Shown here: positions 1-64,000 of the stretch, piece after piece
Layout: the number at the start of each line of letters is the position of its first letter
How positions within the stretch are numbered: the stretch's first letter is position 1
NCBI GenBank assembly: GCA_002917075.1
Contig: NTMA01000062.1
Coordinates: forward strand, 1-64,000
Length of the DNA: 64,000 bases
Direction of reading: 5' to 3'
Origin: Hawksworthiomyces lignivorus
Lineage: Eukaryota > Ascomycota > Sordariomycetes > Ophiostomatales > Ophiostomataceae
Notes under the pieces: model-generated
The model's input: only the letters and a program-made list of their open reading frames with translations
Database searches by the model: none
What the model was told of the DNA's origin: nothing
Position numbers and translations under genes: made by a program

Positions 1-556
1 TTGTGGTGGTCTTGGTGGTTAGGTAGAGTCGAGGGGTCAGCCCGTCTCGCTCTCAATACTGATGTTATTTTTATTTTCTATTTCTTCTTGCGCAGCTAAA
101 GTTGCAAAGAGCAACGTGTGAACTAATGCGGAAGTCGACGATTCCAAAGCTCAGCATCCCCATCCTTAATATGACGGTAAAGGCGGCGGGTGCCGGTCAT
201 GCGGGTAATTGATGCATCTGACCGTTGTACCAAAAGGTACACACGAGAATAACAAGACGTTGTCACCCTCGTCAATTACCGCTTATATATTCAACACTAG
301 CTTGTGGCTAGTCCCAAGCCATACACCAGGCCCTTGGCCCGTGGCACTTAAGAGCTGATGCCTAACTTCGCACATGCTTGAGACTACACTTAGGTAACAA
401 TAATGTTAAGTAAACAGAAATCTAAGGCCCCAGCTCATGACGCAAAGGAAATAACCGCACTCTTTGGTAGCTTTGTTGTATGGTGTGAAGTCTTGTATTC
501 TAATGTTTGGCAGAGATTTTAACTATCTAGAATAAAACAGAACGCAACACGATGTT
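1..556. other. intergenic, no gene seen
   Basis: No coding region, RNA gene or repeat could be supported here. Reading frames are short and interrupted on both strands. Confidence 0.5.
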
Positions 557-975
557 TCACCCTATTTTATAAGACGCGGTGCCTGCCCTCTGATAGCCTG
601 TATTTCTTTCTTTCATGATAACTAGTCGCATCAGAAGCTGGTTATCGAATAAGCTCCACTCTGTGTCATAGTCAGAATCAAAGATAACGAAAATGGGGCA
701 AATGGCATATATACTAGACAGGGAAAAAAAGGACCGATCATCTCCAGAACAGCAGAACAGGACCATACACAATAACAATTTACAGGAGTGAAGAAGTGAA
801 AGAGTTGGATCAAAGACAGAACTCACCAGGAGCAGTTAGGAGTCATGTAGTACGGGCAGTCTATGTTTCTGCAATTGAGATATTTGTCTGCCTGCCAGCC
901 GCATTCATTGCATCTCGGATATGTCGCAGGCTTCCCGAAGTTGACGGTGCCGATCATCTGCTTGAACCAAGACAT
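557..975 (-). CDS. possible small cysteine-rich protein (101 aa, two exons)
   Basis: Not a recognised family. Exons on the minus strand are 975-827 and 713-557; the 113-nt intron has a clean GTGAGT donor and a CTAG acceptor, and joining them gives an uninterrupted 101-codon frame. The first exon carries a dense Cys pattern: CNECGW, then a Cys after about nine residues, then DCPYY and NC, which looks like a small zinc-binding fold. There is no signal peptide. The second exon is acidic then basic (DSDYDTEW) with no further domain. The support is only the splice-consistent frame and the Cys spacing, so this could be a chance frame. The neighbouring genes say nothing about function. Confidence 0.35.
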
Positions 976-2120
976 ACTGAGCAAAGTAAACTGTAGCTGA
1001 GGAGCTGGGGAACTGGAAAAAGGTGGAATGTTGAGGAAACTGGTAATATTTGAAATGTTCTTTGGGATTTGTGTGTGTGTGTCTTTTGGCTACATTATCA
1101 TTTTGTCTTCAGAGGGAGTCAGAAGGGTATCTTTATACAAAAAATGTAGAAAGACTCTAAGAGCAATGACGTCTGTGTAAAATGTAAAACCATATCTGGT
1201 CACCATGAAGAGAGAATGAACCAAGAATAGCATCTCCATTGTAATTGCAGGACACTGTTGATACCAACAACGTTTTAGACTTGGCCTGTAATAAAACCTC
1301 TCTTCTAGGTCGCAGATAGGTCGCCTCGTGCCTGCAGGAAGCTGAGTCGCAGAATCCAAACAAGCATATCCAATCTTTTACGAGGCAAAGAAGGATTTCC
1401 GCTTGACACGACTATGGTTACTATGATATGTAAAACTGCCAAGATTAGCATTCTCCGCTCCATGGGCTATAAAAAATTTGAAGCCAACCAAAGATCAAAA
1501 TAATGAAGTTGTGCAATTTGGGATTTAGTAGGAATGGTCTTGGAAGGCGTGGCCATCAAGAGTACTTGAAACAGGGCAATTTGGGGGCTGGCGCGTAGGT
1601 GGGAAAAATCTACTCTCAAAAGCGGAGCCACCGTCGTACAAAAGTAATGTTCCTATATCTACCTTGTGTGCTTATGAATCTAAAATACTTACCAGCTATT
1701 AATAGATTACAAATTCGGGTTATTCTTCGTCGGTTGGGTTACCTTGTCCTGACAAGAGCCCCTACAACTACCTAGTAGGTGTGATAGGATCCCTCAGCGG
1801 TTAACAAATCAGACTATTATGATACAGTGTGTAAGTACAAACACACGGTACAGATACTGTAATACTAATTTAAAGAGAAAATGATTAATTCCGCTCTTGA
1901 GCTCTACACTTCTCCATTCTCCACACTCAATACCAAAACTTTATGTCTGTTTTGTCTGTACAAGAACGAAGAACGAGCACAGTCACACAAAACCCTACCT
2001 CGCCCCTCCCTTTCCACGTCTCTATTTCCTCGTCTTTGTTTTTGTTTTTTCCCTTCGTATCTCGGAATTATTTTCTCTCAATGACCTGATTCCAACAACA
2101 GAAGGCTTGAACTGTTAAAA
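976..2120. other. intergenic and 5' leader of the APH-like gene
   Basis: No gene supported. About 1.1 kb of AT-rich sequence with a GT-dinucleotide run near 1071-1082. A pyrimidine-rich stretch (about 1900-2060) precedes the start codon at 2121, typical of a fungal 5' leader. Confidence 0.45.
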
Positions 2121-3359
2121 ATGGAAAGACCCAGCAATGACTGGACGGGATTTGCAAGTTCAGATCCAGAATCAGACAGAGACAAGCGAATCAAAGACAT
2201 TCTCTCCTCAGCCGACTTCAGTTATCTCTTGGCACATGGCATACAGGCGCGGAGAAGTCACCAACCAAACTTGGCACCCGATATCGAGTGCAGCGTGAAT
2301 CTAGAACAATTCACGTCTGGTTACAATAACCTAGTACTGGAGCTTGCATTTTCGGACAATGTGTACTGGATCGCTCGGATTCCACACCAAGCTTTTGATG
2401 ACGCCGATAGAATATCGATACTCAGCGAAATTGCGACTATGAAAATCCTCAGAGAGCGCACCACCATCCCGGTTCCACAGGTTTTCGGTTTTGAGATATC
2501 TGTAGACCAACCCTTTGGCTACCCATACGTTTTCATGGAGTACCTTGGCGGCCGCACACTTCCGAATGGGGTCGCAGAATCGGTTCCTTGCCAGCACCAC
2601 GCCAAAGTCGCCAAGCAACTGGCAAACGTCTTTGCCGAACTGCAGAATGTGACTTTTAACCGCATTGGACGCCTCTGGTGTGGGGAGAATGTTGATCAGC
2701 CCCCTGAGATTATTTCCATGGACTGGCACTCTTCTCCTAGTCCGTTGGAAACTTCGTTTGAATATTTCTATCTTCAGAGACAGAACGAAAATCGGGCAAT
2801 CATGGCTGCGCATCCAGACGATCCAGACTGGCTTACGGCATGTTGGGTATTGAAAACTTCACTGGCCCAGATCATCATAGAGGACAGAGTTCGAGGTCCC
2901 TTTCCCCTTTGTCATCTCGATTTGCACTTTGGCAATATGTTGTTTGACAACGAATACAACCTGACAGGAATCGTTGATTGGAGCAGTGCGCAGGCTGCTC
3001 CACTTGAGCAGCTATCTGTTTGTCCAGAATTTGTCACTTTCCCAGGGCGGTCTGATGAGGAGAATCAACCCATCGTCGACTTGAAGAAGCTCGTTGTGGA
3101 GTTTTTAAGAGCGATGGAGAGAGATCAACAAAAAGGGCTACCAGAAAACGAGGCGAAGATGGACACGAAAGAGAATAAGGAGCTAACACTTCTGTCCACC
3201 TACATGGCTTCCAAGAGTGCGGAAATCACCTATCGCAATTACATGGCTTCGCCGAGAGGCAGTCTTTGGGCTGGCAGGACGATTGCAAAACTCATATATG
3301 GAAAGGCAGTGACCTGGGAACAGTTAAGAGAGGTATACGGAACCGCGCCACTTTCCTAG
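2121..3359 (+). CDS. aminoglycoside phosphotransferase (APH)-like kinase, fungal
   Basis: A single-exon 412-residue protein of the phosphotransferase/choline-kinase-like superfamily that is expanded in filamentous fungi. The catalytic loop is visible at about residues 270-277 as HLDLHFGN (pattern HxDxxxxN), followed by the metal-binding Asp in GIVDWSSA at about 287-294. The N-lobe contains PVPQVFGFE and the hinge-like FMEYLGGRTLP. No signal peptide or membrane segment is visible, so it is probably cytosolic. In fungi the substrates of these proteins are mostly unknown; antibiotic resistance should not be inferred. The start is the first Met after a long pyrimidine-rich leader and length is normal for the family. 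The neighbours give no pathway context. Confidence 0.85.
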   Translation: MERPSNDWTGFASSDPESDRDKRIKDILSSADFSYLLAHGIQARRSHQPNLAPDIECSVNLEQFTSGYNNLVLELAFSDNVYWIARIPHQAFDDADRISILSEIATMKILRERTTIPVPQVFGFEISVDQPFGYPYVFMEYLGGRTLPNGVAESVPCQHHAKVAKQLANVFAELQNVTFNRIGRLWCGENVDQPPEIISMDWHSSPSPLETSFEYFYLQRQNENRAIMAAHPDDPDWLTACWVLKTSLAQIIIEDRVRGPFPLCHLDLHFGNMLFDNEYNLTGIVDWSSAQAAPLEQLSVCPEFVTFPGRSDEENQPIVDLKKLVVEFLRAMERDQQKGLPENEAKMDTKENKELTLLSTYMASKSAEITYRNYMASPRGSLWAGRTIAKLIYGKAVTWEQLREVYGTAPLS

Positions 3360-3983
3360 GCAATTTGAAGAGCCGTTGGCAAGGCCAGTTCTATCTGTTT
3401 GGAGCCCCAGTCACTTTAATCCTTCAAGAGCCATCATCAGAGCACTGTCTTTATCGGCATTATGCTATACCGGATCAATATAGAGTGAAAATTGTTGTAT
3501 GGGAATTTTTGCTTTTTATCTTTAAAAAAAAAGAATTAACAACATTTCATATTCAAGAGTTATCCAGAATATGCTGTTTGACGTCAGTCCTACTGTAATT
3601 CAATTAGTAACAAAAGGTTTCTTTTGTATCTTATTGGCCAAGAAACTCAAGCCGTTGTTGTCACGCCGAAGAGCCGTCGATAACCCTTGAGATAGTTGGA
3701 GCCTCGAGTATCTTTATTAGATAGGAGAAACATCACTACAAAGGAGAGAAAGTTATAGGAAGTAAAAAAGAAAACTATTAAGCGTACCATAAAGTCAAAA
3801 TTTGAGGAAAATACACAAACTAAGTAGTAAACTAATGACCAGGTTCAAAAAAACCTTAAGAAAAGGAAGGGGCCGGAGGGGCAAATATAGTACCAATGCT
3901 CTATTCTTTCATTCCATCTAAGAGATTCGTATAACCTTGAATAACGAGCTGCAACATATAAGGAATGTAAAGACACACCGGCA
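3360..3983. other. intergenic, convergent 3' ends
   Basis: Lies between the 3' ends of the APH-like gene and the F-box gene. AT-rich with an A9 run near 3523. No coding region supported. Confidence 0.5.
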
Positions 3984-5042
3984 CTATTCGTCTGAGAGAG
4001 AAGAAACCTCGCTGTCCGAAAATTCAGACTCAGGCTCCGAGTCTTCCACAATCTTGCCATCTTCATTCCACGACATATCGTCCTCAAGAATCATAGTCGT
4101 TTCGGTCAAGACATCTAGTGAATATATTTTGAAGTCCGGGAGTGAATGAGTTAATATTCTCATGGTTTTTGGAGAAGACATTCGGTCCACGAGTTCTTTT
4201 GCCTGTTTGCATATATCCTCCTGCAACTGAAGCAGCCTTGCGCCAGGGAGACCACATCGCTTGGAATGAGCCGCCGACGTTATTCCTGGTAGGTTCTCCA
4301 TTAAACTTAGGTTGACAACCACTTCATGCAAACGTAGAGCTTTCGTAAAGTTTGGGGGTTTCAAAACATCGGGGCAGATGTTGTGCATGCGTACATGCAG
4401 TACTTTGAGAGAACAAAGAAGAGTACCGATTGTTGGGCAAACGTGACAATGGTTTTCCTTTTCTTTCGAAGACGCTAGGAGGCTGACAGGAATATCTAGT
4501 ATAAGAACATTTAAATTCTCTACAAAGAGCATGCCTTGAATCGTAGGTAAAGAGAGATAATTATAAGTCTGGTCGACGGATACAAGAGTAGATCGGTAGG
4601 CACGGATCCGTAGGATACGCAGCTTGCGAGATTGCTTAACTATAGTGGTAAGCTCCGTAAGATCGTGCTGCAAGACATTTAACCAGGTGTCATATAAAAC
4701 ATTTAGAGAGGCGCTGTGTAGACCGAGCATTTTCGAGGCATCTAACTCTAAAGGGTATTCTTCAAGATAACGCTTAGATGTTAGGCCTTCATATCCGGTC
4801 AGGTTAATGTCTAGTGATTCCGACATGTTCTTAACCGACGAGAGCGAGTTTTTATTCTTAGATGAGACCAGGATCCGAATGGTTTTCTGAGATAGCGAAA
4901 TGCACTTCAAGCATACTGGAAGAGCAAATCCCAGCCACTGCTTGGAGATTGTAAGGCGTGTTAAGTCTTCATGGAAAAACGACGAGCCGACATAATTGAA
5001 GATTTCATTTAATGTCTCGGGAGGCAATTGCAAAAGGGCCAT
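3984..5042 (-). CDS. F-box domain protein
   Basis: A single-exon 352-residue protein. The first ~40 residues match an F-box: LQLPPETLNEIFNYV followed by LTRLTISKQW, the segment that binds Skp1 in SCF ubiquitin ligases. The middle is Leu-rich without a clear repeat register and would be the substrate-recognition part. The C-terminal ~30 residues are very acidic and Ser-rich (EDSEPESEFSDSEVSS), a plausible phospho-regulated tail. The start Met directly precedes the F-box, as usual. The F-box call is from pattern only; the substrate is unknown. Confidence 0.7.
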   Translation of the reverse strand: MALLQLPPETLNEIFNYVGSSFFHEDLTRLTISKQWLGFALPVCLKCISLSQKTIRILVSSKNKNSLSSVKNMSESLDINLTGYEGLTSKRYLEEYPLELDASKMLGLHSASLNVLYDTWLNVLQHDLTELTTIVKQSRKLRILRIRAYRSTLVSVDQTYNYLSLPTIQGMLFVENLNVLILDIPVSLLASSKEKENHCHVCPTIGTLLCSLKVLHVRMHNICPDVLKPPNFTKALRLHEVVVNLSLMENLPGITSAAHSKRCGLPGARLLQLQEDICKQAKELVDRMSSPKTMRILTHSLPDFKIYSLDVLTETTMILEDDMSWNEDGKIVEDSEPESEFSDSEVSSLSDE

Positions 5043-5798
5043 TTTGTGATGTGAGAAAGCGTACTAGCAAGGTAAAAGCAGAGCACGTACGGATTTAGAG
5101 AAAAGAAAGAGATCTGAAAAGCAATAAGAAGTGATCAATTCGAAAGCCATAGTAAACATTCAAAGAGAAATTCCCATTCCTATTTGTACTCTGAAGTGCG
5201 ATGCCTTAGGCACTAAATTTTTAAACCAACCACATAGCAATTCTGACTATACTTCAGCCAATAAAATAGTCGTATTATATCCACTTTACCATATCGCTAC
5301 CCTTTAACCCAGCAACCTCTAATAACACATCAATCTTTATACCTGGGAAAATAGCCTCGAACCTGGCTCTCCAAACTGCTGCTTATTTTGAATCCTGAGC
5401 AGGCCTCAGACCGTGGCTGTTCCCCAGGGAGGGAGCAAAAGGGGAAACAGGCAGTGGCCCCAAGATTAATATTACATATTACTAATACAGCTAGTCTTCT
5501 ACAATGGCCCACCCCGCACTTTCGCTGCTGCCGCCACCGCTGCCGTCACTATCACCGTCACTGGCTATATCTAACTACTCGTCGGCCCACATCATGATCT
5601 CTGTTACGCTTTTCTGTCTGATGTCCGCCGTTCTTCTCTGGCCCAGCTCGCAGCCTACTTTCCAGCGGTGCATACCTTTATCAGGCCTTCAGCTGAGCCA
5701 ACGCGCGATATTTCACTTTCTGCTTTCTGCTTCCATATTTCCTCTCCTCATCCTTCCTCAGCTCAGTTCTCTCATCTCTTTCTACTCATCCTCATCAT
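5043..5798. other. intergenic, upstream of a doubtful small gene
   Basis: AT-rich near the F-box promoter, then GC- and pyrimidine-rich from about 5500, consistent with a leader for the candidate gene at 5799. No firm feature. Confidence 0.4.
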
Positions 5799-6151
5799 GA
5801 AGACTACCTCTCTCTGCATGGTCCTTGGCTCTGGTCTCGGCCTCGGCCTCAGTCTTGCCTCATACCCAACCCCTCCCGCTCCCCCAGGACCTCGCGGTCT
5901 TCGCATCTGGTTACCTGCGGTGTCTGCTCGTTCTAAGACTTTGAAGTTGCTAACGAAATTCTTGGCAGCCACACTGACAGAGCCCGCTTCGTGTACAGGG
6001 CCACTGTTCATGTGGCGGGCTTTGGCCCGTAACAGTTATCTGTGCTTCCAGGAGACAAACCCCTCACTGCAGAGGACGCCGAAAAAGGTGGCATACCTAC
6101 TGAGAACGGCAGCCAGAACAGCGCCTCCTGCCATTAAGCTGTAAATGTGCA
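5799..6151 (+). CDS. doubtful small secreted protein or gene remnant
   Basis: An ATG at 5799 opens a signal-peptide-like segment (MKTTSLCMVLGSGLGLGLSL, then a Pro-rich stretch). An intron-like acceptor with a good branch site (gctaac, then cttggcag) ends at 5968; donors are possible at 5910 or 5920. Beyond it the frame reads FVYRATVHVAGFG before a stop, and no second intron of normal length restores a longer frame. The last ~100 bp (about 6050-6152) has a diverged copy at 27635-27735, so the 3' end is duplicated sequence. This could be a real short secreted protein, or a decayed copy of a larger gene. The function is unknown. Confidence 0.25.
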
Positions 6152-6152
6152 A
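6050..6152 (+). repeat. dispersed repeat, copy 1
   Basis: About 100 bp from the GAGACAAAC start to the AAGCTGTAAAT end matches 27635-27735 with scattered substitutions and small indels. Both copies are in the same orientation. In one frame copy 1 reads DKPLTAEDAEKGG, and copy 2 reads DKLLTAEDAKNGA, which suggests a shared coding ancestor. Confidence 0.7.
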
Positions 6153-7032
6153 GCTACGCTTCACGTGATTTTACATCACGAAGTAAATATGATTCGAGAG
6201 TAATGAAGCCAAATAGTAAAACCGGAAACGTGCAGCGAGATTATTCGACGATGAAGTTACCATCTTGACGGAACTTAACGAGAATGTCCTCTACAGTCGA
6301 TTTAAGGATTCATGCTTAAGGTGTCTTATATTTATGACACTGCCTATTTTCTCGACGACATCAGAGTTCTTCTCCCCCATGTCCGACCTCTACATATTTG
6401 CTTATTACTACGGCATTATTGCATTATAGACTCTAGCTCTATGGAAGCTACACTGGGCACAGTTTCAGTTTACTCTACACTAAGACAGTGTAGGAGACGT
6501 TGCCGACTTGGCACAGTACTCCTATGAATATACTCGAGGGAGTGAGAATGATTGGCTACGTTCAATGGCTAGCAAATATGCAGCATGCAGGACTAAAGAG
6601 CTGCAGAAGAGCCAAATATTGCGATCGCTCGAGGCGACGAATGGTAATTTCTCAATAGCTTTTATCGGAGAATTGCTCCTCTGGCCAACAAAGAGAATAC
6701 CTAGGAGAGAGCTACTTCTTCCTAGGTTTAAAGTTGCTGTTGGCGTAGAAGACCTCTAGGGGCGATCTCGTGTGCTACGGGGACAGGGACTATCAGTATC
6801 ATGATTGATCATGAACTTACCTCATAACCTGGCCTTGAACTGTGGGCGCACGGTGGTAGCAGGTGCATACCGAACTCTGGAGGCATTGTCGTGAAAAATA
6901 GGGGAAATTAGCTCCAGTATCCCCTCCCGTATGGCGGAGGGGCAATGAGTTTGTTAAATTTTAAATTATTTATTCCATGAAGCTTATTCTGATAACTTCC
7001 TTGGACTCCGCCCTCTCTGTAAAATTATTCGC
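6153..7032. other. intergenic, no gene seen
   Basis: Interrupted frames only on both strands. The last part is the 3' flank of the SDR gene. Confidence 0.45.
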
Positions 7033-7914
<882 letters not shown>

Positions 7915-8053
7915 TGTGAGGCTGATGATCTCGTATGGGGATGGTTCGAAGAGAAAAGTTACAGTTTACCAAAGGGAATTGAGGGAAAATAGGATCGATG
8001 GTAACCAGGTGTCGACCAGGGTCTATATATAGTTCTACGAAAAAAATCAGGAA

Positions 8054-8086
<33 letters not shown>
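8054..8086. repeat. 33-nt G homopolymer
   Basis: An uninterrupted run of 33 G on the plus strand, about 140 bp upstream of the SDR start. A TATATA-like stretch at 8022-8029 lies between them. Run length is probably uncertain in the assembly. Confidence 0.9.
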
Positions 8087-8089
<3 letters not shown>

Positions 8090-9084
8090 AAAAAGGACAG
8101 GTGCGTTCCGGCTCAAGGCAGCTGGCTCTCTCGCTTTGATCCCTGCAAGAACAGAAAAGGGAACATTAGGGGTGAAACGTCAGCACGACTAGATAAGAAG
8201 CTAATATGCAGAGAACGGGTTTTGGCGGCCCGAGTATAGCTACTGGAAATCCTTATGCAGAATTCGGACATTGTCTCCTTTTACTGCCTTTCTCATATGT
8301 TCATATAGCTAAAGCTACATGAAGTATCTACTTCGAATCATGTTAGTTTGGTCAAGGTTGCGGGGCCTGCCTTTTCGAAAATAGCGGGGAAGTGGCCGTT
8401 CACTAGACGGATGCTCGGACCTTCACAAGTTGTGCATCTTATGCTATTGTTGTATTTGGCCTTAATAGCAACGGGTCAGAGTTTAGGAGTCTTTCGTGCT
8501 TAGTGTTAAGTCATAAGGTACTGTTACATATGTCCAAGGGGATTGATCCTTTTTGTACTGGTACAGTGGCCTAGTGGCATCACTTAACACTTAGTTGTGG
8601 ACCAGAGGACTAGTCCTGTTTCGTTTAAGTGATAGACACAGAGACTACGGAGTAGACAAGGCCTGTAGAGAAGCTCACAACGGCAGCCCCACAAGAATTG
8701 GAGTAGCTCCGGTATCTCAAATGTGGATAACCAAGAGATATGAAAAGATACATAAAATAGATGCTGCGGGCTCCACTTGAAACAAAAAATATGACTTTTT
8801 ACAATTCGTGAACGGGCCACGAGGCCGATACAAGGCTGATCTTGGAGAGGGTAGGGCTTAGCCCCAAAAGAAAGTTCTTCTGTTTCTACAATCTCGGACA
8901 TCATTATGGAGACGCTTATCAAGCCAGTGACAATAGATAAAATTATCGGGGGATTTGTGGATTAATTTTGCAATAGTTATATGCATTTGCAGCAAGAACA
9001 TTCTAGATGATTGACATGGGCTTGCTTCTCATATATACAAGAATTGAAACTCATTATGGTATACCGTTTAGAACCGGCTTATTA
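8087..9084. other. intergenic, no gene seen
   Basis: About 1 kb between the SDR promoter side and the 3' end of the HET-domain gene. No conserved frame or RNA gene recognised. Confidence 0.45.
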
Positions 9085-11373
9085 TCACGAGCCTATCAGC
9101 CTGCATATCAGCCTCCGGAAGAAGCCTTTTTTGCTGCGTCCCTCAATAGCTAGCCTGGCTTTGAAATGCCGATCGGAAAGCGTAGCTGCGAGTGCATCAG
9201 TTTTGTGCGATGCGAGCACGATATGAACGTCTCCGTCCGGCGACACGGGAATAAGATATGAACCGCATTGCATGTCGCTGATAACGAGATAGCCGAGAAT
9301 ATAAGTCTCTCTGTCGCTTGCGGCTGCGACAACAACAGTGCCATTGAGGCTCTCCCGACCGACAAACACGGGACCGGCGCCAGCTCTGTGCACTTGCTCG
9401 AAATAAGCGTCAGGTATAATGGCCTAGCAGGGAAGTCACCCTTACGCTTGTGATGTCGGCGCACAAGCGCAAAGATGACCCAATGACTGGCTCGGTCTTG
9501 CTCGGGGATCGTGTCAAGCGTTTGCGAAATGCTGTCTACAAGATTTTCAAAGGAGAGAATAGGAGGATCTGCGCCGAATTAAGCCATTCCGAATCGACCC
9601 AGTACTTCTTCTTTGTCGTTGAGAAATGCGCTGTCGATCTGGACATTCTGGATAGCCGTTACGTGGATGCCCACCGAATCCACTGCCTGCAGCGGCACGG
9701 ACAATTATTGATAGAAGATTGGATATGAGCGATCGTACCGCATCTCCCCGTGAAGATAGGAAGGCCGCGGATGTCTAACCCGCCGAATCCATTGCTCTGC
9801 GCCTGCGTGTAGCTGTAGCCGGTGAATGCATAGTCGACATCGGGCGGCGCCCCTCCCACGGCTTGGAAATTGAATACCCTCCCGCATTGTCTTCGCAGAG
9901 CCCGGACCATCTTGATGTAAGCAAGCTCGAGGGAATCCGCCCGAGAGTAATCGTATTGGATCCCGCACATCGCGGCCCAGCAATGCATCAGCTCGGCTTC
10001 TCTCGTCGCCGTTCTATGTGCCCCCCCCCCGCAAAAGCACCTAGCATCATGGTCAGACGGACGCGAAACATATCGCGGCGCCGCTGCTCTCCGGGATGCA
10101 AGTACCCTAGCAGCTCATTTGTCCCCTGGTGTGGATTGGCAACTTGGGCGAGTACAGTGCTGCTGGAGGTCTCCTCTGCCGTCGGGAAGAAATCTTCACT
10201 GGGAAACGCTCTCTTGACCCGTTCCAGAATTGTCCTAGTCTGTCCGCTGCTGAGTCGCGCGTCCAGGCCCAGGCGGTCTCCATGACGTCCCTGGCTCAAT
10301 TTGTAATCGGCAATGAGTATGGCGGCCTGCACGATGGTGCGCTTGAGGTTCTGAAGGGGTGGGCCTGCGTCTTGCCATCGATTGCCGGGAGCCAGAGACA
10401 CCTCCACCTCCCTAGCAAGGGCCTACTCTTGGAACGTCCAGGCCCGCCTCCAGTACGAAAGGATCTGAACCCCATCCCTGCGCTCCATCCACTGGTAGGC
10501 ACTTCCGATACCTCTGGCTGCGGAGACTATGTCTAACATGCTGGTCAGGAGAAAGAGCTGGTCAGCGCTGCTCGAAATTCTGTCACTCAGGTTTTCATCG
10601 GCCTCGAGACCGCGAAAGTGAGGTCCTTCGCGAAACAGCTGATTGTTCTGCACGATTACCGTTGCATGACCCAGGATATTTCTGAGCGTGTTGTAGGACA
10701 TGGCGTCTGACGGAGGCAGCAGCACAGAGACGCACTCCACGCCGGCATAGATGTCTCCCATGATCGCTAGCTGCCGTTTTAGGTCTTCTTCGTTGCCCTG
10801 CTCGATCGAGATGTTGTCGAGCCAGATCGTGCTTCCCTCCCCCACGGCGCGCATGATGTTTTTAAAATGAGCAACGCTAGAGAGCGGAACTTCCCACGTT
10901 TCCTTGCAGTCTGAACACTGCACTGTAACGTCCACCGTCTTGCCCCAGACGTGCGAGACCGCTTTGTACTTGCAATTCGGCGGCGGAGGACCGAACAGAA
11001 TTGTGACATTATGTACTTCGTCTCTCGCCAACTTCGCGGGACACTGCCGACACCCACGGAGAATAATCGAAGTGGGGGCGTCTTCGGCCGGTTCTAGGGC
11101 ATACGACTGCTCCCGCTCTACGTTCCCCGCACCGGAGATGATGTTTGGACCAGACATTAAGCTAGGCAGCGGGACAGACAACAGTCTAGGCAGCTGGCCA
11201 GATATTCCGGCAGGCGGTTCGTAAGGCGTTAGCATGCCGGGCACATGGCGATCAAATTCAAATCTGATAGACGACTGGTCAGGCGCTAGAGCAGACTCTT
11301 GCTCAGCCAGCGCCTCCATCGCTGCAATGAAGACATCGATGGCAGACCCTGGGGCAGGTGGCTGATGAAACAT
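9085..11373 (-). pseudogene. heterokaryon-incompatibility (HET) domain gene, probably broken
   Basis: HET proteins mediate nonself recognition and cell death in fungi. The domain is clear: YKAVSHVWG, then STIWLDNISIEQ with GDIYAGVECVSVLLPP, then YWRRAWTFQE, the three conserved HET blocks. Directly after the last block there is an in-frame TAG (10425-10423), with homologous-looking coding continuing in the same frame (LAREVEVSLAPGNRW). A further break is a frame change at a 10-C run (10021-10030); adding one base would rejoin the frame into MHCWAAMCGIQYDYS. Later exons run to 9085, ending in RRLICRLIGS, with introns I could not fix. The start is taken at the Met at 11373; the frame is open to 11586. 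The stop is of the C-to-T type seen in RIP. Either a pseudogene or partly sequencing error. Confidence 0.65.
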
Positions 11374-12896
11374 CGTGGGGTATGAAGGTGCTGAGACTTG
11401 GAGAGACGACGGAAAGGAGAGCGGGAGTACGGATTTGACTTCATGGTATAGACTGATGGTTGTATTCGCATCTACCAAGAAGGTTCGTCGAGGTGACCTA
11501 CTTATATCCTGTCGCGCTTCGGCGTGGAGATAGCTGTGACCCCCAGCGCAGTTGCCTGCAGCCGTTTGTATGCGTAGTTCACTCAATGAACCTCAGCGCA
11601 AACTATTCACATTTAGGAGAGTGCTGCTCAAAAAAGCCCAGCACCTATTGGACCACCCTGCCTACTGAAGACTCATCTAGACCATTGTTCGCTAACCCAA
11701 GTAGGCATTTTCGGGTCTATTTTACTTCTTCCGTGCGTGCTCTTGGATTTCTTGTCCGCATCCTAGGGCAAATAAGACCGAGCTATTCTGCCCGATTATC
11801 GGATTAGCCCAATTTCAATGCTCAGCCTTGTGCATTATGTGCAGAGTGAAATGCAATTATTGAATGACATCACGCCTACAGCCAAACAGCTTACACAGCC
11901 ACAACTGTTCAAATAACGGTAAGAGAAGGGCATGAAGCAGGCATCGCTAAACTAAAGGAGGAAGGTAATAAACAAGAAGGGCAAAACACAGGAGAATGGT
12001 AAAAACACAGACGCGGATAGCTCGGAGCGGACGCCTTTTTTGTCAGCTTTCACTTGCTTACAGTTGCCCATTTATCTTCGAGAGTTCGCTTGTCTAGCAT
12101 GGAGATTGGGCGATAACTGGTTAGTACTTTTGTGCGCGCGTATGGAACAGATCTTCCGCCAAATAAACTGATAATCGAAGCTCCTGGGATTGCATGCGCT
12201 CACTCATAAAATGCGGTACATGCAGAGCAGCTCCTGCTCTGAGAAAGTGGTTGTCTGCGCAGCCAGGCCTCCCTTTAGTAAAACGCTGATTTTGAGACGA
12301 TGCGCGCTATTCGCTTTGTCATGCTCAACCCAGCACGTCTTTCCGAGACCATTACATCTTTTGAACAAGAACGAACAGAAAGGGAGAAATTGAACACTAT
12401 AGCTGTACGAGCAGGACGCATATTAAGAACCGTATGATGATGTTTTGAGCAGCGACAGGTCACCTTTTTTGTCCTTTTCTTTCTTTCTTCTTTTTTTCCC
12501 CTGCACCTTCACCTCGGCCGCATAATTGCAGTGAAGAAGAAGCGGAGTGACGTCAGCATACATAAAAAACTAATGATCACCGGGCATCTGGCAATGGCCA
12601 ATAAATTATGGCACGTAAATGCTGTTGAAAAGGGAGGGATCACAGCTTAAAGTGAGAAAATGATGTTCTAGCCACTAATTATTACACAGACGCTCTATAA
12701 ATTTCCCAAGCACTAAAGAAATAGAGGCAGGATAGAACTGCAATACGTGAGCCACGGGTGCAATCCGAGATATTGAAGAACTGACAAATATTGATAAAAG
12801 CAATTGTAGATAACCCATGTCATACTCATATGTGGAGAAAATGCTCTCGCCCGCACCCGTTCCAAGCATCGGAATAGTCATTCGTTCTTGGCCAGC
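11374..12896. other. intergenic, no gene seen
   Basis: Covers the upstream side of the HET gene and the 3' flank of the next gene. Contains a pyrimidine-rich tract near 12464-12500. No gene supported. Confidence 0.45.
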
Positions 12897-14117
12897 TCAA
12901 CACAGCTGCTCCAGAATTTTCGCAACACCCTGTAGATCTCCTTTCACGGTCCCGTGTATGTCCTCGTCAATCCAACCCCTAGTGCGGCCACCGCCGAAGT
13001 CGATAACCCAAGCATCATCGTTACCGTCTACAAGGACGTTGTCACTCTTGACATCAATCCATACGATATTGTGTGAATGCAGCTGCGCCACTGTGTGCTG
13101 TATTTGGCGGGCCCACTTCGCCTTGCGCGCCGACCAGATCTCTTCGTCCTCCTGTGCTGCCTTCCTTTCGGCTTCTGTTACAGAAGATGCTTGGCGAACC
13201 CCATCGCTACTTCTGCTTTTCAGTAGCCGAGGAAGGGTAGTAGTATTTGGTATATAGTTGATGAGAATTCCTATGATCCCAGCATGTGACTGAATCAGCT
13301 CTGATCGTAGGAACATTTTCTTGCGATTAGTACTAGAGCTAGGGCCTTCCGTTGATCACTCGTAGACTCGCGGCGCCTTACCTTTGAGCTGTGGCACTCT
13401 CACTGACTCTTTATATCCAGCATTCGCAATAGACGCATATGCCCTGAGCTCGTTGATGAGGGCCTCCGGTAATAATTTCATCGATAATTTGCAGACCATA
13501 ACCTCATCACTTCCGTCTTCTCCTACTCCCGTGACCAAAACCTTAAAGGTGTTATTCAGGAAGAAGCCAAGGACACGAATCGTCGCGGCCTGAAATATAG
13601 GTATGTTAGAACCAATAACAAGACCTTGAAAGACACTAGGATCAATAGGTGGATGGCTATCATAGAGGGGGGTGTCAGGGCGCGGAACAGGCTTGAGCAC
13701 TCCGTTAAGGGTCATAATCCGCATAGAATAGCGCGTCTTGTAGGCCAGAGTCTGGATAGTCTCGGATGTCAGCTCCCGAGGCGGTTCCGGTTGGCCGGCA
13801 ATTTCCTGAAAGGTAGGAAAGCAAATGTCGCCAACAATATCTGACAAGTCTTTAATGAGCTCATCCTGCCGTTTCTCGCTTTCAGGAAGCATCCCAAGCT
13901 CATTCCAAGTCCACTCGTCAATGGCTACAAGGCGTTGTACCTCCACAGCATTCTTCACATCATAGTCGGGAAATTCTGGATCTAGCTCCTCTGAGATTAA
14001 AACGTCGAAGATTGTGTCGTTATATTTGAAGCCGATCGTCATGGACAAGTAGTCCTCGTCCGACGATCCCCATCGGTAGCCGATCCGTCGATATAGGTGG
14101 GGTGTGCTGGAGGTCAT
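12897..14117 (-). CDS. atypical fungal protein kinase-like protein (390 aa)
   Basis: Exons on the minus strand are 14117-13368 and 13319-12897, in frame across a short 48-nt intron with an unusual GTCTAC donor and an ACTAAT branch site. The C-terminal half is kinase-like: AGIIGILINYI as the hinge region, HSHNIVWIDVKSDNVLVDG as the catalytic loop (Asp and Asn present, HRD His replaced by Trp), and AWVIDFGGG as the DFG segment. The N-terminal ~200 residues have no recognised domain, apart from EVMVCKLSMK, a possible beta-3 Lys. Proteins of this type are numerous in Sordariomycetes and Eurotiomycetes and their roles are unknown. An upstream Met at 14150 is also possible. Confidence 0.7.
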
Positions 14118-15248
14118 GGCTGAGGACAAAAATGCTGTATGGGTTGGCAATGGGAAGGAGACAAATGTACACCGTAGAGTGACGACAAATTAACGTCAAA
14201 TAGAGAGGCAAGGGAGAGAGGTCTTACCTTCGTGGCAGGTTTAGGTGGCACTGTGGAAATACCATTGAAAGGAAACAGTATCAAAACTAGATAGCGCTGA
14301 AAGTGTAGAATCTATCGGCTGGCGTGTCACTCGGCTTACTAACCAAAAAAAGTTGAGCTGATGGGACGAAAATACGCAAAATCTCGTAACGAACCAATAC
14401 CCACTCATAGTACCTAATATATGATGTAACGGCAGGATACTTCTATGGGCTTGTGCCACAATCCACCAACAGACCTTGTCCTCTGTACTAACTCATAACC
14501 TAGCTTCTAAAGTCGATCTAGATGATGCTTTTATAATTACTTTAAGAGCCGTTAATGCCGTCGTTCTGTTATGGTAACAGCGTAAAAAACATCTCCCATA
14601 TCAAGTTTGGATTAACCCATTTTATCTTTTGCATCTGTATTCTCTATCATCTCTTTCAAAGTCCGCTATTTAAAGGACGATTATCATGGTTTTCGTTTTT
14701 ACTTCCTTATTGTAGAATATTTTTAATAGCCAAATTTCCCCTCTATACTACCAACATATCCTAGTCGTACCGTTTCCTATGTCTCTTTGACGAAGCCGAC
14801 CTCAATTAGTTTATCAATGTCAATGCGCAATCTTTGTATATATTCAAGGTCTTCATCTGCATCTTGGCCGCGTTTTCACCCACATAGTTTTTTTACCAAA
14901 TATGTAGACAATCTGGGACAAAGTGGCCTGTAGCAAAATTTCCAGCTCTATAGAAATATCTATTGGCAAGGTTGTCATCTCTGCGACGGATTCTGAGCCC
15001 TAAGGCTAACTACATGAATACTTGGATAATAAGTCCACACATAAGACCTGCGCGTAGCATATGGTCGGTATATTTATGGCGTATGGTGATGTGCCGCGAT
15101 GCTACTGGCTTGCGGGTCTCAAACCGACTCCGAACCTGATATGTCAAGAAATGAAGTAGAGCAGGGGCCGTAGGACCGTTTGTATTTGAATACAAATGAA
15201 GTCGAGGCCAACAAGTCGAGGCCAACTCAATTCTATTACTTAAGGAGG
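14118..15248. other. intergenic, AT-rich
   Basis: AT-rich DNA with no credible coding region. A possible splice donor (GTAAGACC, minus strand, near 14227) hints at a 5' untranslated exon for the kinase-like gene. Confidence 0.4.
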
Positions 15249-16786
15249 CTATAGCCAAACCATCAAAACGAGACCCCCTAGTAATACTCTGCCCACAAAA
15301 TTGGGGATACCACGCGTTGCAAAATTAGGTTTCGGCGTTGTAATAGTAGTAGCCGAGGCTGATGAACCCGAACTATGGGAAGAAGTTGTTGTACTTCCCT
15401 GTGTCTGGATGGACTGGAGACTCGAGACTGGTACAGTCGTATGTGATATTGATGTCGATTCTACAGTGGATGGCTGAGTGGAGGACTCACTCGGTGAGCC
15501 GCCGAGAGGCCCACCTGTGGTGGAATCCCGGTACCAGTTAGCCCGCGGGTCTCCTAGGCACTCTCCCACCGTAACAAATTCATAATGGTTGTTCAGTGCC
15601 TGATCAATCATGTACTTCACAGACTGGTGCACCGTTTCTGTATAGATATCATGAGCTATCGAGATGATTGACGAATATTTATGTTGAGAGACTGCTGAAG
15701 AAAAGTCATCTCTTCCCTTTTGAAAAAGCGCTTCATCGTCACGAGTGTCAAAATTATACAAAATCTGTGAGAACAGGTGAACGTAAATGCCAATACAATA
15801 AACGTTGCGGTTAGTGTGTAAATGTTACTAAGGAGACGTAAGAAGGGAAATTAGAGCAGGTACAAACATACGTTATGGTAGCCATGGTCTATAAGATCTT
15901 GGATTACATCCGAGTTCCAGCTGTCATAAGGACATCTGAAATATGTTGGAAAGAAGCCTAAAATTTCGACCAGGGCTATTTCATTCTTGATAATTTGATC
16001 ACGCCGTTGTTGGGGAGTAATCAGCGTAAGATTTTGGTGGCTCCATGAGTGGCTGCCAATTTGGTGCCCGTCGTTGTTCATGCGATTGATGATATCTTTC
16101 CAGGGAGCTGCTTGGTCCTCGATTTGACCCTTTCCTTTATTTGTACCCACCACAAAAAATGTTGCCTTTTAGTTGTAGACATGTAATTAGTTTCATCATC
16201 TAGAGCCAATCCGTGTCTTAGGGTCGCATGGAGAAATGCGCATTAGTTTGCCTCACCTTGACCTTATTGGCCCCCAAGATGTCGAGCAGGTCTTCGGTGA
16301 AGTTATAAGGCCCATCATCGAATGTCATCGCTATCTTCCCGGGCACTGTACACTCGGAGATTGACACACCGTATGGTACATGTCCGAAGAGTGGCCGCGG
16401 AACCTTAGATGTATCCGTTCCAGCGAACGGTGACTTGTTACCGTCGCACGCCGGACCAAAATCCAGCTGACAATCTGGAGATATACAGTACCAACCGGTA
16501 CCGCATCTCGACGGCCCGTCAGCCTTACATTCGTTAGTGACACGGGTATAGACTGTCTTCTTTTATCTTCGGCATCCTCGGGCTGACTACTTACTGTCTT
16601 GGAGCAACACAAGTCGGCGGCGCACGTAGCATTGCCTGCGCCTAGCCCACACTCCCCGCCACGTTGTACATCCCTTTTAGTTATATATTGTTCGATTTCA
16701 ATAGCTTCTGCTACATAGTCGCTGGCAAGCGCCGCTACCGATGAGGCGAACACGCTTACTGCGGATATCGTCGCTACTACCCGCAT
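15249..16786 (-). CDS. GPI-anchored chitin deacetylase with chitin-binding domain (433 aa)
   Basis: Carbohydrate esterase family 4 (NodB) enzyme that removes acetyl groups from chitin at the cell wall. Exons on the minus strand: 16786-16595, 16556-16257, 16165-15872, 15764-15249; all junctions are in phase 0. Order of parts: signal peptide (MRVVATISAVSVFASSVAAL), a hevein-type chitin-binding module rich in Cys (GECGLG, CAADLCCS, CGTGWYC), then the NodB domain with TFDDGP (catalytic and metal Asp), HSWSH (two metal His) and YFRCPYDSW. A Ser/Thr-rich linker follows, and the C-terminus is hydrophobic (GGLVLMVWL), typical of a GPI signal. The first intron is only 38 nt, which is the least certain junction. 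Confidence 0.88.
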
Positions 16787-18986
16787 CAGGACGTTGAAGG
16801 GCTATCGGTGTCGCTATCCAAGATGGGTTAGGGATTCACAATATGAGAAGAAAATAGTTTGTTATAGAGTTTCCAAAGTGTTTTCCACGTCTCTTTGCTT
16901 GAACTGAAGTATACGCCAAGCAGATGCAGACTAATATAAGAGTAAGGGGGAGAGGCACAGCTGAGCTGCGGGGTTTTAAAGGAATTAGGCTTGAAGACTA
17001 AAATGCGCACATACCGCCTTCAGCCGCGAGTTAATGTATGTCGTTAAATTATCTACATTAAACCGTTGTTGGTTCAAGAAGGGGAGATAAGACTGGCTGG
17101 TTTCGCTGCGAGCGGGCCGAAAGGCCCCTGGTTGCCTAGCCCAGGGCATAGGAATTGGGGCACTGAGTAGCAAGCTGTGTCATATTTTAGACAAGCATTA
17201 ATGGCTGAATTGTTACCTCCTAACTAGAGTTTCTATCTAAGGTAGCGAAGATAGTGTTATATACCAAGTAATTCTCATGTAGTCTCATGCCAAGTCAGTT
17301 TGATTTGAGCCAATAATTATAAATGGAGGAGGCTCAAAAGATATCCTATGTGGAGTCAGGGTGAGAAGCCTTCTTTATGTAGTGCTATATACATTGTATA
17401 GCCATAGTATTTTAGTAATAGGCGTACGGTATCAACCTAGGTACACTACGATGAGTGGTCTAGATATTATATTAGCACTTTTCAGCGCCTCATTCAGTAA
17501 CCTCATACTACCTAATATGAGGTTTGTTTCATCGTACTGTCGTTTTATGATTGTATATTCATTCTGCCGCCTCTGTATACCTTCCACCAGGTCACCATTC
17601 AGGCCTCGTTAGCGGCTGAATCGTAATAACCCGGTATAAAAAAGTTACCCGGGGGCAGTGTTATTCCGCACTACTATAGAAACATTTACCCGTGTTTTTC
17701 GTGAGATTTTCAGTGTCCGAAGAAATACTCGCAATCTATCATGTTCGGCATCAAGCTCCTACAACTTGAAGAGCAAGAATAAAAGAACAAGCAGATAGAA
17801 AAGGAGGTGGTTGACGAACAACCCGTCGCCAAATAATGAAAAGGGGGAGGGGGAGACTAGATGTGAGAATCCCTTCTGAGAATCTATTAAGTGGCTATCG
17901 ATCACTAGGTAACTATGGAAAGTGGCATATAAGAATTCTAAACCGGAGATTTTTTTTTTAATTCATTAATTCATTATCCCCTTGAGATCCAAAAAAATTT
18001 TTTTTTCAAGATATCAAATTTAATTGGTTGACACTCCTAAGTGCGTATTTCCTTTGCATCTCTGAACGTTGTACGAGTGCTCGAAAGTTAATAGTTTCTC
18101 ATAAAAAAAGTAATAATTTGCATACCAAGAAGAAAGTCTATACTTGAAAGAATTAGTTACTATTCAACGCAAATCTACAAGTCTTAGGCCTTGCGAGAGT
18201 CGAATGCGTTCATTCTCTCCCGTAACTGGTACTAGTATCAATAAGCACATGGCGCATTATTCTTACCTTTCGCTATTCGATTTGATTTATATCGATCACC
18301 TAGTCTTCCTTTTCCATTTTCACTATCAGTTCTACAAGTTCGTCCTTGACACTTGAGACGAGTTGCACATGAAGGCCATGTTGGTGTGGGCTACCACGGA
18401 TATGCATTGCCGTGTTGCGCCGTTCCCACATTTCCTGCTATTCACTTAGCTTGTGTGGAGATCAATATTGCTGTACCTCTAGATGGGATACAGCTGTACA
18501 TTGTTCAGACATATCTAGTAAACGACTGCGAGGAAGTGTGAAATATCGCAAGAGAAAGAGAAAAGACAACTGAGATACCCATAACATGTATTCATATATT
18601 CAACACAATGTAACCGCAATAACTAGGCTATATAAAATAGTCAGATTCTGTCGCATTTCATGGCTGTCTTCATTCTTGAAATATCATTCTAGACCACTAG
18701 TTCTTCATTCGACCAGTAGGAAAAACTTAAAGCATGCGTGATATTTCTTAACGGGGCTCTTTCGCTAAAATCAACGCACTCGCCTCGGATGAGATGATAG
18801 ACTGGTGTCGCCTTCCGAGGGTGAACGGGAACCCGGAACTATAACCGGATATGACAGCCGCCCTTGTCCGTCATACGTGCGGCACCTGGCCAGGGTCTTT
18901 AAGTAATCCCACCCACAGAGCCCATTCTGCTTCCAATTTGATTACCCCCATCACTTCAAACCCCTGTTTCCTACAATTCGAGCAAC
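16787..18986. other. 2.2-kb AT-rich gene desert
   Basis: No coding region, tRNA or transposon ORF could be supported on either strand. The sequence is AT-rich with T and A runs near 17950-18010 and a small hairpin near 17498-17525 (ACCTCATA pairing with TATGAGGT). It may be RIP-degraded repeat DNA, but no parent repeat is visible in this window. Confidence 0.5.
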
Positions 18987-20443
18987 ATGGCAACACTAGT
19001 ACCTTTTGCAGACCCTCTTTGGTACAGCCGCAGCTATAGCCCATATTACGATGAAAGTCATGTCAGGCTCCGAGATGAAGTCAGAGCATACGTTGACAAG
19101 CATATTGCTCCATTCTGCGAAGAATGGGAAAAGCTAGGGGCTGTACCCCACGAGGCAAGTACCGTGGTGATGCTGCTGGACCCCATGAGACAAATTGTTG
19201 ACGAGAGATCTCTAGGCTGTCCAGCACTTTGCTCATCATGGCTTCATGGCTGCTTCCATCTTCCCGCTTGCGTCCAATCACCTTGGAGGCCGACGTCTCC
19301 CTGGGGGCATTGCCGCCAGCGACTGGAACGAGTTCCACGATCTCGTCTTCATGGATGAGATCGCCCGCTGCGGCTATCTTGGCGTCATATTCGGCCTCGC
19401 CTGCGGCAACATTATTGGCGCACCCCCTGTGATTCGCTTTGGAACGCCGGCACAGCAGCGCCGCTTTGTTCCCGATATCCTCGCGGGAAAACTTCGCTTC
19501 TGCCTTGCCGTGACGGAACCGGATGCCGGGTCCGACGTGGCCGGCCTGACGACGACGGCTGAGCGCCAGGGTGACTACTACATTGTGAACGGCGCAAAGA
19601 AATGGATCACGAATGGGTTGTGGGCAGACTATTGCACGGCCGCTGTGCGAACCGGCGGCAAAGGACAAAAGGGCATCTCAGCATTGGTCATCGCCCTGGA
19701 CAGTCCGGGCATCACGCGGAGGAGGCTACACAACTCTGGCGTGTCAGCAAGTGGTACATATCACATGCGCATTTGTTTCGAACCAGACCACCATCGCTAA
19801 TTAAAAACTAGGCTCGACATACATCGAGTTTGATAACGTCAAGGTCCCCGCTGAGAACCTCCTGGGAAAAGAGAATGAGGGGTTTCCTATTATCATGTCA
19901 AGTATGTTGGACGGCACAGCCCCCGAGAGCAGCATTCAACACGCCACTAATCATGGTCCAGATTTCAACCACGAGCGGATTTGGCTAGCTATCACAGCCA
20001 TCCGCCTCTCACGGGTCTGCGTGGAAGATTCCTACCTACATGCCGTTCACCGCGAGACATTTGGCAAGACGCTCATTTCGAATCAAATCATCCGGGCCAA
20101 GTTGTCAGCCGCCGGCCGCACCATTGACTCTGCGCAGGCGTACCTCGAGCAGCTGGTCTATCTGTTTCAGCAGGCTCGGCGGCGAGCAGGCCCTGAGCCG
20201 CCAGGCATCGGTGGACTTGTGGCCAACAGCAAGGTGCTTTCTTGTCAGGTTCTTGAACGGGTCAACCGCGAGTGCCAGCAGATCATGGGAGGGATCGGTT
20301 ATTCTCGTGGAGGGAGGGGTGGCAGAGTGGAACAAATTAGTCGTGACTTGCGAGTAATGGTTGTGGGTGGTGGAAGCGAGGAGATCCTCACGGACTTTTC
20401 CTTGATTCAGGAAGCGAAAGCTATGGACAGGATGAAACTGTGA
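18987..20443 (+). CDS. acyl-CoA dehydrogenase family flavoenzyme (428 aa)
   Basis: FAD-dependent alpha,beta-dehydrogenation of an acyl-CoA. Exons: 18987-19163, 19216-19753, 19812-19901, 19962-20443. The last two introns are well defined (GTACAT and GTATGT donors) and restore GSTYIEFDNVKVPAENLLG and MSNFNHERIW; the first junction is a best guess. Visible signatures are LAVTEPDAGSDVAG for flavin and substrate binding, GAKKWITNG, and the C-terminal QIMGGIGYSRGG with ISRDLR and GGGSEEI. There is no peroxisomal C-terminal signal (ends DRMKL) and no obvious mitochondrial leader. The substrate is unknown. An adjacent transporter and transaldolase suggest a metabolic neighbourhood but not a proven pathway. 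Confidence 0.88.
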
Positions 20444-20892
20444 GAAGCGACCTTGAGGGCTTAAATGCAAACGTACATAGGTGCAATTACACAACGTATT
20501 TACTGGAGACAGAAATGAAAATAATAGATTCCATATTGTAGTATTCAGAGTGGATCCTAGGGGGTGTAGACAGAGTATGTACTTCTGTTATGCTAGGGCT
20601 ACATATGCACGTCATAATCACAACCGATCATTAATTCTGAATTGTGACTTAGAAGCACTTGTAAATAGTATTGCTTTGTACGTAACCAAAACACTAGCCA
20701 CACTAGCCAAATCATGTGTATAAAACAAAATGTGTAAATACGCTTCTGAAGGTATACCTATGGAGTGAACAATTAAAGCAGAGGAGAGTTGGTCAGATGA
20801 AGGGTTGTAAAAGCAAAATTCGATACAGCAGGGAATAAAGCAAGGCTACGGTGTTTCTCGACTGCAGACGGCATACTTTTACGACTTGTCTC
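20444..20892. other. intergenic, convergent 3' ends
   Basis: Between the 3' ends of the acyl-CoA dehydrogenase and the sugar transporter. No feature recognised. Confidence 0.5.
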
Positions 20893-22719
20893 CTACGACG
20901 ACTGCTCCTGGTTATTGTCCCCTCCGTCCACCCCATCAAGATGGTACAGCGGCGTCAGTTTGGCTTTGCGGTTGAAGAAGACATAGCGCTTGATCCACCA
21001 GGGCAGCCAGGTGCCCAGCTGGTAGGCGATGTGGCGGTGGGTGGGCACGCCAAAGATGAAGTCGAGCTCCTCCAGGGTGCGCTGCTTCGTCTCGGGCACG
21101 ATGATAAGGATGACGAGAAATGCGACAACGTTGAGCCCGGCATAGAAGCCAAACGCGCCGGTCGGGCCGATGCGGGCCAGAAGCGACGGAAAGGTCAAGC
21201 TGAGCGCGCTGCCGACGGCGTTGTTGATACAGATGGTGACGGCACCGCCGATCTCGCGGTGCGACAGCGGGAACGCCTCGGAGAAGTAGATGCTGGGCAT
21301 CGGCCCGATGCCGGGCCCGTACAGCGCCGTGAAGAGATAGATGAAGAGGGCGATGACGGGCACGCGGGCGGCGTTGTCGGTGGGCATGAGAAACGCGAGG
21401 CCGGCGGCCAGCAGGCACCAGGCCATGTTGGGGAAGGTCAGGAGCAGCAGGTTGCGGCGGCCAAACGTGTCCATGGTGTAGAGGGCGGGGAAGGCGAAGA
21501 TGAACATGGTCAGGCCGTAACCAAAGGAGGCCAGCAGGGTGCTGCGCGTGTCGTAGCCGGCGTTGGAGAAGATGGTGGACGAGTAAAAGGCCATGATATT
21601 GATGCCGCTGAACTGCTGCGAGATGACGATCCAGGCGGCGGCCAGCATGGCGCGGCGCAGGCGAGGCACGGCCACGAGATCCCAGATGCGGCGGCCGATG
21701 CTGGTGCCGGAGAAGGCGGCGCGCTCAGTCTGGACCTGGCAGTGCGCGTAGTAGAGCTCGCGCGCGGCCTGCATCTCCGAGTTGCGCAGGCGGCAGAAGG
21801 CGGCAAAGGCGGCCTGGTAGCGGCCCTTTTTCATGAGCCAGCGCGGGCTCTCGGGGCACCACCATACACACAGAACGACGGGAATAGCAGGCACAAAGGC
21901 GGCGGCCAGCTGGAAGCGCCAGGCCAGCGGGCCGATGCGGTAGAAGATGAGGTTGACGATCATGCCGACCATAATGCCGAAGGCGACCCACAGCTGGAAG
22001 CTGGTGACCATGCCGCCGCGGATGGCGGCGGGCGACACCTCGGCCGTGTAGATGGGAATGACGGAGATCTTGATGCCCATGCCGAGCCCCATGAAGAGGC
22101 GGCAGATGAGCAGCTGCTGCCAGCTGTGGGTGAAGGCTTGGGCCAACACGGGGAAGATGCAGAAGAGACCAGTCAGAAAGATGGTGCCGCGGCGGCCGAG
22201 CAGGTTGTTGAGCGGGTCGGCGGCCCAGGCGCTGGCCAGGCCGAACAGCGTCGGGGCGGCGTTGATGACGCCAATCAGCCACTGGTCGTCGGCGATGCCA
22301 AACTCCTCCGGGAAGGACAGGTTGGCGCCGTTGGCGCCAGTGTTGTCCCAGCCCTGGATGGCCGAGCCCAGCGAGCAGAGCGCGATGGAGTAGTACAGAG
22401 AGCGTGGCAAGTGCCACTTGTGCGTGCGCTCGCGCGTCAGCCAGCAGCGGTCGTCGTCCGTGAGCTCCGGCACCTCGGCCCAGTCCGGGTGCTGCGCGGC
22501 CAGCGCTCCGCGGAAAAACGTGTCGGCGCGGTCCGTAAAGCCGTACTCGGTGCAGAAGTCGTTCACCTGGGCGCGCAGCGTCTCCTTGTCAATGCCGGCC
22601 AACGGGTTCACGATCCGCGCGTCCACATTCTGCGACAGCGCCGCTAAATTGTTGCTACCCCGCTCGATGTGGGACGCATCCGATGACAGGTGTTTTGGGC
22701 TAGATACCTTGGAAGCCAT
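20893..22719 (-). CDS. MFS sugar/polyol transporter (608 aa)
   Basis: A single-exon proton-coupled sugar porter of the major facilitator superfamily, expected in the plasma membrane. After a hydrophilic N-terminus of about 115 residues come twelve hydrophobic segments. Family signatures visible are NNLLGRRG after TM2, GLGMGIKISVIPIYTAEVSP near TM4-5, PESPRWLMKKGR ahead of the central loop, QQFSGINIMAFYS in TM7, and PETKQRTLEELDFIF at the end. The coding sequence is very GC-rich, which also opens a long antisense frame that is not a gene. It is divergent from the transaldolase across a 1-kb promoter region, so co-regulation of sugar uptake and pentose-phosphate metabolism is possible. Confidence 0.93.
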   Translation of the reverse strand: MASKVSSPKHLSSDASHIERGSNNLAALSQNVDARIVNPLAGIDKETLRAQVNDFCTEYGFTDRADTFFRGALAAQHPDWAEVPELTDDDRCWLTRERTHKWHLPRSLYYSIALCSLGSAIQGWDNTGANGANLSFPEEFGIADDQWLIGVINAAPTLFGLASAWAADPLNNLLGRRGTIFLTGLFCIFPVLAQAFTHSWQQLLICRLFMGLGMGIKISVIPIYTAEVSPAAIRGGMVTSFQLWVAFGIMVGMIVNLIFYRIGPLAWRFQLAAAFVPAIPVVLCVWWCPESPRWLMKKGRYQAAFAAFCRLRNSEMQAARELYYAHCQVQTERAAFSGTSIGRRIWDLVAVPRLRRAMLAAAWIVISQQFSGINIMAFYSSTIFSNAGYDTRSTLLASFGYGLTMFIFAFPALYTMDTFGRRNLLLLTFPNMAWCLLAAGLAFLMPTDNAARVPVIALFIYLFTALYGPGIGPMPSIYFSEAFPLSHREIGGAVTICINNAVGSALSLTFPSLLARIGPTGAFGFYAGLNVVAFLVILIIVPETKQRTLEELDFIFGVPTHRHIAYQLGTWLPWWIKRYVFFNRKAKLTPLYHLDGVDGGDNNQEQSS

Positions 22720-23761
22720 GATGGGAGACTTAGTCGCACATAGAGGTAAGCAGAAGGAGGAAGGAAGGCTCTTTGTAGAAATATCTTGGACAGGCTCGTG
22801 TATGAACTTCGTCTCCGTTCTCGTTTCTACCGAGCAACAGAGGAAGGCCGCGCTTTAGGTAGTCTTTGTCTACGATCGTATACTTCTCTGATCCTCGTCC
22901 TCTGTTCTCCACATTCAAGTCTCTTTATACAACTTCTTCCCCGCGTCATGACTCTCTTCTGACTGTTGTCGATTGTGCTGATTTGGTTGTAGAACATTCC
23001 ATGTTTCGACCTCCTCAAGGATGTTGGAGTTTGGCTCTGTGCAGGGCGACCCCAGATGGCGTTGTGCAGGCCCCACATCACCCCATAATGTCGGCTTCAA
23101 GCAAAACATGGGGTATGGGCACAGTGCTACAGTGTGGAGTGCTTCGAGAAGGATTGCGGTCCAGAGGAGTGTCTATTCTAATGAGTTTTCCCGATGACAG
23201 CCCCGGCGATATTGCACGCCGACAAGGTGTGCACTTAGAAGGATTTCGGAGAAATGCGGAGTCGCCTTAGGGAATTCGATTTCCCCTGCACAGAGCGCCT
23301 TTCTTCCCCGCATGGCCCTGTACAGGGCCATGTGGAGACATCTCCGGAAACGGATGGTGACCTGTGCAGGCAGTGTCCTGTACAGTGCCATCTTGTCATC
23401 ATCTTGTTTTTTGTGTTCCGCGTGGTGCGTCTGCGAGCCACACTCAGATCAGAACGCAAATCTCGACGTGGCCGTTCTCCACCCTGAAGTAGTGACTGCA
23501 CAGGGCGCCGGACATGTGAGCAGTTTAAGCAGTCAAGATGGCCTCGACGGCTGGGCATCCACGTTGGGCCGCCGAGTCTAAGCAGCGGCAGCAGCTCCGA
23601 TAGAGGCAACCCTCTCGATCTCTTTGGCATACAAGAAGCTGCCAGAGTTCTACTCGCAAGGAACGGAATCTGCTGTAACAATCTACTTCAGCAAGGCTCC
23701 ATCCATCCAGAAACGTGACAAACCACCAAGTCTTAATCGCTCCCGCTTCTCATTCATCACC
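22720..23761. promoter_or_regulatory. shared divergent promoter region with CCTGTRCAGG-like repeats
   Basis: A 1-kb region between the transporter (minus) and transaldolase (plus) start codons. It holds a perfect 22-bp palindrome at 23311-23332 and several related elements, including CTGTGCAGGGCG near 23038, CCTGCACAG near 23284, CCTGTGCAGG near 23362, CCTGTACAG near 23379 and CTGCACAGGGCG near 23497. These could be binding sites for a dimeric factor that controls both genes. No coding region supported. Confidence 0.4.
23311..23332. repeat. perfect 22-bp palindrome
   Basis: The 22-bp sequence is its own reverse complement, centred on CCTGTACAGG. It lies about 430 bp upstream of the transaldolase start. 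Confidence 0.9.
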
Positions 23762-25013
23762 ATGGCCCCGATCACTTGGCTCGACAAGCTCGAGCAGGAG
23801 CGTGAGTATCCTTCGTAGCACAGCGTCTGCTCTGTCTCTGTCTCTGACTGACGAATCATTGCTAGTCAACGTCGATGTCGACTGGATGGCCCCCGAGTAC
23901 ATCGACTCCATGGTAGACAAGATCAAGTTCCACGACCAGACCAGCAACCAGCTCTGGGTCGATATTCAGCTCGGCCACGAGTCCAACGCCGACCTGCTGA
24001 AGCAGACGGCAACCGAGCTCAAGGACCAAGGCTGGCTCGCCACCTACACGCGGATGGCCGTTCTGATGTGCAAGAAGAACATCGACAAGCTGTCCGGTCG
24101 CGTGCTGCTCCAGACGCTGCCGTCCAAGGCACACGACTTTGAAGCTACTCTGAGCCACGCCCGCCTCTACGACGCCGAGTTCAAGCGTGCCGGCATCAGC
24201 CGCGACCGCTTCTGCATCAAGATTCCCACCACCGGCCCTGCCATGAACGCGGCCAAGATCCTCCAGGCCGAGGGCATCCAGACGCTCGGCACCGCCCTGT
24301 TCGGCGTGCCCCAGGCCATTGCGTGCAGCCAGGCTGGCTGCTTGTATATCAGCCCGTATTACAACGGTAAGAAAGAAAAGAGTGGGGGAAAGAAGCGGGC
24401 GGCGGGCGGCGACCAAAATGAAGATATCTGCTGACCGTCCAAAGAAACCCAGGCGCACGACATCCCCGACCTGTGGCCCAACGTCAAGGACCCCGCCCTC
24501 CAGCACCCCAACTCGCCGCGCATCCTTCAGATCCTCGAGATCTACAAGCGCCTCTACAAAGAGACAGGCAAAGAGCAGCCGCTGGTCAAGAACGCCAGCT
24601 TCATCTCTGCCGAAGAGGCCATGGCCGCCGGCGAGATGGGCTGCCACTCGGCCACCATCTCGCACACGGTGCTCAACGAGCTGGCCGCCCGGACCTACGA
24701 GGAGAGCACGCAGCCCGGCCACGGCGTGCCCAAGCCTGCGGACCCGACGCTGGTCTACCATGACCCCTCCCGCGTGATCCCGGCGCGCCTAAGGCCCCTT
24801 CTTGACGTCGACCCTCTGTACCCCGGCGGCAAGGTCCAGGTTGCCTACGAGGGCACCAAGGTTGACTACCTGGCCGACAACGGAAAGGCGCTGGACGCCG
24901 CGATTGCCACGGACCCTGAGTCGGCCAAGCGTCTCAAGATCGCCCTGGAGCTGTTCACCGGCGGCGAGCTGCGCAGCAAGGACAAGGTCGAAAAGGCCCT
25001 AGCAGCCCTATGA
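23762..25013 (+). CDS. transaldolase (369 aa)
   Basis: Transfers a dihydroxyacetone unit between sugar phosphates in the non-oxidative pentose phosphate pathway, in the cytosol. Exons: 23762-23801, 23866-24366, 24445-25013; both introns are GT-AG with CTGAC branch sites and the sum is in frame. The Schiff-base Lys is in FCIKIPTTGPA near residue 157, and the family block GTALFGVPQAIACSQAG with YISPYYN follows. The tail (about 250-369) is longer than in the compact bacterial form and belongs to the fungal transaldolase-like group. Codon use is strongly GC-biased. Divergent from the sugar transporter. Confidence 0.92.
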
Positions 25014-25187
25014 GAGCCGCAGCTGTTGGCGAAATAAGCAGCAAAGAGCATCCACTTTTCATTTCATCTTTTATTCGTTGCCATATTAAAGACAGCTAAA
25101 AAATAAACATAGACTAAAATTTGACATCGTAATACATGATTTTTCCGTACAAACATTTTCTTAACATGCTCAATTTTCTGCCGGAGA

Positions 25188-26276
25188 TCAGGATCGCATC
25201 CAAAAGATGCTATTATTGAGAGAATTGGGAGCAGCATCGGCCAGCAATAGCGTGCTTTCAGCAAGCATTACTGGAGGAATAACTGGCTGTGTCACGCTAT
25301 TGTCGGGCGGTCGATGAGGAAGGGGCGTGGTGAGCGACGGAGGCGGTGACGATAGTTCCAATAACCCAGTTTCACCCAGGGAACCAAGGTCTTCCCAAGC
25401 AACCGCCTGCTCTTGGCTGCCGTCGTTTAGGTCTGAGAACCACGGCCAGGATGCCATTCCACGCTCCTCCTGGGCAGACGCAGTAGACGCGAGAACAACA
25501 GCAGGGCCATCTTCGAAACTGACACCAGATCTATTGCTTAGCGTTGGAGGATCTGGCTGAAGAGTAAGGGATTCTGCTAAGGGGATCACGGGAGGAGCCG
25601 CCATCGCTGCTGTTGTATTTATCGTCGCCGTATTCGAAGCCATAGCCACAAACATATTCCCAGAGGTATCTGAGTCTCTTGGCAACCCAGTTTGGAGCTC
25701 TCTGTCCGGGTTTTGCATAGGCCTCACGTGCACCTCGGCCTCAAGGGCAGGGCAGCCATTCTCGCCCCGCCAGCGATTAACCTCTGCCAAGAGCGTATCT
25801 CTCTCGCGCACAAGCTCTTCGATAATTCCAACCTGCTCTCGGTGCCGCGTAATTGATTCCTGTAGCGCCATGTGCTTGGACAGTCGATTTGGGTCGACGC
25901 CAGCTAGGTTGGGCAGCAAGCTAGCGAGCTCCTAATGGGTATGAGGATTAACTGGCCTGGACCAATACGATACAAGAATAGACACCAGATCTTGTTGAGA
26001 GGTACTCACGATCAAATTCTCTCGGAAAGCTTCCCGGCGTGATCGCTCAAGCACGCGGTGCGCTGCGCGATCGTCTGGCGTGAAGTTGCGGATGCGTTTT
26101 CGCCGGCGACTTGTAGTAGGCGCAGTCGTAGTAGCAGCCACTGTGCCGAGAGTTGGAGGTGTGGAAGTAGGTATTGATATAGAGTGATCCATAGTAGTCG
26201 AGCTTGTCGGCACTGCTGTGCCGTTGCATATGCTCTCTTTAGGATCTTGTAGCCCGATATCGGTGGCAGAGCGCAA
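25188..26276 (-). CDS. bHLH transcription factor (336 aa)
   Basis: Exons on the minus strand: 26276-26010 and 25931-25188, joined in phase 0 across a 78-nt intron (GTGAGT donor). A basic stretch SRRRKRIRNF is followed by AAHRVLERSRREAFRENL, which has the bHLH basic-region spacing (His, then ERxRR), then helix 1, a short loop NLAGVDPNRLSK, helix 2 (HMALQESITRHREQ) and a coiled coil that may extend the dimer interface. The intron splits helix 1 exactly after ENLI. The C-terminal 150 residues are acidic, Ser/Pro-rich and likely an activation domain. An internal start (MDHSIS) is possible. The targets are unknown; it is downstream of the transaldolase in convergent orientation. Confidence 0.75.
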
Positions 26277-27634
26277 ATCAGTAGTTGAGAGTTAAAGCTC
26301 TTCGAAGAGTCTTTTTGGCACGACTAGCATCTTCCTCACATCAAGCACCGCGTCTGTTTGGAAAACCACAACATCATCTCTATTGTCCTACATGTGAGAC
26401 ATTGTGAGAAGATGGGACAGATGGGAGGGAGAAGAAACATTACGGGGTGCACCTCAGAGAGAAATAAGCTAGCGTTTGTGTGTGGTGGATGCTTTGCTTG
26501 TTTTAGCTCTTATATTGCCCTCTTACTATTTCCCTAGTAGCATTTCAATAAGCTTCCCCCGCTTTTTGCCTGGAGAGAACTTTAAGTTGCCCACCCCCTG
26601 ACATCTTCATGGACGTTGGGGTTAATAGCTGCTAGTCAACTTGTATTTTGTGACTTAGCTCCCGTTAACAGAACATGCATTTTCTCATTTTATTATCTTT
26701 TCTTAGATCAACAAGATCACTATTTCGATTCCAGGGCGGAACTTCGTTTGACTTCCCATGGCCTGAGGACGCCACGGTATCGTAGCATTCTTCGCTTATA
26801 CAGAAGTGGGTTTGCTAGAGCAGTGCGGAGAGTGTGAAAAATCCGACGATGGTAATGAATAGCTACGCCCCAGACCGGAACTATGGTGGCCTGAGACTTG
26901 ATTTCGATCACGTGAAAGAGAGCCATGAACCTTAGTCTTTCTTCAACTCATGTACTTAATCCTTCGTGATTCTCTACATGATGTTTTTTGGCGAAGAAAT
27001 AGTGTAATAAAAATGCCTATTCCAAGTCTCTTCGGAACGGCTATCTATGTCTGGCTTTACCACAAATTACTATATAAGACGATGCAAATTATTCATGTGG
27101 GAGAATATATTTGATATTTATGCAACAAAAGATTGATCGAGTCTCAAAATACACTAGTCTTATAAAAATCTATGTTGTCCTAATTTGTTTACTTTCTTCA
27201 ACATACAGTATTTTCGATGTTAAATTATTTTGAGATTTTATCACATCATGTTTTGTAGCTCAGTGGAGTCCCAGTCGGGTTAACATATTCGCTGGACATA
27301 GTTAACTGTACATGATACCAGAGAAGTTTTGGACATGAAACGAAGAATCCATGAATCTCGTCATCAGCAATGTGAGCTGTGACCCAACTACGAAGAACCT
27401 ACTTGTACGACGCAATTAGAATCCATCTTCTTGATTTCGCTTCAATTTAGCTAGCAGTGTCAAGCCAACCATTTCAGCAGCCTACCAAGAGAACAACAGG
27501 AGGATATGTCCCGAGCGTCTCGTACGCATTGATGTTGTCCGCCTCCTGTACGAGGTGCACTTGTGGGATTTTAAAATATAATTCAACACCAAAATGTTTT
27601 ACCTACACAAGTACAAAGTACCTAGTTCTAAGAG
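26277..27634. other. intergenic, AT-rich
   Basis: About 1.36 kb with no supported gene. The first 250 bp are the likely bHLH promoter. The remainder is strongly AT-rich. Confidence 0.45.
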
Positions 27635-27735
27635 ACAAACTCCTCACCGCAGAGGACGCCAAAAATGGTGCACATGCCTACTGAAAAACGATGGCTAGAA
27701 CAGCGCCTCCCGCCTTTAAGCTGTAAATTTGGGAG
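27635..27735 (+). repeat. dispersed repeat, copy 2
   Basis: A diverged copy of 6050-6152, in the same orientation, about 75 bp upstream of a tRNA-Asp gene. It is not part of a credible gene here. Confidence 0.7.
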
Positions 27736-27812
27736 CTAGATTACCATAGCATATATTTCTATTATATATATTATCAAGGGCAAATTACAGAGTCAGTTGC
27801 AAAATTCAGACA

Positions 27813-27884
27813 TCTTCTGTAGTATAGTGGTCAGTATGGCGGCTTGTCACGCCGTAGACCCGGGTTCAATTCCCGGCGGAAGAG
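27813..27884 (+). tRNA. tRNA-Asp (GUC)
   Basis: A 72-nt intronless tRNA. The acceptor stem pairs TCTTCTG with CGGAAGA (one G-T pair), the discriminator is G, the anticodon GTC sits in CTTGTCACG, and the B box is GGTTCAATTCC. A T-rich Pol III terminator follows within ten bases. Confidence 0.95.
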
Positions 27885-28178
27885 TTCAATTTTTTTCTTT
27901 TTTTTGGCCCCTTCCTCTCCTGATTAGACAATAGTTTTTCCGTAATATTGTGGTAGGATATAATTATTAGTACATCAAGTTTGTAAAATATAAGACTTGA
28001 TCGTCTTTTCTAAAAGATATTCGACTAGAGGGTTTCGAGGCAAATGCAATGAGTTTTTTTTATTTTTTATTTTTTTATTTTTTTTTCTTTCAGTAAAAAG
28101 ATTACTTTATAGTATGAGGAGGCGTCAAAGTAAGCACTGCTGCAGGAGACTAATGTAATCCGAGGGGACAAAAAAAAA
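27885..28178. other. spacer between convergent tRNA genes
   Basis: About 290 bp of T-rich and A-rich sequence that holds the Pol III terminators of both tRNA genes and TTTTTTA-type runs near 28055-28090. Confidence 0.6.
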
Positions 28179-28250
28179 CTCTTCCGCCGGGAATTGAACC
28201 CGGGTCTACGGCGTGACAAGCCGCCATACTGACCACTATACTACAGAAGA
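28179..28250 (-). tRNA. tRNA-Asp (GUC), second copy
   Basis: The same 72-nt sequence as the copy at 27813-27884, on the opposite strand, so the genes converge. The immediate 5' flank TCAGACA is also shared. A run of T on the minus strand terminates transcription. Confidence 0.95.
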
Positions 28251-29057
28251 TGTCTGACGTATTTGAAAATTGTTCAGATATCTAAGAATATATATGAAAC
28301 ATCACATTCGTATAAATGCTTTTATGTGTGAGAGACTGTAAGTGCTGACTCGATTTGAAAAATTGAAGTTTTTCGCAATTTTGTATGGCTAACTCCGAGA
28401 ACCTACACGTTTCTTGAAAGCAACCCACATTTGTGGTGGTCATTTCTTCCGTATTGGTTTTCACAGTATATTTATGCGACATTGATTAAAATACAGTGCT
28501 TTTTGTGCTTTTTGTATTGAGTTATAGATGTGGAGGCCCAGTGCGGTGAGAGAGTGGAGGATTGAGCCACTGAGCTGTAGTGGGTGAAGAAGGGAAAAGA
28601 AGCTATAGCAGAACTCATGTGCCTTGCATTATCATGCCCGGAGCGATAGCAAAGAGACAACTACGGAGCTGCATTCTGCTGGCAATCAGGATGGCAAATT
28701 GGGTTCGTGGTGGATAATTTAGGGCTTATCCCATCTACTGGACGCACCCGTCTGCGTCTGCTAGTTGGGGGGGCGAACCGCTGGCGTTACGCCCTCAGCA
28801 CCACGCGACACGCCGTGCTCTTTGCTGACAAGAGGGCCAGGTTTAATGCTACACATTCTTGATGGTAGAGCTTTGTGACATTACACTGATCCTATGACGA
28901 CCCTCGGCGCGTACTCAATCTAGATTGTAATTCACCATATTTCTTGACTTTGTTGCGTATTACCTGGCTCCCGCACCGCTTGATCATACTTTTTTTGTCT
29001 CGCCAACTCGTTTTTCTTTTCTCTTCTCTTTCCTTTTCAGCGATCTAGTTAGATACA
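28251..29057. promoter_or_regulatory. intergenic and tyrosinase promoter
   Basis: No gene supported. The part near 28770-28815 carries GGCGTTACGCC and, at 28805-28813, GCGACACGC, a one-mismatch version of the GCGGCACGC motif found in other promoters of the peptide cluster. A pyrimidine-rich stretch precedes the start codon. Confidence 0.45.
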
Positions 29058-30383
29058 ATGTGGTTGCTAAAGAAACTGACATGGAAACGCCGGTCCCTTG
29101 CAAATTCGGCGGAGGAGGAGAGAAGTCTCGTCGGCAATGGCCCCACAGAGTACAGACAGGCTGAACAGAAGTCTGAGGGTGTTCATGGTGGAAGCTCGCG
29201 ACTGCATCACCGGCGACGGCGTAGGTGGGCCTTTCCAATGGCCGTTGTAGTCGCGGTGATCTCTGTACTCGGGGTACTAGGCTGGTTCGTCCACAAGAAG
29301 ACTACTGAGTTCGCGACATATGAGCCCGCTTCTGGCTCAGGCTGCTCAAACCCTCGCCCTCGACGAGAGTGGAGAAGACTCAGCGATGTCGAAAAAGCCG
29401 AATATATCTCTGCTATCATGTGTCTCCATGAGCTTCCCTCCCGAGTCACCGGCGAAGGTCGCTTGTCGGACGATTTCCCCTGGATTCACAAGCGGGTTGG
29501 AGAGATAAGTAAGTCACCCACGACGTCTGCGCAGCCGCAACCTCACTAATTGCTTTTCAGCTCATTATGCGGCGCCATTCTTGCCGTGGCATCGGTACTT
29601 TATACATCTCTATGAACAGGCTCTTCGTGAGTCTTGTGGCTATCGCGGACAGATCCCGTATTACATCCCCTTAGTTTGCCATCCAAGGAGTGTGAAATGC
29701 TGATATCACGAGTACAGATACTGGGACTGGACACTGGACTGGGAAGATCCCACACGGTCTCCCGTTTGGGATGCAAAGGCTGGCTTTGGTGGCGATGGAA
29801 CTTCTGGAGGAGACTCCAGCGTCCGCTGGGGCACGTGCATTGCAGAGGGGCCCCTTGTCGGCTACCAGGTTCACTGGAACAACCGCACGGCAAAGCCGCA
29901 CTGCCTTTCTCGCGGTTTCGGCAGGCAGACTTATCCAGCTCATTTTATAGGGGATAATCTGAGTCCCCGTACTGTGCAGACCGCACTCGAGAAAAGAAGT
30001 TTCTTTGATTTCTCAATGCAAATTGAGATCGGACCGCACAATGCCATCCCAATGAACATATGCGGGGACTTCATGCTCTTTGAAGCACCGAATGGTAAGT
30101 GAGACGTCCTAGCTTGACTTCACGGGTCCTTTGCTCTACATGCTGAATCGGCGTGGTAGATCCTATATTTTTTCTGCACCACACGCAACTAGACCGTTTG
30201 TGGTGGACCTGGCAGAAGCAGACGGCGGAAAAGGCTATAGAATATAATGGCCCAAAACAGGGTGAATCACAAGAGCCTGCTTCGCTAGATGATGTCCTCC
30301 CAATGCATGGATTAGGCCCAGATCTATCCGTACGGGACCTGATGGACACAGAAAGCGGCATCTTCTGCTATAAATATGAATAG
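29058..30383 (+). CDS. membrane-anchored tyrosinase, RiPP cluster oxidase (382 aa)
   Basis: Type-3 copper oxidase that hydroxylates or oxidises phenols such as Tyr. Exons: 29058-29508, 29561-29657, 29718-30094, 30160-30383, all junctions in frame. After a basic cytosolic N-terminus (residues 1-55) there is one membrane helix (FPMAVVVAVISVLGVLGWFV), so the enzyme domain faces the lumen or outside. CuA is seen as WIHK, THYAAPFLPWHRYF, and CuB as GPHNAIP, DPIFFLHHTQLDRLWW; the HNAIP form is usual in short fungal tyrosinases. It is the homologue in role of the tyrosinases found in ustiloxin-type clusters. It lies 1.4 kb from the precursor gene, whose repeats contain two Tyr each, which makes the precursor the likely substrate. 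A one-mismatch copy of the cluster motif lies in its promoter. Confidence 0.9.
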
Positions 30384-31745
30384 GCTTTTGTCACTAGCTT
30401 CCAGTAGTTAGGTCTCTACCTGTCATGGGATGAACTAAGATAGTCCTGAACTACTTGGTTCTATTGTTGAGCAGTGCTTATACAATACCATGCCTATAGG
30501 TCGATACCGTATGCCTATCACTTGAATGCCGTGGTGATACACTGTATATAGCACTATATAAAGAGGGCTCCTTGCCCTGCCTCCCTCTAGGATATCCTTT
30601 TTGGCCTCTCCTAATCAATTGCTCTACTCAAACTGGCTTGACATCTATCTTGAAGTAGCTGTTGAGGTCTCAAACTCCTTTCGCGCGGCCCATCCCACTG
30701 ATAGCGCAATTTCATCCAGTACATGTATTTTACTTTGCCGCAGAGCCAGCATAGGGACTGTTAGGGTCGCGTAAGTAGTTATACAGATTTGAGCGAGGCC
30801 ACTACGTGACATACGTTTTGCGATTGGTTTCCCTACCAATTGCAGCTTCCACGGTAGCTGTCTGTCAATACATCATATCTGCTACAATATAACATCTGCA
30901 CGGAATGACATGTCCATCCCATGATGTTCCGGAACGGCATAGGCGCTGGAAACGAAAGGCCATACAGCTTTATTAGCAGTATCCGCGCTTGCCAACTTCA
31001 CGATAACCCCATTGTTAAGTGATAGGTTTAGCGTTAGGTTCCACACGATATGAAATTTGAATAATAGCATGCTTTACCTAGTAATGTCCTTTACTCGTCG
31101 GTCTCGACAGAGTTAAACTCGACTCAAGCTCAATAGGATCTCCTTTCCCCGCTAATTCTTCCAAGCCCGTTTATTTGGCTGTGGTTTCACTAGACAGTAG
31201 ATAGGGACAGAGGGAAGCTATTCATATACCACCCACCAGCTTATGCCCCCCTGCTCCCCATAAGAAGATTAATCAGAAACATTCTGGAGGACTTCGATCA
31301 TAATAATTGGCTTCGTTATCGTTAATGAGTAATATATATTGGGCCCATATATTATACAAGTTTGCCAACCTATAATTAACGCCGGGATCGGGGCCGGCAG
31401 CGCCTAGTGTTGCAAAGCACTCTTCTAGCAGTGATGAGTCTTAAAAAGTGTATTCTCTGAAGAACTTGAGCGGTGTATAGGTATAGTTTAATGTGCAATA
31501 ATGGAACAGGACTATAAGTTTATGTAGGTTTGTATTTCAGGCAATCGGTAACGACAGGGTCATCACCTCTTTCTGTAATAGCTATCTATTAGGGAGTGTG
31601 GTATTATATACTAAGGAAACTTTATACGGCATCATACCGTAACTTGATTTAATCTCTTATATCATAGCGGTGGATTTTGCCCTAGAAGACTCCATCGAGT
31701 ACAGACGCTAGATAGTCGGGGTTTCCTCAATAAAGCGATGAAACA
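30384..31745. other. intergenic, 1.36 kb between tyrosinase and precursor
   Basis: AT-rich, holding the 3' ends of the two flanking genes. I saw no frame with UstYa, methyltransferase or peptidase features, and no repeat. Confidence 0.5.
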
Positions 31746-32312
31746 CTATTCGCTAGTCTCGCTCGTAACAGTAGTGTACTGGTAACCAACCTCGCGTTTC
31801 TCGTTAGCGGTGTCGGATTTGACAGTAGTGTACTGATAGCCAACGTCACGTTTCTCATCCGGCTCGGTTTTCACAGTAGTGTATTGGTAGCCAACGTCAC
31901 GTTTCTCGTTCGGCTCGGTTTTCACAGTAGTGTACTGATAGCCGACATCACGTTTCTCATCCGGCTCGGTTTTCACGGTAGTGTACTGATAACCAACGTC
32001 ACGTTTCTCATCCGGCTCGGTTTTCACAGTAGTGTATTGGTAGCCAACGTCACGTTTCTCGTTCGGCTCGGTTTTCACAGTAGTGTACTGATAGCCGACA
32101 TCACGTTTCTCATCCGGCTCGGTTTTCACAGTAGTGTATTGGTAGCCAACATCGCGTTTCTCGTCAGGGGTGTTGGATTTAACAGTGGTGTACTGATAGC
32201 CGATCTCCTTCTTGGCTAGGGACTCAGCCGGGGCCACGGGAATAGCATGGGCTGGCGCCGGCACGCCACTGATGGCAAGAGCCGCAGTAACGAGGATCTT
32301 GGTCAAGAGCAT
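31746..32312 (-). CDS. dikaritin-type RiPP precursor with nine Kex2-bounded repeats (188 aa)
   Basis: A single-exon secreted precursor. A signal peptide (about residues 1-23, MLLTKILVTAALAISGVPAP then AHA) and a short leader IPVAPAESLAKK are followed by nine repeats. Each contains the invariant core GYQYTTV, preceded by DV, EV or EI. The central units read DVGYQYTTVKTEPDEKR (17 residues) with D or N before EKR; units 1 and 8 are one residue longer, and unit 9 ends the protein without KR. The Lys-Arg pairs are Kex2 sites. This is the layout of UstA, PhomA and GigA precursors, whose cores are released in the Golgi and crosslinked by UstYa proteins and tyrosinase. The core sequence is not one I know from described products. 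Two exact GCGGCACGC motifs lie 300-390 bp upstream. Identity of the final cyclic peptide is inference. Confidence 0.9.
   Translation of the reverse strand: MLLTKILVTAALAISGVPAPAHAIPVAPAESLAKKEIGYQYTTVKSNTPDEKRDVGYQYTTVKTEPDEKRDVGYQYTTVKTEPNEKRDVGYQYTTVKTEPDEKRDVGYQYTTVKTEPDEKRDVGYQYTTVKTEPNEKRDVGYQYTTVKTEPDEKRDVGYQYTTVKSDTANEKREVGYQYTTVTSETSE
31840..32129 (-). repeat. 51-bp tandem repeats with a 153-bp higher-order period
   Basis: The central precursor units repeat every 51 bp. On top of this, about 137 bp (31840-31976) is identical to 31993-32129, exactly 153 bp apart, so a block of three units (order D, N, D before EKR) was duplicated as a whole. Confidence 0.85.
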
Positions 32313-32980
32313 GACGAAAGTTTTGGGGGAGCTAATCGGATAATGGTTGGAGTATAGGTATTCTATCGGGTAGGCGTTTTCCTTATTTCCTGCCGTTGAT
32401 CAGTTGTACCGTTTTGTTATTCAGGTGACAATGGCTAACAGCTTCTTATATTGGTTGACGACATCTTGTGTCCTCTGTGTTATTAAAGCTACAGTCTTCT
32501 CTTTGCTGATATTAGAAACTATGACCCACTTCGTGCCACTTGGGAGCCTGGTTGTAATCGCATACGGCGCTTCGCCAGAGCCAGACACAACCTGCTGGAC
32601 TACACGGGCGGCACGCGATCACATCTAACTATAGTGGTGTGAAGATCCATTTGTCGCGCGGACCGCCGATAATTCGGATGCCAGATTCTCGCGTGCGGCA
32701 CGCCAAAGATGATTGACCGCACTTTTTGGTGTGCGAAAGTTAGATGGAAGGAGGTATCGTTGATAGCAGTACATGGTCTCGATTTGAAAATGATCACGTC
32801 ATGGAAATTATCAGCAAATCTAGGGGTTTAAGGCTGGTGTAGTGGATTTTGAGGATCTTAGTTTAGGAATGCAGAAAGCCTCTGTTGATCTAAACTCAAG
32901 GTAATAGCTTGTTCAGTGAATTTGCGCCCTAGGGCCATCGCACAAGATAGGACTGCAATCCAGGCACTATTGTGAAGTTC
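32313..32980. promoter_or_regulatory. precursor promoter with two cluster motifs
   Basis: The upstream region of the precursor gene, 668 bp, also the 3' flank of the next UstYa gene. It contains GCGGCACGC at 32608-32616 and again at 32695-32703; the second is part of a perfect 13-bp palindrome, GCGTGCGGCACGC (32691-32703). A CCG-N6-CGG element (32664-32676 area) lies nearby, a spacing typical of Zn2Cys6 sites. No coding region. Confidence 0.5.
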
Positions 32981-34146
32981 TCAATCTATCAAGACCGATG
33001 CAGACATCTCCTTATCCATGTGATCTCCATCAATCGGCAGACCGGTATTGTTGCGTCTCTGTGCCCACTCAAAGATTGCTTCAAAATTCCGACACCGCCG
33101 CACATCAGAGTGATGAGCGAAGAAGGCATCAAGCTGCGTGCTGTGCTCCATGGTAATTGGAGTAATATCGCTACGACACATGACCGTCTGGCGAAGATAA
33201 TTGATGCAGTGATCTAAGCAAGCCATATCAGTTACGTTGCTAGTTATACGGTAATAAAACCAAAAAGTATACCTAGGTGTGGCCAATTTTGCTCAGCCGT
33301 GGTGTGGCTTGGTCTGCTCGAGAGTTCCTGGCGGAGTCGCTTCTGTATAACAAGTTGGCACCATATTTCAACAGGAAGATGTGTAGAAAGTTGTGAATTC
33401 TTACAAGGCAATGTAGCTGGTGGAATACTTCCAACTCCACGATGTGCTGCGTAGGATCGTAGGCATTTTGAGCTGAAGATATAGGGAGTCTGCTATTTTC
33501 CTGCCCTGATATAGAGATGAAGCCGACTGTTTCCTATTAGAATGACCAACCGTCTCCGTGAGTAAAGCATTCAGTGCTACTTGCCACTCAAGAGCCGATC
33601 CCATTCCGCATTATTCTTTGAGTTCGGCCAACCTTCGTATGGACCTGCCTCGCTTGGGTCTGAATGAAAGCCGACGCGGTAAAACGCCTGGTCTTCGTAG
33701 GTGATGGGTGCGTCGTCATAGATATCTAGGCAAAGATCATTAGTAGATTCAGCCTCAGCTTCGCGGTAAAAGCGATGGATACAATATTGAGATGTTGAGT
33801 ATGGATCGAAAGGCATACTTTCACTGCCAAATTTGCACACGGATTTTGTGTCTCCCTTCCGCAGATAATCTATTACGAGTGCCATGTACGTGACAAAGAG
33901 GAACAGCACCGCCATGAGACATAGCATTTGTCGAAGCCTAGATGCCACAGTTCCTCCTGTTTTGCTACTTACTTTTCCAGCGAGGAAAGTTTGAGTCTCG
34001 AGGTTGACTTCTTCCATGGAGCCACGCGTTGCGGAAATATCCATCTTTTCATCATCATCCATAGTTTCACGCATAGGCTCAAACATCTGTGCTTGTTCTG
34101 ATTGCTGAAATCTCAAAATTCGCCTCGAGAATTGTTTCCAATCCAT
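32981..34146 (-). CDS. UstYa-family (DUF3328) oxidase 1 (309 aa)
   Basis: UstYa-type enzymes catalyse oxidative cyclisation or halogenation-like steps on ribosomal peptides. Exons on the minus strand: 34146-33588, 33472-33405, 33342-33273, 33213-32981; the sum is exactly in frame. The second intron interrupts directly after HQLHCL, and the third rebuilds HLDHC, giving both catalytic HxxHC motifs (HQLHC and HLDHC). The second is followed by the family block INYLRQTVMCRSDITP. One membrane helix (MLCLMAVLFLFVTYMALVI) follows a cytosolic N-terminus of about 70 residues. The first intron donor (GTGGCA) is weak but the frame requires it. Divergent from the next UstYa gene, with the cluster motif in between. 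Confidence 0.88.
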
Positions 34147-34659
34147 CTTTGGAAGAATTGTGAGGGCTGCGGGTCATAGAGCAAGACGTGAACGGCGTGA
34201 ATAACGTGGATGAGACCGACGGCTCAATGCACAGTTCTGACGAAGCAGATGTGGAACTGGTCCTCAAAATGTTGTCTACAAGCCCTGGTTGCAATAGCCT
34301 GCGACGCGCCGTTACAATTCCGTGCCGCTCTCTCGCGTAAGCCTAACTTTCGCATGTGAGCGTGCCGCTAGTCTGACGAGCGCCGATCCCCACCAAATGA
34401 TGCCAGAAGACGACTGCGACAACACGGCGGCTAATATCTTGGAGGAAAGAAGTAGTGACTTTGAATACTGTTTTACCTACGAGAAATGAAGACTTGAAGC
34501 GTCTTACGTTCGTTTACGACCTTCTGGTTTGCATTGGCCAACACTGGGGCGATCGGATATCACAGCCTTGTTTATCGCTCGTAATCCCAGGTTATAACGC
34601 GTGGTCCTTAGCTACAAAACTAACGCTTGATGTATTTTCCTTGGCAGCGTCTCAAGTCC
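34147..34659. promoter_or_regulatory. divergent UstYa promoter with cluster motif
   Basis: Shared by two divergent UstYa genes. It contains GCGTGCCGC (reverse complement of GCGGCACGC) at 34360-34368 and a one-mismatch version at 34320-34328. Confidence 0.5.
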
Positions 34660-35500
34660 ATGACACCGGCTTATATGCCTGTCAAAGACTCCGAGGAATC
34701 CGAAAGGCTACGCCCAGACCCGGAGGCTCTACAGCCGGAGCAGCGCCGTGGCCTCTTAGCAGGAGCAGCTTTGGCTCTCCGGTCTCCGATACTGGGCATC
34801 TGCCTCCTGGGGTTCAATATAGGCCTGTTTCTCATACTCCTAGTTACTTCGAGATGGGCAGGTAACCAGAATGCAACACAGCTTGATCATGAAGGGCTTC
34901 AAGCAGCTGTACCAGACTGTAAGAACAACATCTCGACACACGAGAGGCAAACGCGATGAACGGGAGGAAGCTTAAAAGCTAATTCGCTACGACCAGTTCA
35001 AACAGAGGTCAAGTTGTTCAACCCAGACTATGCGTACTGGGATACGGATGACAACGACAAGGTCTGGGAGGCATTAGGCGGTCGTAAGCAACCTCGCCCC
35101 GGTAAATCACCTTGCTTCACGGTGCTAATCACCTACCCTGTCTCAAGCCAATTCGCCTCTTTTCGTCAATATCGGTGCATCACTGGGGAGTGAGACTGGT
35201 GTTTATGGGGTTTCCATGCTCCACCAACTTCACTGTCTGACAAGCCTTCGTTCCTTGCTCGTTGGACGCGCTCAAGGCGCCCAGAGAAGGGACCCTCATG
35301 TCCATGACATGAATCATGTGTTACATTGCTTTGACTATCTTCGGCAAGGCATCCAGTGCTCCGCGGACTTGTCGCTTGAGCTCCCTGTGAGAGGACCCAA
35401 CGTGCCGCCCATGACGATCGATGGCTGGGGCCAATTACATACCTGTAAGAATTGGGAGGACATCTGGGACTGGATTGTACACAAAAGATCATTAGACTAG
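34660..35500 (+). CDS. UstYa-family (DUF3328) oxidase 2 (232 aa)
   Basis: Exons: 34660-34918, 34997-35083, 35148-35500, in frame with GTAAGA and GTAAGC donors. A short basic N-terminus is followed by one membrane helix (ILGICLLGFNIGLFLILLV). The lumenal domain has both catalytic motifs, HQLHC in MLHQLHCLTSLR and HVLHC in MNHVLHCFDYLRQ, then IQCSAD, so it belongs to the same subfamily as the UstYa protein encoded at 32981-34146 and to UstYa proper. The C-terminus GWGQLHTCKNWEDIWDWI is typical. An in-frame upstream Met at 34630 is possible. Probable role: oxidative crosslinking of the GYQYTTV cores. Confidence 0.88.
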
Positions 35501-35882
35501 GAGTGGCTAGCCAGCTATTAGAGACCCGAAAGTATATTAGGTAATGAATTCAGAGCTGTGTATTTAATGATCCCAGCCAAATGTCATGTCAGTTTATCTC
35601 AGCTCCCACGGGATTTCAAGCGCCCCTCCAATATAAAGCTCACGGTGCCGGAAAATTGTCTTAGAGTTATTTCAGGCCTACAGAGCCCGTATACACTCAC
35701 GTCAAAGAACGAACAATGTAATGGTTTGTGTTATCCATACTATGGACTCGTGACTGAATACATCAAACAGCAATAACTTGCACGAAGACACAGTATTTTA
35801 AATAAAGTCTTATACGTGTCGCAGTTACAGATGCTCATTCGGTGCTTGTCAGAGCGATATTATGGCCTCTTCAAAATTTCTT
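35501..35882. other. intergenic, convergent 3' ends
   Basis: Between the 3' ends of two UstYa genes. No gene or motif seen. Confidence 0.5.
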
Positions 35883-36695
35883 TCAAAACTCATGCTCCGG
35901 CCTAACCAGCATTCCACAGCTCGGGAACTGTCGTACCAATCCGGTGTTGACGAACTCCAGCGGCGTATCCCTCCAGTCTATCAACATATGTTCGCAGTGC
36001 ACTGTGTGGCCGTAGGCCCCCACGTAGCCATCGATGGCACCAAGCCCCGTCCGTGATAGCAGTGCCCGATGCATCTTCCGCCAGAGAAGGGTGCAGTGGC
36101 GCAAGTGGTACTCGTGGCTGACGTAGAGAATCGCGTATTCGCCGGTGATGGCGCTCTCTATTGATATTGGGATTGTCTTGTTCTTGTCAAGATAGTAATC
36201 CCAAGGATGCATGGAGGTGAATTCGTCGATGAGTTCTTGGTCGTAGCACTGCTCTGGAAGCCACAAGAAACTCATCACGTCGAATCGACATCCACGTGCC
36301 CGGGCCTCCTTGGCGCTATTTCCGCAGGGTTTCTCAAACGAGTTGAGATGTGGGATGGATGAATGCAATGGTGCTGGCTCTGGAGTGGCCGGGATGTCGC
36401 ATGAGCTGTGCCATCGTTGATCTGCGAGGAGAACAATGATGATTGTACCAGCCATAAGTACGACAAATAAAAGGACATGTGCCGTAAAGTATCCGTGTAG
36501 ACTGCTGAGACACTGGCGAAGCTTTCCGTGGTCGCTCCTTTGCCATAGACCGCGCCATTCCACTTCATCTTCGTTGACCGTTTCAGACAAGGAGCTTGAC
36601 CGAAGTGTTATGTCTTGTGCCAGGCTCTTTTTTCCAGCAGAACGGTCATCCGCTGGATTGAGCAATACGGCTTCTGTCAAATCATCGGTATACAT
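35883..36695 (-). CDS. UstYa-family (DUF3328) oxidase 3 (270 aa)
   Basis: A single-exon protein; the start chosen is MYTDDLTEAV because the preceding 39 codons look like leader sequence (the frame opens at 36812). The membrane helix is FTAHVLLFVVLMAGTIIIVL. The lumenal domain has the signature of the second UstYa subfamily: CGNSAKEARARGCRFDVMSF, then WLPEQCYDQELI. The HxxHC motifs are HLRHC (in EYHLRHCTLLWRKMHRAL) and HTVHC near the end (YGHTVHCEHML). It lacks the LRQxxxCxAD block of the first subfamily. Divergent from the UstYa gene at 37287, with the motif between them. Confidence 0.87.
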   Translation of the reverse strand: MYTDDLTEAVLLNPADDRSAGKKSLAQDITLRSSSLSETVNEDEVEWRGLWQRSDHGKLRQCLSSLHGYFTAHVLLFVVLMAGTIIIVLLADQRWHSSCDIPATPEPAPLHSSIPHLNSFEKPCGNSAKEARARGCRFDVMSFLWLPEQCYDQELIDEFTSMHPWDYYLDKNKTIPISIESAITGEYAILYVSHEYHLRHCTLLWRKMHRALLSRTGLGAIDGYVGAYGHTVHCEHMLIDWRDTPLEFVNTGLVRQFPSCGMLVRPEHEF

Positions 36696-37286
36696 TGCGT
36701 ATTTGGTATCCTCTATGGTGTGTAAATCCCAGGCGATACGGTATCTCAAAGAAAGCAATGCCGAATCTGGACACTGATGACCAAAACTGAGATGGAAGAG
36801 CAATGCCGGCAAAAAGGCAGCTTTCTTCTAAAAAGAGCAAATAGTTAAAAGCATTGTCAGGTCATTAGTAGTCAGCCAATCCTGTTACATCGATTGTGTT
36901 AGTTGGTGATTCTTATTGGCGTGCCGCCCACCTCGTTGCGTGGCGCCCAGGGACTAGGGAGGCCAGAAAAAAAGCAATGTGAGAGTTGATTGCAGTAGCG
37001 AGGGAGGTGACTGAGGGGCCTTAGAATTGAATAAACCAATTAAGACCACTTCCGCCAGTAGCTCTTGTATATGGGCGGCAGAGTGTTACAAGGCTGACCC
37101 GGAGATGTGTTTGCTACCTTTCCTACCCTCTACTCACATAGCTAGACCGTCGACTCGACACGCCACATAACTGACTATAGACACCCAGTGATGCAGTGAT
37201 CAACTAACATATATTCTGGCATCTCAACTTTCGCACGCCAGGTCCTCTTTAAGAGAATCACTTCTTCACTTAGCTCACTGTTATCG
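36696..37286. promoter_or_regulatory. divergent UstYa promoter with cluster motif
   Basis: Shared by the UstYa genes at 35883 (minus) and 37287 (plus). GCGTGCCGC occurs at 36919-36927, preceded by TTATTG, a context also seen next to the motif at 43013. Confidence 0.5.
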
Positions 37287-38018
37287 ATGTGGCTACGCAA
37301 CCTTTCTCCCGTGTACGGCCTGCTCCGAGGCAACCCGCCGGAAGAACAGTCTTCACAAGCGGATGATAATGGTAGTGAGAGACCACACCAACTAGCCTTG
37401 GAGAATGTCAATATTGGCCGCAGCAAATTGAGACGGTTTGGAGAGATGGTATTTGCTGTCACGGCTTGTCTCTGTTTCTGGGTCACATTTGTCACGGCCT
37501 GGCGGACAACTCTGCACCCGTTCAATGCGGCGCGCCATTCTCCGAGACTCCAGCAGCAAACCTTAACATGCGGTAACTCGACAGAGCAAGCCACGAAGTT
37601 GGGCTGCGTATTCGACTTGCTCTCGCACAACTGGATTCCTGCGCCATGCATGGACATGGAGATCACGGCGGAGTTCCGCGAATACGTGCTCCATAAGGAG
37701 CGCCATTGGGGCGCGTGGCCCTATTTCACCGACAGCTCAGGTGCCGAGAGAATTAAAGATGAGGTTGCGCTCTCCCAGGTTGGGGACAGACTGGTTGTGT
37801 CGACCTTGGAGGAGCATCTAGCACACTGTGACTTTCTGATCCGACGGATCCACCGCGCGGCCGCCGGGCTTACAAAGATTGACGCATACATTGCTGGTTA
37901 CTCGCACACGCTGCACTGTATCCACCAGTTGCGAAATCCGTTGTCGAGGCCCTTAAACAAGCTGAGTGAAGGATTCTGGGTTGGGTTCTCCGAGTGTACT
38001 ATCGACATCCCTGCATGA
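37287..38018 (+). CDS. UstYa-family (DUF3328) oxidase 4 (243 aa)
   Basis: A single-exon member of the second UstYa subfamily. The membrane helix is MVFAVTACLCFWVTFVTAW near residue 54. The lumenal part has CGNSTEQATKLGCVFDLLSH, NWIPAPCMDMEI, then the HxxHC motifs HLAHC (LEEHLAHCDFLIRRIHRA) and HTLHC (YSHTLHCIHQL). It is closest in layout to the divergent UstYa protein at 35883-36695, so the pair may descend from an inverted duplication. Probable role: oxidation of the precursor cores in the secretory lumen. Confidence 0.87.
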   Translation: MWLRNLSPVYGLLRGNPPEEQSSQADDNGSERPHQLALENVNIGRSKLRRFGEMVFAVTACLCFWVTFVTAWRTTLHPFNAARHSPRLQQQTLTCGNSTEQATKLGCVFDLLSHNWIPAPCMDMEITAEFREYVLHKERHWGAWPYFTDSSGAERIKDEVALSQVGDRLVVSTLEEHLAHCDFLIRRIHRAAAGLTKIDAYIAGYSHTLHCIHQLRNPLSRPLNKLSEGFWVGFSECTIDIPA

Positions 38019-38240
38019 GGCGTGAAGTGCAGGGGTATGAAAATGCGCTGTCATGGTTGGGGGCCATTTAAAGTCGTGGCGTCCAAATTGGATGCAAGGG
38101 GGTGCAGGATAATAGTACTCGTACTTCTCAGATGTTAGCCACAGTGTAATTTCGGTATTTGCCATATAAATACTCTCGTATTGCGGCAGGAGTGGCTAAA
38201 CCTTAAGCCAGCCAATCTTCAAATACGCAACAATAGAGTG

Positions 38241-38937
38241 AATTAAATGCATGTGCCGCCACTTTTTAATAGAGACACCGCCCCCCCTGCGCAGTACTGT
38301 ACTCTGATTGGCTACGTTGACTCTAGCAGTATGATTACCTGGTAGGTACCTACATACCTACCAGGAGACTGAAAATCTACCAGCTTCTGACGCATACATT
38401 CTCGCTATTAATGGGCAGCTCTACGTTCACCATATTCAAGCCAAAATTCAACAGGCAGACAGTTCTGTACCGATTGATTTCATATTCAGTGGCACCTTCC
38501 TGACAGTGCAGCAGGACTACCGGTTTTCTAGAGCCAAGAAGGCGAGTAGACGCCGTCACAAACTCGACTAAACGTACGCCCTATTATTTGAATTTGGTTG
38601 AAAACTGTCTCGTAGGTGTAGTAATTGCAGCTAACTAGAGCATAAAAAAGATTCTGCAGGCGCCGCCATCAGCCATCTGAAGCGGGAACAAAAGAGCAGC
38701 TAGTGAGAGGTACACAAAATAAAGCGGATATATACTAAGCCCGACTTTTTTTTTTGGATTTATTACGAATCTTTTAAGCTGGATTTACTGTATCTGCCTT
38801 CAACTTTTCGCGATAGTTCAATAGAAGGCATCAAATTTGGCCTAATTAGGTAATCTAGTTGATGTGGCCAATCAGAGCACAGTTGGTGCAAGGGGGGGCG
38901 GTGTCTCTATTAAAAAGGGGCGGTGCATGCATCAATT
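38241..38937. mobile_element. MITE-like inverted-repeat element inside the cluster
   Basis: About 80-bp terminal inverted repeats face each other: 38241-38321 and 38858-38937. They share ATGCATG, then TTTTTAATAGAGACACCGCC with a C run, then CTCTGATTGG, with a few differences. The 0.7-kb element has no coding frame, so it is a non-autonomous DNA transposon or a solo derivative. Both ends finish in AATT, so the target duplication is unclear. Inside lies a strong hairpin (38338-38348 pairing with 38355-38365). Confidence 0.65.
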
Positions 38938-39974
38938 CCCATGGAGGAACAATAGGAGCCAACTCGACAAAAGCACATTGGGGGAAGCTTTGATTAGAAG
39001 AAACTATCCGAGCAGAGCTTCCCGCTTTGCAGGAATATGATCGACGCAGCCGGTGAGAATGTATCACCTCATCAAGCTTTTGACTTTCGGATAACCGTCC
39101 TACGGCCTGCTTTATGAGACTACAAAGTGGGCCGTAGGATGGGCAGTTCAACGCACGTAGGACGGCATGCAAGCGATAAGTAATGCGTATAACCCAGCAG
39201 GATGACGTGCCCCAGTGGGATACATAACGATGCTACGCCCTTTACGATCGATATTGACTTCGCCGCTTCCTAGCCTCAATGCTCACTTAGACCGACCATA
39301 CCACTGTTTCTGAGAAAGCTGGCTGTGTCGTGAAGAACTGCCATAAAATGCTGGTCCAGGCCTTGACTAGCCAAGAATTCGTGGCGACATTACAATGTAT
39401 AGCTTACGGGATCCTGCGTTCACGAGTAGGTATTAGACTACGCCGCAGCCAGGCGTGTTGCAGTGCGCTCCTGCGATGTTACAGTACCCTTTACCTAGAA
39501 GGGCCGTCAAACGATGGGCAAGACATCCGGCCGTATGACGTCCGACAAATAGCTGCACATTGATCCTTAGCATTCTGCGTCATAAGTGCTGCCATTTCCC
39601 TTTTTCAGAGCAGTCTCCACACTTGTCGTTCGGTACGAGCTGCTATTGTCATTCACCAGCCACGACGACTCAACCACAGACTCCAGGACTCGGAACCACA
39701 GTAACTACACGGCTTACGGGGTAGCCTATCGGAGGTTCCTCGGGCCTTCGTTCGCAAGCCAATAGACTGGACTGAGGGTGCCTCGTATGGTCGTCACGTT
39801 CGTTTAGAGTTATGTAATGTATTTACATATCGTATCGTCAGTATGGAATCCACTATAGCTTCGGACTACCTGTAAGCCTCGTCGACTCTCTGCGGATGAC
39901 CTCTCATAAACTATTGGTGCTTCATCTACAGACCTTGCGACTGCTCTGCTTGTCTCCCTTAGAATGAATCAAAG
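38938..39974. other. intergenic, upstream of the Zn2Cys6 gene
   Basis: About 1 kb without a supported gene. I did not find an exact cluster motif here. Confidence 0.45.
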
Positions 39975-42205
39975 ATGGGGACCGTCATAACGGTCAAAGG
40001 TTAGTTATTTTCCTTGAACGTGCCGGATACACAGCATTAGTCTAATCAGAGATCCTATCAAGCCGCTCGAAGCCTCCAGGGATGTTGGACATGTCGGCTG
40101 CGGCGGAAAAAGTGCGACGAGACACGGCCGACCTGCTCTGCCTGCCTATCTCTTGAGATTGAGTGTCATGGGTATGGTCCGAAACCAGAGTGGATGGACA
40201 GAGGCCCTTTCCAGAGAGATATGGCTCTCCAGCTCAAAAAGATAATATCTGAGAAGAGATACAATGGGCCTAAGTCTTCGGTGCAGAAGCCATCTCTCCC
40301 TACTCCGTCAACAAAATCGAAGCCAGAGAGTTTGCCGCTGTCTGCACCCGGTTCCAGCGATGCAACTGCCTCTATCTCCAGCCCTCCGGGGAGCTCTTCC
40401 TTTGATTGGGACTTTCTCGCCCTTCAATACGATAGTGCTGCTTTTCAATTTACCGAGTCAGCATCTCCGATCCCGTCTCTTCAAGCAAAGGTACCTAGTG
40501 GACAGCTCCTGGGCCCGGAGGAGCCATGGAGCCCACGCCTCCTCGACGATAGGGTCGTAACTGCCATCAAAAAAGTAGCAAAAGTGTCTTCGCCGCACCT
40601 ACCCATGGATGGGCAGCTTGGTCCTCAAGAGCTTGTCTCTTCCCTGTTGAGTGATTTGGCAGGAGACGATCTTCTGGGCGAGAACATTGCTCTCGATGAA
40701 GCCAATGGAGTTTCATACGATGGTTGCCAGACCTTAGTAACCTGCGACGATTTCTTTCTGCCGTACCAGGAGACGTCTTCGAGCTCGTCGGACCAAGATG
40801 AGAATTCCACTAAAGCGAATGTCGGGGACTGTTCCCCGCCTCCACACAGGGTCAAGCGTCGGCGGACAATCCACATTCTTGAAGACCCAGACCATCAGTT
40901 GCTTATGCACTACCTAGATGAGGTGTTTCATCTCCAATACCCCTTTTACCACAACCGCAGCCGGAAGTCCAGGGGCTGGCTGTACTCGATTCTCCAGTTG
41001 GACAAATCCGCCTACCACGCGGTTCTGATGCTAAGCCAGAACCACCAAACTGCGACACGCGTACAACGCGAGAGCAGCGACTGGGAGCGTCCAACATCTG
41101 CTTCTTGGTCTGATAAGCACCATTATTTGGCCCTTGAACACATGAAGGCTAGCTTGGCTACATCTCACACTTGGAACGACGCTACCGCTCTACTCCGTAG
41201 CTTGGGGATGCTTACATGCATCCTGCACTTGTTGCTTCTGGAGGTAACTAGACCGTTCGCAAATTACATCTGGACTTTGTAGCACTAATACTCTGGTCTC
41301 TCCTGTAGACTCATCCTGGCGGTTCTGGGAAATGGCGGACTCACCTCAAAGAAGCATCAGCGCTGGTTCAAGCCGTGTATCGAGCGAGAACGGAGAACTT
41401 ATCAGAAACAGATGCACAGGCTGGTGAGAGTGAGAAGTTGTCTCAGGACGAAGCGGCGATAGATTTCCTTCTTGGCTCCTTTGTATCATTCGATATCATG
41501 GCCTCCGCGTTGTTGCGGTGTTCTCCACTTCTCAATGTAGACCACGCCGCAATCCTACGTCTAGACGGATTTTGTCTAGAGACGATAGTGGGGTGCGAGA
41601 ATTGGGTCATGGAAGCAATCTTAGACGTCGTACAGCTTGATATCTGGAAGCAGAATGCTTTGAAAGAGCAGAAACTCAGCATCATCGAATTGGCCAAGCG
41701 GGGTACGGCACTCGACAATTTGTTGCAGCAGAAGTTGGCCGAAATAGACAAGGTTTCTGCGCATCGGTGCGACTCAACGGACGAAGCCACAGCTACGATG
41801 TCAAAACGTACAATGCCGTTGGTCCACACAGAAATGACAAAAACTTTTGCATTATCTGCAAGCACATATCTCCATGTTGTTCTCTCTGGAGGCTATCCTG
41901 AGCTCCCCGAGATTAGCGAAACCGTGACCAAAACAATCGAGGCCCTGCGCAATCTATCCGACAAAACGTTAGTCTCGCGGCTTAGCTGGTGTCTCTGTAT
42001 CACGGGTTGCATGGCTCTTGAGTCGCAACAGCACTACTTCACAGAGGTCCTTGAAACCGCCCAGCTTGACAGCTGGCGGGAATGGGCTTGTCAGCAGGCT
42101 ATGGGCATCATGGAAGAGTGCTGGAACGTGAGGAAGGGCAGAACCTCGGGCTGTGATTGGGTTGTGGCTATGAAAAGCTGCGCTCGACATACGCCGCTGT
42201 TCTAG
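39975..42205 (+). CDS. Zn2Cys6 transcription factor, probable cluster regulator
   Basis: The DNA-binding domain (from about 40083) reads GCWTCRLRRKKCDETRPTC then SACLSLEIEC, the spacing CX2CX6CX6CX2CX6C of a fungal binuclear zinc cluster. The main exon runs to 41243; a GTAACT intron (41244-41308) restores LLETHPGGSGKW and the last exon is 41309-42205. The first exon is uncertain: an ATG at 39975 joined to 40050 is in frame but needs a poor donor. The middle is Ser/Pro-rich, and the C-terminal half (VFHLQYPFYHN onwards) resembles the fungal-specific regulatory domain 2. It is the only zinc-cluster factor in the region, so it is the natural candidate for binding GCGGCACGC. Confidence 0.82.
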
Positions 42206-42543
42206 GTAACAACGTGCTCTTCTTTAGGACTACATAAGGTATAAGATTTAAACAAAGTGGATCGCATTAGATAAATACCAACAAATGCACTCATCGGCGC
42301 ATGTCAGCACCTAATCAACCTGACAGATCACGAAGACAATAAGGCGAGATGACATCTTTCTGAACCCGCCACGTAGTTTCCATTCGTAACTTCGTTCTGT
42401 AGTGCCTATCGAGTAGCAGACTTAAAGATTCTAGACAAACATCTCCATACTTGACTCTGCATAGCTGGCGGAGTATCCTACGAGCTTGATATTGATGCTG
42501 TCGCGTATCTATAATAGCTTCGTAGATAATACTTAATTTCCTC
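42206..42543. other. intergenic, convergent 3' ends
   Basis: Between the 3' ends of the zinc-cluster and GFA genes. Nothing recognised. Confidence 0.5.
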
Positions 42544-42900
42544 TCATTTCGGACCATCCGATTTGCGGATCTCAAGTTTTTCGAGGTCGTCCCGCTCCAG
42601 CATCCGACAATTCACCGATATTATTTTGTGCTCCTCTTTATCCGTCGGCTCCCAATGAGTTACACACCCACACTCCTTGCAACGACGGAACTGGAGGTCC
42701 TTGTCGCCCCATGAATAAAAATCAGTAATCCCGTTGCCTTGAATCTGGACTTCTTCGGGCGAAAATGACACCCAGAGAGCTCCGTAGCGTCGACAGATCG
42801 AGCACAGGCACTCGGTAAGTGGTTTCTGAGGTCGTGGGAAGGTGACCCGGATAGCTTTGCAGTGGCACGTGGCCACAAGTGTGGTCTCTGTGTTGTTCAT
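42544..42900 (-). CDS. GFA/CENP-V domain protein (118 aa)
   Basis: A small single-exon zinc-binding protein of the glutathione-dependent formaldehyde-activating (GFA) fold. Zinc ligands are visible as CHCKA near residue 12, CLCSIC near residue 31 and CKECG near residue 73; the length is normal for a single-domain member. GFA-family proteins bind thiols or act on S-hydroxymethyl adducts, but many have no known reaction. It sits within the peptide cluster and shares a promoter with the fifth UstYa gene, in which GCGGCACGC occurs, so it may be co-expressed; a role in peptide maturation is speculation. Confidence 0.82.
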   Translation of the reverse strand: MNNTETTLVATCHCKAIRVTFPRPQKPLTECLCSICRRYGALWVSFSPEEVQIQGNGITDFYSWGDKDLQFRRCKECGCVTHWEPTDKEEHKIISVNCRMLERDDLEKLEIRKSDGPK

Positions 42901-43312
42901 TGCGACATGTGCTAGTTTTGTCAGTATTGAGTATGATGGAGTATGGAGAATGAGGATGAGAACTGGTGGCCAGGGCGGGTATTCCCCATATCAGCAGTCT
43001 GCCTGGATGCAAGCGGCACGCCTTATTGGCGGTACGCCTGGCTGACTGCAGACCTGGTCGGCGATACGCTTGAATCTCGCAAAATTGCGCATAGATGCTT
43101 ACGAACCGCTTCTTTAGAACTGGTAAACCTAGACCCTGCCAATCGGGATATTGGGACTGGACGTGTCTGTTATCTTCGAGCCCTAGTCGCAGCAGGAATT
43201 GACTTTATTTCCCACAAAATGAGTATCTACGACAATTCCAGGGAGTTCGCCAAAGTCTTACCATAACGGCTTTGAACTGTACTTTGAAACTCACAACAAA
43301 CAACAGTCCTAG
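42901..43312. promoter_or_regulatory. divergent GFA/UstYa promoter with cluster motif
   Basis: Contains an exact GCGGCACGC at 43013-43021 and, directly after TTATT, the related GGCGGTACGCC. A 107-codon frame from 42943 is open here but has no recognisable features. Confidence 0.5.
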
Positions 43313-44065
43313 ATGGCGTCATACACGAAACTCCAGTTCCCCTCACAAGACACTGATCTAGAAAGCGAGTCTAGCCACCAGTTTTCACATGCATCGCCGT
43401 CGACTTCGTACAAGTGGCGATCCTTGCTATGCGTTGCGTTGTCGGCGATTATAATCGGAGCTGGCATATCAGCTGCCTTTCTGTCCCTATCTCCTCATCG
43501 AGAGCTGCGGTATCCATCATATCCGGGGATATCCAAGCCGGCATCCGCATGTTCCGTTTCGGACGGCTCGTTTTGTGTTAACAACACAGATCTGGTACTG
43601 GAGTGTGGCGACACTCATGCGGACGCCGTTGCTCGTGGCTGTATCCTTGATGTGATGGCCAACGCATGGGTACCGCCGGCGTGTTATGACCCTGTCGCCG
43701 CCACAGAGGCCCTAGGGCCATATGAGTTTTTCTTGGACGGCAATTACACCATACCACTGAGCATGGCAGATCTTCAGAAGCTAGAGTCTTTGCATGCCTT
43801 TACGAACAAGGGGTATCATGTCGCGCATTGCCTATATGAGTGGGCGCACGGGATACGGGCTGTGAATCAGGTCTTGAATGGGGAATCGCCAGTGTATGTG
43901 CGCAGTAGTTCGCTGAGTGATGAGCACGTGGGACACTGCACCGAGGTAATCATGAAACAGATAGTCCAGCCGGACTTGAAAGACGAGGGCGCATTTGGGC
44001 TGGCGAAATGCGTACGTTTAGATGATGGTGAGGGCCGGAAAAGAATATCTGCATATATTAGTTGA
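43313..44065 (+). CDS. UstYa-family (DUF3328) oxidase 5 (250 aa)
   Basis: A single-exon member of the second UstYa subfamily. The membrane helix is LLCVALSAIIIGAGISAAFL near residue 38. The lumenal part has ECGDTHADAVARGCILDVMA, NAWVPPACYDPV, then HVAHC (KGYHVAHCLYEWAHGI) and HVGHC (DEHVGHCTEVIM). The N-glycosylation-like NNTD and NYTI fit a lumenal domain. It is separated from the other UstYa genes by the inverted-repeat element and the regulator, but shares the motif. Confidence 0.87.
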   Translation: MASYTKLQFPSQDTDLESESSHQFSHASPSTSYKWRSLLCVALSAIIIGAGISAAFLSLSPHRELRYPSYPGISKPASACSVSDGSFCVNNTDLVLECGDTHADAVARGCILDVMANAWVPPACYDPVAATEALGPYEFFLDGNYTIPLSMADLQKLESLHAFTNKGYHVAHCLYEWAHGIRAVNQVLNGESPVYVRSSSLSDEHVGHCTEVIMKQIVQPDLKDEGAFGLAKCVRLDDGEGRKRISAYIS

Positions 44066-44369
44066 AAGACGCATCAAAATCCTAAACATAGAATTAATGA
44101 CATTCCGCATCTTGTGTGATAATTTACTATACTACTTGAACTATTCTATCCACGAAGCCACACTGGCCTGCATTACTGCATCATATCGTACCTGCAGTGA
44201 AGTAGGAGATCGAGGTTGGTAAACTTTCAAGACACCACAGACCAGAAGTCAGGACAATAAAACTCGCAAGCGAACTGGCACTCTATTAATTAAAAAAATA
44301 ATAATAATAAAATAAACAGAAAAAGATCAATTTAAACGCTTGAATGATATTGCCACCGCCAAACACTTA
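44066..44369. other. intergenic, convergent 3' ends
   Basis: Contains an ATA/ATAATAATAATA microsatellite near 44290-44312. No gene. Confidence 0.5.
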
Positions 44370-46112
44370 TTACAATTCTGGCAGTGATCTGATGGCCCAC
44401 GCTGCGGCTAACGCGGCCACACCACCCGCCCTCAACAGCCAGACCTCTACCCCCGGACCTGCTATCAGGAAGACCAGACCGCTCCCCAACGCGGCAAGAA
44501 TCTGAGGACCAGCAATGGCCATATTGTGGATTCCCATTGTGGTGGCTGTCATGTCTTGCTCATGTCCGCAGTCGGTAGTGTTCTGATGACCAGTGTCATC
44601 CTCTTGCATTCGGATATCCTTCGAGATCAGTGTATAGGGGATCCAAGAAGAGCCCGCAGACACCAATCCCATGACTCCAACCATAACCCAAGCTTCTTCG
44701 AAAGACTGGAATAGGAAGGTTGACATCATGCACATGAAGAATAGTACCTGGCATGACATCCAGATCCTTCGTAGAGAGAAAAAATCTCTAGCTGACTTAG
44801 CATAGGACACTCTTGGCTTTTCGGTGAGTTCCGAAGCCGATGCTTGCACAATCAAAGGTAGTATGATGCCCATCACGAGCTGCGATGATGCAAATACCAG
44901 CATTGCAAAGGAGCCACTCTGGGTCATTTCATTTTGCTCAGAGGCAGAGACCGGCGGATATAAGGGAAAAGACCGCTCCACAAGCTCACTGACATATCTA
45001 GGAATACGACAATGTTAGTCGAATTCATATAGAATAGTGATGGAGCGTACTTGCTTGGCTGTATAGAACAGGAACGGGAACCATGCCAACCAGGAGAAGA
45101 ACTGGGCAAGACAGACGGATCTTATTACACCAGAAATCCGCTCGACGCTCTTGATTACATCCATCAGACCGCTGCGGGTTGTTGGTGAAGATCTTGTTAT
45201 CCCTGGAAGCACCAGGCTCGATGGTTGCGTTTCCACTGCCGAAAAGCAGGTGATCGCAATACATATCGCCAGATTGATCGATATAATGCTGCACAATATC
45301 TGAAACTGAGTACGTCCAAGGTAGCCTGAGAGTCCAGTAAGGTCCAGAGAGCTGATGTAGAAACCGATAATGTTCCCTGTGAAGGTCAATCTTGCAACCC
45401 ATGCATTTACCCGCATCTGCTGATGTCCTGGGATGAGGTCGACAATTAGCGACCGCAAACCCATTTGTACTGGCTGGATGGCAAGATTGGCGGTCCACAG
45501 GCAGATGTTGACAAAAATGACGAGATCCAAGTGTAATTCAGTCAAGACTAGGTGGTCTTGCTCCAGCGTCGCAAACTGGGAAGCATCGGGATGAGAAGAC
45601 TGCACCTCCTTATCATTCATTATCTCTAGTCCAGAGATCCCTGAAAGCGAGGCGGTGATCTCCTTCGCCCAAGCCATTGACACCATGGCCAAGATAACTG
45701 TTGCACCTCCCAACACGACGAAAGGCCTCCTTCTACCCCATCTGCCGGTGTAGCTGTCACTCAACATGCCAACGTAAGGCTGGAACAGAAGACCCGCGAC
45801 GGGACCTGCGAGCCAGCACATTGAAATGACCGTGTCGCTAAAGCCCAGGGAAGCCAGGTAGAAATTACCGCTACCAAAGAACACCGTAAACACACCTTGA
45901 AGCCCAAGAAATCCTACGCCGAGAGACAATATATATTTTGTGTTCTTGGACGTTGGATCTGGTGGTGATAGAATAGCTGGATCGTCGTTTTCTGAGACTA
46001 TGCCATCTTCTCTTTCGATAGAGGAACGCAACTGGAGGTCCTGATATGTATCCTCTGTGATATGCAGTTGAACATCTCCGGAAGGCATTCTTCGCAAGAT
46101 GTCAAGCTGCAA
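44370..46112 (-). CDS. GPH/SUT-type MFS transporter of the cluster (561 aa)
   Basis: A twelve-helix membrane transporter related to sucrose/alpha-glucoside proton symporters. Exons on the minus strand: 46112-45055 and 44997-44370. The intron is of the GC-AG type (AA|GCAAGT donor), and only this choice restores FLFYTAKYVSELVERS. Signatures: GRWGRRRPFVVLGG after TM2-3 and the matching SWIPYTLISKD in the second half. The large loop between TM6 and TM7 is hydrophilic. In clusters of this sort, a transporter of this family is unusual; it may export the peptide or simply import sugar. A one-mismatch cluster motif (GCGGCGCGC) lies at 46430-46438 upstream. Confidence 0.87.
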
Positions 46113-47165
46113 ACTCTTCCACGAACGGGTTTGAAAGACTCAACTTTAGGCTTGTTAACTTCAGAAAATTTCTACAGCGTATATCCAGGCGTTTTAACGG
46201 CTAGGATGAGGATGGGCGAGTACGATATGTACTCGTGGATGCAAGCCTCGGCACCCGATTTGGTAGATCATGAAACCCAGCCCGATTCTACCGTGACGGG
46301 TACAATGAACACCCCTGGTCAATTACAGGCACTCGCAGTCATGTCAGCACGGGAAGACGCCCCATAACACTCGGCGAGACGCTGCTGTGTGAAGCAGTTG
46401 GCAGGGTAATGTTGCTGACTAAGAAGCAAGCGGCGCGCCAGTAAGTTGTAGCTGGATAATCGGTCAGATTGTAACCGGACGTGCCGGACTCTAGAACTGC
46501 GGGCACAAGCCCAGATCACTCCATAAGGTGTCGCAGAAAAGGGACAAGGCATAGGCCGAAGCTGGCTTTCGTATCCGCAGGGGATTCACGAAGAATTTGC
46601 TCTCTAAGTCTCATCAAAAGCAAAGCTCTGTGGCTGTGCTGCAGGCACACCCTGAGGCACACACGCTAAGCAGGTTGAAGCAGGAGCAGCACAGGAATAT
46701 GTCGAATAAAGAAATCCTTAATGACAAGATTCATGTTTTATATTGGACTAATACTGTTATCCAAGCGCAACTGATGGAGTGAAGAGCAGAAGACAAGAGG
46801 TATAATTTCCTTAACAGTAGAAGGGTATTGCAAAAAGTCAAGACTGAATCTTGCGCGGTTCGACTGTAAGCCGCTATAAGCTGGCTTTTGTACAGTGTCT
46901 ATACAGTATCCATACACGACTTCTTAATAGCTGTCCTTGTTGCAGGAGGTCCTGGCAAAAGACTCCTCTGCCGGCAAGGGTCCCGAGTCTGCAAAGCGGT
47001 CGCTATGTAATAGGCTGTCACTATACTGCCATGCTCCATTGCATTCACGACTGGGTTGATATTGAGGCCCGAAAAGAGCTAGTATTATCATATCTCAACG
47101 CACTCACACAGCTCATTGAGATATCTGCTTAAGGTATTACACAATGGTGAAGGGATTCGTCGCCA
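46113..47165. other. intergenic, right edge of the cluster
   Basis: About 1 kb, no gene supported. Contains the likely transporter promoter, including GCGGCGCGC at 46430-46438. Confidence 0.45.
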
Positions 47166-48340
47166 TCACACACATGGCTCCTTGATTCCTGTCCCAATTA
47201 GCCAATAGTTAATCGGCATACTGGCAAAATGTCCAAAAACCATGCCAATTTGCATCATCCACCAATACGTAACCATGGTGGTCTCCAGCTTCCATTGCCA
47301 GATCGCGATTTGATAGATGGCCATCCACCCAAACAACCCGATCTCGAAGAACAGCAACGATAGAACATCCGCCTTTGCTGCCCGCCAAATGGTCTTCAGC
47401 CCATACTCTCCGGCCATGGGCGCTATCGTAAAGTATTGGAATATGATGCCAAAACCCATAGCAAAGGCAAAATCGACGATGAAAGCTAGCCAGAGGGGTC
47501 GGCCGGCAATCGAGCCGTTAACCCCATAGACAAGCCATTCACCTACAATATCGCCAATGGTACAGCCGGCACCGCAATGGCACACTCCTATCGTGACGGT
47601 CGCAAACATTGGGATGTTGGAAGAAGCCATGTGATGCTGCTGGTGGCCGTTATGCTCGGAAGAAGCCAAGTGGTGGTGCTGGTGGCTGTTATGCTCGGAA
47701 GAGGCTAATTGGTGCTGCTGATGACCGTTATGCTCGGAAGAGGCCACGTGGTGGCACTGATGATCGTTATGCTCAGAAGAAGCTATCTGGTGTTGCTGGT
47801 GGTCGTTGTGCTCGGAAGAGGCCATATGGTGTTGGTTTGGGTCAGGATTATGATGACTGCCATCTCCCATATTTTCTTCTTCATCAAAACCATTATTGTC
47901 CTTGTGATTTTTAGCATGATGGTGCCGATTCTGTTGTTCATCGGATGCTATGCCATTGTGGCCGTCGAGAGCCATGTCGGGATCCCGAGTCCCACCATGC
48001 CCTTGTCTAGCGTTAGTGTCGCGGTGGTGGTGAGAAGTGGCTCCTTCCTTGCGATCTGGTTTTGGTGGTCGACCATATTTCAGATACATCCATAAAGTGA
48101 CGGGGTATATGTAGAGAGCATTGATGATGTATACTGGAATCCTAGAAGATGTGAGAAGGCTGGTTCACAAACTTACAATGGTCCATACACTAACATTATC
48201 CACATCATCGACTTCCATCCTCTCCTCCACATAATGTCTAATGCGATCCAGGCGGCCGCGCATGCTGCAATGCTCAAAAATATGGAGGAAACGATAACGA
48301 GACTCTTCGGTTCACTATACTGTGAGTTTATATCCGCCAT
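47166..48340 (-). CDS. DUF4396 membrane protein with His-rich tandem repeats (379 aa)
   Basis: Exons on the minus strand: 48340-48177 and 48141-47166. The intron (48142-48176) is only 35 nt yet has a perfect GTAAGT donor and TCTAG acceptor, and its removal rebuilds GPLIPVYIINALYIYPVTLW in frame. Two N-terminal helices are followed by a ~110-residue hydrophilic loop with five 13-residue repeats such as MASSEHNDHQQHQ, very rich in His, then the DUF4396 core with CHCGAGCTIGDIVGEW and four more helices. The His repeats and CHCGAGC suggest binding of a transition metal (Cu, Zn or Ni). Transport is a guess. It lies just outside the motif-bearing cluster genes. Confidence 0.82.
47630..47825 (-). repeat. 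39-bp tandem repeats coding a His-rich loop
   Basis: Five units of 39 bp (13 residues) with the invariant segment ASSEHN and varying His/Gln positions. Confidence 0.8.
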
Positions 48341-48928
48341 GCTGCACTATTTTAAGTTGAGGATACGTATTCGCAGGCAATGCTGTTCGTGTATTGTCCT
48401 AGGAAGAGCTTAAATGTACCCAAAAAAAGGCTGGTAGCCTTTTCGCTGTGACGTCAAATGGTAATTGCCTGACTTCCAACGAGCATACCGACTTCTTGAG
48501 AGTATGATTACTTATCATTTTATGAATGCACTTCATCTGCATTTCAAGGGCTAAAAACCAGGGTCACAAATGTCAGGAAAAAGGTTTACCCCTCTCCAAT
48601 GTGTACCAGGCTTTTTCCTTTTAATATACACCTAAATAAATATTTAAGTATATTGTTGAACTTCAGCTTTCAGCGTACTGAAAAACGAGTCATAACAAGG
48701 TAAGCACTAACTATTGTAGCTACAGAAGCACTGCGCAGCCACATGAGCACGTGGATGATAAGCGCACGAACCGCGAGCAAAATGACATGGAGTCCCTAAG
48801 ACTAACGTTTAGTGGACCTAGAGGACATCTAGGACCTTATAGGCCCCATAACTACTCCAAAAGTAAAACCTTTTCGCATTCTCCACTACATTAAATATTA
48901 TACAACTGTTCAAAACTATTGATTCATT
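48341..48928. other. intergenic
   Basis: AT-rich promoter side of the DUF4396 gene and 3' flank of the kinase-WD40 gene. No gene. Confidence 0.5.
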
Positions 48929-51387
48929 CTACAAATTCCATATCTTGATGCTCTTCTCCGACGCTGACGCAAGACGGGCGCCGTCAGGCGAGTAGACAAC
49001 GGAGTAAACTTTACCATCATGGCCCTCGAGCCTTTGTAGGCAGCAGCCTGTTTCCAAGTCCCAGATTTTAATCTTCCCGTTCATTAATGCTGATGCAAAA
49101 CGAGTCCCATCAGGTGAGTAGGCGACAGAAGTAACGTGATAGTTCTTGAGCGTTTGTAGGCAGCGGCCCGTTACTAGGTCCCATATTTTAACCGGGGCCC
49201 AGGTTTTATTGACTCTATCGATTAATGCCGATGCCAGACGTTTACCGTCAGGCAAGTAGGCGATAAAGGACGCGCCATTGTTGTGTCCCTTAACCGTCCT
49301 CAAGCAGGAGCCTGTTACCGGGTCCCAGATTTTAATCATCTTATCTACTGAAACTGAGGCGAGATAAGCACCGTCGTGCGAGTAGGCGACAGAATAGACG
49401 ATACTATAGTTCTTGATCGTCTTCAAGCAGTGGCCAGTAGCCGATTCCCAGATCTTGATACTCCCTTGAACCGATGCTGCCGCCAGACAAGTGCCATCGG
49501 GTGTGTAAGAGACAGTGCTTACGACGCAACCGCTATAGTTCTCAAGAGTCTGTAAACAGTAACCTGTCGCTGTGTTCCAAATTTTAATAGCTATATTGCC
49601 TGAAGTTGCTTGTGAGAGGTGATCTGGATCCATCGATACGGATGCGAGACGAGTGCCGAGAGGCGAGTAGGCGACATAATAGACGGCACTATGGTTCTCA
49701 AGCGTTTTCAGGCAACAACCAGTCGTGGAATCCCATATTTTAATGCTCTTATCAATAGATGATGACGCGAGGTGGAAGCCATCGAGGGAAAAGGCGATAG
49801 AAGTGACTGTATTGTCATGTTCCTCGAGCATTAGCAAGGGAGAGTTTTTTGCTGCACCAATCTGATTAACGGCGGGCTGATGTTGAACAGGGGAATAATC
49901 TAGAGAATGTTCAGGTATTTTGAATTCAGGTGTGGACAGAGACGTCGGTTCGTGGCATGTCCGGGGCAAAATTGATTGTAACATTGTAGCCTGGGCCAAA
50001 AGGGGAGGATGCTCTTGTCTTGGCATTTCTTTGTCAGTCTTTTTGAGAGCTGCTTGTAAACATTGGCCAATATTCTGGGCTTCTAAACCAGACTGTGCAG
50101 TAAAGTTGGCTCCACTGGTTGATACTGATGGCTGGGTAGCCCATGGGTCAGTTGCTGCTGTAACTTTGTGGTCATGGTTGACGGCGACGTTAGGGCTGAT
50201 GGAATCACGAGCACGTTAGTCTTAGTAACTTAAATTCAAAGCAATCTTTAGACCTACGTTGATGTCCTTGGTGGAGATATTGTCAGCGTGGGAGCTTTGC
50301 AGGGCAAGACCCACTTGTGGTCCAGAGCCTTGTCTGATGGCAGACGGTCTTCCGGCCTGGGTTCCATAAGCGAGCGTACGAAGTTGTCGGCATCCTTGCT
50401 GGCGCTGCACTTTACCAGCTCCTGCGACGGAAATAGATTCGGTGTGACTAAGTATTGGACGAGGTCTTGAAGGCTAGGGAAGGCGGCCGACTTGGTGAGC
50501 ATGTGAAACACCATCTCACCAAGGGACCACATATCGGCAATCTGGAAGTTAATCCGATATGCGCATCCTGGTCTGTAGCGCTGCAGCTCAGGCGCCATGT
50601 ATGTGAGTGTGCCTTTAAAGGTCGAGTCCGACGTAGACCCATCTATACGCTTGCTAATTCCAAAGTCGCTAATTTTAACCCACCAGTCGTCAGGCGGGCA
50701 GGCCTTGATCAACACATTGCCAGGCTTGACGTCCCGATGTGCAAAACCCTCCTTGTGCATGCAGTGCAGGCCTTCGAGGACCTGATACGTAATCTTGCGG
50801 ACATCTTTCTCGTTCATTGGAGCGTGCGTGGAGATGTATGTCTGCAGATCGCCTAGGTGAAAATATTCCATGGCGATAAATAGGTTGGTTTCGTTTGTGT
50901 ACCATCCGAGAAGCTTGCTAAACCATTTAGAGTACTGTAAGTATATCCAGATACATTAGTTAAATTCCAATGAATTGAAACGAGAATCATCACGGAATCC
51001 AAATGATTAACAACTCACTCTCTTCTGCGAGAACTTTGCAATCGCCTCCAGCTCCTGTATGTAATTAACCTGTCCTTTGATCCTGCTGGCTACTCCGCCG
51101 TCATGTAACGCCATTATCTTGACTGCTCTCACATTGGAACTCCGCTCTCCTTTTATGCAGCGCTGTAGCCACACCTCTCCATAGCCGCCCTTTGCTAGTT
51201 GCTTCTCCAGCCTCCAGTACTCAGCGCGGCGTGTAGGGCGCGAGCAAGAGACTTCATCGTCGCTCGTGTAGTCATACTCGTGAATTATATCGTTGCCTAC
51301 AAAGGAGGTCTTGAGGTGCGTGTCGCGGACAAGGTCGGGAATACGAGTTCCTAAGGAAGAGAGTGCCAAGGGGAAAGCGGAGGACAT
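48929..51387 (-). CDS. protein kinase fused to a seven-bladed WD40 propeller (770 aa)
   Basis: Exons on the minus strand: 51387-51019, 50934-50258, 50195-48929; the sum is in frame. The kinase domain has LAKGGYGEVW (Gly loop), RAVKIM (beta-3 Lys), FAHRDVKPGNVLI (catalytic loop), ISDFGISKR and TYMAPEL, so it should be active. A linker of about 110 residues follows, then seven WD repeats with very similar units (SVAYSPDGTRLAS, IKIWD, TGCCLKTLEN), enough for a closed propeller. The high repeat similarity is like that of fungal NWD-type proteins, whose repeats evolve by concerted change. It is divergent, by 463 bp, from a HeLo-like pseudokinase gene. Likely a signalling kinase whose propeller senses a ligand or partner. 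Confidence 0.87.
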
Positions 51388-51850
51388 GACGTCGGTAGAG
51401 GCAAATAACAGAAAAAGCTAAAGCAGAGCTTAGCCTGAGATTAGGATAGGTTGAACCTGTAGCAGATAACGTGTTTATCCTACCGCTGACTAACAAGAGT
51501 AAAATAATTCAGTCGAATTTTTTTTTTCTATTGATTCGCACTCGTACCATGAACTACAGTGTTGTGACAGGATAAGAAAGTCAGAAATCGGAGTCTTGGG
51601 CGTCTTACGAAGCAGGTGAGGCTCGAACGTGGAGGGCTGCGGGCTGAGCCGCACCAACGGTGCCCGAGAGAACCATTAGTGCCCAGATGATCGGTACCCC
51701 TCACTCAGCTGGACCCGTATACATGGATTGACAACATCGAAATTTGAAATCTAGTAAGACATGTCGATATCGGCTATCTCCTATCTGACTTCATTTTGCC
51801 TCTTTGCTCCATACATGCTGTTATGTGCCTGGGTCATCAACTAAGAAAAC
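51388..51850. promoter_or_regulatory. short divergent promoter of the two kinase-like genes
   Basis: 463 bp between divergent start codons. A tRNA-like B-box sequence (minus strand, near 51618-51630) is visible but no full tRNA folds. Confidence 0.4.
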
Positions 51851-53755
51851 ATGGCCGAATTTGGCCTTCCTCTTGTCGGTGTCATCGACATCTGTCTCCG
51901 GTATGGTCGCGAACTAGTGGAAATATGCCAAGCCTTCCTAGCGGCGGATTCCCAGCTGAGCGAGAGCGTAGTTCGTGTCGAAGCCTGCTGGGTGCGTATT
52001 TCAACACAAATTGAGCTAGTCTCGAGTCTGGTTCCACTAATGGACCCGCGCTACAGCGACGTCCAGTGCCGCACGCTAGAGGTTTTGCAGGCTAAATTGA
52101 AGGTGGTGGCTTCGAAGCTGAGACGGTTGAGAAAGACGACGGTAGCCCCAAACAGTACGGCCATGATAGCTGGGGCAGTCTCAACTTCGTCCTCAGCCTC
52201 GACGTTCTCGATTCAATTGGTCACCGGCAAGGTTCGCCGTATCAGATATGCATTCATCCATAGCTCATTGGCCGATGCCATCACCGACCTCGAAGCCTGG
52301 CAGGAAGTCTACGACCCGACCTGGTTCTTAATCACCAAGATCGCCAGCCCAGAGGTCGACCGCCTGTTAGGATCTACAGCACAAGCGACAAGAGCGTCGA
52401 CCTCTGCATCGACAGCTTCCCGTCACTGCTTTCCCACGCCCTCCTCGTCCATCTCCGCCACTCTCTCTGCCGCTCAGCAACTCCGCCGCGCCATTAACGT
52501 CCCGATGACAGCGGACAAGGGCTCAACCATATCCCTCTCTAGTCCGAGCTCCGGGTCAGGATGCTTCTCACCACCTTCTAGACTAGGACCTGCTGCCGCC
52601 AGCACCACTCACATTATCACTTCAGTAACCGGCGCACGGAAATATGAAAGCACCAGCAACGCCGTCTTCCTCTCCATCACGGGTCTGCGACCCAACACTC
52701 TGCAGCGCATCCCATTCAGCTCATGCTCGCTGGCTCAGCGAACAGGCGGCGAAGATCGCAACAATCGTGCGAGCATAGGGAGGCTGGTCCTCTTGGACCC
52801 AGTCACCTGCACTACTCTCGACCCTGCCACCGCTTCGGTCCGACACGATGTGGTCGACTTTGCGCGGCGCCTTGAGCACGCCAACCCAGCGCTCTTTGGT
52901 CTGCTAGACTGCAAGGGCGTGTTGAAAGGCGACGGCTCAGGTGGAGGAGTTTCAGGCCTGGGCACTAGCCCGGCGTTCGTGTTCCGCTTGCCGGCAGAGT
53001 GCGGCCCGGGATCGATACGGAGCTTACGGCACGCACTAATTAGCAGGGATGAGTACGAGTCGCTGTCGGTACGGTTTGCGCTAGCGGCACGGTTGGTACG
53101 GGCAGTGAACTACGTACACTTGTACGGGTTCGTGCACAAGAACATCAGGCCAGAGACGGTGGTCACACTTGGATTTACTACTTCTGCACCTACTACTGCT
53201 GCTACAGCTGGACCAGACTTGGAGCCACTGGCAGTGCTAGTCGGATTTGACATCTTTCGGAAAGCCGATAGCCAAACGCACCACGTTGGCGACGATAACT
53301 GGGACAAGAATCTATACCGCCACCCACACCGCCAAGGCAAAGATCCGAGGGACGACTACGAAATGCGGCACGATATATACAGCGTAGGCGTTGTGTTACT
53401 TGAGATTGGGCTATGGGAGTCGTTCGTAAAGTATGCACATACCGAAGTAGGGGAGGAACCGGCGGCTCCAACTCCTGCATTGACTCGCGGCCTGTTCCAC
53501 GACAACGTGAGCGGGGCAGAGATGATGCGTGATCCAAATAGGGTGAAAGCTCACCTCCTCCTACTTGCGAGGACGGCTCTGCGCAAGAAGATGGGCACGC
53601 GCTATAGCCGTGTTGTCGAAACTTGCCTAAATTGCCTAGACGAAGGAAACGAAGACTTTGGCGACGAAGGTGAATTTCACGATGAGGATGGTGTGGCTGT
53701 CGGAGTCAGATATATTGAAAAGGTAGTGCAGAGACTTGGAGATATTGTAGTGTAA
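51851..53755 (+). CDS. HeLo-like N-terminus plus pseudokinase (634 aa)
   Basis: A single-exon protein. The N-terminal ~170 residues (MAEFGLPLVGVIDICLRYGR onwards) are helical with the hydrophobic start and length of HeLo-like/prion-inhibition domains of fungal cell-death proteins. A Ser/Thr-rich linker follows. The C-terminal part is kinase-like: LVRAVNYVHLYGFVHKNIRP holds HKN where active kinases have HRD, DFG is replaced by GFD, and YEMRHDIYSVGVVLLEIGLW matches helix F. It should therefore be catalytically dead. A HeLo-like domain with a pseudokinase is the plan of animal and fungal MLKL-like proteins. The HeLo call is from pattern and composition only. Confidence 0.65.
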   Translation: MAEFGLPLVGVIDICLRYGRELVEICQAFLAADSQLSESVVRVEACWVRISTQIELVSSLVPLMDPRYSDVQCRTLEVLQAKLKVVASKLRRLRKTTVAPNSTAMIAGAVSTSSSASTFSIQLVTGKVRRIRYAFIHSSLADAITDLEAWQEVYDPTWFLITKIASPEVDRLLGSTAQATRASTSASTASRHCFPTPSSSISATLSAAQQLRRAINVPMTADKGSTISLSSPSSGSGCFSPPSRLGPAAASTTHIITSVTGARKYESTSNAVFLSITGLRPNTLQRIPFSSCSLAQRTGGEDRNNRASIGRLVLLDPVTCTTLDPATASVRHDVVDFARRLEHANPALFGLLDCKGVLKGDGSGGGVSGLGTSPAFVFRLPAECGPGSIRSLRHALISRDEYESLSVRFALAARLVRAVNYVHLYGFVHKNIRPETVVTLGFTTSAPTTAATAGPDLEPLAVLVGFDIFRKADSQTHHVGDDNWDKNLYRHPHRQGKDPRDDYEMRHDIYSVGVVLLEIGLWESFVKYAHTEVGEEPAAPTPALTRGLFHDNVSGAEMMRDPNRVKAHLLLLARTALRKKMGTRYSRVVETCLNCLDEGNEDFGDEGEFHDEDGVAVGVRYIEKVVQRLGDIVV

Positions 53756-54267
53756 CTTTAAACACGCTATTGTGGCTGAATGAAGCAGCGATATCTTCGA
53801 TTAGGTATAAATCCAACACTTTCTCACTAACTAGCCCTGCTTCCATAGCGATGAGACAGTAGGTATTGATGGCCTAGGAGTTTGGTGGTGATGAAATGAT
53901 AAGCTTGGTGCTTTAAGCGATCGAATTCTTGAACCTTCCTTAGAAAGAAATATGTGGGGGGATGCACCCAGAAGCACATTCCAACTTTACAAACGATGAC
54001 AACACTCGCGAGGATGAATCACTTAGAGACTTTGAGATTGTTGCCTTTGTCGAAGTATTGAAAATTGAAGTTTGGAATAAATCATAGAACAAGGGACTGC
54101 TGGATTCCCCCCCCCCCCNNNNNNNNNNNCCCCCCCCATATGATCTGCAATCTCACACTCTACAATATCAAAGAGACCTAGAATACAATTTTCCTTATTT
54201 TTTCTTTTATTCTTTTTGAGACTGCTCTGGAAATTGACTCGAGATGACGAACAATGAAACACCTCTC

Positions 54268-54299
<32 letters not shown>

Positions 54300-54490
54300 A
54301 AAACTTTGGTGGACAACAGGAGACTGATGTTGAACACCAAAATAAACGCCATGGGCATACAAAGTGAATTTAAATTGTCTTTCCAGACCATTATCTATTA
54401 TTTAACTTGTTTCTAGGCGCGTGGATTTCAGCCAACTGCCGTTGCTTCCTCTCTCTCTTCGAGTGGGTTCTAGTTCATGCCTTTTCCCGG
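53756..54490. other. intergenic with low-complexity runs and an assembly gap
   Basis: Contains a C run broken by 11 N (12 C at 54107-54118, N at 54119-54129, 8 C at 54130-54137) and a T-run/A-run junction near 54267-54298. No gene supported. Confidence 0.7.
54119..54129. other. assembly gap (11 N) in a C homopolymer
   Basis: Eleven N flanked on both sides by C. The true run length is unknown. Confidence 0.98.
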
Positions 54491-56643
54491 CTATGCATCT
54501 TTGTTGTCCAGGTGGCACAGCTCAACTCCACCAACACCATTCTGTAGTTTCACTGGCACGTCATCAACCTGCGCGCCTTGTAGCTTTAATTCGCGCAAGA
54601 CCGTCCTTGTGTCATTATTCAAACCGTGAAGTATCACGGGTAATAGTTCATCCTTCATTATCTCTCCTTTTGATTGCGACGAGCTAATTATAACTCCTAC
54701 AGCAAACACACATGCGACGAGAAGGGCAAGGGCTGGTAAGGTGAGAAAGGCCGGCTGGAGACGGATATGAACAACCCACTGCTGCGTAGTACCGAGCACG
54801 ACGCTTCCATCCAATTCACGCATCCGATTCGACATGAGGTTCGCAGCCTGCTGGAAGGACGCAGTCAAATTTGTAGAGTTGGCCAAGGTATTAGCAATGG
54901 TGTTAAGCGTATCATTTTGCATCAAGAACTGGACCGTCGATTGGATGGACACCTGCGTGATGTTGAATATGGGTTGTACTTGGCGGGCCAAGTCTGAATC
55001 AGGCGGCAAGGCGAGTTGAAGGTCGTACCTGGCGTCAAGCACGTCATTTATCATTGCACTGCTGCAGACTGTGCATAAATCCGAGCCAAGGCTATAGGCC
55101 AACCGGTAAGGTGACGTTAGAGAGTTGCCGATGTCGTAGTAATTGTCCGGAAGATCGCTAGAAGCTTCTGCAGACTTCTGGAATGAATCCGGAACCCTTT
55201 GATATGCATCAGAAACAAGTGTCTCGGTCAACTGTCCATTTTTCATGGATGCCTGGTACACATTTCCGCAGAATCGAAAAGAACACTCAGTTGCTTTCAT
55301 TGCTGCACTACCCCAAGCCGATTGGTTATTCCAGTAATCATCCGGAGCTTGAAGAACTGCAAAAGACGCCAGCATTGTATCCAAAGACTTAAACGCGAAT
55401 GTTTCGTTTGGCTGGAATACTGCGGAAATTGGTGCCCATTTGAGTGGTCTCTGGCAAAAACCATTACTATCGAGACCGATGAGGCCGTCCAATTCCTTGA
55501 ATTGAAGAGCTTGGTTGGCCCTGTAGGGGACAGTATAGCTCGTACAACTATCATTGAGAAGAACTTTTGTGACTCCCGTACATCCAGGTATGTCGAGCTG
55601 GCTGCAAAAACCCTTTTTTTTGACAATATGGGATGTTATATCTACACAAGAACTGCAGATTTCCATGGCGGCGTATGGCGGCCATGTGCAATTCCCAGTG
55701 CTACAGGATAGCGATGGTGGTTGCGCTAGGCTGGAACCCGAATCGCCCAAAAATCCGCTTAGAATAGTTGACGAAAGTCCGACGTTGGGGTAATAGTAAC
55801 CGGTAGAGCCCTCGTAATCGTAGTGAAATTGTCCAACGTCGATGCGAGAATTTCGACCGAGAATGGAGTTGCTCTCGGTGACGTTGGCGAGCTCTCCTGG
55901 AAAGGTCACGACCGCTTGCAGGAAGGGGTCAAAGGCAAGAAGGATAATCGTAACTGCGGCTCCAAGAGCAGGCCAGTGCCTAATTTTCAATCTCAGTGTT
56001 AGAAAGCTCTTCTTATGCTCTCCTGGGCAAAGTAGGTAACTCACCAAAACCTTATCCACCACAATAGCGACAGGCATCCCAAAGGCCCGCGGCTCGCCGA
56101 GTCAAATGCCAGAAAACCAGACAGAGGCCCCCCTCGCTTTTGGAACCACGTCCACTTTCCTTGCCCGAGGCAAGAGCCGATGACGAATCCGAGTGGCGCT
56201 TTTATTCCCATGCCCAGAATGGACACGATGGTGTTTACAGAAACCGAATAAGTCCATGTTGAAAGGAGCTTGCCGTTTTCGAAGTTTAAAAACAAGATAA
56301 GACCAACGAAGCACGCCAAACTGAAGCAGAGAGCTACAATCTCCAGACTCCAAGCCTTGTAACCTGTTTTAGGCTCCACACTGCGCCCGGTTCTCGATGG
56401 CGCTGCTGGAGCTCCGGGTTGCCCGCTGTATTCGCCGCCTGATTCTCGGTAGTCGAGTCGCGCATCAGCCTCTGACATCAGCTGGGGCGTTGACGATTGT
56501 TGAGACTGGGAACCCTTCTCACTGAGAAGCGGATAGCGGATCTGGTTCTCTGCATTCTGGATATCGTCTCCCCAGGCTTCGCCTCGGCCGGGCACGTGAG
56601 GGGTAGGTACGTCCGCAGTTGGAACTGCATTCATTTGAGACAT
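54491..56643 (-). CDS. DUF3176 membrane protein (695 aa)
   Basis: Exons on the minus strand: 56643-56045 and 55979-54491, with a 65-nt intron (GTGAGT donor). A disordered N-terminus (1-110) is followed by helices around WSLEIVALCFSLACFVGLIL, and further segments at TWTYSVSVNTIVSILGMGIK and GAAVTIILLAFDPFLQAVV. A long extracellular loop then carries paired Cys (CSTGNCTWPPY, ICSSCVDIT) and N-glycosylation sites, and a last helix (LPALALLVACVFAVGVIIS) ends the protein. This is the standard plan of the fungal DUF3176 family, whose function is unknown. Confidence 0.85.
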
Positions 56644-57564
56644 CTTCGTTGAGGACTGGGCAGGGACACGGAAGTGTTTACTCTCACGACGAGGAAGAGA
56701 AGATGTCGTGTCTTTCCATCAAGATCAAATGAAATTCGGAGCGCTGGTCCTTGAATCACGAGTACTATGTACACTTGTGAAGGAGGGGGGGTAATCAAAA
56801 TAAGCCTCCTCTAGTTCTCACGCTTCTAAATTTGAAGGATTTCGCGGGTTGAATCTGAGAGGAGCCCAATGATTTCGCCAATAGGGCTAGATTTGCCAGC
56901 GCACGGCTGTGCATTTAGCAGGGTCACAGCATTGTACCCGAAGGGGAGACGGAGATAGTCTGTCGAATGACAGGAGAGCAACCCCTGTCGTCTCACTCTT
57001 ACAACGGGGTATTTTGCGGGTCGTAAAAGGCTGGTGCGTAGCATCAGTGCACCCTAATTTGGGATGAGTTCCGGCAGTAGCCTGAAGCGAGGCTGAAGAG
57101 CGATGCAGTTATCGCAGCTTGCAGCGTATTCAAACAGGCTTGCAATGCGGGAGAGTGCTAGCGGGTTTTACAACTACGGCTAGGGCCTCGGGAAAGGTAT
57201 ACGTGTAGGGCTAGAAAGTCTAGTGCAGGGAAGGGTTTTCATCGGCGATGAAAACAAAAGGTAGAGAAGTAGAAAAAAGATCAGCATTAGATATTGTGGT
57301 CTGTTTATTTTACAAGTCGTCGAACTCATTAAGCAGAAGTTTAGGGGGTAAGAAGTATCTTTCGGTAAGAGAGTGCCGCATTAAAAGAACTCCGCGCAGT
57401 CTACAGGGAGACAAGCGTTTTAGACGGTAGCGAGCGTAGTGTGCTAATGCATTACAACGAAGATGTTAATTATGATAATTTAGCAATCCAAAATAAAAAG
57501 ACGAGCCGCGTGTTCCTTCCTGCGAGACAAGCCCAAACGCTCATCCTGTCCAAGCGCCTTACAG
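56644..57564. other. intergenic
   Basis: Promoter side of the DUF3176 gene and the 3' flank of the ankyrin gene. No gene seen. Confidence 0.5.
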
Positions 57565-60527
57565 CTAGAGTTTCTCTAGCTCAGGCATCTCATAGCGCGT
57601 TTTGTCAAGCGGTAGGATCTTTGCTCGCGCCTCTGCCGTATCTCTACTTGTGTCCCTCCACCGCACCTTTCCGCCATGCGAGTAAATTTTCTGTGATTCT
57701 TGCACTTCTTGCCACGTGCCCAGTCCCCTCACATTTCTATACGGCATATAAATGTCGTTTGCTCGCTTCCATGCCGCTGATATCTCTTGATTTAGCTCTT
57801 TGTCCTCTACCTTTTTCAGTGGCTCACGCGCGTTGCTCTTCAGACTCTCCAGGAAATGCGTGCCGTAGGTGATTGGATCCGCCGGCGGATCCGCAAGGCG
57901 CACCAGGGTGGCAAGCTCGGCGCGAAGCTGAGCCAGGACGTCCGGCGGCCACCCGGTCCAGTTTGTCTCCTGAGGCACAGCCTGCCACGATCCAGGATAC
58001 ACCTGCCCAGAGCCGAAAAAGGACAGGGTGTTAATGGTCTCTGCATTTAGTCGAGGATTTGTGTACTGCAGACCCCGGGCCTGGTAGAGTAGGAAACGGA
58101 GGTCGTCCAGCTGTGTTTCGACAGAGGTGCGAAAGGGGATAGGCTCGTGGTTCGTTGTAGGCTTGTCTTTGGGAGGTGGAGCTATGTTGAAGCGTGTTGA
58201 AAGGCGTACGCCGGGGCAGTACGTTGATACTATGGGGTAGAGCTGGCCGCGCACATTGGTTACGGCCGTGCCTGTGCCAATGCGAGTTCGAGTTAGCATG
58301 GTATCAATCAGGAGACAGATGTTTGAAGAAAAGAAATGACAAGAGACGCACCCAAGTAGGTCCCATTGTGGGTGAAGTAGACGCTGTGGTCAACAAAGTT
58401 CACCCCTGCGCCAATACGATCCCCCTTGCCATACGCTGGCGCGTACTCTGGAACATCAAAGTCGTTGGCGTGCAGTCGGCCATCATCGCTGTCGATGACA
58501 ATGTTGTTCTCGTTTGCAGCGTTGCCAATTACCCTCTCAAAGCGGCTCGTGTGATCCTCAGCCAGTGCCCAGCCGACTGAGATGACTCTTTGTGAATGCG
58601 TTAGAACTAGTAAACACAACTCCACTTTGGGAGCGACTTACCCCCAGGGCTTGCTGCAGGCCTCGACGACCTCCACCTCGAAATAAAATTCGTCGACATC
58701 CGGTGGACAACAATGGTCTGCTTTCACAGACCAGTCCCTTGTAGGCCCCATCGGATTCCATTGGTAATAGTGCCACTCTCGTTCTGCCACAGCGATTGAA
58801 TCTGCAGCGTCTCAGCAGATGCCATTACACGCATTCTTTTAGTGGGAACCGGAACAAGGGGGATACGAACCCGGTAAAACGAGAGTAGTTCCATCGTCCA
58901 TTGTCTGATATTCGTTCTCGTCATCAAAAACATCCCAGCTCTTTGGTCCTGCATACAAATCGGCGCCAGAGCCACCGCTTGGTGTCTTGGTGCCATCGTC
59001 CAGGCGACTTGCCAACGTGGTGAAGCCCTTTGACTCGGCGATGTTTGACGGCATCCACCCGTTGGCGTCGCGTACAAGCTTCACCTGCTTCTCTAGCAGC
59101 AGCTCCGCAATTTCCAGAGAACCCGCTGCCGCTGCAAAGTGCAGGGCATTCTGGCCGTTTTTCTCCGTCTGTCCCCAGCTCTCCTCCGCTACGACGTCCA
59201 AGACGTCCCGCACCAGGCCCGTGTCGGCCGTCAGACACGCATAGTGGAGCGCCGTTCGCCCCAGCTCGTCCACGCCCGAGCAGCCCGCTTGCGCGCGCGT
59301 CCCCATGAGCTTCCTGGCAAACAGGAGATTCTTGTGCGCCAGCGCCCACACGAGCGGCGTGCGGCCGGTTCGGTCGATCGCCTGGACGTCTGCCCCCCAC
59401 TCGAACAGGACATCCAGGACCTTCAGGTGGTGCGCGTGGGGCGACCGCACGGCGACGTGCAGCGGCGTCTGGCCGTCGGCGGTGCGCGCGTTGACGTCGG
59501 CGCCGCGCTGGAGCAGCAGCCGCATGAGGTCGCCGCCGGCGTGGTACGCCATCCAGTGCAGCGGCGTGCGGCCCGTCACGTCGGGCGTGTCGAGAGGCGC
59601 GCCGGCGTCGAGAAGCTGCGCGCCGAGCACCTCGGAGCCGCATCGGAAAGCAGAGTACGTCACGGACAGGCCGCGCGCGCTGATGTTCTGCACATCTGCG
59701 CCGGCAACAAGCAGGGCCTTCACGACGTCGCGGTGTCCGAACTGGCAGGCCCAGTCGAGAGGGATGTATCCCTCCATGTCTCTGGCGTTGACGCGGACGC
59801 CATCCTTCTCGAGCGCGGCTCGCACGATCGGGAGGTGGCCGGCCTGCGCAGCCAAAGAAAGAGCAGTGCGCTTGGCAGCTGTGGTGGCGTTAACGTCGGC
59901 GCCGCGGGACAGCAGGTAGGCAAAGACGTCCTCGTGGCCAAAGTAGGCAGCGTCGTGCAGTGCCAGCCACTCTAGAGCACCATGGGGCGCGTGGATGTCG
60001 GCCCCAGCTTCAGCGAGGTATCGTACGCTGCCCAAGCAGTTGTTGATGACGGCTAGGTGCAAGGGTGTCTCGCCAACCGCGTTTTTGACATCCAGAGTCG
60101 CGCCAACTGCGACGAGTGCCTCGAGAATCTTGGCGCCTTCCTTGGCCTCTTGTGCTGCCCAGTGCATCGCCGTGTTTCCCGCACTATCTTGATGGTTGAT
60201 GCGTGCTTCAACATCTGGGAGAGCCAGAATGACATCGAGAAATCCCATGCTCGGGGTCTGGGAGTTAGGTCCAGGGGCGCCGGGGGGGAGAGGAGCGTGG
60301 ACGGCGTACATCAGCGGCGTTCGGCCGTTGTTGTCGCTTGCTCCCAAGCACGAAAGCGCATCTGGCTCGTGGATTGCTTGAAACGCTTTGCTCAGGGAGA
60401 GAGTGAACGTCGACGCTTGCGCAGCGATGTGTGCAGGCGTTATAGATTCTTTGTCGAGCGCCGCGTATGGCGGTTCTAAAACCTTCCGTTCGCGCGTAAA
60501 TCTGGCACTACAACACGAGCACGACAT
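57565..60527 (-). CDS. ankyrin-repeat and SPRY domain protein (919 aa)
   Basis: Exons on the minus strand: 60527-58871, 58801-58642, 58587-58352, 58271-57565; the sum is in frame. Residues about 60-510 form a long ankyrin array (for example GETPLHLAVINN, GRTPLHWMAYHAGGDLMRLL, GADVNARTADGQTPLHVAVR). The three introns lie in the C-terminal part, where a SPRY domain follows: EFYFEVEVVEAC, VISVGWALAED, GDRIGAGVNFVDHSVYFTHN, YPIVSTYCPGVRLSTRFN. The last ~200 residues are charged and unrecognised. Ankyrin plus SPRY suggests a protein-binding adaptor; in fungi it sometimes accompanies NLR-like or ubiquitin pathways, but no enzyme domain is seen here. The N-terminus has a CSCC cluster. Confidence 0.87.
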
Positions 60528-61644
60528 TTTGGCCTGCAGAAAATAGCTTTTTTCAGTACCTGTATGTAAACAGAAAAATTATTGAGCTGATATGATGCAG
60601 AGGCTGCGCAAATATAAGCAAGATCCGCCGCTGGGATTCGGCGCAGAAGAAGAGGCCGTCTCAAGGAACAGAAAGCAATCCTCGTGTACTAAGTTGATGC
60701 AGAGCGGGGATCCTGAAGAGCCTCATCGGAAATAGCTGCCAAGAGCCAGGCATGGGGCGAAGCAGCAGCTGCACAGCGCTACGAGGCATCCCGTCAGGCA
60801 CCTCGACAGGCACCGTGTCAGGCACCGATTGTAGCATCCAAAATCTGTCAACACGAGATAAAATTTCCGTATTTGCCCCTCAGCTTGACAATGTTGCCCG
60901 ATGCAAAGGTCAACTGCTGCGCTAATATCGAAAGGATGCTAATACCCCCCCTCCCCCCACACTGCGTGCAGGAATCCCTCCCACAGCGCATAGCCACTCG
61001 CTGCAACCAACACCATCCCCCCACCACTTCCCTTCTTGGCGATTCATCCTCGAATAGCAGAATAGCAGCAGCTCTCAAGTATCGTCAGAGAAGATACCGC
61101 AATCACAGTTCTACATGCAAACAACTAAAAGGAGGTCGTAATACGGCCTATCACAGAAAGCTGTGAGTCAAAACCGAGAAGGTATGTAGTAACGAAGGAA
61201 TGTGCGGGGCTCGGGGCCATAGCTCCCATACAGCCAAGCTAAAGCTAAGCATATTTGCATGTGCGCAAACAAATGTTGTAGTGCGTACCGCCTAAGACCT
61301 TCTCTCAGTTGATGAAGAAACGACACCAGAGGGGGAATCCATCTCCTTCAAATATATGCTTTTGCACAAGTTCCACAGATGTGGCTCTAGGATCTGAGCC
61401 GTACACATATTTGTCTACGTCATATTCTCTCAAGTGCAGAGTCATCTTTTTCAGACTCATTCTGCCCATTTCTAAAGCTCCCTAGTGTCTGTTTAGCATT
61501 AATCTCAGCAATCTTTAATAACAAAAATCTATCACATTCCCTCATCTTAAGAGTTCAATCTGCCGTTGTTAAATAAACACAAAAAAAATGCGGAGTAGGA
61601 AATAGACCTAATGATGGGGGACCCTGTACCAAAGCACCCACAGA
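60528..61644. other. intergenic
   Basis: About 1.1 kb between the ankyrin promoter and the 3' end of the FAD oxidase gene. C-rich patches near 60946-60959; no gene. Confidence 0.5.
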
Positions 61645-63069
61645 TCAAGCCGCTTCACCCACTGGACTCCACAGCAGTTCATTTGGATCCCACCTTTGTT
61701 TGATCCTTTCTAGCTCTCGGATCTTGTCGTTTGGGTAGAACTCTTTTAAATCAGCGTGCAAACCCATGTTATTTGGAAAGCGTATCACAGGTCCCGGCTG
61801 GCCACGCAGGAAAATATTTCTCATCTCTTGTACATATGCATTTGCTTCTGTTTCGGCTTCGTTGTCTTTGGACCACGAGACCTGCTGAAACATGGTTCCT
61901 CTGGCTCTCGCTTGAAAAAAATTGTCCTTCGTTCCCTCTGTGGAACCCGCCTCGATGATTTTAGTCGTATCCCACGACACGATTGTCGCGCTGGTTCTCC
62001 AGAGCTCCGGACGGCCCTCTGTGTATGCCACGTAGCGTTCGAATAGCGCAACGATTGTGTCTTCGTCAACGCCGCTTCCAAACGTGCCGTCGAGGATCTT
62101 TGCGCCGCCCCGCGCCTCGGAATGCTTTCCTATTTCGTTGATCTCCGGCACGGGCACGCTGGCCGTGATTGCTGCGGCGGCCTTCTCCGCCACCTCGGGC
62201 GCCAGCAAAACACGAGCGGCGTCCGACTTCTCCGCTTCGGCAGACGGTCCAATGTAGAGCGCCACCAGCACAGAGATGGGCGCTCCCGCCTGTGGGCTCT
62301 CGAGTGGGCTACGCGCGAACATTAGAGCAATCGCCAGCGGGGCCTTCACTGGTAGCAGTGACAACAGCGTGTGGGCGGCATCACGAATGCCAGCGCCCGC
62401 GAAGATCAAGCGCCGCTGCCACACCTTGTCGCCGTCGTCCAGGGCCAGATCGCGCAGCGGGTACATGCGCAGGGTGAGAGACGTGACGACGCCGAGGCCG
62501 AAGCCGGCGCCGCACAGTGCTGCGAACAGCGCGCGCTCGTCGCTATCGCTGGACGACGCGCTGATGTCATGTGCCACTCCGTCTGAGACCGTGATGACAC
62601 GCGCGCGCTCTACATTGTCGGCCATGAACCCGTGCAGGCTGTTGAAAGGGTTGTTTCCGCCCCCGAGGGCGGCACCCACCACGCCAACAGAGTTGGCAAA
62701 AGGCAAGGTGGTGTAGAAGCCCTTGTCGGCGAGGGCAGACAGTAGCTCGCCTGTCAGAACGCCGCCGCCGACCGTGACAGTCGAGGAAGCTTCGTTGAGC
62801 AAGATGGACTTGAAGCGCTGCATATTCAGGTACAGCGTCTCCTGCGTAATGGGCACGAACGGAGCGTGGCCACCGCCGGCGACAACCACGCGGAGCTTGT
62901 GTGCCTGTGCATAGCGCAGAGCTGCAGTGACGTCTTGTTCCGAGTCTGGAACCACTACGGCTTTTGGCGGGGAGATGTGAGTGTCGGACCAACGGTCAAC
63001 GTACCTACCAGTGTCGGTGATATGCACTCCACACGTCAAAGAAAAAAGACCATCGCTATGAGTCGACAT
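61645..63069 (-). CDS. FAD-linked oxidoreductase, BBE-like (474 aa)
   Basis: A single-exon berberine-bridge-type oxidase. The FAD-binding (PCMH) domain is seen as AVVVPDSEQDVTAALRYAQA and VVAGGGHAPF, where the His would carry covalent FAD; the flavin-contacting blocks VTVGGGVLTGELLSAL and LCGAGFGLGVVTSLTLR follow. The C-terminal BBE motif is RWDPNELLWSP. The usual second (Cys) flavin attachment site is replaced (NSVGVVGAALGGG), so it is probably mono-covalent. The start is taken at MSTHSDGLF because the 56 codons before it (frame opens at 63237) look like leader. No signal peptide at this start, so possibly intracellular. The substrate is unknown; such enzymes are common in secondary metabolism. 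Confidence 0.88.
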   Translation of the reverse strand: MSTHSDGLFSLTCGVHITDTGRYVDRWSDTHISPPKAVVVPDSEQDVTAALRYAQAHKLRVVVAGGGHAPFVPITQETLYLNMQRFKSILLNEASSTVTVGGGVLTGELLSALADKGFYTTLPFANSVGVVGAALGGGNNPFNSLHGFMADNVERARVITVSDGVAHDISASSSDSDERALFAALCGAGFGLGVVTSLTLRMYPLRDLALDDGDKVWQRRLIFAGAGIRDAAHTLLSLLPVKAPLAIALMFARSPLESPQAGAPISVLVALYIGPSAEAEKSDAARVLLAPEVAEKAAAAITASVPVPEINEIGKHSEARGGAKILDGTFGSGVDEDTIVALFERYVAYTEGRPELWRTSATIVSWDTTKIIEAGSTEGTKDNFFQARARGTMFQQVSWSKDNEAETEANAYVQEMRNIFLRGQPGPVIRFPNNMGLHADLKEFYPNDKIRELERIKQRWDPNELLWSPVGEAA

Positions 63070-64000
63070 TGTGGAAGTTTTGGGAGTATTGCAAAGCACG
63101 ATGCAGACTCCAGGTAGAAGGGAAAGTATTGGGATAGAGACTGGTATATTAATACTGCCTCCGATCCACAGTAAGCAAACAGCATTGTCATACCAGCACT
63201 TTGGGAATAATTTCATTCTCCTCATTCGCCTTACCATGCACTGTCAGCTTTGCTAAGCTCTCTTAGCCTAGGCTTAGACCACGATTCTTTAGACTACAGT
63301 TTGAGAACCATCTAAAGTCCACAAATGTCCCACAAAATCAGCATCAATGCAGCTCTTGCTAGAATGATGCAAAAGTATCCGTACGTATGAAAGTTACCCT
63401 ACATTGGCGGTGAGACCAACCAGTCTCTGTGATTTGATGCAAGTGAATAATACGATAAACTATTTGTCATACTCACTTAGGTCTACCTTAAATAGTCTAG
63501 GTTAAATGCCGTAAAGCGAGTACCATGATAAAGGCGCGAATACAAGTATGAAATATGATAAACATATCAGCTATTGCGATCACGTATGGCATATATGAAT
63601 CCTTCCATGAAGTGTTCTCCGTAAGCACGAAATGCTGCACTGCATGCCTCACGTCAGCCTCATCCATTGCTTATGGCCTTCCTCATCTGCAGAAAAAAAG
63701 GCTCGCTTTCGGTACAGGATCAGAGAACTTGGTTGGTATCATTGGCCGGCCTGGGCGCCCAAAAATGACAATCTCTGTCGTATATTTTCATTTTATTCAA
63801 TACTGCAGGAGGTTGTTATCTTTATTCTCAATGGTTTATATTTCTAACTTCATTCACTCTACTAGAGCATCGCCATCGATCTCTCTATTTTAGTTTAGCT
63901 TCTTCAGTCTATTGTTTCGCAGAGGGTTACAGTTTTTCTCATTCATATGGGCTGTATCAGCTCAATACATCGCATGGACACATTATTGGACGGCGAGGAC
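63070..64000. other. intergenic to window end
   Basis: Promoter side of the FAD oxidase gene, then AT-rich sequence. No gene, tRNA or repeat seen before the window ends. Confidence 0.5.

Follow-up and report, generated by a model that had tools for sequence, protein, structure and literature searches.

A probable dikaritin-type gene cluster with three copies of an HxxHC protein family unrecognised by Pfam

Genome mining for fungal crosslinked peptides relies on DUF3328/PF11807 and on visible repeats, and an HxxHC family unknown to Pfam would mean that clusters have been under-counted and that more enzymes serve each product than has been assumed. The present locus, which lies in a window of 64,000 nucleotides (the whole stretch of DNA that was analysed), raises the question of what is made by a cluster with five paired-HxxHC proteins, and of whether all five are UstYa proteins. 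Between 29,058 and 46,112 we found a tyrosinase, a repeat precursor, the five HxxHC proteins, a Zn2Cys6 regulator and an MFS-like transporter; the original prediction had listed this inventory within 17 kb, and it was confirmed by gene models and family matches. Its reading of the locus as a dikaritin-type RiPP cluster is well supported by the Kex2-repeat precursor, two true UstYa proteins and a tyrosinase of the UstQ/PhomQ family. The gene cluster is real and intact, and the kind of pathway is known; new here are three copies of an HxxHC family unrecognised by Pfam.

The repeat precursor and the class of the cluster

The precursor gene (31746-32312, minus strand) is a single exon encoding 188 aa, with a signal-like N-terminus, judged by eye and hydropathy, and nine identical GYQYTTV cores spaced 17-18 aa apart between KTEPDEKR-type spacers that end in Kex2-type KR. 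Pairwise codon comparison of the nine cores gave 88 synonymous and 0 non-synonymous differences. Chance was ruled out as the source of the cores, as no 7-mer had more than two copies in 2000 shuffles of the precursor past residue 22, and a tandem array of 51-bp units was detected independently at the precursor. A search of 5821 word-sharing candidates gave no homologue at E <= 0.001. The organism's own genome likewise gave none at another place, its extra match being these repeats read in a different frame, with six stops. Precursors of this short, repetitive kind often go unannotated, so the missing homologues say little about rarity. A text search of the available papers found no mention of GYQYTTV or YQYTTV.

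DUF3328/UstYa is class-defining in the later definition of dikaritins, and a methyltransferase is part of the older definition only; working clusters in which at least one of these enzymes is absent have been described (available text of PMC12048977). The locus has a precursor with leader and repeated cores, DUF3328/UstYa proteins in C and D, a PF00264 tyrosinase with phomQ1' among its homologues, and a transporter by an MFS_2 match barely above cut-off. As the original prediction had stated, neither a methyltransferase nor a flavin monooxygenase nor an S41 peptidase was seen among the window ORFs scanned by Pfam (part of all ORFs), and the same set held no P450 or class-B FMO. An FAD_binding_4 oxidase is encoded at 61645-63243, some 15 kb from the cluster.

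The tyrosinase and the five HxxHC proteins

The tyrosinase gene (29058-30383, plus strand) has four exons (29058-29508, 29561-29657, 29718-30094 and 30160-30383) and GT-AG introns in the spliced model, and encodes a membrane-anchored protein of the UstQ/PhomQ type, 382 aa long (PF00264, E 4.4e-39; N-terminal 19-residue hydropathy peak 2.4). A broken tyrosinase was considered and rejected, as the apparent in-frame stop sits in intron 2, whose removal restores PYWDW. Among the 344 homologues found are phomQ1', with 41% identity, and one that bears the name ustQ, with 46%. The window protein falls short of the six copper histidines of a type-3 tyrosinase: it keeps the three CuA histidines, HB1 and the HH pair, and has Pro at HB1+4. 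A local defect was ruled out, as the histidine is also absent in 117 of the 120 homologues aligned, with Pro in 105 of them including phomQ1'; these 120 were the best of the 344, chosen by similarity to the window protein. The canonical second CuB histidine has been lost in most of the UstQ/PhomQ-type tyrosinases aligned, and the sixth copper ligand could lie elsewhere in the protein. The missing histidine raises the question of the copper site and the reaction of these enzymes.

Taken alone, this loss could resemble decay, and the genes might look intact in a silent cluster or in a remnant whose pathway is dead. We consider this very improbable, given the open frames of the tyrosinase, the precursor and all five HxxHC genes, the GT-AG introns, the complete lack of non-synonymous differences among the cores, and the sharing of the missing histidine with most of the best-matching homologues. 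PhomQ, moreover, is reported to be essential for phomopsins (available text of PMC6514808).

The five HxxHC proteins, here called C to G, are all hydrophobic near the N-terminus (peaks of 1.97-2.81 over 19 residues), and each has two HxxHC motifs and no internal stops. Membership of PF11807 (UstYa) is limited to C and D, so that the earlier claim of five UstYa proteins stands for these two and fails for E, F and G. C (32981-34146, minus strand; PF11807 3.4e-37; motifs HQLHC...HLDHC) has exons at 34146-33588, 33526-33405, 33342-33273 and 33213-32981 with GT-AG introns, one of which interrupts its second motif. D (34660-35500, plus strand; PF11807 2.7e-23; HQLHC at 35222, HVLHC at 35315) has exons at 34660-34918, 34979-35083 and 35148-35500, again with GT-AG introns. 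The other three genes, E (35883-36695, minus strand; HLRHC at 36107-36093, HTVHC at 36008-35994), F (37287-38018, plus strand; HLAHC at 37815, HTLHC at 37905) and G (43313-44065, plus strand; HVAHC at 43817, HVGHC at 43925), matched 0 Pfam families each at E <= 0.1, PF11807 included, and had no NCBIfam match. Each carries HxxHC(x)nHxxHC with a TM anchor (hydropathy peaks 2.81, 1.97 and 2.39 in E, F and G), and a block CG...GC.[FLY]D...W.P..C.D is conserved ahead of the motifs.

Comparison of the E-type profile with the UstYa profile by hhalign gave a weak match with both motifs in register (probability 27.6, P 6.5e-4). In the predicted model of E, the motifs would lie on helices 194-213 and 228-240, at low confidence (mean pLDDT 57.5, and 48-59 at the second motif), and a Foldseek search of the PDB with this low-confidence model returned no match at E <= 0.001. 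Neither the UstYa nor the E profile has PDB relatives by sequence, so for UstYa there is no solved fold for comparison. From their sequences, E, F and G appear to form a separate, unnamed HxxHC family that is weakly linked to UstYa. Because this family lies outside PF11807, mining based on DUF3328 is likely to miss it. Two homologues were found in the database at E <= 0.001 among 765 word-sharing candidates, a count that may fall short, as distant homologues could be lost to the word filter. The same database yielded 344 tyrosinase homologues versus these 2.

E-type relatives were observed beside UstYa genes on contigs C142, C136 and C1 of the same genome, and two of these contigs, C1 and C136, carry other Kex2-repeat precursors. 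No precursor was found on C142, C159 or C130 by a repeat-and-KR scan of 30, 26 and 18 kb, respectively. According to PMC12435403, the DUF3328 protein CctR is an O2-dependent enzyme with a binuclear copper centre that uses HxxHC(x)nHxxHC; the same paper cites the cyclase AprY as dependent on copper and O2. We propose tentatively, and at somewhat less than an even chance, that membrane HxxHC copper oxidases include a second family, made up of E, F and G and their relatives, which lies outside PF11807 and regularly accompanies Kex2-repeat precursors. A multiply oxidised Tyr-X-Tyr bicycle would then be built by two UstYa proteins and three E-type ones, perhaps as hetero-dimers, together with a tyrosinase of a family whose CuB histidine is replaced, and a His-rich DUF4396 protein encoded nearby may supply the copper. 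It is also conceivable, if rather unlikely, that C, D and the precursor make up the working RiPP core and that E, F and G are scaffolds, chaperones or dimer partners. The weak link to UstYa would fit such a role, as would the persistence of an E-type paralogue (C136:187014) with motifs degenerated to LxxHC and QxxHC. Against it, E, F, G, the relatives on C142, C159 and C1, and both database homologues have kept the four histidines and the two cysteines of the motifs, and changing residues of the HxxHC motifs abolishes the activity of CctR (PMC12435403).

Shared promoter words and neighbouring genes

Examination of the promoters revealed short words common to the precursor and the HxxHC genes. 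GCGTGCCGC occurs five times without mismatch in the 64-kb window, always upstream of these genes, versus 0.57 expected, for a motif chosen post hoc after the promoters had been inspected. The precursor promoter (32600-32745) has GCGTGCCGC at 32608 and 32695, AACTTTCGCA at 32732 and one GATGCCAGA; the divergent C/D promoter (34340-34420) has AACTTTCGCA at 34345, GCGTGCCGC at 34360 and GATGCCAGA; and the divergent E/F promoter (36900-37250) has GCGTGCCGC at 36919, GATGCCAGA, and AACTTTCGCA at 37226. A further exact copy of GCGTGCCGC (43013-43021) lies between G and the neighbouring GFA gene. Five 9-mers were common to at least three of seven promoters, a count reached by 1 of 500 dinucleotide shuffles and by 2 of 1000 sets of window intervals that were kept from overlapping; in a first random-interval control that allowed overlaps, 142 of 500 were at or above the observed value. 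With 8-mers, the observed maximum of a first scan was reached by 20 of 200 shuffles and the count of shared words by 75 of 500. In the whole genome, AACTTTCGCA-N{3,8}-GCGTGCCGC was found as a joint element at a single place, the C/D promoter. The enrichment of AACTTTCGCA is gone once one mismatch is allowed, and its 12-base form has 6 genome occurrences, equal to the reversed control. Use of GCGTGCCGC as a general signal of E-type loci was rejected: of the 48 loci compared, 8 have it, and outside C151 these come down to one site on C142, present in L020 and L030.

These common words bear on another reading, in which the Kex2 repeat precursor gives linear secreted peptides of a signal- or pheromone-like kind and the adjoining oxidases act elsewhere. 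Linear products may be common, because a DUF3328 gene is among the 15 closest genes in only 1758 of 7878 such repeat proteins (22%; Umemura, available text of PMC7329392). At this locus we regard them as improbable, as the precursor has five HxxHC genes around it along with a tyrosinase of the UstQ/PhomQ type, and shares promoter words with the former. Its core has two tyrosines, and Tyr-containing repeats are more frequent in the DUF3328-linked set (65.6% versus 38.2%); almost all annotated mating-factor or pheromone genes are without DUF3328 neighbours (same text).

The regulator (39976-42205, plus strand) matches PF00172 Zn_clus (5.2e-10) and, in its second exon, PF11951 Fungal_trans_2 (9.8e-39); its intron is at 41244-41308, and its start codon is provisional, with a clear open frame from 40041. 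The MFS_2-type transporter (44370-46112, minus strand, model start 46088) matches PF13347, its first exon scoring 28.4 bits versus a cut-off of 27, and has one intron near 45000-45075 with approximate ends. Neither the tyrosinase nor the regulator nor the transporter has an exact GCGTGCCGC in its promoter, so their co-regulation is unsupported; the tyrosinase promoter has one copy with 1 mismatch, at 28805. Two further genes were missing from the original prediction. A GFA-family protein (42544-42900, minus strand; PF04828 8.8e-8) is encoded inside the cluster, divergent to G; the family is matched 26 times in the genome, the cluster copy being one, and the gene is therefore unlikely to be a pathway member and is probably a bystander. 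Just outside the cluster, a DUF4396 membrane protein (47166-48340, minus strand, with a provisional intron; PF14342 2.1e-34) is encoded at one of two DUF4396 loci in the genome; its gene has a His-rich array of 39-bp repeats (47619-47831), and it is a possible copper-handling neighbour.

Proposed pathway and comparison with known systems

The dikaritin-type reading gains further support from the core conservation and the common promoter words, and we consider it likely that the cluster directs synthesis of a Tyr-crosslinked cyclic peptide from (V)GYQYTTV by Kex2 cutting, tyrosinase and copper-dependent HxxHC oxidases, and MFS export. The precursor would enter the ER/Golgi, where Kex2 would cut at KR to give about nine pieces, mostly DVGYQYTTVKTEPDE(KR). 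The lumenal, TM-anchored tyrosinase may then oxidise or hydroxylate the two tyrosines, and the UstYa proteins C and D may form ether or C-C crosslinks onto neighbouring side chains through C-H activation, with E, F and G as further oxidases or partners. Proteases encoded outside the cluster would trim to the free core, whose ends are placed provisionally, and the MFS protein would export the product. The calculated [M+H]+ is 831.388 for GYQYTTV (829.373 and 827.357 after loss of 2 H and 4 H, 843.352 after loss of 4 H and gain of O) and 930.457 for VGYQYTTV (928.441 and 926.425 after loss of 2 H and 4 H). Expression of the precursor and the HxxHC genes is probably switched by the Zn2Cys6 protein. 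In the ustiloxin pathway, UstQ, UstYa and UstYb are jointly required for the first cyclic intermediate (available text of PMC6514808).

The phomopsin cluster (Diaporthe/Phomopsis leptostromiformis) is alike in its signal-bearing precursor with eight KR-flanked cores, its essential PhomQ and the zinc-finger regulators of its cluster family, as described in the available text of PMC6514808, and in its five DUF3328 genes (available text of PMC7329392), compared to five HxxHC genes here. It differs in its core, YVIP rather than GYQYTTV, and in its PhomM methyltransferase and S41 peptidase, absent from the ORFs scanned here; two of the five HxxHC proteins here are Pfam DUF3328, in a Pfam comparison that covered the proteins of the present locus. 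The ustiloxin B cluster (Aspergillus flavus), as far as its available description goes, likewise combines a repeat precursor, the UstQ tyrosinase and cyclisation by UstYa and UstYb, but its core is YAIG, and its UstM, UstF1/F2, P450 and UstD are without counterpart in the ORFs scanned here. In the lichen RiPP Clan R1, two-HxxHC DUF3328 genes also adjoin a tyrosinase; according to the available text of PMC12048977, a methyltransferase and an FGE-sulfatase are present there and a repeat precursor was not found, the reverse of the situation here.

The asperipin-2a cluster (Aspergillus flavus) resembles ours in its Tyr-rich core FYYTGY, leading to an ether-linked bicycle, in its DUF3328 cyclase AprY (available text of PMC6514808) and in having a transporter. 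Its four listed genes are without a tyrosinase, it has one DUF3328 protein compared to two plus three E-type proteins here, and no aprR-like reductase was seen in the window cluster. The DUF3328 oxidases CctR, ApnU and AprY share with the E-type proteins a TM anchor and two HxxHC motifs on two helices (the E model being of low confidence; CctR from PMC12435403), whereas E, F and G are outside PF11807 and carry the CG...GC.[FLY]D...W.P..C.D block. The published copper mechanism of DUF3328 makes the cluster a direct test of two-copper binding by E, F and G and of oxidation of a two-tyrosine peptide.

Gene content, borders and shared promoter words

Gene models built from the DNA alone, together with Pfam, confirmed the predicted set of cluster genes. 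The window is fungal, as judged by its intron-bearing genes and the fungal domain families it encodes. They place a tyrosinase at 29058-30383 (+), the repeat precursor at 32312-31746 (-), five proteins with paired HxxHC motifs, labelled C to G (C, 34146-32981, -; D, 34660-35500, +; E, 36695-35883, -; F, 37287-38018, +; G, 43313-44065, +), a Zn2Cys6 regulator at about 39976-42205 (+), a GFA-family gene at 42900-42544 (-) and an MFS-like transporter at 46112-44370 (-). C and D, and likewise E and F, are divergent gene pairs with promoters in common. A Pfam scan of window ORFs (sets of 9, 10 and 10, plus four window proteins) placed WD40 and kinase ORFs at the right border, and a transaldolase farther left than a pair of tRNA-Asp (GTC) genes. 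These two genes (27813-27884, +; 28179-28250, -) lie left of the cluster on opposite strands, facing each other with about 300 bp between them. Among the ORFs scanned, neither a P450 nor a class-B flavin monooxygenase, methyltransferase or S41 peptidase was found, and the absence of the last three, as first described, holds within that set. About 15 kb to the right of the cluster there is a FAD_binding_4 oxidase (61645-63243, -).

The exact word GCGTGCCGC occurs five times in the window, every copy upstream of cluster genes (expected 0.57; 0/100 shuffles): two at the precursor, one each at C/D and E/F, and one in the interval separating G from the GFA gene. Three exact copies of AACTTTCGCA are confined to the precursor, C/D and E/F promoters, in which GATGCCAGA is also present. 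In tests run after the motif had been noticed, five nine-mers were common to at least three of seven promoters, a number attained in 1/500 dinucleotide shuffles and in 2/1000 sets of non-overlapping intervals. Results with 8-mers were weaker, the maximum observed in a first scan being attained in 20/200 shuffles and the number of shared 8-mers in 75/500. Inexact and genome-wide counts were weaker too: at one mismatch AACTTTCGCA was found 5 times vs 4.6 expected, and the 14-base form at two mismatches 4 times vs 3.8; AACTTTCGCAYG had six copies genome-wide, the same as its reversed control, two of them in this cluster region. The exact word GCGTGCCGC was not found in the tyrosinase, regulator or transporter promoters; a copy with one mismatch, among 30 such sites in the window, stands at 28805 in the tyrosinase promoter. 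On these grounds the precursor and HxxHC genes look like one regulon, and the tyrosinase, regulator and transporter are tied to the cluster only through position and family.

Two families of HxxHC proteins

All five HxxHC proteins had been assigned to UstYa (DUF3328, PF11807). Pfam supports this for C and D, whereas E, F and G matched no family in Pfam or NCBIfam and form a separate family, here called E-type. An alignment of nine sequences (E, F, G, four relatives from this genome and two database matches) revealed a block, CG...A...GC..D.....W.P..C.D, common to E, F, G and their six relatives. Both HxxHC motifs are present in eight of the nine, and the second His and the Cys of each motif in all nine. 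The ninth, on another contig (C136:187014-187502, -), has the degenerate motifs LxxHC and QxxHC, and may be a non-catalytic partner. Comparison of the E-type profile with seven UstYa sequences brought both motifs into register (probability 27.6%, P 6.5e-4), which is suggestive of a relationship, short of proof. E was modelled with AlphaFold2 from five sequences (mean pLDDT 57.5; roughly 70-75 near the first motif and 48-59 near the second), and the model has a single long TM helix and each motif on its own helix, a predicted arrangement resembling the layout reported for CctR (PMC12435403); no fold match was found in PDB.

Across the genome (43.7 Mb, 191 contigs, the window being part of contig C151), PF11807 has at least 27 matches on 14 contigs. 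Besides E, F and G, the ten rows of a search listed E-type relatives on C142, C159, C136 (two genes), C1 and, weakly, C187; searches with F and G gave no loci beyond these. Of the five other E-type loci, three have a UstYa gene no more than 10 kb away, a distance that takes in 0.66% of the genome (chance 2.9e-6), and those on C159 and C187 have none that close. The locus at C142:32838-40811 holds several exons of UstYa type together with an E-type gene sharing 54% identity with E. No repeat precursor was visible in the 30 kb read at C142 or in the 26 kb read at C159.

Repeat precursors

The cluster precursor (188 aa) has a hydrophobic N-terminus followed by PAPAHA, a putative signal peptide by eye and hydropathy. 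GYQYTTV is repeated nine times at a spacing of 17-18 aa, eight cores starting two residues past KR and the first two residues past KK. Core codons vary at six of seven positions, and pairwise comparison of the nine copies gave 88 synonymous and 0 non-synonymous differences; the residues directly before the core (D7/E2 and V8/I1) and directly after it (K8/T1 and T6/S3) vary. Synonymous-only variation in the core, with variable amino acids just outside, points to selection acting on the peptide, for which VGYQYTTV is as good a core candidate as GYQYTTV. A search of 5821 word-sharing candidates gave no homologue, and GYQYTTV had no match in the literature searched.

Two further Kex2-repeat precursors were identified. 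One, with ten DEAWTFHISTD units and KR, at C1:840322-841125 (-; 5322-6125 of stretch L035), is next to one UstYa and one E-type gene, and the locus is a candidate Trp/Phe RiPP cluster. The other, at C136:192442-192762 (-; 4442-4762 of stretch L033), carries four (E/K)DASTEGVVGWADVSK units behind a signal-like N-terminus; its neighbours are UstYa genes and two genes of the E type. In codon comparisons covering nine of ten and three of four copies, respectively, the units of both showed synonymous variation and, except for the leading E/K, no non-synonymous variation.

Tyrosinase, copper and known systems

The tyrosinase domain (PF00264) spans residues 138-329. We aligned the window protein and a paralogue on C130 with the best 120 of 344 homologues, a set biased by its selection for similarity to the window tyrosinase. 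Homologues included Diaporthe phomQ1' (41%) and a Fulvia protein named ustQ (46%), and 103 of the best 120 have an N-terminal hydrophobic stretch. Among the best 120 of 344, the CuA histidines are conserved in 116, 119 and 120, the first CuB histidine (HB1) in 113, and the HH pair in 120 and 119. The canonical second CuB position, HB1+4, is histidine in most hemocyanin domains compared; it is proline in the window tyrosinase, the C130 paralogue and 105 of the best 120 of 344, the others having Ser (7), His (3; P0043, P0065 and P0120), Arg (2), Gln (2) or Asn (1). A His244-Cys245 pair is invariant in the same 120 of 344, and the alignment with PDB catechol oxidase 4j3p also covers this part. 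Both features lie at 29718-30094 (+). Judged by this alignment, UstQ/PhomQ-type tyrosinases would mostly be without the canonical second CuB histidine, a loss of which we found no mention in a search limited to open-access papers. On two of 14 tyrosinase contigs, C151 and C130, a tyrosinase gene and a UstYa gene are no more than 10 kb apart. At C130:69601-71996 a UstYa gene adjoins a TM-anchored tyrosinase gene; no precursor was seen in the 18 kb read there.

The tyrosinase and the five candidate copper enzymes together imply that the cluster needs copper, and an accessory protein supplying Cu(I) or electrons has been hypothesised (PMC12435403). A membrane protein of the DUF4396 family, with a His-rich array of 39-bp repeats, is encoded at 47166-48340 (-), some 1 kb upstream of the transporter gene. 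We found DUF4396 named in a single paper, whose excerpted text locates it at the border of a bacterial gene island for metal resistance (PMC7760498). It is a guess that this protein is linked to the copper need of the cluster; the genome has two DUF4396 loci, and the gene here may simply be a neighbour.

By analogy, Kex2 would free the precursor pieces, tyrosine oxidation would follow, and copper-mediated crosslinks among the Tyr, Gln, Tyr, Thr, Thr and Val side chains would come last. That a Tyr-X-Tyr core is accompanied by a tyrosinase and five HxxHC proteins points to two oxidations or more; bond types, step order and what E, F and G contribute are inferred. CctR is a homodimeric binuclear copper enzyme, dependent on O2 and electrons, in which the HxxHC residues are essential (PMC12435403). 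According to the excerpted text of PMC6514808, the first cyclic ustiloxin intermediate requires UstQ, UstYa and UstYb jointly, and asperipin requires AprY, with no tyrosinase among the genes listed there. By the DUF3328-based definition quoted in PMC12048977, the original prediction of a dikaritin-type RiPP cluster stands, with three of its five HxxHC enzymes belonging to a separate family.
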